From NCBI RefSeq assembly GCF_000002995.4, contig NW_025062287.1:1-64000 (forward strand): DNA of 64,000 bases, in the 5' to 3' direction. The notes beneath the pieces were generated by a model, which ran no database searches, was not told the DNA's origin, and worked only from the letters and a program-made list of their open reading frames with translations. Below, in pieces: positions 1-64,000 of this stretch. This stretch comes from Brugia malayi. Its lineage: Eukaryota > Nematoda > Chromadorea > Rhabditida > Onchocercidae. The position numbers and the translations under genes were made by a program. Within the stretch, counting starts at the first letter, position 1. The number at the start of each line of letters is the position of its first letter.

Positions 1-3000
1 AAGCCTAAGCCTAAGCTAAGCCTAAGCCTAAGCCTAAGCCTAAGCCTAAGCTAAGCCTAAGCCTAAGCTAAGCTAAGGCCTAAGCCTAAGCTGTAAGCAT
101 AAGCCTAAGCCTAAGCCTAAGCCTAAGCCTAAGCCTAAGCCTAAGCTAAGCCTAAGCCTAAGCCTAAGCCTAAGCCTAAGCCTAAGCCTAAGCCTAAGCT
201 AAGCGCTAAGCGCTAAGCCTAAGCCTAAGCCTAAGCCTAAGCCTAAGCCTAAGCCTAAGCCTAAGCCTAAGCCTAAGCCGTAAGCTAAGCCTAAGCCTAA
301 CGTAAGCCTAAGCCTAAGCCTAAGCCTAAGCCTAAGCCTAAGCCTAAGCCTAAGCTAAGCCTAAGCCTAAGCCTAAGCCTAAGCCTAAGCCTAAGCCAAG
401 CTAAGCCTAAGCCTAAGCCTAAGCCTAACCTAAGCCTAAGCTAAGCCTAACCTAAGCCTACAGCCTAAGCCTAAGCTAAGCCTAAGCCTAAGCCTAAGCC
501 TAAGCCTAAGCCTAAAGCTAAGCCTAAGCCTAAGCCTAAGCCTAAGCCTAAGCCTAAGCCTAAGCCTAAGCCTAAGCCTAAGCCTAAGCCTAAGCCTAAG
601 CCTAAGCCTAAGCCTAAAGCCTAAGCCTAAGCCTAAGCCTAAGCCTAAGCCTAAGCCTAAGCCTAAGCCTAAGCCTAAGCCTAAGCCTAAGCCTAAGCCT
701 AAGCTAAGCCTAAGCCTAAGCCTAACCTAAGCCTAAGCCTAAAGCCTAAGCCTAAGCCTAAGCTAAGCCTAAGCCTAAGCCTAAGCCTAAGCCTAAGCCT
801 AAGCCTAAGCTAAGCCTAAGCCTAAGCCTAAGCCTAAGCCTAAGCCTAAGCCTAAGCCTAAGCCTAAGCCTAAGCCTAAGCCTAAGCCTAAGCCTAAGCC
901 TAAGCTAAGCCTAAGCCTAAGCCTAAGCTAAGCCTAAGCCTAAGCCTAAGCCTAAGCCTAAGCCTAAGCCTAAGCCTAAGCCTAAGCCTAAGCTAAGCCT
1001 AAGCCTAAGCCTAAGCCTAAGCCTAAGCCTAAGCCTAAGCTAAGCCTAAGCCTAAGCCTAAGCCTAAGCCTAAGCCTAAGCCTAAGCCTAAGCCTAAGCC
1101 TAAGCCTAAGCCTAAGCCTAAGCCTAAGCCTAAGCCTAAGCCTAAGCCTAAGCCTAAGCCTAAGCCTAAGCCTAAGCCTAAGCCTAAGCCTAAGCCTAAG
1201 CCTAAGCCTAAGCCTAAGCCTAAGCCTAAGCCTAAGCCTAAGCCTAAGCCTAAGCCTAAGCCTAAGCCTAAGCCTAAGCCTAAGCCTAAGCCTAAGCCTA
1301 AGCTAAGCCTAAGCCTAAGCCTAAGCCTAAGCCTAAGCCTAAGCCTAAGCCTAAGCCTAAGCCTAAGCCTAAGCCTAAGCCTAAGCCTAAGCCTAAGCCT
1401 AAGCCTAAGCCTAAGCCTAAGCCTAAGCCTAAGCCTAAGCCTAAGCCTAAGCCTAAGCCTAAGCCTAAGCCTAAGCCTAAGCCTAAGCCTAAGCTAAGCC
1501 TAAGCCTAAGCCTAAGCCTAAGCCTAAGCCTAAGCCTAAGCCTAAGCCTAAGCCTAAGCCTAAGCCTAAGCCTAAGCCTAAGCCTAAGCCTAAGCCTAAG
1601 CCTAAGCCTAAGCCTAAGCCTAAGCCTAAGCCTAAGCCTAAGCCTAAGCCTAAGCCTAAGCCTAAGCCTAAGCCTAAGCCTAAGCCTAAGCCTAAGCCTA
1701 AGCCTAAGCCTAAGCCTAAGCCTAAGCCTAAGCCTAAGCCTAAGCCTAAGCCTAAGCCTAAGCTAAGCCTAAGCCTAAGCCTAAGCCTAAGCCTAAGCCT
1801 AAGCCTAAGCCTAAGCCTAAAGCCTAAGCCTAAGCCTAAGCCTAAGCCTAAGCCTAAGCCTAAGCCTAAGCCTAAGCCTAAGCCTAAGCCTAAGCCTAAG
1901 CCTAAGCCTAAGCCTAAGCCTAAGCCTAAGCCTAAGCCTAAGCCTAAGCCTAAGCCTAAGCTAAGCCTAAGCCTAAGCCTAAGCCTAAGCTAAGCCTAAG
2001 CCTAAGCCTAAGCCTAAGCCTAAGCCTAAGCCTAAGCCTAAGCCTAAGCCTAAGCCTAAGCCTAAGCCTAAGCCTAAGCCTAAGCCTAAGCCTAAGCCTA
2101 AGCCTAAGCCTAAGCCTAAGCCTAAGCCTAAGCCTAAGCCTAAGCCTAAGCCTAAGCCTAAGCCTAAGCCTAAGCCTAAGCCTAAGCCTAAGCCTAAGCC
2201 TAAGCCTAAGCCTAAGCCTAAGCCTAAGCCTAAGCCTAAGCCTAAGCCTAAGCCTAAGCCTAAGCCTAAGCCTAAGCCTAAGCCTAAGCCTAAGCCTAAG
2301 CCTAAGCCTAAGCCTAAGCCTAAGCCTAAGCCTAAGCCTAAGCCTAAGCTAAGCCTAAGCCTAAGCCTAAGCCTAAGCCTAAGCCTAAGCCTAAGCCTAA
2401 GCCTAAGCCTAAGCCTAAGCCTAAGCCTAAGCCTAAGCCTAAGCCTAAGCCTAAGCCTAAGCCTAAGCCTAAGCCTAAGCCTAAGCCTAAGCTAAGCCTA
2501 AGCCTAAGCCTAAGCCTAAGCCTAAGCCTAAGCCTAAGCCTAAGCCTAAGCCTAAGCCTAAGCCTAAGCCTAAGCCTAAGCCTAAGCTAAGCCTAAGCCT
2601 AAGCCTAAGCCTAAGCCTAAGCCTAAGCCTAAGCCTAAGCCTAAGCCTAAGCCTAAGCCTAAGCCTAAGCCTAAGCCTAAGCCTAAGCCTAAGCCTAAGC
2701 CTAAGCCTAAGCCTAAGCCTAAGCCTAAGCCTAAGCCTAAGCCTAAGCCTAAGCCTAAGCCTAAGCCTAAGCCTAAGCCTAAGCCTAAGCCTAAGCCTAA
2801 GCCTAAGCCTAAGCCTAAGCCTAAGCCTAAGCCTAAGCCTAAGCCTAAGCCTAAGCCTAAGCCTAAGCCTAAGCTAAGCCTAAGCCTAAGCCTAAGCTAG
2901 CCTAAGCCTAAGCCTAAGCTAAGCCTAAGCCTAAGCCTAAGCCTAAGCCTAAGCCTAAGCCTAAGCCTAAGCCTAAGCCTAAGCCTAAGCCTAAGCCTAA

Positions 3001-6000
3001 GCCTAAGCCTAAGCCTAAGCCTAAGCCTAAGCCTAAGCCTAAGCCTAAGCCTAAGCCTAAGCCTAAGCCTAAGCCTAAGCCTAAGCCTAAGCCTAAGCCT
3101 AAGCCTAAGCCTAAGCCTAAGCCTAAGCCTAAGCCTAAGCCTAAGCCTAAGCCTAAGCCTAAGCCTAAGCCTAAGCCTAAGCCTAAGCCTAAGCCTAAGC
3201 CTAAGCCTAAGCCTAAGCCTAAGCCTAAGCTAAGCCTAAGCCTAAGCCTAAGCTAAGCCTAAGCCTAAGCCTAAGCCTAAGCCTAAGCCTAAGCCTAAGC
3301 CTAAGCCTAAGCCTAAGCTAAGCCTAAGCCTAAGCCTAAGCCTAAGCCTAAGCTAAGCCTAAGCCTAAGCCTAAGCCTAAGCCTAAGCCTAAGCCTAAGC
3401 CTAAGCCTAAGCCTAAGCCTAAGCCTAAGCCTAAGCCTAAGCCTAAGCCTAAGCCTAAGCCTAAGCCTAAGCCTAAGCCTAAGCCTAAGCCTAAGCCTAA
3501 GCCTAAGCCTAAGCCTAAGCCTAAGCCTAAGCCTAAGCCTAAGCCAAGCCTAAGCCTAAGCCTAAGCCTAAGCCTAAGCCTAAGCCTAAGCCTAAGCCTA
3601 AGCTAAGCCTAAGCCTAAGCCTAAGCCTAAGCCTAAGCCTAAGCCTAAGCCTAAGCCTAAGCCTAAGCCTAAGCCTAAGCCTAAGCCTAAGCCTAAGCCT
3701 AAGCCTAAGCCTAAGCCTAAGCCTAAGCCTAAGCCTAAGCCTAAGCCTAAGCCTAAGCCTAAGCCTAAGCCTAAGCCTAAGCCTAAGCCTAAGCCTAAGC
3801 CTAAGCCTAAGCCTAAGCCTAAGCCTAAGCCTAAGCCTAAGCCTAAGCCTAAGCCTAAGCCTAAGCCTAAGCCTAAGCCTAAGCCTAAGCCTAAGCCTAA
3901 GCCTAAGCCTAAGCCTAAGCCTAAGCCTAAGCCTAAGCCTAAGCCTAAGCCTAAGCCTAAGCCTAAGCCTAAGCCTAAGCCTAAGCCTAAGCCTAAGCCT
4001 AAGCCTAAGCCTAAGCCTAAGCCTAACCTAAGCCTAAGCCTAAGCCTAAGCCTAAGCCTAAGCCTAAGCCTAAGCCTAAGCCTAAGCCTAAGCCTAAGCC
4101 TAAGCCTAAGCCTAAGCCTAAGCCTAAGCCTAAGCCTAAGCCTAAGCCTAAGCCTAAGCCTAAGCCTAAGCCTAAGCCTAAGCCTAAGCCTAAGCCTAAG
4201 CCTAAGCCTAAGCCTAAGCCTAAGCCTAAGCCTAAGCCTAAGCCTAAGCTAAGCCTAAGCCTAAGCCTAAGCCTAAGCCTAAGCCTAAGCCTAAGCCTAA
4301 GCCTAAGCCTAAGCCTAAGCCTAAGCCTAAGCTAAGCCTAAGCCTAAGCTAAGCCTAAGCCTAAGCCTAAGCCTAAGCCTAAGCCTAAGCCTAAGCCTAA
4401 GCCTAAGCCTAAGCCTAAGCCTAAGCCTAAGCCTAAGCCTAAGCCTAAGCCTAAGCCTAAGCCTAAGCCTAAGCCTAAGCCTAAGCCTAAGCTAACCTAA
4501 GCCTAAGCCTAAAAGCCTAAGCCTAAGCCTAAGCCTAAGCCTAAGCCTAAGCCTAAGCCTAAGCCTAAGCCTAAGCCTAAGCCTAAGCCTAAGCCTAAGC
4601 CTAAGCCTAAGCCTAAGCCTAAGCCTAGCCTAAGCCTAAGCCTAAGCCTAAGCCTAAGCCTAAGCCTAAAGCCTAAGCCTAAGCCTAAAGCCTAAGCCTA
4701 AGCCTAAGCCTAAGCCTAAGCCTAAAAGCCTAAGCCTAAGCCTAAGCCTAAGCCTAAGCCTAAAGCCTAAGCCTAAGCCTAAGCCTAAGCCTAAGCCTAA
4801 GCCTAAGCCTAAGCCTAAGCCTAAGCCTAAGCCTAAGCCTAAGCCTAAGCCTAACCTAAGCTAAGCTAAGCCTAAGCCTAAGCCTAAGCCTAAGCCTAAG
4901 CCTAAGCCTAAGCCTAAGCCTAAGCCTAAGCCTAAGCTAAGCCTAAGCCTAAGCCTAAGCCTAAGCCTAAGCCTAAGCCCTAAGCCTAAGCCTAAGCCTA
5001 AGCCTAAGCCTAAGCTAAGCCTAAGCCTAAGCCTAAGCCTAAGCCTAAGCCTAAGCCTAAGCCTAAGCCTAAGCCTAAGCTAAGCCTAAGCCTAAGCCTA
5101 AGCCTAAGCCTAAGCCTAGCCTAAGCCTAAGCCTAAGCCTAAGCCTAAGCCTAAGCCTAAGCCTAAGCCTAAGCTAAGCCTAAGCCTAAGCTAAGCCTAA
5201 GCCTAAGCCTAAGCCTAAGCCTAAGCCTAAGCCTAGCCTAAGCCTAAGCTAAGCCTAAGCCTAAGCCTAAGCCTAAGCTAAGCCTAAGCCTAAGCCTAAG
5301 CCTAAGCCTAAGCTAAGCCTAAGCCTAAGCCTAAGCCTAAGCCTAAGCCTAAGCTTAGGCCTAAGCCTAAGCCTAAGCCTAAGCCTAAGCCTAAGCCTAA
5401 GCCTAAAGCCTAAGCCTAAGCCTAAGCCTAAGCCTAAGCCTAAGCCTAAGCCTAAGCCTAAGCCTAAGCCTAAGCCTAGCCTAAGCCTAAGCCTAAGCCT
5501 AAGCCTAAGCCTAAGCCTAAGCCTAAGCCTAGCCTAAGCCTAAGCCTAAGCCTAAGCCTAAGCCTAAGCCTAAGCCTAAGCCTAAGCTAAGCCTAAGCCT
5601 TAAGCCTAAGCCTAAGCTAAGCCTAAGCCTAAGCCTAAGCCTAAGCCTAAGCCTAAGCCTAAGCTAAGCCTAAGCCTAAGCCTAAGCCTAAGCCTAAGCC
5701 TAAGCCTAAGCCTAAGCCTAAGCCTAAGCTAAGCCTAAGCCTAAGCCTAAGCCTAAGCCTAAGCCTAAGCCTAAGCCTTAAGCCTAAGCCTAAGCCTAAG
5801 CCTAAGCCTAAGCCTAAGCCTAAGCTAAGCCTAAGCCTAAGCCTAAGCCTAAGCCTAAGCCTAAGCCTAAGCTAAGCCTAAGCCTAAGCCTAAGCCTAAG
5901 CCTAAGCCTAAGCCTAAGCCTAAGCCTAAGCCTAAGCCTAAGCCTAAGCCTAAGCCTAAGCCTAAGCCTAAGCCTAAGCCTAAGCCTAAGCCTAAGCCTA

Positions 6001-9000
6001 AGCCTAAGCCTTAAGCCTAAGCCTAAGCCTAAGCCTAAGCCTAAGCCTAAGCCTAAGCCTAAGCCTAAGCCTAAGCCTAAGCCTAAGCTAAGCCTAAGCC
6101 TAAGCCTAAGCCTAAGCCTAAGCCTAAGCTAAGCCTAAGCCTAAGCCTAAGCCTAAGCCTAAGCCTAAGCCTAAGCCTAAGCCTAAGCCTAAGCCTAAGC
6201 CTAAGCCTAAGCCTAAGCCTAAGCCTAAGCCTAAAGCCTAAGCCTAAGCCTAAGCCTAAGCCTAAGCCTAAGCCTAAGCCTAAGCCTAAGCTAAGCTAAG
6301 CCTAAGCCTAAGCCTAAGCTAAGCCTAAGCCTAAGCCTAAGCCTAAGCCTAAGCCTAAGCCTAAAGCCTAAGCCTAAGCCTAAGCCTAAGCCTAAGCCTA
6401 AGCCTAAGCCTAAGCCTAAGCCTAAGCCTAAGCTAAGCCTAAGCCTAAGCCTAAGCCTAAGCCTAAGCCTAAGCCTAAGCCTAAGCCTAAGCCTAAGCCT
6501 AAGCCTAAGCCTAAGCCTAAGCCTAAGCCTAAGCCTAAGCCTAAGCCTAAGCCTAAGCCTAAGCCTAAGCCTTAAGCCTAAGCCTAAGCCTAAGCCTAAG
6601 CCTAAGCCTAAGCCTAAGCCTAAGCCTAAGCCTAAGCCTAAGCCTAAGCCTAAGCCTAAGCTAGCCTAAGCCTAAGCCTAAGCCTAAGCCTAAGCCTAAG
6701 CCTAAGCCAAGCCTAAGCCTAAGCCTAAGCCTAAGCCTAAGCCTAAGCCTAAGCCTAAGCCTAAGCCTAAGCCTAAGCTAAGCCTAAGCCTAAGCCTAAG
6801 CCTAAGCCTAAGCCTAAGCCTAAGCCTAAGCCTAAGCCTAAGCCTAAGCCTAAGCCTAAGCTAAGCCTAAGCCTAAGCCTAAGCCTAAGCCTAAGCCTAA
6901 GCCTAAGCCTAAGCCTAAGCCTAAGCCTAAGCCTAAGCCTAAGCCTAAGCCTAAGCCCTAAGCCTAAGCCTAAGCCTAAGCCTAAGCCTAAGCCTAAGCC
7001 TAAGCCTAAGCCTAAGCCTAAGCCTAAGCCTAAGCCTAAGCCTAAGCTAAGCCTAAGCCTAAGCCTAAGCCTAAGCCTAAGCTAAGCCTAAGCCTAAGCC
7101 TAAGCCTAAGCCTAAGCCTAAGCCTAAGCCTAAGCCTAAGCCTAAGCCTAAGCCTAAGCTAAGCCTAAGCCTAAGCCTAAGCCTAAGCCTAAGCCTAAGC
7201 CTAAGCCTAAGCCTAAGCCTAAGCCTAAAGCCTAAGCCTAAGCCTAAGCCTAAGCCTAAGCCTAAGCCTAAGCCTAAGCCTAAGCCTAAGCCTAAGCCTA
7301 AGCCTAAGCCTAAGCCTAAGCCTAAGCCTAAGCCTAAGCCTAAGCCTAAGCCTAAGCTAAGCCTAAGCCTAAGCCTAAGCCTAAGCCTAAGCCAAGCCTA
7401 AGCCTAAGCCTAAGCCTAAGCCTAAGCCTAAGCCTAAGCCTAAGCCTAAGCCTAAGCCTAAGCCTAAGCCTAAGCCTAAGCCTAAGCCTAAGCAAGCCTA
7501 AGCCTAAGAGCCTAAGCCTAAGCCTAAGCCTAAGCCTAAGCCTAAGCCTAAGCCTAAGAGCCTAAGCCTAAGCCTAAGCCTAAGCCTAAGCCTAAGCCTA
7601 AAGCCTAAGCCTAAGCCTAAGCCTAAGCCTAAGCCTAAGCCTAACTAGCCTAAGCCTAAGCCTAAGCTAAGCCTAAGCCTAAGCCTAAGCTAAGCCTAAG
7701 CCTAAGCCTAAGCCTAAGCCTAAGCCTAAGCCTAAGCCTAAGCCTAAGCCTAAGCCTAAGCCTAAGCCTAGCCTAAGCCTAAGCCTAAGCCTAAGCCTAA
7801 GCCTAAAAGCCTAAGCCTAAGCCTAAGCCTAAGCCTAAGCCTAAGCCTAAGCCTAAGCCTAAGCCTAGCCTAAGCCTAAGCCTAAGCCTAAGCCTAAGCC
7901 TAAGCCTAAGCCTAAGCCTAAGCCTAAGCCTAAGCCTAAGCCTAAGCCTAAGCCTAAGCCTAAGCCTAAGCCTAAGCCTAAGCCTAAGCCTAAGCCTAAG
8001 CCTAAGCCTAAGCCTAAGCCTAAGCCTAAGCCTAAGCCTAAGCTAAGCCTAAGCCTAAGCCTAAGCCTAAGCCTAAGCCTAAGCCTAAGCCTAAGCCTAA
8101 GCCTAAGCCTAAGCCTAAGCCTAAGCCTAAGCCTAAGCCTAAGCCTAAAGCCTAAGCCTAAGCCTAAGCCTAAGCCTAAGCCTAAGCCTAAGCCTAAGCC
8201 TAAGCCTAAGCCTAAGCCTAAGCCTAAGCCTAAGCCTAAGCCTAAGCCTAAGCCTAAGCCTAAGCCTAAGCCTAACCTAAGCCTAAGCCTAAGCCTAAGC
8301 CTAAGCCTAAGCCTAAGCCTAAGCCTAAGCCTAAGCCTAAGCCTAAGGCTAAGCCTAAGCCTAAGCCTAAGCCTAAGCCTAAGCCTAAGCCTAAGCCTAA
8401 GCCTAAGCCTAAGCCTAAGCCTAAGCCTAAGCCTAAGCCTAAGCCTAAGCCTAAGCCTAAGCCTAAGCCTAAGCCTAAGCCTAAAGCCTAAGCCTAAGCC
8501 TAAGCCTAAGCCTAAGCCTAAGCCTAAGCCTAAGCCTAAGCCTAAGCCTAAGCCTAAGCCTAAGCCTAAGCCTAAGCCTAAGCCTAAGCCTAAGCCTAAG
8601 CCTAAAGCCTAAGCCTAAGCCTAAGCCTAAGCCTAAGCCTAAGCCTAAGCCTAAGCCTAAGCCTAAGCCTAAGCCTAAGCCTAAGCCTAAGCCTAAGCCT
8701 AAGCCTAAGCCTAAGCCTAAGCCTAAGCCTAAGCCTAAGCCTAAGCCTAAGCCTAAAAAGCCTAAGCCTAAGCCTAAGCCTAAGCCTAAGCCTAAGCCTA
8801 AGCCTAAGCCTAAGCCTAAGCCTAAGCCTAAGCCTAAGCCTAAGCCTAAGCCTAAGCCTAAGCCTAAGCCTAAGCCTAAGCCTAAGCTAAGCCTAAGCCT
8901 AAGCCTAAGCCTAAGCCTAAGCCTAAGCCTAAGCCTAAGCCTAAGCCTAAGCTAAGCCTAAGCCTAAGCCTAAGCCTAAGCCTAAGCCTAAGCCTAAGCC

Positions 9001-12000
9001 TAAGCCTAAGCCTAAGCCTAAGCCTAAGCCTAAGCCTAAGCCTAAGCCTAAGCCTAAGCCTAAGCCTAAGCCTAAGCCTAAGCCTAAGCCTAAGCCTAAG
9101 CCTAAGCCTAAGCCTAAGCCTAAGCCTAAGCCTAAGCCTAAGCCTAAGCCTAAGCCTAAGCCTAAGCCTAAGCCTAAGCCTAAGCCTAAGCCTAAGCCTA
9201 AGCCTAAGCCTAAGCCTAAGCCTAAGCCTAAGCCTAAGCCTAAGCCTAAGCCTAACCTAAGCCTAAGCCTAAGCCTAAGCCTAAGCCTAAGCCTAAGCCT
9301 AAGCCTAAGCCTAAGCCTAAGCCTAAGCCTAAGCCTAAGCCTAAGCCTAAGCCTAAGCCTAAGCCTAAGCCTAAGCCTAAGCCTAAGCCTAAGCCTAAGC
9401 CTAAGCCTAAGCCTAAGCCTAAGCTAAGCCTAAGCCTAAGCCTAAGCCTAAGCCTAAGCCTAAGCCTAAGCCTAAGCCTAAGCCTAAGCCTAAGCCTAAG
9501 CCTCTAAGCCTAAGCCTAAGCCTAAGCCTAAGCCTAAGCCTAAGCCTAAGCCTAAGCCTAAGCCTAAGCCTAAGCCTAAGCCTAAGCCTAAGCCTAAGCC
9601 TAAGCCTAAGCTAAGCCTAAGCCTAAGCCTAAGCCTAAGCCTAAGCCTAAGCCTAAGCTAGCTAAGCCTAAGCCTAAGCCTAAGCCTAAGCCTAAGCCTA
9701 AGCCTAAGCCTAAGCCTAAGCCTAAGCCTAAGCCTAAGCCTAAGCCTAAGCCTAAGCCTAAGCCTAAGCCTAAGCCTAAGCCTAAGCCTAAGCCTAATAA
9801 TAATAAAGCCTAAGCCTAAGCCTAAGCCTAAGCCTAAGCCTAAGCCTACAGCCTAAGCCTAAGCCTAAGCCTAAGCCTAAGCCTAAGCCTAAGCCTAAGC
9901 CTAAGCCTAAGCCTAAGCCTAAGCCTAAGCCTAAGCCTAAGCCTAAGCCTAAGCCTAAGCCTAAGCCTAAGCCTAAGCCTAAGCCTAAGCCTAGCCTAAG
10001 CCTAAGCCTAAGCCTAAGCCTAAGCCTAAGCCTAAGCCTAAGCCTAAGCCTAAGCCTAAGCCTAAGCCTAAGCCTAAGCCTAAGCCTAAGCCTAAGCCTA
10101 AGCCTAAGCCTAAGCCTAAGCCTAAGCCTAAGCCTAAGCCTAAGCCTAAGCCTAAGCCTAAGCCTAAAAGCCTAAGCCTAAGCCTAAGCCTAAGCCTAAG
10201 CCTAAGCCTAAGCCTAAGCCTAAGCCTAAGCCTAAGCCTAAGCCTAAGCCTAAGCCTAAGCCTAAGCCTAAGCCTAAGCCTAAGCCTAAGCCTAAGCCTA
10301 AGCCTAAGCCTAAGCCTAAGCCTAAGCCTAAGCCTAAGCCTAAGCCTAAGCCTAAGCCTAAGCCTAAGCCTAAGCCTAAGCCTAAGCCTAAGCCTAAGCC
10401 TAAGCCTAAGCCTAAGCCTAAGCCTAAGCCTAAGCCTAAGCCTAAGCCTAAGCCTAAGCCTAAGCCTAAGCCTAAGCCTAAGCCTAAGCCTAAGCCTAAG
10501 CCTAGCCTAAGCCTAAGCCTAAGCCTAAGCCTAAGCCTAAGCCTAAGCCTAAGCCTAAGCCTAAAGCCTAAGCCTAAGCCTAAGCCTAAGCTAAGCCTAA
10601 GCCTAAGCCTAAGCCTAAGCCTAAGCCTAAGCCTAAGCCTAAGCCTAAGCCTAAGCCTAAGCCTAAGCCTAAGCCTAAGCCTAAGCTAAGCCTAAGCCTA
10701 AGCCTAAGCCTAAGCCTAAGCCTAAGCCTAAGCTAAGCCTAAGCCTAAGCCTAAGCCTAAGCCTAAGCCTAAGCCTAAGCCTAAGCCTAAGCCTAAGCCT
10801 AAGCCTAAGCCTAAGCTAAGCCTAAGCCTAAGCCTAAGCCTAAGCCTAAGCCTAAGCCTAAGCCTAAGCCTAAGCCTAAGCCTAAGCCTAAGCCTAAGCC
10901 TAAGCCTAAGCCTAAGCCTAAGCCTAAGCCTAAGCCTAAGCCTAAGCCTAAGCCTAAGCCTAAGCCTAAGCCTAAGCCTAAGCCTAAGCCTAAGCCTAAG
11001 CCTAAGCCTAAGCCTAAGCCTAAGCCTAAGCCTAAGCCTAAGCCTAAGCCTAAGCCTAAAAGCCTAAGCCTAAGCCTAAGCCTAAGCCTAAGCCTAAGCC
11101 TAAGCCTAAGCCTAAGCCTAAGCCTAAGCCTAAGCCTAAGCCTAAGCCTAAGCCTAAGCCTAAGCCTAAGCCTAAGCCTAAGCCTAAGCCTAAGCCTAAG
11201 CCTAAGCCTAAGCCTAAGCCTAAGCCTAAGCCTAAGCCTAAGCCTAAGCCTAAGCCTAAGCCTAAGCCTAAGCCTAAGCCTAAGCCTAAGCCTAAGCCTA
11301 AGCCTAAGCCTAAGCCTAAGCCTAAGCCTAAGCCTAAGCCTAAGCCTAAGCCTAAGCCTAAGCCTACCTAAGCCTAAGCCTAAGCCTAAGCCTAAGCCTA
11401 AGCCTAAGCCTAAGCCTAAGCCTAAGCCTAAGCCTAAGCCTAAGCCTAAGCCTAAGCCTAAGCCTAAGCCTAAGCCTAAGCCTAAGCCTAAGCCTAGCCT
11501 AAGCCTAAGCCTAAGCCTAAGCCTAAGCCTAAGCCTAAGCCTAAGCCTAAGCCTAAGCCTAAGCCTAAGCCTAAGCCTAAGCCTAAGCCTAAGCCTAAGC
11601 CTAAGCCTAAGCCTAAGCCTAAGCCTAAGCCTAAGCCTAAGCCTAAGCCTAAGCCTAAGCCTAAAAGCCTAAGCCTAAGCCTAAGCCTAAGCCTAAGCCT
11701 ACCAAGCCTAAGCCTAAGCCTAAGCCTAAGCCTAAGCCTAAGCCTAAGCCTAAGCCTAAGCCTAAGCCTAAGCCTAAGCCTAGCCTAAGCCTAAGCCTAA
11801 GCCTAAGCCTAAGCCTAAGCTAAGCCTAAGCCTAAGCCTAAGCCTAAGCCTAAGCCTAAGCCTAAGCCTAAGCCTAAGCCTAAGCCTAAGCCTAAGCCTA
11901 AGCCTAAGCCTAAGCCTAAGCCTAAGCCTAAGCCTAAGCCTAAGCCTAAGCCTAAGCCTAAGCCTAAGCCTAAGCCTAAGCCTAAGCCTAAGCCTAAGCC

Positions 12001-12542
12001 TAAGCCTAAGCCTAAGCCTAAGCCTAAGCCTAAGCCTAAGCCTAAGCCTAAGCCTAAGCCTAAGCTAAGCCTAAGCCTAAGCCTAAGCCTAAGCCTAAGC
12101 CTAAGCCTAAGCCTAAGCCTAAGCCTAAGCCGCCTAAGCCTAAGCCTAAGCCTAAGCCTAAGCCTAAGCCTAAGCCTAAGCCTAAGCCTAAGCCTAAGCC
12201 TAAGCCTAAGCCTAAGCCTAAGCCTAAGCCTAAGCCTAAGCCTAAGCCTAAGCCCCTAAGCCTAAGCCTAAGCCTAAGCCTAAGCCTAAGCCTAAGCCTA
12301 AGCCTAAGCCTAAGCCTAAGCCTAAGCCTAAGCCTAAGCCTAAGCCTAAAGCCTAAGCCTAAGCCTAAGCCTAAGCCTAAGCCTAAGCCTAAGCCTAAGC
12401 CTAAGCCTATAAGCCTAAGCTAAGCCTAAGCCCTAAGCCTAAGCCTAAGCCTAAGCCTAAGCCTAAGCCTAAGCCTAAGCCTAAGCCTAAGCCTAAGCCT
12501 AAGCCTAAGCCTAAGCCTAAGCCTAAGCCTAAGCCTAAGCCT
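1..12542 (+). repeat. Nematode telomere array (TTAGGC)n
   Basis: Essentially uninterrupted hexamers of GCCTAA on the plus strand, which is TTAGGC on the minus strand, the canonical nematode telomere repeat. The orientation (C-rich strand 5' to 3' from base 1) is right for a left chromosome end. Scattered variants are mostly one-base losses (AAGCTAAG) or gains (CTAAAGCC), with a rare insertion of TAATAATAA near 9795. Variants are densest in the first 500 bases and rare in the last 400 before the junction at 12542/12543. Confidence 0.98.
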
Positions 12543-13317
12543 GTAACTGATTACGAATTGCGATTATTTGTCTCCTTTGTTCCTCATTGAAATGATACAT
12601 TCCACTGACCATTTCAGCTGAAAATTCTCCCTACTTCACCTACTACAACTAATAATAGTCATTAAAATTTTTGTTAAATGCAAGTGTCATATCGTTTTTA
12701 ATTAATGATTTTGCGCAAACAATATCAAGTATGGATATACATGTGGAATCTGCAAGTTACGAGTGATAAGAATTTATAAGTTACGAGAACTAGAAATATA
12801 GGTATAACACTAGCGAGACGTAAATATGTGTATGAAATATGCGGAAACTATAATTGAGTAAAAAGTGAAATCGCATGTTAGATTTAGAATGACATGCTAA
12901 ACTAAAGCAAGAAATACAAATAAAGAGCTGCAAATCTTTTAACCTGTCACATCCGTACTTTTCATCTCGGTACCATAGCAATGAAAGAGCTAAACATAAA
13001 CTGAAATGTTTTTGTCCACCACTTAAAGAAGTATCGTTGGTGTACAGCGATACAGTATCACTGTGAATTATTAAGTATGAACTTAAACGAACTTAAACTT
13101 AAACTAGAAATGAAAAATGAGTTGAACTGGAAGATAATAGCGCAAAACAATTTTAGCATGAATGACTAAATTGCTACTCGTTTGCGACAACTTCTCCTTC
13201 TCAAAAAAATAAAATTTATTATTGAAGTGGTACAATGAAATAACCTATGCGGCCTAAGCTTATCTAAATCAATAAGGAATATTTAGTAATAATGTCTTTT
13301 AAAAAATAACTCGAAAT

Positions 13318-13390
13318 ATAATAATAATAATGATAATAATAATAGTAATAATTATAATAATAAAGATAGTAATCATAATATGATAAATAA
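13318..13390. repeat. ATA/AAT-rich trinucleotide low-complexity tract
   Basis: Imperfect runs of ATA, AAT and TAATAATAA. Simple-sequence DNA in the subtelomere. Confidence 0.8.
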
Positions 13391-14991
13391 CAAAAAAATA
13401 TGAAGCACCGAAGATTGAAGGTCACTCGGCCACTCAATAGGTTTGCAAAATAGCTATGCCTTCATATGAAAATATTAGACTTTTACAAAAGAAATTTTCC
13501 CACTCATTTAGGTCAAATGCATAACGATTCTTCCTAATTTCGATTACTATTTGATAAATTGATTGGTTTGAAATGCCTGAATGTGTTGGATGGAGAAGAA
13601 TTGGTATTCATTTTACTCTTCTTGTAGATTTGCACTGCGTTGTATTAATAAAATTGACCCGAATTCCAGGTATCAGAGATTTAACATATTTAATATAACA
13701 TGATCCATCTATTCATCCATAACAGGTACATCTTGTATTTTTTTATATATCTACACAGTCCAATCTTGCTCCAAAAATACCAAAAATATTCCAATACGTT
13801 TACCACAGCAAATTTTAAGTGATAAAAACAATTGTAACCAGAAAATGTGGCCCTGAAACACAGTGCTATACTCTATTGCGCTTCACAAAATCAGGTAAAA
13901 ATGTCTTAAAATTTCTTTAACCATCTGCCATAGCGGAAATATGGAAAACGGGTTGTAAGAAACTTGACGAGATTGCAGCAATTAATAGATCTGTTTTGAA
14001 TTTCAAATTATTTTTCTTCTGCTCAGAATCAATTTGATCTATGTATTGCTTTTTAACAACGTATTTAAATTTTCCATCTACATTTAAGCAAAATAGAAAC
14101 AGTCGAATAGTAATAGAACAAATGTATCAGTTTACAATTCCTTATGTACAGTTTTCTTGAAGAAATAACTTACTCTGAAAGTTTACAAAATCAAGTTTCC
14201 TTTTCAGGGTAATCGCAAATATTGTAATCACTTGAATTTAGCGGACAGTAAATTAGGAATTGGTGATCGTTGTTACGATTTTGTAATCCAGCAGGACAAG
14301 GAATTAATGCCATCAGTAAGAGTGATGCAACGTATCTGTTAAATTGAACATAATATTATACTGTCATCAAAGTGGTATCCCACTAGGTTGAGTTAAATCT
14401 TTTCTTATTTAACATTAAGATTTCAGAAATATGATTCAAGATGCATTTCATGATAAATAATAGACAATTTGTCGATTAGATTAATATTTTGCATGCTTTT
14501 TTTAAATACCTGCTTTTTAAAAGTTTTAAACCATATTTTATTGTGCATTCCAGTCAATCATTGTGTTTCCTTTTTTCTTAATTTAATTTTGTATGCATCC
14601 TTTCAACTATTTTAAATTCATAATATATAATAAACTGATGAATTATCACACAAATTAACAAAAATACCAGTAATCTGATTAACCAGACACAAAAACAGGC
14701 ATATATTTACATTTTTTGCTGACATGCCTATCTCTGGATCTTCCTTTGCATATAAATTTTCTTCTAGTACACTGTGTGTAGGTGAATAAGCGATATTTCA
14801 ACGTAATGACACCTAAATAATTCTGACCAGCAATTCATTTCAGTTATTGAATAATATGTGAACAATATGAGCAAAGTAAATATAGAAATAAATCATAAAT
14901 GAGGATAATATGAGGAAACATTAACAAGATCACTGTTGCATATCACTACTTGAACAATAAATCAATCGTGCAGAGGACGATGTTAAATTAT

Positions 14992-15024
14992 AAAGCCCTC
15001 TATCACAGCAAGATAGAGGACTTT
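14992..15024. other. Compact 33-nt inverted repeat (hairpin)
   Basis: AAAGCCCTCTATC, a 7-nt loop ACAGCAA, then GATAGAGGACTTT form a 13-bp stem with one mismatch. It stands out in sequence with few such structures. It is too short for a typical miRNA precursor and the flanks do not obviously extend the stem. Confidence 0.55.
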
Positions 15025-17165
15025 CAATGTTATTTACACTTTTGGAAGAAACTAATTGAGAATTAAATTAAGCAAAACACTGTTAGTTTATTTCTTATTT
15101 TTAGCTAGTATTCCATCGTTAATGTCACCCCAGTGCTTTTGATTGCACAGAATGAAATGAAGTGCAACAATACTTCTGTCATACATAAATTAACTATCAG
15201 GTGTGTATTCAAAACTTTAGTGGTTTGATTAAAAGCTTATGCGTGAATCAATGAACACCTGTGTTCTTTTTAACTCCTCACTTTCCTATCTACTGGTCTG
15301 CTCTACTGCACTCTCTAATAGCCAGAATTCCTGCTGATTTTAGATTCTCAGTTAGAATGTGTCCAAAATATATTTACTGTTTGGGTAAACGATTTTTTTA
15401 GTAAAATAACCAAAAACTACAAGCGTTATTATTGTTGTATCACAAACTGAACTTATAACAGCAATGACGATTATTTCATATGATATTAAACAAAGAAAAG
15501 TAAAATCGACAAAGTGCTGAAAACAATCGTATTACTCGAGCGATGTTACAATAAACAAACTGGCCACGATAATCAAATATATACTCGTCGTCTGGATGAT
15601 GCAAGCAAACATAGGTACAAATAGAGATTGAAACCAAAAACCACATCTGCATAAATACAATCTTTTCAACTGAAGCAAAAATGGAAGACTGAACACTAAC
15701 ATCAGACGAGCAAAATAAAATCACCAGAATAATTCGCACAGGGAAATAGTAATAAATACATGAATATAAACTCATTATGAGGAATTATTCACTTTTCATA
15801 TTTCCAAAAAGGATTGATTTATAATACACAAATCTAAAATATGAATCCGAAAAATGAACCAAAAGAGTATTACATATCACTCAAACATCATAATCTGAAG
15901 AGCAATTTGCACTGATTGTAAAATTATGGAATCGCAAAGTAGTAATTCGTCTTCCTAAACCAATCTTTGCATCTGCTTGTCATCTATCAGAGAATATCGA
16001 TCCAGACTAAAACTTATAACCATTTGCATCTTTCATGTACAGAGATAAAGATAGATGATGACTATAATTCAAGAGTTCAAGTCACAAATTTATAGAAATT
16101 CTAAATTCGAGCTATCCAAAACAAAATTTTTTTGCTTTTTACTGGTCTTTAAATTTTAGGGAGTTTAAACGAAAACATACTAGTACATTCGCAAGGGTAA
16201 ACAATCCCTTCAAAGGACGCCGGCATATCTGTTGCATTTCAAATAAATGAAATCTATGGAACACATTTTAAAAATACATGAATATGGTTGATGGTTGAAA
16301 TTATTCATGCAGGAGTGATCTATCTGTTAACAAAGTCGATCACTATTGAGCAAAGCTGCACCGGAAGAGAATTGATTGCAGTGGTGAGAGAGCTACTCTA
16401 ATGTGATGAAAGTTGATAGTTCTCAACAATATGATCTAGAAAAAGGAATAAATATGCAATATATTTGACATAAATAATGAAAAGAATGCATATAAAAAGA
16501 GAATCGGACATTCAAAGAAGAAAACGCTCTTACCAAAAATGCATTAAATCATAAAAAATAAGATAAAATGTAAAGAGAAGCAGATTAAGCAACAAAAAAG
16601 TGAATACAGTATGGATACTGAAAAAAGAATTGGAAGGCACATGAAAAGAAAAATTCACGAAAACAACAACAGCGATGACAGAGAGTCAACTTTTAAAAAA
16701 GCATAGAACTTTTTCAGCCAAAAAGACCAATGAGTTAACAATAAAATTTACAAAAAATAAATATGTCTAAACATAAACACATTTAAATATTTAAACATTT
16801 AATAAAAATAAAAAAAAAAGTTTAACATTTTTGAAAAATCATGTAAATTTCGCGCTTCGAATGTCTATAGGGTCTAAAGGGGATTTGCAATTTTATTTCC
16901 TAATGTTTATTATGCTTTTTAATTATAATTTCCTATTTGCTTAGCTTTTAATATCTATTCCCACAGAAAAAGTGAAGGACGAATTGTAAGAAGGCAAATC
17001 TGAATTATTTTACCTGAAAAAAAATTAAAAAATAATAGAATAAATAACAAAGAAATGACTACTCTGTATCGAGAAAGACTTCTGAGCAATAAGGGCAAAA
17101 AAGCGAATCGTGGCGTGATACTGAAATGGAGAGGACGAACAGAACCGCACAACTAATATAATAAA

Positions 17166-17216
17166 TTATTCTTTACGAAGTTTCTGTCGTCGATTGCAAA
17201 ACCATACGCGAACTAC
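17166..17216 (-). other. ceh-18: Last POU-gene exon: homeodomain recognition helix and stop
   Basis: This 51-base exon is short. After acceptor CTAG at 17217-17220 it encodes [16 protein letters not shown] and stops at 17166-17168. It joins in phase to the exon ending at 17506 (donor GAT|GTAAG), completing homeodomain helix 3. Confidence 0.9.
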
Positions 17217-20200
17217 CTAGAATAAATGAGCTACTTCAAGTGAAAACAGAAGCTTTATGGAGCATTCACGCAAAAACAGCAGAAGGCTATATGTACAAAA
17301 TCATCATGATAATCGTGATATAGCTGAAATGGAGAATGTGGAAATCAATATGAGAAGACTCAGTCTAACAACCACAACCACTCTAAAGGTTGCTATCCTC
17401 AACATGATAATATAAACTTATGAAATGAACCTGAGTTAATCCAACAGGAACAGCTTTGTAATTAAATATAACTGGTCTTGTGCACAATTAACAATAATAA
17501 CTTACATCTCGATCTAGCCCTACTAATTCGGCAATTTCCGCCATTCTATTGTGGTCCGGACGTGGGTTCATATCAAAGTAAGCATCCAGTGCTGAACGTT
17601 GTGCTAAATCCAAGTTGGTTCGTTTGCGACGTTTTTTCAGCGGAACACCACCAGCAGTGCCTGAACTGCACACAGTAGATCCATTTGGTGATGGTGACTC
17701 GTCGCTTAGCATTTTATTACCACTGCTTGCATTAATGCTCATTAAAGAGCTCGGTTTGTTATTATTCAACGGTAAATGTATTACCGATGTGTGATACTGA
17801 AAAAAAAAATTTATCAACTTTACAACTACAAAACATCTCTTCAAAGTTTTGGTTCTTCATTTATCGAGCCTAGCTTTCAAATAAAGATTTTCCCTAAGAA
17901 TATAATTCTATCTAAATCATTGCTATTTTATTCATGTCCTCATAGCAAATATAAATTTAAAAAAAGACCAGATTTTATCTTGAAAAGCTATGCTTATGCC
18001 GCTTTAATGGAATGTCCTACATGAGACATAATTACTTTTCGAGACTTTCACTAACGCAAGCACATCAAATATAATAGCATTTATTTAGGAATTAAATTGG
18101 AAAAAAGGAAAAGTATGAGTTGAAAGTCTGAGTGAATGTTTTAATATACCTGAAAATCTGAATGAATATCCTTAATATATATGCTCAAAAAAAAAAAAAT
18201 AATTCTAAGACAAATTTCACAGCAAAAAAAAAAAAAAAAAACTAGAATGAGGATGACAGTGTGAGGATGATTTTTTTACAAAACGCTATATTTTAGATCA
18301 ATAATCAAATTTCTTTGAAAATGAGAAACAATACAAACAAACGATCTACATTCATCTATAGTAAACACAGGAACTCAAATCTCCAACTCATTCCTCATGC
18401 AGAAAAGAATTTTGTGGAAAAACAAATGGGCGCTTACACTTTTGCTATAAATACTAATTACTAACTTCGACACTAACTCAATTATTTATTTAAATCACTA
18501 TTATGTACCTATTATATGTCACAGTGTCAAATAAAATAGCATCTACTAACAGTTAAAATATCGCCAATTATTACTTAATCAGCTCATTAAGTTTTAAAAG
18601 TTTCTCACCATTCTACACTATTACCATTGTAATAGACTGACACTGTCAAAGCTTACCGTTACCGCAGCATCAGATTTCCTCTATAAAAAATTCCCCACCA
18701 AATCCCTTGCGTATAAAAAAAAGAGCAAACATACGAAATATCATTAGTATGTCAAATGTCATAAAGTGTGCAAAGATATAAAATAGGATAATGGATAAAG
18801 GATTTTGAAAGGTCAAAAATGTATATTTACAAATTTTAATAAATTTTTTCTGCATATGTCTTTTAATACACATGGGACGTTATAAAAGAAAAAACTGGAA
18901 AGACAGGAAGAAAGCTTTTTGTTTTTTTTTTTAATGACATAAACTTAAAGTTTTATCCCAAATTCAGTGCAAAAAAAATAAGGGATTTTCGAAACTGCTA
19001 AAAGACGCAACATTGCTGGAAAGAAATCAGAACATTCATGAATAAAAGATAAATTTATTCAAATATAAATTCCAAAATTTCTCGACTGATAGTACTTAAA
19101 TCGTTATATATGACCTTGAAGAGCTAAACCAACGTGCATCTCAAAAATTATCCTCTAGCAACTATGAAACACACACAAAATCCATGTAGCGCTTTTAAGG
19201 TGAATTAGGCGACAGAACGACAGCATTCATTACCTATTTTATGGTACTATATTTATTCTTACCTGCACTTTTGCTACCATCTTAACATACATATCTATGT
19301 TTTGCTTCACTGTAATTATAGTTACACCAACTAAGCTTAAAAAAATTATCTCCATTGTGTTTTGTATCAAATTTCATAGTCTAATTCACTGCATGAGTTA
19401 TAAAGCTTGCAACATTTCCCTGAGTTTTTTTAAATTTTTTTCTACTTTTCTGTTATAATTTGTCATTAAACAATTACAACTCAAAATAACTGCTCCTTGA
19501 GCCCACAACAAATTTGTTTTGTAAATCATCCCTGAAATGGCATTCCTGAAAAGGTAATGGGATTGTTTCCGAAGATTTTCAATTGAAATTATCAGTTTGA
19601 TGCCAAATTTTCGAAAATAACGATATTGACAATATATGTATCTGTGATTCAAATTAAAGAAACAAAATGAAAATTGAAAGCAAATTAAGGAAACAAGCCT
19701 TTTTCCATTTAAAAGCAGTTCTCTAAATATAAAAGTCTAGCTATTCATATGTGTAACTGAATACCGCTTTTTGAAGCCTTTCTGGAATTTAGGCTAAGCA
19801 GTTCTCAGAATCATGCATATAATAGCAAAATAAAAGCAATAAAAATTATAGTAAAATATAGGATAAGTCGGAACTACGCACCCTAAAAAAAATCTTCCGG
19901 ACCAGCTACTGATTACGATGAATATTACAAGCAAGAATTCCCGAGAATAAGACAATGAAATTTTAACACAAGTCTTAAAATATTTATATTATCAACCTTT
20001 TTGAATGACAGTTCTTTGTTCACCTCATCAGATATTGTTCTACATCAAGCGATGTATGAAAAAGCTGCTGAAGCATAGCTAACATTCGAAAACAAAAGAA
20101 ATTCTGAGGTACCATCATTATATGTAGTTGGAATATTTTGCAAATAATGTAAAAAATATGATCGCTGAAAGAATTCCATTAGTAAGGATATGTTGCGATA

Positions 20201-23200
20201 AAAAGAAATAAATCCAACAAACAAACTTGTAGAGTTGGCTCTCTAGACGGTGCATCCAAGAGATCACTGATAGTAGCGCCGTTGGCCAATGCCGCTTCTG
20301 CATCCTCCAACCATTCTTTGAGCAATGGACGTAATTTGCACATATTTTTAAAGGATAAATTTAGTGCTTCGAAACGTGATATAGTTGTTTGCGAAAAATC
20401 AGTCCCATAACGGCGCCCAAGAGCAAGACCAACATCACCTTGCGTGAAACCTACAACTACCAAATTCAATGAATTTTAATTTCATGTAAAGTTCAATTTG
20501 AAAAAATGCAGCTACAATTACTGAAGCAATCAAAAATTTTTGTATCCTGAACTTCAGATCATTTAAATTCGCAAAAAAAATTACTTGTTGCAATTTATCA
20601 GACTGATATCATAAATCTTACCAAATTTGATGCGTTGCTTTTTGAATGTTTGAGCAAAATTTTCCAGCTCATCCAAATCAATCTTTTCCTCCTTAGTAAT
20701 TGCACGTGCTGCACTGCTCAGAATCTGGAATTAGTGCATTGATATATATTAAAAGTTACAAAAAGAGATCAGAGAATTTATCTATCTAAATTTTTTTTTA
20801 CCTATCTTAAATTTATCTATCTTAAAAATTTAAAAATTTAATTTTCCTGACAATATTGGAATACTGGAAAAAATCTGAATACTAAAACACGAAACAAAAC
20901 AAAAAAAAACTACGTCATCAATTTGGAATAATATGGAAAGAACCTCTTCGTTTGCTCGCTTTTTAATGCTCAATTTTATATCACTAATTTTGCACTTATT
21001 CGATTGACGTTTTGTATCACCCAACTGCAATGAATGTAAACAGCTGATATTACATCTCAGAAATCTCCTGGATTCGTTTAGAAACATTATGGTAAAAAGT
21101 TGACAAGCAGAGAACGATAGCGAATAAAAGAAACATCTTATATAGAGATTTTTTCATTACTTTAAGAACATTACTAATTGGAGAATAACAACATATCGAT
21201 AAATTTATCGTGAATTCTGGAAAATGACCAACTTTTACCACATTAACATTTTTGCCAGCAGACGCTGCTCTACCATTGTGTGAAAAATGATCCCCTAAAC
21301 GCTGATCGTGTTTTTTGCTCATTCCATCATGATCATCATTAAAAAAGATATTTGGAGCACTGGTAGGAACAATTTCCGCTGTAGCAGACATTGATGAAAC
21401 TGCAGATAATTTCGATTTATGGCCACTCATAACATCAATCGCTGCCGCGTCATTTGTTGATGTAATCCCTGCAATTTGATTCTATTTCTTGGAATTTAAA
21501 TGCTCGTTTCACCAAGAAATGTATTTCTTAACCTATTCGCATAATGAATATATTTCTTGCCCTTTGTATATTTTTATACGCTCCCTTATATACTTGTAAG
21601 CCTCATAGTCTCTTAAGAATTTTGGAAGTGCGAAAAAAAAAAAAAAACTATGCAGGTTTTTAAAAGAGAAATGAACCTAGTAAATCTCGCATCGTTCCTG
21701 CACCTCTAGCAGCAGCAACTGCTTCTAAGAGCAACATATTTGCGCTTTGCTGCTGATCAACACTTATCAGACCTATAAACATTGGCAAAACTTGACAATA
21801 GAATGAGTTCAAAAGTAAGATTCTAAATTAATAGGTATGACTGGGATTTAAATTTTCAAGAGGAGTTAAAATGGATAAATCTAAAGGGGGAAATTAAAGT
21901 TATATTAAAAAGCAGACATGCAGAAAAATAACGAACTAATGAATTATGGAAAAATGCAAAACAGTCAAACACATAAGTATCTATTTTAAATAGAAATGAG
22001 ATGGAGTTCTTGGTTTTGAATAACACTGCACATAATTATAGCTGTGGCGTCCAAGAATTGTATTTCATAACAAAATATTCTTTAAAAAGAGATGAAAAAA
22101 AGAAATCAAGTGTGGGTAAATGTTGAAAAGACAAGATGAGATAAAAAAACTTGGCTGTGACATTAGTCTTAAACTCATGAGTACATCTATTTAAATATTT
22201 GCACGATGCTCGAAATGGAAATGAGTCCTCCACTCTTTACAACTTCCTCTTCTATGAACACAAGACCTTTTGAATAATAAGTGCTCTTTTTGATATTTTT
22301 AATGAGCATATCAGAAAAGATAAGAATTTGAGAGACAGGAAAACTGGCAATACTACATAAGCAAAACATGCTCATCAATAGAATGCAATTCGTAAAAATA
22401 TTAAATTAAACATACTGTCGGTAAGGTTGGAAGCACATGGAACGGCTAAAGAGGATGATAAATCAGCAGCTGAGAGTGACGCAAGCATTTCCGGAGTAAT
22501 GAAAGGATTTGCTCCATCCGTCCCGGTAGCTATAAATATTTTTTAATAAGGATAATTTCTAAACCTTTTATCAACCGGCTAACATCGGAAAAATGTTTTA
22601 CTTGAGTATTTAAAACTTCAAAAAATATGTAAAAATAGGAATTCCTATAACTATAAAGCTGTCTCTTTTAAAAAACTTCAACTGATCAATCTGTAAATTT
22701 CAGATTCCGAAATCCTAATGAGTCTGTTATATCTCATATTTCAGACGCTACATCTCAATTTAATCAAAACATAGCAAAACGGAAAAATAAGCGAAGAACC
22801 AATATATTGATCCACAAAGACATAACTTCAGAGATATATTATCGAATTCTAATATTAATTTGAAACAAAATAAAACATGAAAAGATATAGGCTTCGAGAA
22901 TGTATTATCAAATTTTAACAATAACTCGAAACAAAACAAAACCCCAATTTTGAAAACTTTACCTGCATTGGCCCAAAGAAAACTGTTTATTGCAGCATTC
23001 AAAATCAAGACATCATTCAAATTTGATATAATCGAACCATTCCGTTGACCCACAAATTGTTCAGAGAAGTTGCAAATTTTCGTATCGGTCGCTTCTTGAT
23101 ATTTATTTGTTCTAAAATAGAGTAGGAAAAAATTCGAAACACTAGCAGAGCAATAGAACCTCAAGTCCTTATAAATATATGAGGTCGTTAACAAATCGAC

Positions 23201-26200
23201 TTTCTCTTTTCTAGCATTGCTTTGTTCTTTCTAGCATAGAGATTATCTTTTACGTTTTTATCATATCTTGGCAATGAGTTATTACCAAATTGAAGCCAAA
23301 TAAATCTTTGCAGAAATAAGATAACTAAGCAGTGAGATGTTAGTTGATAGTGCAGTCAAGAAAAATACAATGAAAGAGTACTCAGACTGTTTATAAATAT
23401 TCAAGAAATGTGCAACGGAAAAGACAAATCTGTCGCAGTAAATAGCTTATTTAACCTGAGCACATATCCTGAATGTAACTTTTATATGACCACGCTATGT
23501 ATACTTCCTTCGCAATTGTCTCACTATTAAATATAAGCAAATTAACGAAACAAAGCACCTGTCTACTGAACTATCGGTTTGTGAAGGTGAATTTTCGGTA
23601 ATTTGTATATCCACAGGTTCATGAAAAGCCTTTGATGAATCCGTATTATATTCAGTAGAATCCACATAGTCAATTATATCTGTGATAATAGACGATTCCA
23701 CACATTCCATAGTTTGTTGTTTTCCATCAACATCTTCTAACAACGATAAGCTGTTTGATCGTGTATCTATCATCAGTATATCGGAAGAAGAGATCGATGA
23801 AGTTTCCCAATGTTCCGATTTAATTTCACCATTCAGGAATTCGTTATCACAATACAAACTAAAAGATGTTAGTAGACGTACTATATTGTGCAAAAATGTT
23901 ACCTCTTCGTTATAGTACTCTTGAAAGTCAATGCAGTACATAGTAACAAACAATAATGTACTATTACCACGATAGGATTATGAAACAATTACTTCTCCAT
24001 AAAAGATTTGTAAAAATTACTTTAACTACTTCATTATTCTGCTCCACTGCCTCATACAGATTCTCTACTCAAAAATTTCCATTCTTTAATTAACCTTTTC
24101 TCTCTGTACTACAAACGCATTTGTATGCTTAAACAATTAATTAACCGGTTACTTTGTACTATGAATCCCTCACTGATTCTTGAATCAAAAATTTATATAA
24201 AAGCAAAATAAACTTTTTTTTCGAGTAAAAAATAATTAGGCGTTACTAAAATACATGTATCATAAACCTACAGACAGTTACAAAAAGCAAATTTTAAATC
24301 AGAAGAATTAAAAGAGGAGAAATGGAAACAGATGTCTCCATTTCATCAAACCTATACATACATATTCCTTGCATTCGTTGCACCACACAAGTTTGGAAGT
24401 ACGCATTTCTCTGTCACTGACAATAATCGTTGTAAATCAGTGCCACCTTAACAGAAGTCAGTTGATCCTGCAGCTTTTTCTCTCATGTTGTTATAATAAT
24501 ATTATCACAAAAAATTATCGTCATTTAATTACTATAAAGCATCCAATTTATTAATTTCAAACCAAGTTTCTAAATTATGCAGAATCATCAAACCTATACC
24601 AAATCTGCAATCCTTGCCGACGATATCATTTCCTGATGAACAAACCGAATCTTCCGTAAGAGCGGCATCATCATCGACAGCTTCACCCGTTTCAGCACTT
24701 ATGATCATAGGCTGAAATTCAAAAAGAAAAAACAATTTAAACTGTACAAAAAAACAGTGAAAATAAATGTTTCACCTCCTGTATAGTGCTGGGTCGTTTT
24801 TTTGGCAAGGCTGATTTGCGTTTGCACGATGATCTGGAAACGCTGTTATCCGCTAAAATAAAATGAACATTTACAGAATTCTTAAATTTTAGTAAATTTG
24901 CAAAATATGCAAAGTGGAGATTTCATAGATCTCAGTATTTGCCTTTATAAAATAATGCAAACTATCACAAAAATCATATCGAGTAAAAGTCAAAATCGCA
25001 CTGCATAAACAGTAAACCAGAAATGGGAATATGTCACATCTACAGTCCAATGATTTTCCCCGGAAGCACAATTATTATGAAAAAGAAACAGTTTTGTACA
25101 AATCAGATTATAAAAGCAGCTCAGAGTGATGGCAGAAACGATGTGGGATTCGAACCCTTACTAACTAGTGGTTGCCGCCGATCGAGGAGACTATTTGATG
25201 ATATATTCCTGCAGCTTAAAGCCGTACTCGTGCTTGCTTCAACATCAGATGTATCAGTCACCAAAGTTTCCTCACTTGCTCTTTTATAAGCTGTAACCTG
25301 AAAATTTCAAACACTAAATTAGATGTAAATACTAAATTAGATGAAGTGGAGTTCCTTAAAAGCGCAAAGAGATGTTACAACATTAACCAAAGTTCCTTTC
25401 TAAAAATGTAGTTTGAAAATAGACACCAACAAGCAGAAGAGACCACAAACAACACACAACATCGTGTCATTTTGCAACTAAACTGGAGCTAATTTAAATA
25501 TTAGAAACAACAATATGACTCAAAGTATGTAATAATAGATGTCGGTAAGGAATCAGTCCTGAACAGGTTTCACATAACTATTGGGAACAGAACGTCATTC
25601 GCTCTTGCAGTTTCTAACGTTTTGAAAAACCTTGACACGGTGACGACAATTTCATGCTGTCACGAAATTTGTGAAACACCGCACTACTTGAAGGAAATTC
25701 ATGCAAATTAGATAAGAAAAGACAGTGACGAGAAGCAAGGGGTTGAGGATTACAGCTTTCCAGCCCAGGTATTGCCCAGAAGTTGGTTGGAGGTTTTGAA
25801 TATAAATACTTCCTGTTGATTTTTTCCAGAAATGAAATCTTACTCCTATCAAATTAGCCTATTTAAATACACTTCACTTCTGATCCCTTTCGAACAAGTT
25901 TGCTCTCTTTACGAAGTGAGTTACATCGTCTGACTGAAAACTGGAAATTATATAAGGAAAATGATAAGAGATAACAGGCAAACCTGAAATGAGACTGTTC
26001 CACCAACTGGCACATTACTTAACACGTTTGCAAAATTCTTCGATATGCCTGAAAGAAACTGATGATAGTAAAGATAAGACGAGAAGTGGTAAATTAAAAA
26101 TGTAAAATAGGATCAGATTTCAAATCCTGCTTCTGTTGCGAAAGCTTCTCAAGTAATTAAGCCATTATAGTGTGAAGTTCAACAAATGTGTGAAGTAGTA

Positions 26201-26832
26201 AATTGGGTGAATGACAAGAAAAAGCTGGGAGAAGAAACGTTTCTACCAAATCCCGTCTCAGTATCCTTTTACTAAGTTACAACTTTAATATCTTTGAGAC
26301 TGGATGAAATCATTATTCGCGACAGGTCGCTTCATAACTACTTGCGAATCAAGCTTCAATCTTAAATTGCTCATTGCATCTTACTGCACATTAAAGGGAT
26401 GTTTAGAATCTGCAGAAATTTTATCATCTTTCGTAACATCGTTGAAGGTAAGGTAGTGTTGAGCAGAAGACATCTTTCCGTTTCCTTTCTTCTACCTTCA
26501 TCATAAATCCATCCATCTCTTTATAAATTGCCTCTGACAAGACAAAATGACATTAAACACTAATCTTTGTAAAGCGTCAGATAAGGCTGTGTTACAATCA
26601 TATCATCCCCACAGCACATTAGTATTCGAATTTGAAGTACTATTCGATAAATACAGTAACAGTGAGATTATCTAAAAGCATACCTTCCATAGGTCTTCCC
26701 GCATTTGTATTAGCAGGTTCATTTCTAGGTTTGTTGTCTCGTGAAGTACACTTAATAAACATACTTGACATTTTTGGCCAAAAATCGATGAATTTCACGG
26801 CTTCCCGTATGTGTTTATATCCAATTTTGTTC
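17166..26832 (-). CDS. ceh-18: POU-domain homeobox transcription factor, class II/CEH-18-like
   Basis: Predicted nuclear DNA-binding factor. Exons, 5' to 3' of the gene: 26684-26832, 25984-26048, 25162-25297, 24776-24852, 24600-24711, 23559-23919, 22963-23111, 22416-22529, 21677-21772, 21239-21468, 20944-21024, 20622-20724, 20227-20450, 17506-17796, 17166-17216. Every junction keeps phase with GT/AG sites; the acceptor at 23919 (TTTCAAG) is the weakest. The POU-specific domain runs from [12 protein letters not shown] through [12 protein letters not shown] and [17 protein letters not shown] to [13 protein letters not shown], like Oct-1/CEH-18. The homeodomain begins [14 protein letters not shown] and ends [12 protein letters not shown], then LRKE and stop, with helix 3 keeping W, F, N and R. 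In C. elegans CEH-18 acts in gonadal sheath and epidermal cells. Product is about 745 residues from the first placed exon; the start codon is not placed. The ortholog name is inferred from memory of the family. Confidence 0.82.
17797..20226 (-). other. Large POU-gene intron (2.4 kb)
   Basis: Separates the exon holding the end of the POU-specific domain from the one holding the linker and homeodomain. Donor is the non-consensus CAA|GTTTGT at 20227/20226; acceptor is T-rich TTTTTTTTTTCAG at 17797. AT-rich with poly(A) runs (18188-18240). No internal gene seen. Confidence 0.7.
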
Positions 26833-27862
26833 CTGAATCAAAGATATACAAGCAAATTACTTTTTCTACAAGATCTCTACTGTAATTGAATACATATCAT
26901 ATCATCAATTATTTTAAGTAGATCGAAGATATGCGCACATTAACACACATAACTTTAATTTCAACACTAGTTTTTTTAATCGTCAAAATTCTTAGTTCCT
27001 TTCTCCTACTTCCTTTATTTAGTTTCTTCCTACTAACTCAATTTCCCTTTTTCATCAGCAGCCATTAAAAAATTTCCTTAGTGAATTAACTGGATTAAAT
27101 TTTTTCTTAAAGGCGAAATTTCATACTGCTCACAGTTAAAGCTAATAATTTACATTCAAATTATTAGACAAATCACATTCTCTACTTAAATAATTTGGGC
27201 TACACATAGGTCAATTCCAGGTCACTGCAATAGTGAACAACTACAGAGAGCATTGTACAGCTTGCAGTGGGATGGAAATAAAACAGCTGTTATTGTACGT
27301 ATGCAAATGCATATATATAATATCGATGATGATGAAGACGATATTAAATTGTGTACGATAGATGTGTCTATATATAATACATTTATAAATGAATAAATAA
27401 ATAAAATAAAATAAAATAGATAAATATATATAAGTGGAGTGTATGGGATAAGTGTATGTGCGAGTTTATTTCTCGCAGAGGGAACAAAATATGCATAAAA
27501 TTGATTCTGTCCTGTTCCATTCCAAAAAAAAACATTATTACGTATATCTATGGAAAGGGAAATTCATCACTGTTGTCGTTGTCGCTGTCTTTTGTTGGTG
27601 TGTTGGACGAAGCTTGAAGAGAAAGCAGTGGAAAGGAGAAACGAAGTGGGCAACAGGAAGAGATGTCCACTTGGCTTGGGTATTGCTTGTAATACTGTCC
27701 TTTAGTGCTAGAGAGTAAGTGATTCTACAACAAATTCGTCGCTGCCATGTCACGCATACGTATACCGTAGTGCAGTACTGATAAACACTGCAGCAATCCG
27801 GACGTGGAACCAGCGTTGCAGTTATCAAGTCAATCGAATAGAGTCCGTACAAAGTGGCTTAC

Positions 27863-27943
27863 TTGTTCTGGTAAATGAACGAACCGGGAAGTATGCACAT
27901 TGCTCCGAAACTGAAAGCCATCTGGTATTTGATATTTAAGCAT
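27863..27943 (-). CDS. Possible 5' coding exon upstream of the POU gene
   Basis: An ATG at 27943 opens 27 codons (beginning MLKYQIPDGFQFR) ended by a good donor, CAA|GTAAGC. Upstream on the same strand a CTTTCAG at about 28040-28046 could be a cis acceptor or a trans-splice acceptor. It would be a natural first exon of the POU gene, but it ends in phase 0 while the next placed exon (26832) needs two bases from upstream. At least one exon between 26833 and 27862 would be missing, or this belongs to another transcript. Confidence 0.35.
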
Positions 27944-29486
27944 TGCGTATCAATCGATGGTCGCATGAAGTCCTGCCACTGTTTTCTCTCTTGACAGCAT
28001 GATGACTAATTTCAATAAATTTGCTGATGGGACATAACTGAAAGAATGACATCAAAATGCCTATACCTCAAGAATATTCTGTCGCGTCGTATGATCAACT
28101 ATTAAGGGATGGTTGTCTTGTGAATAAATATAATACTGCAAATAGAAAAATCTAAACGATATCAGAGAATGAGCTAAAGGATGACGAGCAGCGTCACGTA
28201 AGCTTAGGTACTTAATTGTTCTAACAAGTAAGTAGCTATATGCACTTTCCACAAACAAATATTTAAGAATTAAAATAACTGAGGAGGTGATTGTTGAAAA
28301 AAACAAAGCGATGAGCATAGTTGTTGAGAGTCGATGAAATAATCACTTTCACTATTATCATCATTATTTTTTTAACTTCTCTAACCGATAAACGATCGCA
28401 CTATATATAAATATATACATAACATATGTAGTAAAAGTGTAACTTTTTTCTTAGCTGTAATTTATGTGGCACATGTATATTCTCTGCTTAATGCCTCACA
28501 ACTCTTAGTACTTGCATTAATTTCGAGATCCCTAGTTCTAGAAAGAAGTTTGAAGTGCAAATAATACAAACTGTATTTATAACTTTTTTTGAAACAGCAA
28601 CGGCGTAATGGGGGGTGATAAGTACTGTCCTAGTGATATAAAAATAGTGATGATAATTTCTCCTGCCTTATTCTGATAATTATTTTTAATCGCGCTTGTT
28701 GTAATCTATATGAATAAGGTTGACAACCATTACTGCGACGATGACGCTTGCAAGAATTCAATTCTTTTTTGCAGAGTATATGCAGTTACCCTTAACACAG
28801 CATAGCAGTCAATGTATGTGTGTGTATGTTGTATATATATGCATATATTATGATGTATTGTATTGGCTGATGTGTACACAAATTCATATTCTCGAGCTAC
28901 TTCTAAAATTACATATGGGCACAGATGAAAGCATTCTTCTTTGCATGCAATTGATTTAGATGAAATGATGTCTTTTTATGGATGTGTGGGACGTTAATAA
29001 TTTTATAGACCACTGTCCAGTACTTCTTTTTCCTACTACTTGGTAAAACTGACCACTATATCCGTATCTTAATTTTCTACTACGGGTCCTAAAGCTTTCA
29101 ATTGAAATTAGCCCACCCAAGCATGAAGTAAATTTCAAAACTCCTCATCAGTTTTGTTCAACTGGGTAATGATTCCAGTTTTGATTAAAAGAATTGTTAG
29201 CAGCATATCTTAAATAAATGTACAAATTTAAACTCGAATTTAATTTTACATAGTAATAAAGGAAATTGAATGATTGCGCACCAACACAAACGTATTTGTA
29301 TGCATATATGTATATGGCAAATAAAATGAAGTAGTATTGTGGTAGTTCATCAGAATTAGGTAAATTTCAAAAGGTGGAGGGTGAACGAAGTGACATGCGC
29401 AATTTTGTATGCATGGGTTGTGTCAGTGTATTCATATGTGCTGGTGTCGCTGTCGGTATGCATGTATATACTACACACATATAAAT

Positions 29487-29488
29487 AC

Positions 29489-29520
<32 letters not shown>

Positions 29521-29521
29521 C
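29487..29521. repeat. TA then TG dinucleotide microsatellite
   Basis: Compound run of about 8 TA units followed by about 8 TG units. Confidence 0.9.
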
Positions 29522-30775
29522 ATTTGCGATTTCAGTGTAAACTTGAAATGAGACAAAATGCATACATTTTATGCATTTTTGTGAATTGTATCGTTGTTGT
29601 ATGGTGTGATTCTACGATCGCAACGGGAAGAAGTCAAAATTCGAATCCCTCTCTCCAGTCCTTGCTCTTCTTTCTCCCTCTCCGTATTTGCTATAACCCC
29701 TCGTTATCATCTCAATTCAATTTTTGACCTTAATTACTTCTGACCGACTGCACCGCAATTGGAAATTTTTAAATGATAATACAAAATATGGGAAATCATG
29801 ACTTGAGCTGTTTGACAGAGAATATAGACAGTACCATTCAGCAAACGAATAAATTAATTGCGCAAATGTCGAAATCAAAAAGTGGACAAACTAGCAGGCA
29901 GATGGACAACGAATCTATGTGATGACTAGGTTAGACACATTTATTACGATGTTATAAGATTCATAAACCTTATTAATATTTTGAAAAGGTCAATGAGGCA
30001 ATGACCAGTGATAATGAGAGCGAATATTTAGCATTTGATTTCGATTATTATTTCAACGATTTCGGTATTTTCCAAAAATGTTTAAGATCAGTAAGGAAGT
30101 GATAAGAGTGACTGACAATAAACTTCAGGCATTTTCGGCATAGCAGGATGAAATGTATAAATGTGTTTCGAAATAAGAATATTTAAATTATCTGAATTTC
30201 ATCGCCTGGTATAAGAAATTAACGGGAAATCTTCGAGACATAATGAATTAAAGATGAAATGTCACTATAATGCAACAAAGTTCAGCGAGTATGGGATTTG
30301 TTTGCTTTCTCGTTTAACTGTTATACGAGGACAAATCGGACAGCATAAAAAAGATTTCGAAATTTTCGACTGCATGAAGTTTAAAAATCAATCAATAAAT
30401 TTATTAATATCAGTCAAGATGTAAATGTATCTGGTGACTGATGAAATATCTGTTATACAGCGATAAGAAGAAAATTTTAGAAAATGAATTCGTTTAAAGA
30501 AAATTAAGGAAAATGGAGTTGCAGAACTTTCGAGCAGTTGCAAAAATGCATGCTCTCTGACTTCCTGTGCATCTTCATTCTGCTTTTTCTCTCTCTACAC
30601 AAGTAATGTTTACTTAAAAAAATGGTGAAGGGAAGTATCATTGTGTTACGCATCAAACAACAACAATAACAACGATGATAACATAGGAATGGCACTGATG
30701 ACAGCATAGCATTACACATTTTTGAGACATAATAAGTTGGAGGAGAGGTTCAGATGTGATGTGATGAGTATTCCT

Positions 30776-30812
30776 ATATCATATCATATCATATCACATC
30801 ATATCACATCAC
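30776..30812. repeat. ATCAT/ATCAC short tandem repeat
   Basis: Seven or so copies of a 5-base unit alternating ATCAT and ATCAC, ending at a CACTCATGG boundary. Confidence 0.85.
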
Positions 30813-33520
30813 TCATGGATTCACTGAAGATCGATTGATTGCAACGACTCCCTCAAACACTAATTAATTGTCGGTGCCATCCGAAGTAGTATCATCGCAT
30901 CGCGGTGATAATGACATAATATCATAAACACACTTTCCCCTAGACAGACACACATACGCGCACCACGCTACCACAATTATAAATAATACTTCACGCGCCT
31001 AAATATGCATATTGTTTTGTCCAACTGTCTCTCTGTCTATTTCTATTGTCTGTCTGTGTGCGTGTGTATGTGTGTGCTCATTTTAAACCTCAGTTTGTAA
31101 ATATTGCAGGTGCCAGCAATTGTTCTCGAAAGGTTTAATTTGTTTTACGCAGTTAAAAAATATCGAGAATGCTTGAAATAGATGCCTTTGTATGTATATG
31201 GTCAATTTAATAATTAATTCTGCAAAACAAATAGCAACTCTTAAATGATTACAAATAGATGTATCCAAAATCTAAAAAGGAGGGAAAAAGTGGAATGTCG
31301 ATTAACTGAGGAAGATGTAAGAGATACAATTAATTTTATCAAATTATATGCACTTTATGCATCGTGATATTTAGAAACTTCTCATTTTCTCAAATCCAAA
31401 ACTTTCTAAGATAGCAGGTGGTTTGATCAAACGGAAGAACAAAGACTTCCTGGATTTGATGTTAAATATTGCATAAATTTTGAAAAATATGATATCTTAA
31501 ACAAGGGTATTGATTTGGCCATCGATCAATAATTGCTATCTCTAAACTTAGAGTTTATAAAAACTTGTTTGATAATGCAGGAATCTTTATCATTGTGATG
31601 AAGCTATAAATGCATTCTCATCAAAAATTAAAACAAATGTAGCGCAATCAAAATGACATGCCAGACGATGGTGGTCCAAAAATTCCAGTTTTAATGAGTA
31701 TGGATAGATTGCTTGCTACTGTTACTATTCCTACTGCGGTAATTTTCGCATACTTGATTAGAAAATTTGCAAAACCAGATTTTGGTATTGGATAGAGAAA
31801 AAAGCCTGTGCGAGCAGGAGAGGAGAAAATAAACGATACAATCGGTAAAGGTAGTGAGTCCTACAGAAAAATTAACCAATATTCATTAAGGAAGTCTACG
31901 TACAAGACTGATGAATAAGTGACAGTACATTCGCTTTGCTGAATAAAACAAATCGATTGCTACAATCAATTAGAAAATGATTATGAATCGCTGCTAAAAG
32001 TTGCTTACATAATTCTTGAAAAAATAGGAAATATGAATAAAGTTTGAGTTCGGTAGTGGTTCAAAAGATCGTTCACTAAGATTCCTCGAAAATGCTCCGA
32101 ATTCAGCACATAAACAAGAAATAGGAAGCAATTAGAAAACATTTGCATAACACGCAGAGTATAAAATAGTCCTTTTCGACGTATTCCGATTCCGTATCAC
32201 TTACTGGTGATTATTTCACTTCATGACTAGTTTGTCATACGATATCAGCCATTTCTTCTTCAAACATTTCAGTCATACAGTTGCATATGCTTTATTAAAT
32301 CTTTGTGCATTTACAAAATGAACTGCGAAAGTTGTGAATGCTTACTTATACGCAGATGAGTAATGCTTAATGGGCTCGTTTTGGATGAATATATAATTTA
32401 TTCGCAGCTAGACTAGTGTCTAATGGCGCTATTACAGGAGAGAGTTTGGATAGTTAATTTGTCTGAATCGGTTAATGAAATACTGATAGTAAAATTTCAG
32501 TCATTTGTTGCAAATTATTTAAATTTAGAGGTTGACGCACTTGTGCATTCATACACAGATGATGCACAATATCTGTACAATACATCCCAATGTTGATTAA
32601 TTTTTAAAATGTGGGCGTAACGGTGGAGTGTCCTCGCCATGCTAAATTTAATCGCATTGAAAATCGATAGATCGCGAAAATAGCTGATATGTCTCACTAA
32701 TCTGCTAATACCGAAATCCATAACAAAAGTTGTTATGTTTCGTACAACTAATCACAATTCAGATTACTGAATATAAGGCTCAGAATCTTATTCATTATAG
32801 TTAGTATTATTTCTGAGATTAAAAATAAAAATTCACAAATATTTTTTAAATACTCATATATTAAAATGCATTAGAAATATTCAACCATTAAAACAAACCA
32901 CAAATAGTCATCAACAAAAAAGATAGCCAAGAGAACTTTAAAAAAAAAAAAATTATTCCTTCCTTAACAATTTTAAACTATCAAAAATAGCCTGAAAACC
33001 CCAGAATACCAACCTTATTAGATTCAATACGACCATGAAAACCACTAAAAATGACGTTCTAACAAAGTTAAAAAAGCAATAGCTTGCGAAATTATAACGA
33101 ACATACCGATGTAATAAAAAATAAACAAAGTAAAATTCAAGGAATTTACAGTTCTTCATTCTGTCATAAATTAATACTTTTTTAAAATGTAGAGACAAGT
33201 TTCCTTACCTCTATCACACTACCACTTACGCCTCTGTATGCTATTGACGGATGCTTTATACCACTTTGTTTATTAATATATCAAAGGAAATCACTGTTCA
33301 TTAAGCAAGTTCATGAGGTATTATTACAATAAATAATGCACATGAAATGAAATATACAAATATAAAATAATAAATTTTTTTGTACTTGAACAAATTTGTT
33401 AGGAAGAATAACGAGTGCAATTCTGGTACCATAATGGTAGAAAACGAATTGTTGAAATATGCTGACAATAGCAAATTAATGAAATTCCATCAAGCAGAGT
33501 TGTTTTTTTATAACAAAATC

Positions 33521-33541
33521 TCTCTCTCTCTCTCTCTCTTT
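33521..33541. repeat. TC microsatellite
   Basis: Perfect CT dinucleotide run, followed to about 33592 by an imperfect pyrimidine tract. Confidence 0.9.
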
Positions 33542-33650
33542 CTCTCTTCCTCTTTCTCGCTATCTCTGTCTTTCTCTTCCTCTCACTTCTCCAACCTGCA
33601 CTAGCTTCCTTCATCACTGCTCTTCAGCAAAGTTCGACCTTTGAATTTTA

Positions 33651-33670
33651 CAATATATATATATATATAT
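33651..33670. repeat. TA microsatellite
   Basis: Perfect TA run of about ten units. Confidence 0.9.
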
Positions 33671-35818
33671 TAGCATTCACTTCATGTGAATAATGTGAAA
33701 GAAATATTCTTGCATTGATTTTAACACTTACTGAATATTTCAGGATGAACTCACCCTTGACTACATTTTTGTAATTTTTGAAAAGTCGAAAATTTGTATG
33801 AAAGATTAAAAACAGTTATTATTTTCTCTACCTTGAAGGTAGTAAATTTTTACTTTGAATGTAGTAAGATATTGCCTCATCATTTACATTAATTCAAGTG
33901 GTACTTCCCTGTTAGAATAACAGAATCTTTTAGAATTTCGTTAGAATTCCGTTAGAATAAAAGTTGCCAAAACCGCTTTAAGATTTTAGGCCATAGAAAA
34001 TAAAAATACATTGCCTTTATTGAAGTCTGCAATCACTACTACTATATGTAAATATAATTTAGCTTCGATATTATTTCGACAGAAGAAATGAATGATAATT
34101 GTGTAATCGCTAATTTGTGAATTATCAAGTTCATTACAAATTTGTACATAAATAAATAACTGAACGAGGGTCAAAAACATAATTTTTTGAAGGATGCTGT
34201 GGAAGAGACAATAAAATCGCAAATACTTTTTAATTTTGAGAGCGGAACAAACATTAGCAAAATCTATTCAAGAATTTCACGTATTATATTACATATTCAA
34301 ATACTGCAAATAATTAGGTGTGTGGATAGTAGAGGATGCCGATGAAAGCGAATGAGAAAAAAAGCGGATCGCCTTCTAATGAAAAGAAAAGCGGTACGTA
34401 TTGCTAATGAAAAAAATAATTAGATGTATGATTAATATAGTCTTAAACCTTACCATTCAGAATAACGAAGAAATCATTTCAACTTGAGAAAATATACAAA
34501 AATCATGAATCGACTATACAAAAAGTAATTATTAATCTGCTTGGAACGATCTCGGCAATAAAATTTAACGCCAGCTAATATCTTTAGGAAAACTTTCAAA
34601 TTATACGAAAACATTCTCATTAAGACAATTTTTGATCCATAAAATCACCTCTAGAAATTAAAAACATTGGTTGGAGAATGGTTGATTGAGTATTGCTTTA
34701 TTCCGGGCATATTAGCTAACATACATTCTACGAATGTACAGTACAATTCTACGAAAACCGACGATACACTGATCGATAAAAGACACTTCAAGAGTGACGG
34801 CTGAATTTGACTCAGTAAAATGAGTTTTTTTCTTCTAAGAATTCTAAGAATACTATAAAGTAATGAAACTTCCTGCGAAGCAGTTCCTGCACTCACGGGA
34901 TCAGTGTCTAATTTTCTTGAACTCTTTTCTTTACTGAATGAGTTCTTGTCTTCTAAGAATTTCTATAAGGAAAATGGTCGAATACACTTTATATCTTTCA
35001 TGCTTATCCGCGATTGTAGGTACCTCGATAGGTTATACAAAAGCAGATGAAAGCAGGAATAAGATTAAATAGGTCGCGTAGTGTGTTTTCAGTGAACATC
35101 GAAGTTTTTGACGAATAAAAAGGATAGAGGAGAGAAAGGGAGAGATAAGAGGTATCACATTGTGAGTCTCCTCGAATGATTACCTTGGTAGGTCTGGTTG
35201 GATCAGTTTCAAAAAATAATGGTGCTTAGAGCTTAGAGTGAGATAGCAATGTGTCGGCTCTGTATATGATAACGATGCAAACACAAACTTCACAATATAT
35301 TCCACTGAGCTTACAATTATATTATGGAGCACGATTTTAATTCCAATTTAAATGGAAGAAGTAGGAAAACTGGGAACCAATTTGTATTTAAGGACAGAGC
35401 TCCCGTAATACATCAAGACTGATTGACTGGTTGAAAGATGAACTGATGATCAGCGATACAATTCACATATATCAAGATGGCCACTCATACTACTGCAATG
35501 GACTCTTTAATTTGTCTTACTCTTTAATTTCACATCATTTGTTAGTAAAACTAAATTAAAAGTTAACTTACTTCTTCCTGCTCGACATATTAAAACATTC
35601 ATCTGATACTGGAATTTGGAACAGATTTGTATTTGGCCTTCTTTGAAAACATTATTAAATATTAGGGAAAACGCTGTTGTCTAATTCAATATTGGATACT
35701 TTTAGTAAACATTACGATTTCTACGTTTTCATAGTGTATGTATTCATGATCATTGGTCTAATTTTAGATAAAAATATAGCTAATGCCTTTTAGAGATCGT
35801 AACAAAATATGCAGTTGC

Positions 35819-36117
35819 ATGAAATCCATATAAGAAATTAATAATTTATTGATCATTTTTAATCACTTTGCGTCAGTTTTTTCACATGCCTGTCGTTTCT
35901 TGCGTAATTCTTTGCGACTTTTTGGTGGTTCAATTCATAATGAGATTTGCTCAAATTTAGGTCGTCGTTTCAAATTTGATGCCGATTCTTGACTGCTACT
36001 TGTTCGAATTTCAGCTGATTCTAGTGTTGGAAAGCTTGTGATAGCGGCGCCTGATCTTTCCTGTTCACCACTACCGCCACCAATAGCACCACCGCCAACA
36101 GTACCATCAATAGCACC
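35819..36117 (-). pseudogene. Decayed last exon of the BTB-BACK gene, 3' part
   Basis: Closely matches the end of the intact last exon at 49865-50121, in the same orientation, including the codons for the basic C-terminus. It is more diverged than the full copies are from one another, and carries an in-frame TGA where the others read CGA (in the QIPLRTEP region). The similarity stops at 36117, where the outer retrotransposon LTR begins, and resumes at 48831. An old, non-functional partial copy. Confidence 0.85.
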
Positions 36118-36195
36118 TGTCGTGAAAGACGAAATATTTAAATTATTATATCCAAAACTAACAAATTCCTCTTATCTAATTCCTTTTCCTCACAC

Positions 36196-36258
36196 AAAAA
36201 ACCCTTTTAGCAAACCCTTCGTTAGCAAACCCTTTGTTAGCATAACCCTTTATTAGCA
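36196..36258 (+). repeat. Tandem 15-mers in the LTR U3
   Basis: About four imperfect copies of AACCCTTTGTTAGCA. Equivalent arrays lie at 48516-48573 and 60869-60925. The core CTTTRTTAGCAA also occurs in the unrelated-looking LTR of the nested element, suggesting binding sites for a host factor. Confidence 0.75.
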
Positions 36259-36445
36259 ATCTTTGTTTCACATCAGTTAAATATCCTCTGCCGGATATCT
36301 GGTCAGCTCAGTTCTGCATATAAACCATCGTCCTCCATACGGTGGTTCATTCTGCATTTTGGGATGATTTTGATATCATTTTAATGTTTTATAATTATAT
36401 CTTTCGTTACGCGTTTGTTAATCGGTGTAGCATCCGTACGATATG

Positions 36446-36451
36446 TATAAA
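36446..36451 (+). promoter_or_regulatory. TATA box of the outer LTR promoter
   Basis: TATAAA 35 bases before the first G of SL1. The same motif is at 48763-48768 in the 3' LTR. Confidence 0.65.
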
Positions 36452-36480
36452 GCGCTATTATTTGCCTCATGTTAAATAAA

Positions 36481-36502
36481 GGTTTAATTACCCAAGTTTG
36501 AG
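36481..36502 (+). other. SL1 spliced-leader exon sequence inside the 5' LTR
   Basis: All 22 bases match the nematode SL1 exon (GGTTTAATTACCC followed by AAGTTTGAG). It lies 35 bases after the start of TATAAA and directly abuts AATAAA, i.e. at the expected R region. Followed by a second TTTGAG and then GTTTCACGACA. It lacks the downstream part of an SL RNA gene (no GTAAAC donor or Sm site), so it is not an SL RNA gene. Confidence 0.95.
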
Positions 36503-36530
36503 TTTGAGGTTTCACGACAAAGAATAATTT

Positions 36531-36547
36531 TGGTGCCCGAGGTGAGG
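36531..36547 (+). other. Primer-binding site of outer element
   Basis: TGGTGCCCGAGGTGAGG begins 11 bases after the 5' LTR and one base before the Gag ATG at 36549. TGG at the start matches a tRNA CCA end. The primer tRNA is not identified; matching it to tRNA 3' ends would decide. Confidence 0.7.
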
Positions 36548-36548
36548 T

Positions 36549-37209
36549 ATGTCAGCTAGTATAATTGTTCAAGCTACACCAGTAAAAGCGAATCTCGAGG
36601 GACTCCTCGATGAAATACAACAAATGGATCTAACTCCGTTAGACCAAAAAGCGACAGTAGAAGTATTGTGCCAGCAATACGAAGCAAGGGCAAGGATCAT
36701 CAAAGAAAAGTTGATGCGCCTCGAAAAATACGTTGGCACTCTTGAGAAGATCAACGACAAATGGTTGGAACACATTCAACTAGCCCCAATGTCGCAAAAG
36801 AAAAAAGAAGAAGAAAAATACGAACAAATGGCAAACGACGATAGAGGTATTTTAAAATTAATTAACATAGGTACGGATACCATTATAACCTTATCTATGT
36901 ACAAGGATGATACAGAGTTAGCCCTTAAACGTCTAGCACAAATTAAAGAACCTAGCTTAACTGAATGTCGTCCAGTAGTAAATTTAACACAATTGTCGTC
37001 ACCAACGTTTAGTGGAGACCCTAAAACATGGAGAGAATTCTGGAGTAGTTTCGAAGCCTCCGTACACTCTCAAAACATACCAGATATCTAAAAATTAAAT
37101 TACTTGGTTTCTTGTTTAAGAGGAAACGCCCTGCAGCTAGTAAGAGGTTACGATAGGGCACCTGAAAACTATAGAATTATAAGAGAATTATTAGTGGAGA
37201 AATTTGGTC
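36549..37209 (+). pseudogene. Outer element Gag, N-terminal half (broken)
   Basis: ATG at 36549 opens a Gag of the BEL/Pao type, with an N-terminal helical region and the conserved FSGDPKTWREFW segment. An in-frame TAA at 37089-37091 breaks it; the frame then continues with recognisable Gag (LVSCLRGNALQLVRGYD) up to about 37209, where the nested element is inserted. Its homologue in the nested element reads through the same position without a stop. Confidence 0.88.
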
Positions 37210-37214
37210 GTGTT

Positions 37215-37707
37215 TGTAGTGGAAGCAAAAATGTTTTTGGAAACAACCTTTATGATTTGGTTAAATTGTTATTCGGGGGAGAAGTTTGATGTCAGGGAGA
37301 TGTGTTGGATGCCAGCTAAATATTTGGGCAACAATTGAATAAACTGATTCGGAGGATTGGATGATTTTTTAAACTGATCTAATTGACAATAGTATGGTTA
37401 TAAAATCTACATTGATGTTAGACAATGATCCAAACAAAGGAGAGGAGGTGCTTGCATGGGCACCAGTTGCTAATAAAGAGCTTATTAGATAACCGCATGA
37501 TTATGATAGCTAACAAAGAACAATGTAGATATCCTCATGATTGTAAGGATTGCTAACAAAGAACGATGTAAATTGTTTCAATATGTAGAAGCATAAATTT
37601 GGAAACAAAGAGTCCGAAGTATAAGCATTATTTGCGGAAATTACGTAGATATCTTTACTACAATTTGCAACTCATATTTTTAGATCGCGATATTAAAATC
37701 CGCGACA
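37215..37707 (-). repeat. 3' LTR of nested BEL/Pao element (493 bp)
   Basis: On the minus strand it begins TGTCGCGGATTTTAAT and ends TTGCTTCCACTACA. It is preceded on that strand by CGGTCGGGAG, the same boundary motif (CGGGAG|TGTCG) as in the outer element. Confidence 0.95.
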
Positions 37708-38249
37708 CTCCCGACCGAAGGAGCTAAATGCTTTAGTTCGTTGGACAGCTTTGGTTGATTGCTTCGCCTTATAGCGCTTCTAGTTCGTAGAGCAATTGGT
37801 TCTTGTTCATTGACATTTTGCACTGATTTGTTAAACATTGTTGGTTGAGGGTCAATTTCCTCACCTTTGACTTCCAGTGGGTATAACATATTCACCGGTC
37901 TGTTGAGTATTTTTCCTTTCGGTAATTCTATCGAGACACTTCTCACTTCTCCATCCTTTCCTGTTTTGATTTCTCTTATTCTGGCTAGTTTCCACATGCC
38001 ACGGGGAATTTCTGGTTCATTTAGTAACACAATCTCTCCCTCGTGGGGAGTTCTTTTTACTACATCTCTCGGAGAAGAGTGTTCCCTTTGTGCTCTTTCT
38101 TTAAGAGTATTTAAATATTCCTCTTTCCATATTTCCCAGAAGGCATCGAGGGCCTTTAGTGTATTTGACCAGTATTGAATGAGTTTTTCTCTCGAATCCA
38201 ATTTATGAGGGATAAAATCATCCATTTCATTCTTGTTTTTAGCAGGCAT
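37680..38249 (-). CDS. Nested element Pol C-terminal segment (DUF5641-like)
   Basis: Continues Pol with LDSREKLIQYWSNTLKALDAF and IPRGMWKLARIREI, the DUF5641-type tail of BEL/Pao Pol. The frame runs through the LTR boundary, and its stop codon lies 27 bases inside the 3' LTR. Joined to the integrase frame by a one-base frame change near 38250. Confidence 0.85.
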   Translation of the reverse strand: MPAKNKNEMDDFIPHKLDSREKLIQYWSNTLKALDAFWEIWKEEYLNTLKERAQREHSSPRDVVKRTPHEGEIVLLNEPEIPRGMWKLARIREIKTGKDGEVRSVSIELPKGKILNRPVNMLYPLEVKGEEIDPQPTMFNKSVQNVNEQEPIALRTRSAIRRSNQPKLSNELKHLAPSVGSVADFNIAI

Positions 38250-38251
38250 GA

Positions 38252-40009
38252 TTAGATGCGCATTCGTAGTATAAAGTCAATTGGACGCAATATGATACAA
38301 TCATCAAAATTTACGTAAGTTAGTGGTCGAGTATTCAAAATACTTTCCACTTCCGCTACTAGCGTAATCAATTCCCGTTCCCATAATAACTTTCTGCCGA
38401 TGGCTCTTTTCATTGCCCTTTTTGTTAACCCAATAAGTCGCTCATATACTCCTCCGTTCCAAGGCGCCTTTGGTATTATATTTTTCCAGATCATTTTCCT
38501 TTCCGCTAGGAATTCATTTAATTGTTGTTTCACAATGATTTTAAAAATTAACTGGAATTGACCAGCGTTGTCGCTTAAGATTAATTCTGGAAAGCCTCGT
38601 CTTGCTGTAAATCTTCTGAAAACATGTAAAAAGCTTTCGGCTGAAAGAGTTTCTACTACTTCTAGATGTACAGCTCTTGTTGTGAAACATGTGAATAGTG
38701 CTACCCATCTTTTTGTTAGCCCATTATCACTCCTGATATTCACAGGACCTAAATAGTCTAGTCCTACTCGCGCAAAGGGTCTTGATCTTGTGGTCCGAGA
38801 TGCTGGAAGATCAGCCATAGTTGGTAATTTGAATGGTTTAGTTGTCCAGCGTCTGCACTTCATGCACTTATTCAAGATTCGTTTGACTTCCGTTCTACCT
38901 TTTGGGATCCATATCGTCGATCTCAGATTTGAGAGTGTATGAGCAATTCCAGCATGATACAGTTGTTCATGTCGTTGCTGAATAAAGAGTTCAGTTATGG
39001 TGTTGTGTCTCGGGAGATATATTGGGTGTAAGTTACTCTCTTTCATTTCAGAGTTAACTACGCGGCTTTTGTATCTCCATAGTTCGTTATCATAGAACAA
39101 ATTCCATTTGATTATTTCATCTTTGGTAACTCCTTCTGACTGTGCTTGTTTGAATAGCACAATTTCTGACAACTCGTAATCCTGTGTTGTCAATATATTC
39201 TTTTCTTTCGTTGCCATCTTTAGCCAAGGAATTTCCCTTTTCATTGTTAATCTTATGAATTTCAGAACCCAACCAGTTGTTCTTATTAATCTTGACCATT
39301 TGCTAAAACGACTAGCATCTAAGATTCCGAAATGTTTGTTTATGATAATTGGTTCTGTGATGTGGGCCACAATTTCTTCATCCTGGTAATCCTCATTGTA
39401 ATTGTATTTCCACTGTGGCCATTTTGATTCGTTTTCTGTTAACCACTTTGGTCCTTTCCACCAAAGATCATATCCTTTTAGTTTATTCGGAGAGATTCCT
39501 TTTGTAGCTATATCAGCTGGGTTTTGTTCACTTGGGATATATCTAAAATGGATTTTCGCCTTTCGTATTTCTTCTACCCTATTTTGTATGAACGTTGGTA
39601 GTAAACGGGAACTATTGTGAACCCAATGAAGCGCACATTGAGAATCGGACCATAAAATTGTTATCACGTCCTCAAGCTCTTTTTGTTTTAATACGAATTG
39701 TACCATTCTCACTCCGATGAGTATTGCCAGTAATTCTAATCGAGGTATTGACATTCCTTTAATTGGCGCAATTCGGGATTTAGCAAACACTAAGAATACT
39801 TCTCTTTCTTGAGTTCGAATGTATAAAGCTGCTGAGTATGCAGCAGTTGATGCGTCAGTAAAAACATGAAATTGTACTTGCTCGGAACAATTTGTTGTGA
39901 ATCTTGGTAGATCCTTTAGTTTCTTTGGCCATTCGTTCGTGAGTAATTTCCACGTGGTTTCATCTTCCTCACTTATAGTTTGATCCCATGAAAGGTTCTT
40001 TTTCCACAA
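38252..40009 (-). CDS. Nested element RNase H-integrase segment of Pol (585 aa open frame)
   Basis: Long open frame. RNase H at residues about 50-170: [49 protein letters not shown]. Integrase zinc finger H-H-C-C near 345-390 ([11 protein letters not shown] ... CMKCRRW). Catalytic core [11 protein letters not shown] near 430, [10 protein letters not shown] near 495, GVYERLIG near 540. Ends by frame change at IDFILRMRI, after which the conserved C-terminal part continues in another frame. Being open over 585 codons shows the element is young. Confidence 0.9.
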
Positions 40010-41073
40010 AGTTTGGGAGAAACAATTTGAATCTTATCAGTATAGGAACTATGAATCCTGGTGGGTCATATTGTGAGGCTACGAATTGCAATACAATTCT
40101 TTTAGTTAATTTCTTACCAAACCATGGTTTTAACGTTACTTGAATGATATCTTGTTGTGGTACCAATTGAGACCTAGAATTTTTTTAATTGAACTTACCT
40201 CTGCTCGATCTTGTACCGGAAGTTTTTCATTGACTTCTTGGTCGTTAGAGAGAAATTCCCGTACATTCATTGATGCTTCATTGAATATAATTTTAATTTC
40301 CTTATAATTGGAAAGAGCTTCGTTGGTTCCTTTGGTTGGTATTATAATGTTATCGACATAGAGATTTTTCCTTAACTCGAGTGCGATTTTGCTTTTACAA
40401 GTTTCCAAATGATAATTGAGTGTAGCGGACAATAAAAATGGAGATGATACAATTCCAAATGGAACTCGTTGGAAACGGTAACAACTTACGTTTTCTTCGT
40501 TAACTGGACTTCGAATGTCTTTCAACCAAAGAAATCGAGTGCAGTTTCTATCTGTTGGATGCAATTCTATTTGCAAGAACGCCTTTTCTACGTCTGCTAT
40601 TATTACATTTTTCATTGTACGGAAACGTAGCAAAACTCCAACCAAATCAGGAGTGTTATTGGTCCCCGATATAAAACATCATTTAAACTTTTCATTCCTT
40701 TACAATGAGCTGATGCATCATAAACTATCTCAGATTTGTCGTGGTTTTATTTGGTGTTATTACTTCGTGATGAGGCAGATAATGAATAATACCAACTTCA
40801 TTCATTTCCGATGACACTTTCTCAATTATATTGGAATTGAGTTGTTCTTCAATAGTTTGATTGTATCGACTTAGTAATTGAGGTTTCATTTGAAGCCTCC
40901 TAATTAACGACTTTAATCTTCCAAGGCAAAGTCCGAAATTATCGCTTAGTTTGTTCTTTGAATCTTTCCAAGGCCAACAAACTTGATATCTTCCCTTGTC
41001 CCTAGTGATAGTTTGTTTAAATTGCTGCAATGCTTTTTCATCATTGTCAGAGTTTATTTGTCTTGTATACCCA
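40010..41073 (-). pseudogene. Nested element reverse transcriptase in three frames
   Basis: Pieces at 41030-40725, 40645-40136 and 40166-39969. Motifs: [40 protein letters not shown] and the catalytic [10 protein letters not shown] (YVDN for YVDD, as in the outer element). Frame changes near 40725-40650 and near 40150-40130 interrupt it. The reverse transcriptase content is otherwise complete. Confidence 0.88.
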
Positions 41074-43110
41074 TTATTCCAGTTTCCAAAAGTGATCTAA
41101 GTCTGGAATATTGACGGCATTGACTTGAGAAATCGGACTTACTGATGTGGTTTCTGAAATACTGTCGTGTATTTCATTTATATACCCACTTCCAGCTATT
41201 ATAGGTCCAACCTTTGTATGGATCAATGAAAATCCTGATTTTAAGTTCTCTGCTTGGTCAAACTGGATAAACTTGAAGAAGTGATCCGCACCTATGAGTA
41301 TGTCCGGTTGTTTCCATTTGTTTTTGAAATTACTAAACTGATTTCGTTTGTCTATCATCAACAATTCCTTTTTGTTTAGATTAACTACTTGCAATTCATT
41401 CGTCAAGTGGTTAACTGTTATTACATCTAATCGGATTATTTCTTTATTTCCAATTTTTACTCCGATTTCAGTTTTAGTAGTGATACACGTTTTTGGCGTC
41501 TTATCACCAAATGAAGCAATTTTTATTTCCATCTCGTTAGTTTCTTGTAGATTCAATCGATAAGCCAAATCCTTTGATATGAACGATAATTGAGAACCAA
41601 TATCGAATAGAATTAAAGCCTTTTGTTGGATTTTTGGGCGATTTGGATTGGTTACATTTATTTCCTTACATAACAGTAAGGTTCGCTTTTTCCATTGATT
41701 TCCTTTTTCGGTAATGGAGTTAGCGATTGTGACTGAACCCAACCTTTCTTTGTTGGAATCCACTGCTTGCGTGAGTTCCTTGTAGTTGTTGGGACACAGT
41801 GCTGTATTGTGTGGACTTTTACAATGGAAACACAAAGGTTTCCCTTTTTTACAATCACTTGTTGCATGTCCTTTTCGTAAACATTTGAAACATGCAGTGA
41901 TTTCTCTCAAACGTTCCATCCGGAGTTTGAGAGTGGGATAGATGTTACATTCATTGTTCCAGTGGTCCTTATTGCAAAATACGCATGGTTTCCTTTTCCC
42001 ATTTATAGAAATTTTTCCTGGAACCTTTTTTGATTTGATTGTATTATCTCCCTTTGTTTGGTTGATTGTGGCGAAAGCTGACGTTTCGCCTCTAACATTA
42101 TTTTTGTTTGTTTTCTTCTCCCTTGTGTCTGCTTGACTTCTAGCAACTTCTTCATTTCTTAGAACTAGTTTTGTCAGGTACTGCCGGATATCCTTAACTG
42201 ACCAACTCGTCGAATCCTCTTTCAATTGGTATAATTTATCAATTATCCACGCTGGTAGTTTATTTTCAATTGTAATTTCGATGCTTGAATGCTCTAAATT
42301 TTCACCTATAGCTTCCAGTTGTCGAAATGTTCTCTCCATGGCTTCTATGGTTGCTTTCCACTCTCGGTCATTTTTTTTGATGGTATTCAACTCGTTGTAG
42401 AGTGATTTCTTTATAAGGAAAGGTTTACCATATTTCTCTTTTAGTAAACCTATTATAACATCGTAGTTTTCTGGCGCTATATCATAACCTCTTACAGATA
42501 ACAAAGCATCTCCTTTAAGACATGATATCAGATAGTTTAACTTTTGAATATCTGGGATGCTTTGCTCATGGACTGCTGCCTTGAAACTACACCAAAATTG
42601 CCTCCACAATTTTGGATCCCCACTAAACGTTATTAGTGGTAATTGAGGAAGTTTTATTTCTGCTTGATTTGTGTGAATCATACTATTCTTTGGAAATGAT
42701 TCTTTGACCTCTTCTTGTTTTAAATGTTGTAGTACCGAGCAATATTCATCAGTATGTATTTTAAGGGTAATAATAGTTTCTCTTGTTCTAGTGATTAAAC
42801 TTAAAATACCTTGTGGATCGTCAACCATATTGGCGTATTTCGTCTCCTCTTCCTTTCTCCTCGTTGCTATTGTCAAGCTCTGAATATTATCCAGCCAATT
42901 TTGATTAGCTGTTTCGAGTAACCCAGCATAATATTCGAGATGTGCGATCTTCTCCTTGACGATTCGCAATTTAATTTCGTATTGATGCTGAAGTTCCCCT
43001 CGTGATAGTGTTTGAGACGGGGAGGTCAGATCGAGTTCACTTGCTTCTTTAAGAAGTTCTAGAGTTCTCGACTTCGATAATTCGCTTCCTTTTCTTATAC
43101 TGTCGGACAT
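41074..43110 (-). CDS. Nested element Gag-protease polyprotein (678 aa, open)
   Basis: Single open frame from the ATG next to the primer site. Residues about 1-150 are helical Gag N-terminus; FSGDPKLWRQFW lies near 165. Nucleocapsid CCHC knuckles are near residues 375-440 (CVFCNKDHW, CFKCLRKGH, CFHCKSPHN). The DUF1758-type aspartic protease has LFDIGSQLSFIS near residue 500 and PDILIGADHFF near 600. The catalytic triad is D-I-G rather than D-T/S-G. The frame stops at 41074 just where reverse transcriptase would follow, implying a frameshift, a real lesion, or a consensus error, since the following frame resumes in BEL/Pao sequence. Confidence 0.92.
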   Translation of the reverse strand: MSDSIRKGSELSKSRTLELLKEASELDLTSPSQTLSRGELQHQYEIKLRIVKEKIAHLEYYAGLLETANQNWLDNIQSLTIATRRKEEETKYANMVDDPQGILSLITRTRETIITLKIHTDEYCSVLQHLKQEEVKESFPKNSMIHTNQAEIKLPQLPLITFSGDPKLWRQFWCSFKAAVHEQSIPDIQKLNYLISCLKGDALLSVRGYDIAPENYDVIIGLLKEKYGKPFLIKKSLYNELNTIKKNDREWKATIEAMERTFRQLEAIGENLEHSSIEITIENKLPAWIIDKLYQLKEDSTSWSVKDIRQYLTKLVLRNEEVARSQADTREKKTNKNNVRGETSAFATINQTKGDNTIKSKKVPGKISINGKRKPCVFCNKDHWNNECNIYPTLKLRMERLREITACFKCLRKGHATSDCKKGKPLCFHCKSPHNTALCPNNYKELTQAVDSNKERLGSVTIANSITEKGNQWKKRTLLLCKEINVTNPNRPKIQQKALILFDIGSQLSFISKDLAYRLNLQETNEMEIKIASFGDKTPKTCITTKTEIGVKIGNKEIIRLDVITVNHLTNELQVVNLNKKELLMIDKRNQFSNFKNKWKQPDILIGADHFFKFIQFDQAENLKSGFSLIHTKVGPIIAGSGYINEIHDSISETTSVSPISQVNAVNIPDLDHFWKLE

Positions 43111-43129
43111 GTCCCGGCTCGTGGCACCA
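43111..43129 (-). other. Primer-binding site of nested element
   Basis: Minus strand TGGTGCCACGAGCCGGGAC, four bases inside the 5' LTR and abutting the Gag ATG at 43110. Shares TTTTGGTGCC with the outer element's site. The primer tRNA is not identified. Confidence 0.7.
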
Positions 43130-43133
43130 AAAT

Positions 43134-43628
43134 TGTAGTGGAAGCAAAAAATGTTTTTGGAAACAAACCTTTATGATTTGGTTAAATTGTTATTCGGGGG
43201 AGAAGTTTGATGTCAGGGAGATGTGTTGGATGCCAGCTAAATATTTGGGCAACAATTGAATAAACTGATTCGGAGGATTGGATGATTTTTAAAACTGATC
43301 TAATTGACAATAGTATGGTTATAAAATCTACATTGATGTTAGACAATGATCCAAACAAAGGAGAGGAGGTGCTTGCATGGGCACCAGTTGCTAATAAAGA
43401 GCTTATTAGATAACCGCATGATTATGATAGCTAACAAAGAACAATGTAGATATCCTCATGATTGTAAGGATTGCTAACAAAGAACGATGTAAATTGTTTC
43501 AATATGTAGAAGCATAAATTTGGAAACAAAGAGTCCGAAGTATAAGCATTATTTGCGGAAATTACGTAGATATCTTTACTACAATTTGCAACTCATATTT
43601 TTAGATCGCGATATTAAAATCCGCGACA
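43134..43628 (-). repeat. 5' LTR of nested BEL/Pao element (495 bp)
   Basis: Near-identical to 37215-37707. On the minus strand the end reads CATAAAGGTTTGTTTCC and then runs to CCACTACA. U3 contains three CTTTRTTAGC motifs. Confidence 0.95.
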
Positions 43629-44340
43629 GTGTTTCCACTATAAGAAAATTACTTTACAATGAACTCATATCTACAAAAACGAAACAACCGAGACTGGAAA
43701 ACAATAATCGAAGAAATGGAGAGAGTTCTAAGGCAGTTAGAAGCAATTGGCGAAAACGTAGAGCAACCTACCATCGAAACGATAATAGAATCCAAATTGC
43801 CAAACTGGATATTAAACCAGGTTTATCAACAAAAAGAAGAAGATGGCCAGTGGTCCGTAACAAAACTTCGACAGCTTCTCAGGAAGATAATTAATAGAAA
43901 CGACCAGGTAATGAATGGCAATACTTGGATAACGTCAGTCGTAAAAATTTAATTAAACGTCATCCTAACGCAAGCATTCCAGAAAATTCAGCATTGATTG
44001 CAATAAAACAATTAAAGCAAAACAAGAGGAACGGCTTCAGCCGAAAGAAACCAGCTAAATCAAGAGAATCCAATTGGTCGACAAAAAAGAAAAGGAGACC
44101 CTGTATCTTCTGCAATAACAATCACTGGGATAGCAAGTGTCACATATATTCTACAGTGGAGCAGCGAATTGATCGATTGAAGGAAATCAATGTTTGCTCT
44201 AATTGTTTTAAATCTGGACACAACGAACTCAACTGCATAAAAAGAGCAAGTTGTTTTTATTGCAAAAAATCCCACAATAGCGCCCTTTGTACCACTAAGA
44301 CTCGTGATTCTGGAGAGTTGAAGAAAGTTGAAAAGAAATG
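43629..44340 (+). pseudogene. Outer element Gag, C-terminal half with zinc knuckles (broken)
   Basis: Resumes after the nested element with the second GTGTT. The frame is shifted near the insertion, then reads MERVLRQLEAIGEN and reaches a cysteine/histidine-rich nucleocapsid region at about 44100-44300 (CIFCNNNHW, CSNCFKSGH, CFYCKKSHN), three CCHC-like knuckles typical of BEL/Pao Gag. At least one further frameshift lies near 43925-43950. Not translatable as one protein. Confidence 0.88.
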
Positions 44341-44343
44341 AGT

Positions 44344-44906
44344 ACTACTTTTATGTAGAGAAATTAATGTCTTTAATCCTGATAAACCTGAAACATCAAG
44401 TACAAGCTTTAGTACTGTTTGACGTCGGCGCAGATGCGACCTTTATCTCACAAAGGCTAGCTCATCGACTAAATCTCCTAGAAACTGATGAAGAAGAATA
44501 TAAGATCTCTTCCTTTGGCAATAGGACTCCTCGAGTATGCCGCACAACTCAAACACAAATTGGAGTGAAAACGGAAAACTCCGATCAAGTGACTATCCAA
44601 GCCACTGTAATGGATTATTTGACAAACGATCTTCAAGTGATGGAAGTGGTAGACAAAGGTGAGAATTACCATCTTAAAAGTTACAAGAAACAACCTGACA
44701 TAGTTATAGGAGCTGACTATTTCTTCAACTTTATTCATATGGAAAACGCTCAGCAACTAAAGTCAGGATTCACTTTACTGAACAGCAAAGTTGGACCTAT
44801 CATAGCAGGAAGCGGTTATACAAATGAATTGTGCCATCACCAGATCTTTGCAACGAAGACATCTCAAGAAAACCGTGCCCCAGATATAGATCAATTTGGA
44901 AGTTAG
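44344..44906 (+). pseudogene. Outer element aspartic protease region
   Basis: Retropepsin-like DUF1758 segment. [13 protein letters not shown] holds the catalytic aspartate in a D-V-G context where D-T/S-G is usual, so activity is doubtful. Followed by the conserved [14 protein letters not shown] and [11 protein letters not shown] motifs. The frame is separated from Gag by a stop at about 44340 and from the reverse transcriptase by a stop near 44904. Confidence 0.85.
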
Positions 44907-45822
44907 ACTGTATTGGCATCCAAGATCGATCTGATACACAAGATGATGAACAAGCACTGGAACAATTTAAGAAGAGTATCACTAAACAAAATGGAAGATA
45001 CGAAGTACGTTGGCCATGGAAACCATGCAAAGGCAAATTGAGCGATAATTATGGATTATGCGTCAGCCGTTTGCGAATGCTAATAGCACGACTTCAGTCC
45101 CATAAAGAGGAATTACAAGAATATGATAAAGTAATGCAAGATCAACTACAATCTGGCATAATCGAAGAAGTACAATCACAAATGAATCAAGATGGAATTA
45201 TTCATTACCTGCCACATCATGATGTTCGTAATCCAGGTAAAACTACCACTAAGTTAAGGATTGTTTATGATGCTTCAGCGCACATAAAAGGAATGAAAAG
45301 TTTAAATGAAGTATTATATCGTGGATCAATTAACCTCCAGATCTTGTGGGAGTATTATTACGCTTTAGAATGATGAAAGGGGTAATCACAGCTGACATTG
45401 AAAAGGCATTCTTACAAATACAGTTACACCTTCAGAGAGAAATTGTACTCGCTTCCTTTGGCTAAAGGAAGTAGAAGGAAGTGTATCCAACGAGAATATA
45501 AAATGTTACCGTTTTAGAAGAATCCCGTTTGGAGTAATATCATCCCCCTTTTTACTATCTGCTACCCTGAATTATCATTTGGAAAACCACGTTAGTGAAT
45601 TAGCCGCAGAAATAAAGAAAAATCTTTATGTGGACAACGTTATTGTGTCATCAAACGGAACGCAGGACGCATTAGAAAAATATGCGGAAATGAAATCCAT
45701 CTTCAATGAAGCCTCAATGAATCTAAGAGAGTTCTTATCTAACGACGAAGAATTTTATGCAGAACTGCCGCAGCAAGATCGAGCAATAAGAAAAAATACG
45801 AAAATCCTCGGCATCTCATAGA
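44907..45822 (+). pseudogene. Outer element reverse transcriptase (frameshifted)
   Basis: BEL/Pao reverse transcriptase in pieces. Motifs in order: GIIHYLPHHDV and KLRIVYDASAH (45196-45283), ADIEKAFLQIQ (45390-45425), a phase change around 45430-45500, FRRIPFGVISSPFLL, then the catalytic box KNLYVDNVIV (about 45618-45650), a YVDN form of YVDD. An early frameshift at about 45372 and a later one near 45433 disable it. Confidence 0.88.
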
Positions 45823-46690
45823 ATCCCTGTCAAGACGTCATTCAGATAAAATTAAATCCATGGAATGATTGAGAACTAACAAAAAGAACGATCTTACAGT
45901 TTGCTGCATCACAATATGATCCACTAGGATTTTTAGTTCCAATAATGGTAAGATTTAAAATATTTCTTGCAAAATTTATGGAAAAAGAATAATTCGTGAG
46001 ATCAGATATTAGATGAGCAAGACCATAAGCAATGGAAATTTCTTATTGCTGAATGGGCAACGGTCGTAAAAGACTTACCGCGATTTGTAACAACTTCTAC
46101 AGATTTAATTGGAATACATGTATTTACTGATTCTTCAAGCGTAGCATATTCAGCAGCAGTGTATTTAGTGAGTCAGGATATGCAAGAAACAAAGTCATCG
46201 CCTCATTTTTGCAAAATCTCGCATTGCTCCTATTAAAGGTATGACAATACCGCGTCTAGAGCTAATGGCCATACTAATCGGAACGCGAGCAGCGCAATTT
46301 GTCATGACACAGCTGGATATCGTCAATACAAGGATAATTTTATGGTCGGATTCTAAATGTGCTTTATATTGGATAAGAAACCATTCCAACCTATTACCAA
46401 GATTTGTTCAAAACCGAGTCGAGGAAATACGTAAAACGAAATTTATCTTTCGTTATATTCCATCAGAAGATAACCCTGTAGACGTGGCAACTAGAGGTCT
46501 TAATCCAAAACAACTTAGAAGTTTTACACCATGGTGGCATGGACCGTCGTGGCTAGTAAAAGGAGAAATCAGTTGGCCATAATGGGAATACGAATTTGCC
46601 AACAATGACGAACCAGAAGAAATCACTATATCAGAAGTCTCGCGAATATGCAAGGATCATAACTTTCAATTTATTGATAGCAAACGTTTA
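45823..46690 (+). pseudogene. Outer element RNase H and connection region (broken)
   Basis: Stop codons and frameshifts follow the reverse transcriptase. An RNase H-like stretch is visible with HVFTDSSSVAYSAAVY (about 46107-46165), a frameshift near 46195, then IPRLELMAILIG and ILWSDSKCALYWI (46241-46380) and the DNPVDVATRG motif (about 46470-46500), the usual order of RNase H acidic residues in BEL/Pao Pol. Confidence 0.82.
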
Positions 46691-48426
46691 GCAAATGGCT
46701 AAGACTGTTACGAACAACAGCGTGGATCCTTAAATTCATTCGATTAACAACTAAAGGCAGATTATCATGGCTACAGTCTGTTTCAATCGAAAGAAATCGA
46801 TTTACAGCTGAAGATTACAAAGTGTCAGAATGGCTGTTAATTAGACAAGCACAATCTGAAGAAATCAATGACGACGAAATAAACAAGTGGAATTTATTCC
46901 ACACCGAATTTTTTCACGATGATAAACTATGGAGATCTACTAGCCGACTCGTGAACTCGGAACTGCCTGAAACTAGCAAATATCCTATCTATCTCCCTCG
47001 GAACAACTCAATAACAGAACTCCTTATACTACACCAACATGAAAATCTATGTCATTCAGGTATCGCCCATATACTTTCAGAATTAAGGAGTAGATTTTGG
47101 ATTCCCAAAGGCAGGACTGAAGTAAAGCGAATAATAAACAGATGTCGAATCTGTAAACGTTGGAACTCCAGATCGTTTAAATTACCACCAATGGTAAGTC
47201 TCCCGGAAACTCGTGTCAATCGATCTAGAGCCTTCGCACATGTTGGCGTGGATTATTTTGGCTCTCTTTTAATCAAGGGCAATAGCGTGTCAACAAAAAG
47301 GTGGGTAATATTATTTACATGCTTTACAACAAGAGCCATACATCTCGAATTAGCAGAAGACCAATCCGCAGAAACCTTTTTGCATGCTATCCGAAGATTT
47401 GTTGCGAGACGAGGGTGTCCTGAGCTAATTCTGAGTGACAATGCCACTCAATTCAGGCTTTCAGATCTCTTATGACACAATCAATACTCTTATGACACAA
47501 GTCAAAGTCTCCAACTTCTTAGCAAAGGGAGGAATGACTTGGAAAAATATTATACCAAAGCTCCGTGGCAAGGAGGAATCTACGAGAGATTAATTGGTTA
47601 ACGAAAAATGCGCTAAGAAGAGCCATTGGCAGAAAATTCCTAGCGGAAAGGGAATTGGTAACATTAATTGCAGACGTTGAAGGTATACTTAATACCCGAC
47701 CACTAACTTACGCTAATTTTGACGATTGCGTCATTATACGTCCAATTGATTTTATTTTGCCTAACGCTTCGCTCCATCTACCTATAAATGAAGTTTATAG
47801 CAGGCAGGAAGAATTCACCCCTTATAGACTAGATACCAGAGAAAAACTCGTGAGACACTGGGAAAGTACCCTTAAAACTCTCAATGTTTTTTGGGAAATC
47901 TGGAGAACCGAATATTTAACTAGCCTCAGAGAACGCACGCAAAGGGAATTACCTCATCCAAAGGAGCACAAAAAAGAACTCCAAGAAAGGGAGAGATTGT
48001 ACTCTTAAATGAATCGGGAATTCCAAGAGGAATGTGGAAATTATTACGGATCAAGGACATCAAAATCGATAAAGACGGTAAAGTTAGGAACGTTTAGGTG
48101 GAAACTCCCACTGGGAAACTTCTCGATCGTCCAATAAATGTCTTGTATCCTCTCGAGTTAATGATGAAGAAATTCATCTTGAACCTAATAAGAAAGAAAA
48201 TATGAAAATTCCGGAAACCGAACAGAACACTGAGGAGCTCCAGGAACCTATTGCGATGCGAACTAGGAGCAATACAAAACGACAATCTCGATTAAAGGAG
48301 GACCAAACAACTATCACCGCACCATCATCAGAAACCTGTAGAGATTTACACGATCAAAAACAGATCAATAGAAGTAAACAACCCCACTTTCTTATAAACC
48401 CCACGCATTACCCACCTTTCTGATCG
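46691..48426 (+). pseudogene. Outer element integrase and C-terminal Pol (broken)
   Basis: Integrase zinc-binding H-H-C-C is visible ([11 protein letters not shown] ... CRICKRW, about 47037-47160). Catalytic core follows with first D in HVGVDYFG, second D in [10 protein letters not shown] (about 47430-47455) and the E in GIYERLIG (about 47577-47598). A stop at about 47473 and a frameshift near 47560-47600 break it. The DUF5641-like C-terminal part ([14 protein letters not shown]) runs to about 48008, then another stop; residual coding similarity continues to 48423. Confidence 0.85.
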
Positions 48427-48430
48427 GGAG

Positions 48431-48830
48431 TGTCGTGAAAGACGAAATATTTAAATTATTATATCCAAAACTAACAAATTCCTCTTATCTGATTCTTTTC
48501 CTCACACAACAAAAACCCTTTGTTAGCAAACCCTTCGTTAGCAAACCCTTTGTTAGCAAAACCCTTTATTAGCAATCTTTGTTTCACATCAGTTAAATAT
48601 CCTCTGCCGGATATCTGGTCAGCTCAGTTCTGCATATAAACCATCGTCCTCCATACGGTGGTTCATTCTGCATTTTGGGATGATTTTGATATCATTTTAA
48701 TGTTTTTATAATTATATCTTTCGTTACGCGTTCGTTAATCGGTGTAGCATCCGTACGATATGTATAAAGCGCTATTATTTGCTTCATGTTAAATAAAGGT
48801 TTAATTACCCAAGTTTGAGGTTTCACGACA
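48431..48830 (+). repeat. 3' LTR of outer BEL/Pao element (400 bp)
   Basis: Same ends and internal order as the 5' LTR: TATAAA at 48763-48768, AATAAA at 48792-48797, SL1 at 48798-48819, then the last 11 bases GTTTCACGACA. It is preceded by GATCGGGAG, probably the plus-strand priming region. The LTR fragment at 60853-61182 shares its diagnostic bases (GCGTTCG, GCTTCATG), not those of the 5' LTR. Confidence 0.95.
48798..48819 (+). other. SL1 spliced-leader exon sequence inside the 3' LTR
   Basis: 22 of 22 bases match SL1, here followed directly by GTTTCACGACA and the end of the LTR. Same spacing to TATAAA (35 bases) and to AATAAA (0 bases) as in the 5' LTR. Confidence 0.95.
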
Positions 48831-48869
48831 GCACCATTGCCAATAGTACTACCAGTAATGACACCATCT
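48831..48869 (-). pseudogene. Continuation of the decayed BTB-BACK last exon beyond the retrotransposon
   Basis: GCACCATTGCCAATAGTAC and the following bases to ACCATCTCT match 50116-50154 and continue the fragment ending at 36117. After that the sequence is unrelated to the gene, so this fragment was already truncated. Its first five bases (GCACC) are the target-site duplication of the outer element. Confidence 0.85.
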
Positions 48870-49579
48870 CTTATTCAGATGGATGATGATGGTGATAACG
48901 ATGATTGTGGCTTTCTATGCAGGTAGCTTAAGTTTAATTTCGAAAATTGGAAGAAATTGCTAGCAGAAATAAATATGAAAAAATAATAAAAAATAAAATA
49001 AAATAAAACGAACTAATCATTTCATCACTTAGCATTAGTATACGCAACAATTGAAAGCTAAAATGATAGCTTGCAATGATTACTTTTGGCGAAATAAAAT
49101 TTGATGACGAAAAAAAAAAGAAAGCATTAATTAATTTGTTGATAAAGTGATGTCAGATTTCATTTTGAAATTGCCAGAATTTGAAACAAAATGTTAAAAT
49201 ATTCAAATTGATAGTTATTTCGACATGTACACATGTACATTTGGCTTGACTTATTAGTTATTGATTTTAACAACAAATTTCAACTTAAATTTTTCTTTTT
49301 TTGAAAATTTAAAATTTTTTAGTCATAAAGTAATATTATTGAATTATTTTTACTTTGGTATTATTTTTGCTGTAATTGAAATTACAAATATTATGATTTG
49401 TTCTCTAATCTAGCTTATTAGAAATCATTATTAATTTAAATGAGAATTTTAATTTGGATCTTACGTTTGGATATTACGATGCTTATAATTGTATGAGACG
49501 CTAAACTAAAGTTTAGCAATTTAAGCAGCGTGAAATTCATCATTATATGATATGTGAATACGTTTTTTTTCTTTTGTTT
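48870..49579. other. Non-coding flank between outer element and first BTB-BACK repeat unit
   Basis: AT-rich, no gene seen. Near-identical to about 61222-61928. Contains an 8-bp-stem palindrome GCTAAACT-AA-AGTTTAGC at 49500-49517 (repeated in the second copy near 61850-61867). Confidence 0.8.
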
Positions 49580-49864
49580 TGATAAGAGCAAAAAAATATT
49601 GTTTCATTTTTCTCTTCTAAACAACTAAAACCATTCAAAAATTTTTTTACTCTGAGAAATCAATTATAATTTCTAAGTTTGATTGATTATACCTATAATT
49701 TAGTATGTTTATGGCAAAATCAGAAAGAAAAAATATTTTCTTTTTTATTCCTTTTAAAATTATAATTAGCACATTGGGAAATGAAGAAAAAATGTTATGA
49801 TAGTACGGTGAGAATTAAATTTGAAATTCATATAGGAAATTAATAATTCATTGATCATTCTTAA

Positions 49865-52800
49865 TCACTTCGTGTCAGTTTTTTCACGTGCCTGTCGTTC
49901 CTTACGTAATTCTTTGCGACTTTTTGGTGGTTCAGTTCGTAATGGGATTTGCTCAAATTTAGGTCGTCGTTTCAAATTTGATGCCGATTCTTGACTGCTA
50001 CTTGTTCGAATTTCAGCTGATTCTAGTGTTGGAAAGCTTGTGATAGCGGCGCCTGATCTTTCCTGTTCACCACTACCACCACCAATAGCACCACCGCCAA
50101 CAGTACCATCAATAGCACCATTACCAATAGTACTATCAGTAATGACACCATCTCTAATAGTATCACCATCGATAACACCACAATCAGTAGTATCAATTCC
50201 AGCCGCACCACCACCGATAGCACCAGCAGTATCATCGTTAGCAGCAGCATCAGAAGTAGTAATAGGAACATTTGAGTAGGTGAGTATCGGATCATTACGT
50301 GCTGTAATTACCATACAAATCGAATCATGAGAGCTTTTTGGTGGTAATATAGAGAGAGTTTGGTGCTATTTTGGAGTGGAACCATTTCACTTGTTACATT
50401 TCCACTTTTAGACAAATGCTTTGATTGTTGAGTTAAAATTTCAAACCAAAATTGTCATCCACTATCACTAATCTTTTCCTGGGTTGGGTAAATTACGCTA
50501 TTTTGATAACCTGTTCGATTACGAGAACTACCAGATCCTATTGGAAGCTGTTGAGCTGGACGCCAATTTTTGTCAACTGATACGGATGTTTCATTACTAA
50601 TACTTCTGGTTGTTACAGATGATACCGAATCAAAAGGTGGAATGATATATGATCCAAGAGGTGATGATGCTAATCCTAATGTTCCTCTTAATGGATCTGG
50701 TGCAATTGCAGTTTCTGCACCAGACACCGTATAGATGGACGATGATAATGATTGATTGCGATTTTGTGGTGATGTCAAATGATCTATAATTTAATTTTTA
50801 GGTAGCTATTTTGTTCTAAATTTTTAATGTTAACTTTTAATCATATACTTATACATTGATTTTTTTTTTTTGTTTCGCAAACATACAAATTTAAATGATT
50901 ACAAATTTTCTTTTCATAATGTGAAATTGATATATTTGTTTAAAAAATCAAAAAATAAAAAAAATGGAAACCACAAATTTGGCATAAATTGCATCCATTA
51001 AAAAGAGTTGCACAATTGGTCCCAAATCTGGTACATCCAATGATTTCTTCATTATTTCTTGACGCTAGAAAAATTAAAAAAGAATTTTATCTTATCATGT
51101 ATTAAATCCTTATTTTCTTTATCTTTAATAATTTATCTGCCATTTTTTAAATAATCCTTATAATTGGAAGTTTTAAAAAAAAAAAAAAAATTAAATGAAG
51201 CAAATAGGAGAGAAATAGATAACAAAATAACAAACGTTATCAGCCACATGAATAATTTCCTTGAAATTAACATTATCCAAAAGAGCTGGCGCATAACAAA
51301 TATGTTCAGGATTATTTTGAAGCCAAAATATGATCGCTTCATAAATTTCTGATACCCATTCAGGTCCTTGTAATACTGGTGAAGAAATAAGCGCATAAAG
51401 CATTTCGAATGATAACTAAAAAAAGGGAAAGAGAGAGAGAGAAAGAGAAAGAAGAATATTAGTTCTTTTAAATTTAGGCAACTTTCCTAATTTTTTTTCT
51501 TTAAATTGCTCTGAAATAATAATGAAAACAAACAAAAAAATATACAAAAGAAATTATTTCTTTTTTTTTCCTATACTTTTAAAAATTCTGGGTTTGCCAG
51601 AATATCATGAAATTTTATTGCTGCACCATCAACAACCATATTACGATACTGTGATTGTCTAAATGTAAGATAAAAATTAATGATAAGAAAAAAGTTATGA
51701 TAAAATAATTTTTTTTATAGATAGTAATATTATAGTTTCATTTAAGATAATAACAAAATTTCGTTGAGCGATTAGATTTTTTCCTTTTTTATTATAAATT
51801 TTGGACTTTTTTTTATGCTAGAAGCTTTGAAACTATAAACAGGTAAACATTGATAAATACCTGATTATATGATTTAAAATGAAAAAATTAATTAAACAAA
51901 CGGAGCTAGACAAGCAATAGCAGAGTAAAGTAATGAAATTGGTGGTGATGTATTTTCTAATATGCGTGCAGTCATTTCTTCACAAATTAATGATACCAAT
52001 GAAGTTACCTGAAAACTTTTTCTTTTTTTTGTGTCAAAATTTTTTTAAATAAAAATTTAACTGCAAATACAATTATATCTGCTAATCATAACTATAATTT
52101 TATTGGATAGAAAGATTTGCTTTCCATTTATTTTAATTATTAAAAAGAATATTTGTCTCTATTTAATCACTACAATTTTTTTCTATATCATTTAAATATC
52201 TTTTGTTAAGGTATATTTTCAGAATTCAGACATTTTGTTCCATCTGTATTGGTTTTATCAATTCTTCGTTTAGCCTATTTAATTCATTTGACTTTGTCAA
52301 CTGATTTCATTTTTTTTTTTTTTTTAAAATAAAAGTGTTATTTTAATTCCTAAATTCTTTATTATTAAGTTAAGTTTAATGTATTTACTCGAAGATCATT
52401 AGCTGCTATTAGAACATTCTCCAATTCAGTTTCTAAAAATTTAATTTGTCCACTTTGAATGAAAGCTACCACGTTATAGAGACCGGCATTCGTAATATTT
52501 GGCATACCATATAAATGAACTGTGATTTCTTTACCGGATGAAAGTATTTCCGGTGTTGCCTAAATATAATCTTTCTAGGATAGTTACTCATATTACTTTT
52601 ATAGTTATTTAAAATTTTAATTAGTTTATAAAATACTTTCATTACATAAATAATATTTGTGACAAGTATAAATGTATAAAATTCCTATATTAATGATAAT
52701 TTACTCAGGTGCAACAGATCAATATATCAAAAATATATCAAAAATCAAATTAGCTCATTTCTTTTTTTTATTTAAATTGTTTCATATTTCTATATATCAA

Positions 52801-54093
52801 AAATCAAATTAGCTCATTTCTTTTTATTTAAATTGTTTCATATTTCTGTTCTAATTTCATCACTTCATTTCTATCCTGAATACTATTTGATATTATGCAA
52901 TACATAAAGTCTATTTGATATTTTAGGATGAATTTAGTGATATGATAAAAACTAGTTCTCATATATCAAAATGTTTGTGAAAATTTCTGCGAAACTTTTA
53001 TGAAATGTTTTGAAAGAAAGATATTTGTGAAATATTTTTTTTTTTTTAAAAAAAAAAACAGATTGAAATGATCAAATATTTAAACAATTACAAATTTTGT
53101 ACAACATATATTAATTAATTCAATTAAAATTTACTTGTGATGAAATAAGTTTGCGAAAAATATCAGAGAATGCAACAAGTAAGCATGCAGGTGCATTACA
53201 TGAATATCCATTTTCAAGCACAATTTTTACTCGATTTTGAAACCAATATTTGCTGACCACTTTAAATAAACTTCAGCTTCTAATCTATCAGTACGCAATT
53301 CATCCTTAAATGAAAAAAAAAAAAAAAAAAAATTGTTAAATATAGACACGAAAAACTTTGAAATTACTTAATTTCAAATAAATTTTTAAAACATCTTTTA
53401 CGTTTCAACTTTTTTTTCATCAATTTCTTTTTTTTTTTTTAATCATAGTAATACATTGAAATTTTTCAATAGTTAATTTAATACAGATATAAAAATGCTC
53501 GCAAATAATAAAATAGAACTATCTTATAAAAAAAAAATTTAGCATATTTAGTTTTTTGTTAAATAATTTATTAATTATTATGATATTAAACATAAAAAAA
53601 GAATGAATATGCAAACAATAATCTTTTTTATTTCAAAAATGAAATTTTTAATTTTTTAGTATTTCAAATATTCTTATCAATAACTGAATTAATTTTTTTT
53701 AATAGCCATAAATATGATTTTTTAAAGAAATAATTTGAAAAAATTCTAAACACTGTTCATGTTTTTTCTTTCACTTTTTTTTTTTTTTTTTTATGCTTAA
53801 ATATAAATATGCCTTTTTTAATAATTAATTACGAAAATTAAATTAAATCAGACCTGCAAATAATATTTGCGAATATCTCCTGGTACAACCCATACAACAT
53901 CCAACACTAGTCGCTGCTGTAACTGCGGCACTCCTTCCTGCGATCTGCCGTACCACATCTGATAGAAGCATGCAAATGATCCGTTGCAATAATTCAAATC
54001 AAATAAATTTGTTTTATTCTTATAAATAAATTTGCATATGAATGTAGCAAATCGTTCATTTAAGCTTCCATTTTCGTTTTTCAAATCAGCCAT
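49865..54093 (-). pseudogene. BTB-BACK domain protein gene, copy 1 (two frame breaks)
   Basis: Exons: 53854-54093, 53135-53304, 52389-52559, 51898-52008, 51577-51648, 51236-51415, 50975-51064, 50469-50783, 49865-50301. In the consensus of the copies these sum to 1788 bases, 595 codons plus stop. Order: N-terminal region from MADLKNENGS; BTB fold (VKIVLENGYSCNAPACLLVAF, ITVHLYGMPNI, ELENVLIAANDLRVTSLVSL); BACK (IKFHDILANPEFLKLSFEML, PEWVSEIYEAIIFWLQNNPE); Ser-rich region; an acidic Gly/Thr/Ile low-complexity stretch; a basic tail (KSRKELRKERQAREK). No kelch repeats. BTB-BACK proteins commonly act as cullin-3 adaptors. This copy lacks one base in exon 2 (near 53236) and one at the exon 8 acceptor (near 50784). 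Only about 63 bp of native upstream DNA is retained. Confidence 0.82.
52739..52860. repeat. Private tandem duplication of about 60 bp in unit 1
   Basis: The block AAATCAAATTAGCTCATTTC with its flank to CATATTTCT occurs twice in a row in unit 1 and once in unit 2 (near 57310). Intronic. Confidence 0.85.
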
Positions 54094-54436
54094 TAATGTA
54101 TTTTTCAATACAATTTGAATAATTGATAGTTCGAAAAATTATTTCACGCATTAACTGATAAGAGCAAAAAAATATTGTTTCATTTTTCTCTTCTAAACAA
54201 CTAAAACCATTCAAAAATTTTTTTACTCTGAGAAATCAATTATAATTTCTAAGTTTGATTGATTATACCTATAATTTAGTATGTTTATGGCAAAATCAGA
54301 AAGAAAAAATATTTTCTTCTTTATTCTTTTAAAATAATTAGCACATTGGGAAATGAAGAAAAAATGTTATGATAGTACGGTGAGAATTAAATTTGAAATT
54401 CATATAGGAAATTAATAATTCATTGATCATTCTTAA
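54094..54436 (-). promoter_or_regulatory. 343-bp intergenic region between BTB-BACK copies 2 and 1
   Basis: Lies between the stop of copy 2 (54437) and the ATG of copy 1 (54093), same strand. Contains AATAAA on the minus strand at 54320-54325, about 112 bases after the stop of copy 2, and the duplication junction at 54156-54160. The size and order resemble a nematode operon spacer. Confidence 0.5.
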
Positions 54437-57400
54437 TCACTTCGTGTCAGTTTTTTCACGTGCCTGTCGTTCCTTACGTAATTCTTTGCGACTTTTTGGT
54501 GGTTCAGTTCGTAATGGGATTTGCTCAAATTTAGGTCGTCGTTTCAAATTTGATGCCGATTCTTGACTGCTACTTGTTCGAATTTCAGCTGATTCTAGTG
54601 TTGGAAAGCTTGTGATAGCGGCGCCTGATCTTTCCTGTTCACCACTACCACCACCAATAGCACCACCGCCAACAGTACCATCAATAGCACCATTACCAAT
54701 AGTACTATCAGTAATGACACCATCTCTAATAGTATCACCATCGATAACACCACAATCAGTAGTATCAATTCCAGCCGCACCACCACCGATAGCACCAGCA
54801 GTATCATCGTTAGCAGCAGCATCAGAAGTAGTAATAGGAACATTTGAGTAGGTGAGTATCGGATCATTACGTGCTGTAATTACCATACAAATCGAATCAT
54901 GAGAGCTTTTGGTGGTAATATAGAGAGAGTTTGGTGCTATTTTGGAGTGGAACCATTTCACTTGTTACATTTCCACTTTTAGACAAATGCTTTGATTGTT
55001 GAGTTAAAATTTCAAACAAAATTGTCATCCACTATCACTAATCTTTTCCTGGTTGGGTAAATTACGCTATTTTGATAACCTGTTCGATTACGAGAACTAC
55101 CAGATCCTATTGGAAGCTGTTGAGCTGGACGCCAATTTTTGTCAACTGATACGGATGTTTCATTACTAATACTTCTGGTTGTTACAGATGATACCGAATC
55201 AAAAGGTGGAATGATATATGATCCAAGAGGTGATGATGCTAATCCTAATGTTCCTCTTAATGGATCTGGTGCAATTGCAGTTTCTGCACCAGACACCGTA
55301 TAGATGGACGATGATAATGATTGATTGCGATTTTGTGGTGATGTCAAATGATCCTATAATTTAATTTTTAGGTAGCTATTTTGTTCTAAATTTTTAATGT
55401 TAACTTTTAATCATATACTTATAACATTGATTTTTTTTTTTTGTTTCGCAAACATACAAATTAAATGATTACAAATTTTTCTTTTCATAATGTGAAATTG
55501 ATATATTTGTTTAAAAATCAAAAAATAAAAAAATGGAAACCACAAATTTGGCATAAATTGCATCCATTAAAAAGAGTTGCACAATTGGTCCAAATCTGGT
55601 ACATCCAATGATTTCTTCATTATTTCTTGACGGCTAGAAAAATTAAAAAAGATTTTATCTTATCATGTATTAAATCCTTATTTTCTTTATCTTTAATAAT
55701 TTATCTGCCATTTTTTAAATAATCCTTATAATTGAAGTTTTAAAAAAAAAAAAAAAATTAAATGAAGCAATAGGAGAGAAATAGATAACAAAATAACAAA
55801 CGTTATCAGCCACATGAATAATTTCCTTGAAATTAACATTATCCAAAAGAGCTGGCGCATAACAAATATGTTCAGGATTATTTTGAAGCCAAAATATGAT
55901 CGCTTCATAAATTTCTGATACCCATTCAGGTCCTTGTAATACTGGTGAAGAAATAAGCGCATAAAGCATTTCGAATGATAACTAAAAAAAGGGAAAGAGA
56001 GAGAGAGAAAGAGAAAGAAGAATATTAGTTCTTTTAAATTTAGGCAACTTTCCTAATTTTTTTTTCTTTAAATTGCTCTGAAATAATAATGAAAACAAAC
56101 AAAAAAATATACAAAAGAAATTATTTCTTTTTTTTCCCTATACTTTTAAAAATTCTGGGTTTGCCAGAATATCATGAAATTTTATTGCTGCACCATCAAC
56201 AACCATATTACGATACTGTGATTGTCTAAATGTAAGATAAAAATTAATGATAAGAAAAAAGTTATGATAAAATAATTTTTTTTATAGATAGTAATATTAT
56301 AGTTTCATTTAAGATAATAACAAAATTTCGTTGAGCGATTAGATTTTTTCCTTTTTTATTATAAATTTTGGACTTTTTTTTATGCTAGAAGCTTTGAAAC
56401 TATAAACAGGTAAACATTGATAAATACCTGATTATATGATTTAAAATGAAAAAATTAATTAAACAAACGGAGCTAGACAAGCAATAGCAGAGTAAAGTAA
56501 TGAAATTGGTGGTGATGTATTTTCTAATATGCGTGCAGTCATTTCTTCACAAATTAATGATACCAATGAAGTTACCTGAAAACTTTTTTCTTTTTTTTGT
56601 GTCAAAATTTTTTTTAAATAAAAATTTAACTGCAAATACAATTATATCTACTAATCATAACTATAATTTTATTGGATAGAAAGATTTGCTTTCCATTTAT
56701 TTTAATTATTAAAAAGAATATTTGTCTCTATTTAATCACTACAATTTTTTCTATATCATTTAAATATCTTTTGTTAAGGTATATTTTCAGAATTCAGACA
56801 TTTTGTTCCATCTGTATTGGTTTTATCAATTCTTCGTTTAGCCTATTTAATTCATTTGACTTTGTCAACTGATTTCATTTTTTTTTTCTTTTTTAAAATA
56901 AAAGTGTTATTTTAATTCCTAAATTCTTTATTATTAAGTTAAGTTTAATGTATTTACTCGAAGATCATTAGCTGCTATTAGAACATTCTCCAATTCAGTT
57001 TCTAAAAATTTAATTTGTCCACTTTGAATGAAAGCTACCACGTTATAGAGACCGGCATTCGTAATATTTGGCATACCATATAAATGAACTGTGATTTCTT
57101 TACCGGATGAAAGTATTTCCGGTGTTGCCTAAATATAATCTTTCTAGGATAGTTACTCATATTACTTTTATAGTTATTTAAAATTTTAATTAGTTTATAA
57201 AATACTTTCATTACATAAATAATATTTGTGACAAGTATAAATGTATAAAATTCCTATATTAATGATAATTTACTCAGGTGCAACAGATCAATATATCAAA
57301 ATATATCAAAAATCAAATTAGCTCATTTCTTTTTTATTTAAATTGTTTCATATTTCTGTTCTAATTTCATCACTTCATTTCTATCCTGAATACTATTTGA

Positions 57401-58665
57401 TATTATGCAATACATAAAGTCTATTTGATATTTTAGGATGAATTTAGTGATATGATAAAAACTAGTTCTCATATATCAAAATGTTTGTGAAAATTTCTGC
57501 GAAACTTTTATGAAATGTTTTGAAAGAAAGATATTTGTGAAATATTTTTTTTTTTTTAAAAAAAAAACAGATTGAAATGATCAAATATTTAAACAATTAC
57601 AAATTTGTACAACATATATTAATTAATTCAATTAAAATTTACTTGTGATGAAATAAGTTTGCGAAAAATATCAGAGAATGCAACAAGTAAGCATGCAGGT
57701 GCATTACATGAATATCCATTTTCAAGCACAATTTTTACTCGATTTTTGAAACCAATATTTGCTGACCACTTTAAATAAACTTCAGCTTCTAATCTATCAG
57801 TACGCAATTCATCCTTAAATGAAAAAAAAAAAAAAAAAAAAAAAATTGTTAAATATAGACACGAAAAACTTTGAAATTACTTAATTTAAATAAATTTTAA
57901 AACATCTTTTACGTTTCAACTTTTTTTTCATCAATTTCTTTTTTTTTTTTTAATCATAGTAATACATTGAAATTTTTCAATAGTTAATTTAATACAGATA
58001 TAAAAATGCTCGCAAATAATAAAATAGAACTATCTTATAAAAAAAAATTTAGCATATTTAGTTTTTTGTTAAATAATTTATTAATTATTATGATATTAAA
58101 CATAAAAAAAGAATGAATATGCAAACAATAATCTTTTTTATTTCAAAAATGAAATTTTTAATTTTTTAGTATTTCAAATATTCTTATCAATAACTGAATT
58201 AATTTTTTTTAATAGCCATAAATATGATTTTTTTAAAGAAATAATTTGAAAAAATTCTAAACACTGTTCATGTTTTTTCTTTCACTTTTTTTTTTTTTTT
58301 TTATGCTTAAATATAAATATGCCTTTTTTAATAATTAATTACGAAAATTAAATTAAATCAGACCTGCAAATAATATTTGCGAATATCTCCTGGTACAACC
58401 CATACAACATCCAACACTAGTCGCTGCTGTAACTGCGGCACTCCTTCCTGCGATCTGCCGTACCACATCTGATAGAAGCATGCAAATGATCCGTTGCAAT
58501 AATTCAAATCAAATAAATTTGTTTTATTCTTATAAATAAATTTGCATATGAATGTAGCAAATCGTTCATTTAAGCTTCCATTTTCGTTTTTCAAATCAGC
58601 CATTAATGTATTTTTCAATACAATTTGAATAATTGATAGTTCGAAAAATTATTTCACGCATTAAC
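54156..58665 (-). repeat. Tandem repeat unit 2 (about 4510 bp) carrying a BTB-BACK gene
   Basis: Head-to-tail copy of unit 1. Its upper end runs on into unique sequence at 58666, whereas unit 1 ends at a junction with unit 2. TGATA is shared by both edges. Confidence 0.93.
54437..58603 (-). CDS. BTB-BACK domain protein gene, copy 2 (native upstream region; indels in exons 7 and 8)
   Basis: Exons: 58364-58603, 57643-57813, 56958-57128, 56465-56575, 56144-56215, 55802-55981, 55544-55633, 55039-55353, 54437-54873, all with GT/AG junctions. Same domains as copy 1. The BTB exons (57643-57813, 56958-57128) are in frame here, unlike copy 1. Exon 7 has an extra base at its acceptor end (near 55633) and a missing base near 55591, which cancel. 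Exon 8 lacks one G near 55051 (CCTGGTTGGG against CCTGGGTTGGG), shifting the frame at the splice to the last exon. ATG at 58603 was chosen because no acceptor lies just upstream. This is the only copy joined to its own upstream DNA. Confidence 0.82.
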
Positions 58666-58765
58666 TGATATTAATTTAAAATTAGCAAAAATAATTAATA
58701 CAATTTGAATTATTGATAGTTATAAAAATTTTTTCAAGTATTTATTGATATTATTTAAAAACAAG
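58619..58765. repeat. Imperfect 80-bp direct repeat upstream of copy 2
   Basis: ACAATTTGAATAATTGATAG and its following 50 bases recur 80 bases further on (from 58700) with about 15 to 20 percent differences. Lies in the presumptive promoter/5' region of copy 2. Confidence 0.65.
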
Positions 58766-59006
58766 CAAAATAATAAGTAAATATAAACAAAATTTCTTAA
58801 TTTCCTAATATCCTTTTTTTGTCTTTTTTTTTTTTTTTTTAACATTTTGATGGAAATGACCAAACTGGATTTTACTTGGAATAACAGATAATTAGAAGAA
58901 TTTAATTCTTTAAAAATTAGTTCTTTAAAAAAAAAAGTTTGATCCATCTTTTTCTTTATTAAAAAATAAAGAACAAGAAAATTGTTTTTACCATCTTTTG
59001 TTACAG

Positions 59007-59135
59007 ACTTTTGAATATGTGTTGTATACTGTAAATTCATCTGTAAACAACGGTTACAATCTTGATCATTTTCGTCTTAAATGTGATGATTTATTTGAAA
59101 TTTTGAATGCTGATTTATTGAAAGTAAATGATGAG
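59007..59135 (+). pseudogene. Plus-strand exon of a BTB-kelch-type gene (end of BTB, start of BACK)
   Basis: A clean 43-codon exon between TTGTTACAG and GAG|GTATAC. It encodes NLDHFRLKCDDLFEILNADL and then LKVNDE, the pattern of the BACK domain in kelch-like proteins (FL.L....L..LLSSDDLNV..EE). No upstream BTB exons are seen between 58670 and 59006, so the gene is truncated by the repeat structure or its 5' part has gone. Family call rests on the BACK pattern only. Confidence 0.6.
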
Positions 59136-60061
59136 GTATACTAATTGAATGTTACACATTTTAAATACATGAAAAGTATTTTGTGCTTATTGATAAAGTA
59201 CGAATTTTTGCTAAATTTTTAAATTCTAATTTTTTTAAATAAGGAAAAAAATTACATTTCTATATTGTGTTAGATGGATGTTTGGATTCTTCTTCTTAAA
59301 CGATGATGATTTGATAGATTGTAAAAAACGTATGCCATATTGTTGTCAACTATGTGTTATAATTTGTTAAATGATGAACAGGTTTAACAAAATTTTCTCT
59401 TATTTCTATATCAATTTAAATTGTGATTTTGATTTTATATATTTTTTCATGCAATAATTACTGTTTGCGAAGAAATCTTCTACAATTTTCATTTCATTCC
59501 ATCATAAGCTATAATTAATTATAATTAAAATGATTAAATGAGAGCTTTAATGATTGATGTAAGTATTTCTGCACTGTAGCAAAATTTAATTCAAGTTCTA
59601 ATTAAATACAGCGATGAGTTTAAGAAATAAAATTTTATGGTTTTCTAAATTTTTCATAAAAATTCTGTTCTTTAACAAGGCATTATTGATATGAAATATT
59701 TGTAAATGTATATTTATTAAATGTATCACTAATATCTAACAAAATTCATCCAAAATATTCCATTAATTTATGAATATAAACTTAAAAAAAGAAACAAATT
59801 TTAATTGAACATTTACTTCAGCATTCAATATAAATATATTACCAATATTAAAAAATATTGATTAAAAGACAATTTAATATTAAATATTAAAAAGGACAAA
59901 TATTGAATATTAAGAAAAAGAGGCAATAAAAGATAAAGAAAAATTTGTTAATATTAAATTAATAATCAGAAAAAAAGAGGGAGATAAAGAAAACCATTGT
60001 GGGAAATTTTCAGGAGGATGAAATTAAAAAAGATCTTACACGTTTTAAATAAACATTATCG
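59136..60061. other. AT-rich sequence between the two kelch-like fragments
   Basis: No conserved motif recognised. A TTTTCAG acceptor at about 60005-60012 precedes a short frame that stops. It is probably intronic or decayed BACK sequence. Confidence 0.5.
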
Positions 60062-60258
60062 ATGATCAAAAAAATATGATTTGGTCAATGAATAGGGAAA
60101 CGAGAATTCCACGTCACTTATTATTAGCAATTGGAGGATGGAGAAAAAAAGGCCAACAAATGTCGCAGAATTATTAAATAATAAATGGCAACGTGCAAAG
60201 ACATTTGAAGATAAATGTCAAATAGCTTATTATGAATGTATCGTTATCAATAATGTAA
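60062..60258 (+). pseudogene. Plus-strand kelch-repeat fragment with frameshift
   Basis: RETRIPRHLLLAIGGW, then after an A7 run at 60144-60150 the frame must change to read PTNVAELLNNKWQRA and AYYECIVINNVKFY. This matches the first kelch blade of KLHL-type proteins (IGGW ... PTN..E.Y....W ... ). The frame break sits in the A-run, so it may be a sequence error or a true lesion. Upstream in the same frame is a TAA at about 60046. With 59007-59135 it outlines a decayed kelch-like gene. Confidence 0.6.
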
Positions 60259-60852
60259 AATTTTACTATTAAATATTTAATATTTATTTGGTTATTTTGT
60301 TCAATAGAAGAAAGCATTATTTAAATAATCTTTTTTTTTTTTTTTTAAACAGAGAAAAGAAATATTTATTGAAGAAAATAATTCCATTAAGATTTTTTTT
60401 TCTGATAAAATTCTATTTTTATTAAGTATGTTTTATCATTTGTATATATTCAAATAATATGGAATTTGTTTATTATTTAAATTTATAAATTTTAAAATGT
60501 TAACTTTAGAAATTATATGTTATTGGTTGTTTTGAAGGAAAACAATATTTTAATATCAAACGTGTTGTTATAATAGTGAAACAAAACAATGATCTTAATT
60601 AGCTCCAATAAATTATCCAAGGTAAACTTTTTAGTATGTAATTCTTATAATATGAAAGATATTTGTAAAAATTCAAATAAACATTTACCGAATGCAATTT
60701 GCATTTGCCATATTGTTTGACCCACGTGAAATACGCCACTACTTTTACAGTATATTTGTTTGTTATTTAGGTGAAACAAATAATTACTTACCATTGCAAC
60801 TAGATAAGAAAAAGTCCAAAATGGATAAAATGGATTTTATAATTATCTTTCG
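60259..60852. other. AT-rich sequence up to the second segmental copy, no gene seen
   Basis: A 62-codon frame at 60692-60880 runs across the duplication junction into the LTR fragment, so it is not a gene. The last 20 bases (about 60833-60852) resemble LTR sequence at 48705-48726. Confidence 0.6.
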
Positions 60853-61182
60853 TTCCTCACACAACAAAACCCTTTGTTAGCAAACCCTTCGTTAGCAACC
60901 CTTTGTTAGCAAAACCTTTTATTAGCAATCTTTGTTTCACATCAGTTAAATATCCTCTGCCGGATATCTGGTCAGCTCAGTTCTGCATATAAACCATCGT
61001 CCTCCATACGGTGGTTCATTCTGCATTTTGGGATGATTTTGATATCATTTTAATGTTTTATAATTATATCTTTCGTTACGCGTTCGTTAATCGGTGTAGC
61101 ATCCGTACGATATGTATAAAGCGCTATTATTTGCTTCATGTTAAATAAAGGTTTAATTACCCAAGTTTGAGGTTTCACGACA
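60853..61182 (+). mobile_element. Truncated LTR of the outer BEL/Pao element (duplicated)
   Basis: Matches the 3' LTR from TTCCTCACAC (48498) to its end CACGACA (61176-61182), followed by GCACCATTGCC exactly as at 48831. It lacks the first about 67 bases of the LTR and has no 5' target duplication, so it arrived by segmental duplication rather than insertion. Confidence 0.93.
61150..61171 (+). other. SL1 spliced-leader exon sequence in the duplicated LTR fragment
   Basis: Third exact SL1 copy, carried along by duplication of the 3' LTR end. Same flanks as 48798-48819. Confidence 0.95.
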
Positions 61183-61220
61183 GCACCATTGCCAATAGTA
61201 CTACCAGTAATGACACCATC

Positions 61221-62210
61221 TCTTATTCAGATGGATGATGATGGTGATAACGATGATTGTGGCTTTCTATGCAGGTAGCTTAAGTTTAATTTCGAAAATT
61301 GGAAGAAATTGCTAGCAGAAATAAATATGAAAAATAATAAAAAATAAAATAAAATAAAACGAACTAATCATTTCATCACTTAGCATTAGTATACGCAACA
61401 ATTGAAAGCTAAAATGATAGCTTGCAATGATTACTTTTGGCGAAATAAAATTTGATGACGAAAAAAAAAAGAAAGCATTAATTAATTTGTTGATAAAGTG
61501 ATGTCAGATTTCATTTTGAAATTGCCAGAATTTGAAACAAAATGTTAAAATATTCAAATTGATAGTTATTTCGACATGTACACATGTACATTTGGCTTGA
61601 CTTATTAGTTATTGATTTTAACAACAAATTTCAACTTAAATTTTCTTTTTTTGAAAATTTAAAATTTTTTAGTCATAAAGTAATATTATTGAATTATTTT
61701 TACTTTGGTATTATTTTTGCTGTAATTGAAATTACAAATATTATGATTTGTTCTCTAATCTAGCTTATTAGAAATCATTATTAATTTAAATGAGAATTTT
61801 AATTTGGATCTTACGTTTGGATATTACGATGCTTATAATTGTATGAGACGCTAAACTAAAGTTTAGCAATTTAAGCAGCGTGAAATTCATCATTATATGA
61901 TATGTGAATACGTTTTTTTTCTTTGTTTTGATAAGAGCAAAAAAATATTGTTTCATTTTTCTCTTCTAAACAACTAAAACCATTCAAAAATTTTTTACTC
62001 TGAGAAATCAATTATAATTTCTAAGTTTGATTGATTATACCTATAATTTAGTATGTTTATGGCAAAATCAGAAAGAAAAATATTTTCTTTTTATTCCTTT
62101 TAAAATTATAATTAGCACATTGGGAAATGAAGAAAAAATGTTATGATAGTACGGTGAGAATTAAATTTGAAATTCATATAGGAAATTAATAATTCATTGA
62201 TCATTCTTAA
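61221..62210. other. Second copy of the non-coding flank and 3' flank of BTB-BACK copy 3
   Basis: Equivalent to 48870-49864, no gene seen. The minus-strand poly(A) signal AATAAA of the BTB-BACK gene lies in the TTTTTATTCC tract near 62090-62097 (equivalent to about 49743 and 54320). Confidence 0.75.
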
Positions 62211-63995
62211 TCACTTCGTGTCAGTTTTTTCACGTGCCTGTCGTTCCTTACGTAATTCTTTGCGACTTTTTGGTGGTTCAGTTCGTAATGGGATTTGCTC
62301 AAATTTAGGTCGTCGTTTCAAATTTGATGCCGATTCTTGACTGCTACTTGTTCGAATTTCAGCTGATTCTAGTGTTGGAAAGCTTGTGATAGCGGCGCCT
62401 GATCTTTCCTGTTCACCACTACCACCACCAATAGCACCACCGCCACAGTACCATCAATAGCACCATTACCAATAGTACTATCAGTAATGACACCATCTCT
62501 AATAGTATCACCATCGATAACACCACAATCAGTAGTATCAATTCCAGCCGCACCACCACCGATAGCACCAGCAGTATCATCGTTAGCAGCAGCATCAGAA
62601 GTAGTAATAGGAACATTTGAGTAGGTGAGTATCGGATCATTACGTGCTGTAATTACCATACAAATCGAATCATGAGAGCTTTTTGGTGGTAATATAGAGA
62701 GAGTTTGGTGCTATTTTGGAGTGGAACCATTTCACTTGTTACATTTCCACTTTTAGACAAATGCTTTGATTGTTGAGTTAAAATTTCAAACCAAAATTGT
62801 CATCCACTATCACTAATCTTTTCCTGGGTTGGGTAAATTACGCTATTTTGATAACCTGTTCGATTACGAGAACTACCAGATCCTATTGGAAGCTGTTGAG
62901 CTGGACGCCAATTTTTGTCAACTGATACGGATGTTTCATTACTAATACTTCTGGTTGTTACAGATGATACCGAATCAAAAGGTGGAATGATATATGATCC
63001 AAGAGGTGATGATGCTAATCCTAATGTTCCTCTTAATGGATCTGGTGCAATTGCAGTTTCTGCACCAGACACCGTATAGATGGACGATGATAATGATTGA
63101 TTGCGATTTTGTGGTGATGTCAAATGATCCTATAATTTAATTTTTAGGTAGCTATTTTGTTCTAAATTTTTAATGTTAACTTTTAATCATATACTTATAA
63201 CATTGATTTTTTTTTTTTGTTTCGCAAACATACAAATTTAAATGATTACAAATTTTTCTTTTCATAATGTGAAATTGATATATTTGTTTAAAAAATCAAA
63301 AAATAAAAAAAATGGAAACCACAAATTTGGCATAAATTGCATCCATTAAAAAGAGTTGCACAATTGGTCCCAAATCTGGTACATCCAATGATTTCTTCAT
63401 TATTTCTTGACGCTAGAAAAATTAAAAAAGAATTTTATCTTATCATGTATTAAATCCTTATTTTCTTTATCTTTAATAATTTATCTGCCATTTTTTAAAT
63501 AATCCTTATAATTGGAAGTTTTAAAAAAAAAAAAAAAATTAAATGAAGCAAATAGGAGAGAAATAGATAACAAAATAACAAACGTTATCAGCCACATGAA
63601 TAATTTCCTTGAAATTAACATTATCCAAAAGAGCTGGCGCATAACAAATATGTTCAGGATTATTTTGAAGCCAAAATATGATCGCTTCATAAATTTCTGA
63701 TACCCATTCAGGTCCTTGTAATACTGGTGAAGAAATAAGCGCATAAAGCATTTCGAATGATAACTAAAAAAAGGGAAAGAGAGAGAGAGAAAGAGAAAGA
63801 AGAATATTAGTTCTTTTAAATTTAGGCAACTTTCCTAATTTTTTTTCTTTAAATTGCTCTGAAATAATAATGAAAACAAACAAAAAAATATACAAAAGAA
63901 ATTATTTCTTTTTTTTCCTATACTTTTAAAAATTCTGGGTTTGCCAGAATATCATGAAATTTTATTGCTGCACCATCAACAACCATATTACGATA
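62211..63995 (-). CDS. BTB-BACK domain protein gene, copy 3 (partial, cut by window end)
   Basis: Exons 5 to 9 are visible: 63924-63995, 63584-63763, 63323-63412, 62814-63129, 62211-62646. Exons 5 to 8 match the consensus lengths exactly (72, 180, 90, 316). The last exon lacks one base near 62446 (CCGCCACAG against CCGCCAACAG), which shifts the Gly-rich region and loses the basic tail. The BTB exons would lie beyond 64000. It is closer to copy 1 than to copy 2, as expected from the larger duplication. Confidence 0.8.
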
Positions 63996-64000
63996 CTGTG

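Follow-up and report, generated by a model that had tools for sequence, protein, structure and literature searches.

SL1 spliced leader within BEL/Pao LTRs of Brugia malayi: a possible captured and inherited part of the R region

In Brugia malayi, 120 copies of the SL1 spliced leader have been reported outside the gene arrays, 60 of them within 1 kb of PAO elements. As far as the accessible parts of that report go, there are sometimes two such copies near an element, on the same strand as it, and trans-splicing before integration was inferred (PMC7181701). The SL1 given there, GGTTTAATTACCCAAGTTTGAG, is also that of the genome studied here. Both the association of SL1 with PAO elements and the idea of trans-splicing are therefore already in print and were noticed first by others (PMC7181701). 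What is new here, measured against the available text, is the position of SL1 inside the LTR, its exact exon limits, its occurrence in seven LTR or LTR-like types, the existence of sister families without it, and a chimera joined at SL1.

Other trans-spliced or leader-bearing retroelements are known. Cer1 of C. elegans, a Ty3/gypsy element, has a 2.4-kb spliced mRNA that is SL1 trans-spliced and an 8-kb RNA that is not (PMC3315495). Retrotransposon genes containing a spliced leader have been described in Schistosoma mansoni, where, by the authors' own word, an assembly fault is possible (PMC5832876), and LINE loci with partial leaders have been described in flatworms (PMC12582326). The accessible parts of PMC4558846 and PMC3156134 hold nothing on SL1 in LTRs. 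In the open PMC literature, within the text available to us, we found no description of SL1 as a part of an LTR R region; one could exist elsewhere, for instance for the Ascaris element Tas.

The window element and its SL1 copies

The window, that is, the whole stretch of 64,000 nucleotides that was analysed, lies at a contig end, and its bases 1-12542 are a long AAGCCT array (the complement of TTAGGC), a telomere. Near-identical segmental repeats are present in 35820-64000, where 49580-52791 is repeated at 54156-57357 and 48498-51653 at 60853-64000, the second copy of the latter beginning inside an LTR; the segment 35820-36117 has three further near-identical copies.

A BEL/Pao element with DUF1759, DUF1758, a reverse transcriptase (RT) piece, H2C2 and rve is bounded in the window by two similar LTRs with TG..CA ends and by a 5-bp target duplication (Table 1). 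Over 395 aligned sites, its LTR pair differs by 4 substitutions and 5 gap runs. TGGTGCCCGAGG is a putative primer binding site, and GATCGGGAG is presumably the polypurine tract. The second BEL/Pao element, nested in the first in antisense, serves as a comparator; the A17 protease is found in this nested element only and is not among the domains of its host. The nested LTRs are 99.4% alike and have GTGTT at both flanks. SL1 was not found in the nested element, the best fit (8-9 edits) being at shuffle level. Since more than 20 RT copies in the genome, about 98% alike, belong to its family, BEL/Pao elements in this genome can do without SL1.

Table 1. Features of the BEL/Pao element and of its surroundings, in window coordinates
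Feature	Position	Strand	Remark
Target site duplication GCACC, left	36113..36117	+
5' LTR, type A, of BEL/Pao element	36118..36519	+	repeat of 48431-48830; ends TGTCG...CGACA
Upstream TATAAA, about -162	36319..36324	+	counterpart of TATA motif in other LTR types
TATAAA at -35 from SL1	36446..36451	+	-35 motif seen only in types A and D
AATAAA abutting SL1 upstream	36475..36480	+
SL1 exon copy, 22/22, in 5' LTR	36481..36502	+
Extra TTTGAG directly 3' of SL1	36503..36508	+	5' LTR only
Putative primer binding site TGGTGCCCGAGG	36531..36542	+
gag frame start, DUF1759	36549..37091	+
Second BEL/Pao element, nested antisense	37215..43628	-	SL1-less comparator; LTRs 37215-37707 and 43133-43628
Protease region, DUF1758	44328..44906	+
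Reverse transcriptase piece	45402..45818	+
Integrase region, H2C2 + rve	46822..47475	+
Putative polypurine tract GATCGGGAG	48422..48430	+
3' LTR, type A, of BEL/Pao element	48431..48830	+	ends TGTCG...CGACA
SL1 exon copy, 22/22, in 3' LTR	48798..48819	+
Target site duplication GCACC, right	48831..48835	+
SL1 exon copy in truncated duplicated LTR	61150..61171	+	truncated LTR at 60853-61182

The host element has SL1 less than 1 kb from it and on the same strand, in the manner of the SL1-associated PAO elements. A preliminary description of this DNA had reported exact SL1 in both LTRs and in a duplicated fragment, together with a TATAAA 35 bases upstream and an abutting AATAAA, and all of these are present at the positions in Table 1. 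At up to 3 mismatches, the three exact copies are the sole matches to SL1 in the 64 kb, for a shuffle mean of 0.01; the LTR piece with the third copy sits in a 99.5% duplication of 48498-51653. From SL1 to the LTR end there are 17 nt in the 5' LTR and 11 nt in the 3' LTR, because a 6-nt TTTGAG repeat is present only in the former; the same repeat is found in a type C copy, L110. At the gathering score, Rfam detected no SL1 RNA in the window and did detect it in locus L001. Judged from their flanks, the LTR copies do not show the order of an SL RNA gene, in which the SL1 exon is followed by the SL RNA intron.

SL1-bearing LTR types and their SL1-less sisters

In the 86.8-Mb genome there are 371 matches to SL1 at up to 1 mismatch, SL RNA genes and arrays included, and none to the reversed control; positions were taken from the first 100 matches listed. 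SL1 was absent from the bacterial/archaeal and viral contig collections. A pattern that excludes SL RNA genes by requiring that the third base after SL1 is not A returned 91 exact copies, 85 of which continue with GTT; it misses copies reading SL1-GCA, such as most of type F. The loci sampled were stretches around most of the 91 exact copies and LTRs retrieved by LTR similarity (46 rows of matches for type A, 41 for C and 56 for F, with 40 candidates scored in each and the type F rows sampled in part only). They hold 83 distinct non-gene contexts with exact SL1, none adjoining the SL RNA intron; sorted by simple motifs, these are A 51, F 12 (and one more with CTCG), C 10, B 5, D 2, E 1 and G 1, beside one SL RNA gene.

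The preliminary description had suggested a look at other copies in the genome, and this turned up SL1 inside LTRs of seven types, and the sister families c59 and c62 without SL1 there. The seven LTR or LTR-like types (A-G) have unlike flanks and carry SL1 with exact exon limits. On its 5' side, SL1 is preceded by AATAAA in types A and D, mostly by TTGATTTGTT or TTGATTTGTC in types F and B, mostly by TTAATCTGT in type C, and by other letters in E and G. On its 3' side it is followed by GTTTCACGACA, which is the LTR end, in types A and B, by GTTTATTAATC...CCTTTCACGACA in type D, by GTTTGAATAATAAAG in type C, by (CTCG)GCAAAATAAAATATCTGGCAGTCAATACATTCCACGACA or near it in type F, and again by other letters in E and G. 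Alternative joints at the SL1 end are GCAAAAT and CTCGGCAAAAT, and a further one, ATTTAAACTCGG, occurs in one copy whose SL1 is itself damaged. SL1 is exact in 23 of 28 distinct full-length type A LTRs and in 12 of the 37 type F loci sampled; 13 of 40 type C places are in the exact-SL1 list, and the other 27 carry SL1 with 1 to 7 edits. Type E is represented by one copy, and type G by one exact copy, L079 (G000:C139:8844270-8844850), and one relative with a decayed SL1 (L017:2308-2756), near a divergent RT copy.

The type C repeat is about 476 nt long and begins TGTCGC. None of the eight copies with long flanks has a primer site of its own after the LTR; a lone TGGTGCC near the copy in L069 lies beyond a c59-type LTR, which starts directly after the type C LTR and is apparently inserted into it (G000:C139:4239600-4244900). 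Polypurine-like letters precede two of the eight, which are therefore taken as 3' LTRs, and the remaining copies may be solo LTRs.

Several arrangements deserve mention in their own right. Six type A LTRs in one direction (L027-L032, G000:C136:10315667-10326202), five of them identical and all spaced at about 2,031 bases, are a tandem array of a short element or unit. At L041 and L042 (G000:C16:30620 and 35214), an apparent element with 4.6 kb between its SL1 copies has a 5' LTR of type A and a 3' LTR of type B, and these discordant LTRs diverge just before SL1. A type F LTR, L132 (G000:C139:15341080-15341525), stands at the head of a tandem type A element array, in a place that would have been predicted to hold a type A LTR, at 6,017 bases instead of 6,014. 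Finally, the type F-like copy L140 (G000:C137:9936822-9937237) has GGTTTAATTGTTTTAGACTCCCTGAG in place of SL1 and may be a pre-capture state or a damaged copy. It reads GGTTTAATT and then GTTTTAGACTCCCTGAG before GCAAAT, with AG at the junction and 9 SL1 letters at the left limit; this junction is a singleton (one exact match, and near matches no more numerous than in the control), and it is not relied on here.

In a small RT tree of 13 rows, in which RT copies were matched to SL1 positions, the A elements, clade b and N are each separate from a group that unites D with c59 and c62. Within this group, an RT lying 2.8 kb past a type D LTR pairs with that of c59 (support 96/92). Two rows, L170 and L171, had been labelled C and A2, and these labels are withdrawn: no primer site follows the SL1 near L171, and near L170 a c59-type LTR comes after a type C LTR, the RT there more likely belonging to a c59-type element. 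Among the RT copies compared with SL1 positions, none was tied to types B, C, E or F.

The LTRs of c59 and c62 were spotted by eye in 5' pieces, the both-end comparison having found no repeat. They have no SL1 and read ...AAATAAAGGTTTATTAATC... and ...AAATAAAGGTTTTTTTAATC..., respectively. At the matching place type D has AAATAAA-SL1-GTTTATTAATC, where the sister reads AAATAAAGGTTTATTAATC: SL1 directly follows AAATAAA, and the sequence 3' of it follows an AG (AG/G) in the sisters. The sister junction contains GGTTTA, the first six letters of SL1, which could have received the strong-stop end. The sister form AAATAAAGGTTTATTAATCTTCC has 38 exact matches, and 63 at up to 2 mismatches, against 0 for the reversed control.

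The two sides of SL1 in type D have different relatives. D is like A from about -123 to +25 (86-89%) and not beyond, and also over 42-54 nt near the LTR start; it is like c59 from +20 to +87 at 91-93%, and 35 nt at the LTR start match c59 at 97%. In addition, a weak stretch (66%) lies at -366 to -223 in one D copy, which has nothing upstream near SL1. In shuffle tests, the 100 nt before SL1 give z 32.6 for A-D and 0.5 for c59-D, and the 38 nt after it give z -0.2 for A-D and 19.0 for c59-D. After the LTR, D (L080) has the c59-type TGGTGCCACGAGCCGGGA, where A has TGGTGCCCGAGGTGAGG. The distance from the RT on to the second SL1 is 4.7 kb in D and about 3.3 kb in A; AAATAAAGGTTTATT lies 4.7-4.8 kb past the RT in c59 and c62, agreeing with the layout of D. 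Judged by these sequences, type D is clearly a chimera joined at SL1, with an A-like U3 just upstream and, downstream, U5 and primer-site sequence as in an SL1-less family. Type B could be an F-like U3 end joined to an A-like U5, as its 100 nt upstream of SL1 are most like F (z 19.2; A z 7.6) and its 11-nt U5 is identical to that of A; a U5 deletion in F could mimic this, and against a chimera stands the presence of the short U5 motif of A and B in C as well (z 5.0 and 5.2). Strong-stop transfer is an established retroviral mechanism, and such a transfer between two RNAs sharing SL1 would give the patterns of D and B.

Extent of R, inheritance of SL1 and its proposed origin

Promoter and poly(A) motifs were compared in 12 representative LTRs. 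Representatives of B, C, E, F, b, c59, c62 and N lack the -35 TATA. Further upstream of SL1, TATAWA lies at about -163 in A, -116 in B, -191 to -202 in D and -182 in C, and at -123 in one of two type F copies, with none in the other; a TATA motif 116-202 nt upstream thus recurs in five types (A to D, and F with one of its two copies). The motif also lies at -162 to -218 in the SL1-less c59 and c62 and at -103 in the clade b representative; the E and N representatives have no upstream TATAWA near there. The position of AATAAA is -6 in A and D, +26 in F and +30 in C; none was found close to SL1 in the representatives of B and E. From these motifs, transcription of the primary RNA may well begin 90-170 nt ahead of SL1, and we think that SL1 lies within R, near the 3' end of R. 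With such an upstream start, SL1 would be the 5' end of the RNA only after trans-splicing.

Variants of SL1 are passed on. Among 36 type C copies, of which 9 have an exact SL1 and 27 do not, those with the same non-exact SL1 have a mean distance in the rest of the LTR of 0.058, as against 0.107 when shuffled, with 0 of 2000 shuffles as low, a result to which segmental duplication could contribute. Clade b LTRs carry GGTTTAATTACCCAAGATAAAG, with 15 exact places, and GGTTTAATTACCCAAGATTGAG has 10; several of these places are 6.0-7.6 kb apart, like LTR pairs. Since its variants are common to related copies, SL1 is inherited as DNA and mutable, and is not rewritten each time. Some variants recur, because L105 and L111, and likewise L106 with L098 and L099, have a common SL1 variant though they are not nearest relatives. 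In type F (27 copies, L140 and L160 having been excluded before the count), SL1 diversity is 0.091 versus 0.176 in other windows, 10 of 344 being as low; in type C it is 0.096 versus 0.102 (160 of 351 windows as low), and in type A 0.0065 versus 0.029, with 11% of windows as low, SL1-overlapping ones included. These values point to an SL1 that is either young or under constraint in F; in C it does not stand out, and its signal in A is no clearer than that of other stretches of low diversity. The idea of SL1 as an exceptionally conserved block within its family is not supported in C, which is at the LTR average, and has weak support in A.

LTR elements require identical letters at both RNA ends. 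A trans-splicing host replaces the 5' ends of mRNAs, in apparent conflict with this need; here, the leader itself seems to be the repeated piece. We propose, with about even confidence, that SL1 was captured from trans-spliced RNA and is now an inherited part of R in several BEL/Pao LTR types, where it would serve as homology for strand transfer and as a joint for exchange. Element RNA would start at the upstream TATA, and some molecules would lose their 5' end and gain SL1. Reverse transcriptase would copy SL1-U5 as minus strong-stop DNA, whose 3' end would jump to matching letters at the 3' end of the RNA, the target being at first a short microhomology to the SL1 start and later the SL1 already in the 3' LTR. 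SL1 would in this way be fixed between U3 and U5 and then passed on as DNA. Through the common R piece, strong-stop DNA of one family could jump to another, leaving LTRs with U3 and U5 from different families and the joint at SL1. The proposal predicts between-family chimeras at one exact point and, if true, describes a simple route by which trans-splicing shapes retroelements. It is tempting, though rather doubtful, to go further and regard SL1 as an interchangeable R, such that any trans-spliced element RNA with a primer binding site would pass its strong-stop DNA to any SL1-bearing LTR RNA, pooling the U3 and U5 modules of otherwise unrelated families.

Capture by reverse transcription of SL1-trans-spliced RNA is the best explanation because of the exact exon limits; these limits in many flanks, the SL1-less sisters, one chimera at SL1 and the inherited variants support it. 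Several points tell against it. The AG sites at the c59 and c62 junctions are A-rich, unlike TTTTCAG, the 3' splice-site consensus. In C the conservation of SL1 does not exceed that of the LTR around it, and in A it does so only moderately. D and c59 also fit a loss of SL1, since GGTTTA flanks it as a direct repeat through which one deletion could yield the sister form, and D could have arisen from an already encoded SL1 by a switch at AGGTTT. A single capture may lie behind types A, B, C, E and F, which weak U3 similarity links up to SL1.

The preliminary description had placed SL1 at the position of R and derived it from reverse transcription of trans-spliced RNA, with transcription starting at SL1 and R consisting largely or wholly of it. 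Part of this stands: the place in the LTR is inside R under either promoter reading, and the trans-spliced origin, an idea already in the available text of PMC7181701, best explains the exact exon limits. The remainder is not supported in the form given. If the -35 TATA directed type A transcription to begin at the first G of SL1, with cleavage right behind SL1, then SL1 would be the whole of R, copied from DNA and mimicking a trans-spliced 5' end. This reading would agree with the two motifs at -35 and -6 in types A and D and with the passing on of SL1 variants as DNA; it is nevertheless unlikely, as the -35 TATA is seen only in A and D and is missing from the representatives of B, C, E, F, b, c59, c62 and N, the upstream TATA is widespread (types A to D, the sisters and one of the two F copies), and the AATAAA that abuts SL1 in A and D comes after it in C and F. 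Hardly credible is a DNA capture of a piece of an SL RNA gene, or chance: SL RNA genes are plentiful, many of them tandem, but no sampled LTR copy shows the SL RNA intron after SL1, the Rfam SL1 RNA is in L001 with none in the window, and 0.01 matches are expected by chance per window at up to 3 mismatches.

Alternatively, the element RNA might be trans-spliced at the end of the encoded SL1 in each cycle, SL1 being rewritten from SL RNA and so staying perfect. Many copies do keep an exact SL1, and the TTTGAG repeat is present in two LTR types (A and C), as splicing at CCCAAG/TTTGAGG would give. Such renewal is quite improbable in view of the non-exact type C variants common to close relatives and of GGTTTAATTACCCAAGATAAAG and GGTTTAATTACCCAAGATTGAG at places with LTR-pair spacing, and as a rule for every family it is ruled out by the inherited variants. 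It is possible, though we doubt it, that a single ancient capture in an LTR ancestor has been inherited without a role, the chimeras reflecting ordinary template switching anywhere. The weak U3 similarity that joins A, B, C, E and F up to SL1, the decay of type C SL1 at the LTR average and the several SL1-less families with many copies would suit this; yet type G, among the matches listed, is like other sampled loci only in SL1, save for the one relative in L017, c59 and c62 are sisters of D and have no SL1, and the source of the sequence in D switches exactly at SL1.

Relation to known systems

Cer1 resembles the elements described here as a nematode LTR element with SL1 trans-spliced RNA. 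It differs in that only the 2.4-kb mRNA is trans-spliced, and the accessible text makes no mention of SL1 in LTR DNA (PMC3315495). Assuming a trans-spliced genomic RNA is disfavoured because the 8-kb RNA of Cer1 is not SL1 trans-spliced (PMC3315495).

The schistosome and flatworm loci (PMC5832876, PMC12582326) have in common with the present ones a leader in retroelement DNA by way of trans-splicing before reverse transcription; in the available parts of those reports, the leader is not shown as a shared part of an LTR. In dinoflagellate retrogenes, DNA-encoded leader remnants similarly mark retroposed trans-spliced RNA, but these are, in the text available, copies of host genes and not LTRs (PMC12014239). 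With respect to the SL1-flanked PAO elements of Brugia malayi, a fixed SL1 site within the LTR, the LTR types, the SL1-less sisters, the inherited variants and the SL1-joined chimeras are described here and not in the accessible parts of that report, whereas SL1 near PAO, on the same strand, with trans-splicing before integration, is what the two accounts share (PMC7181701).
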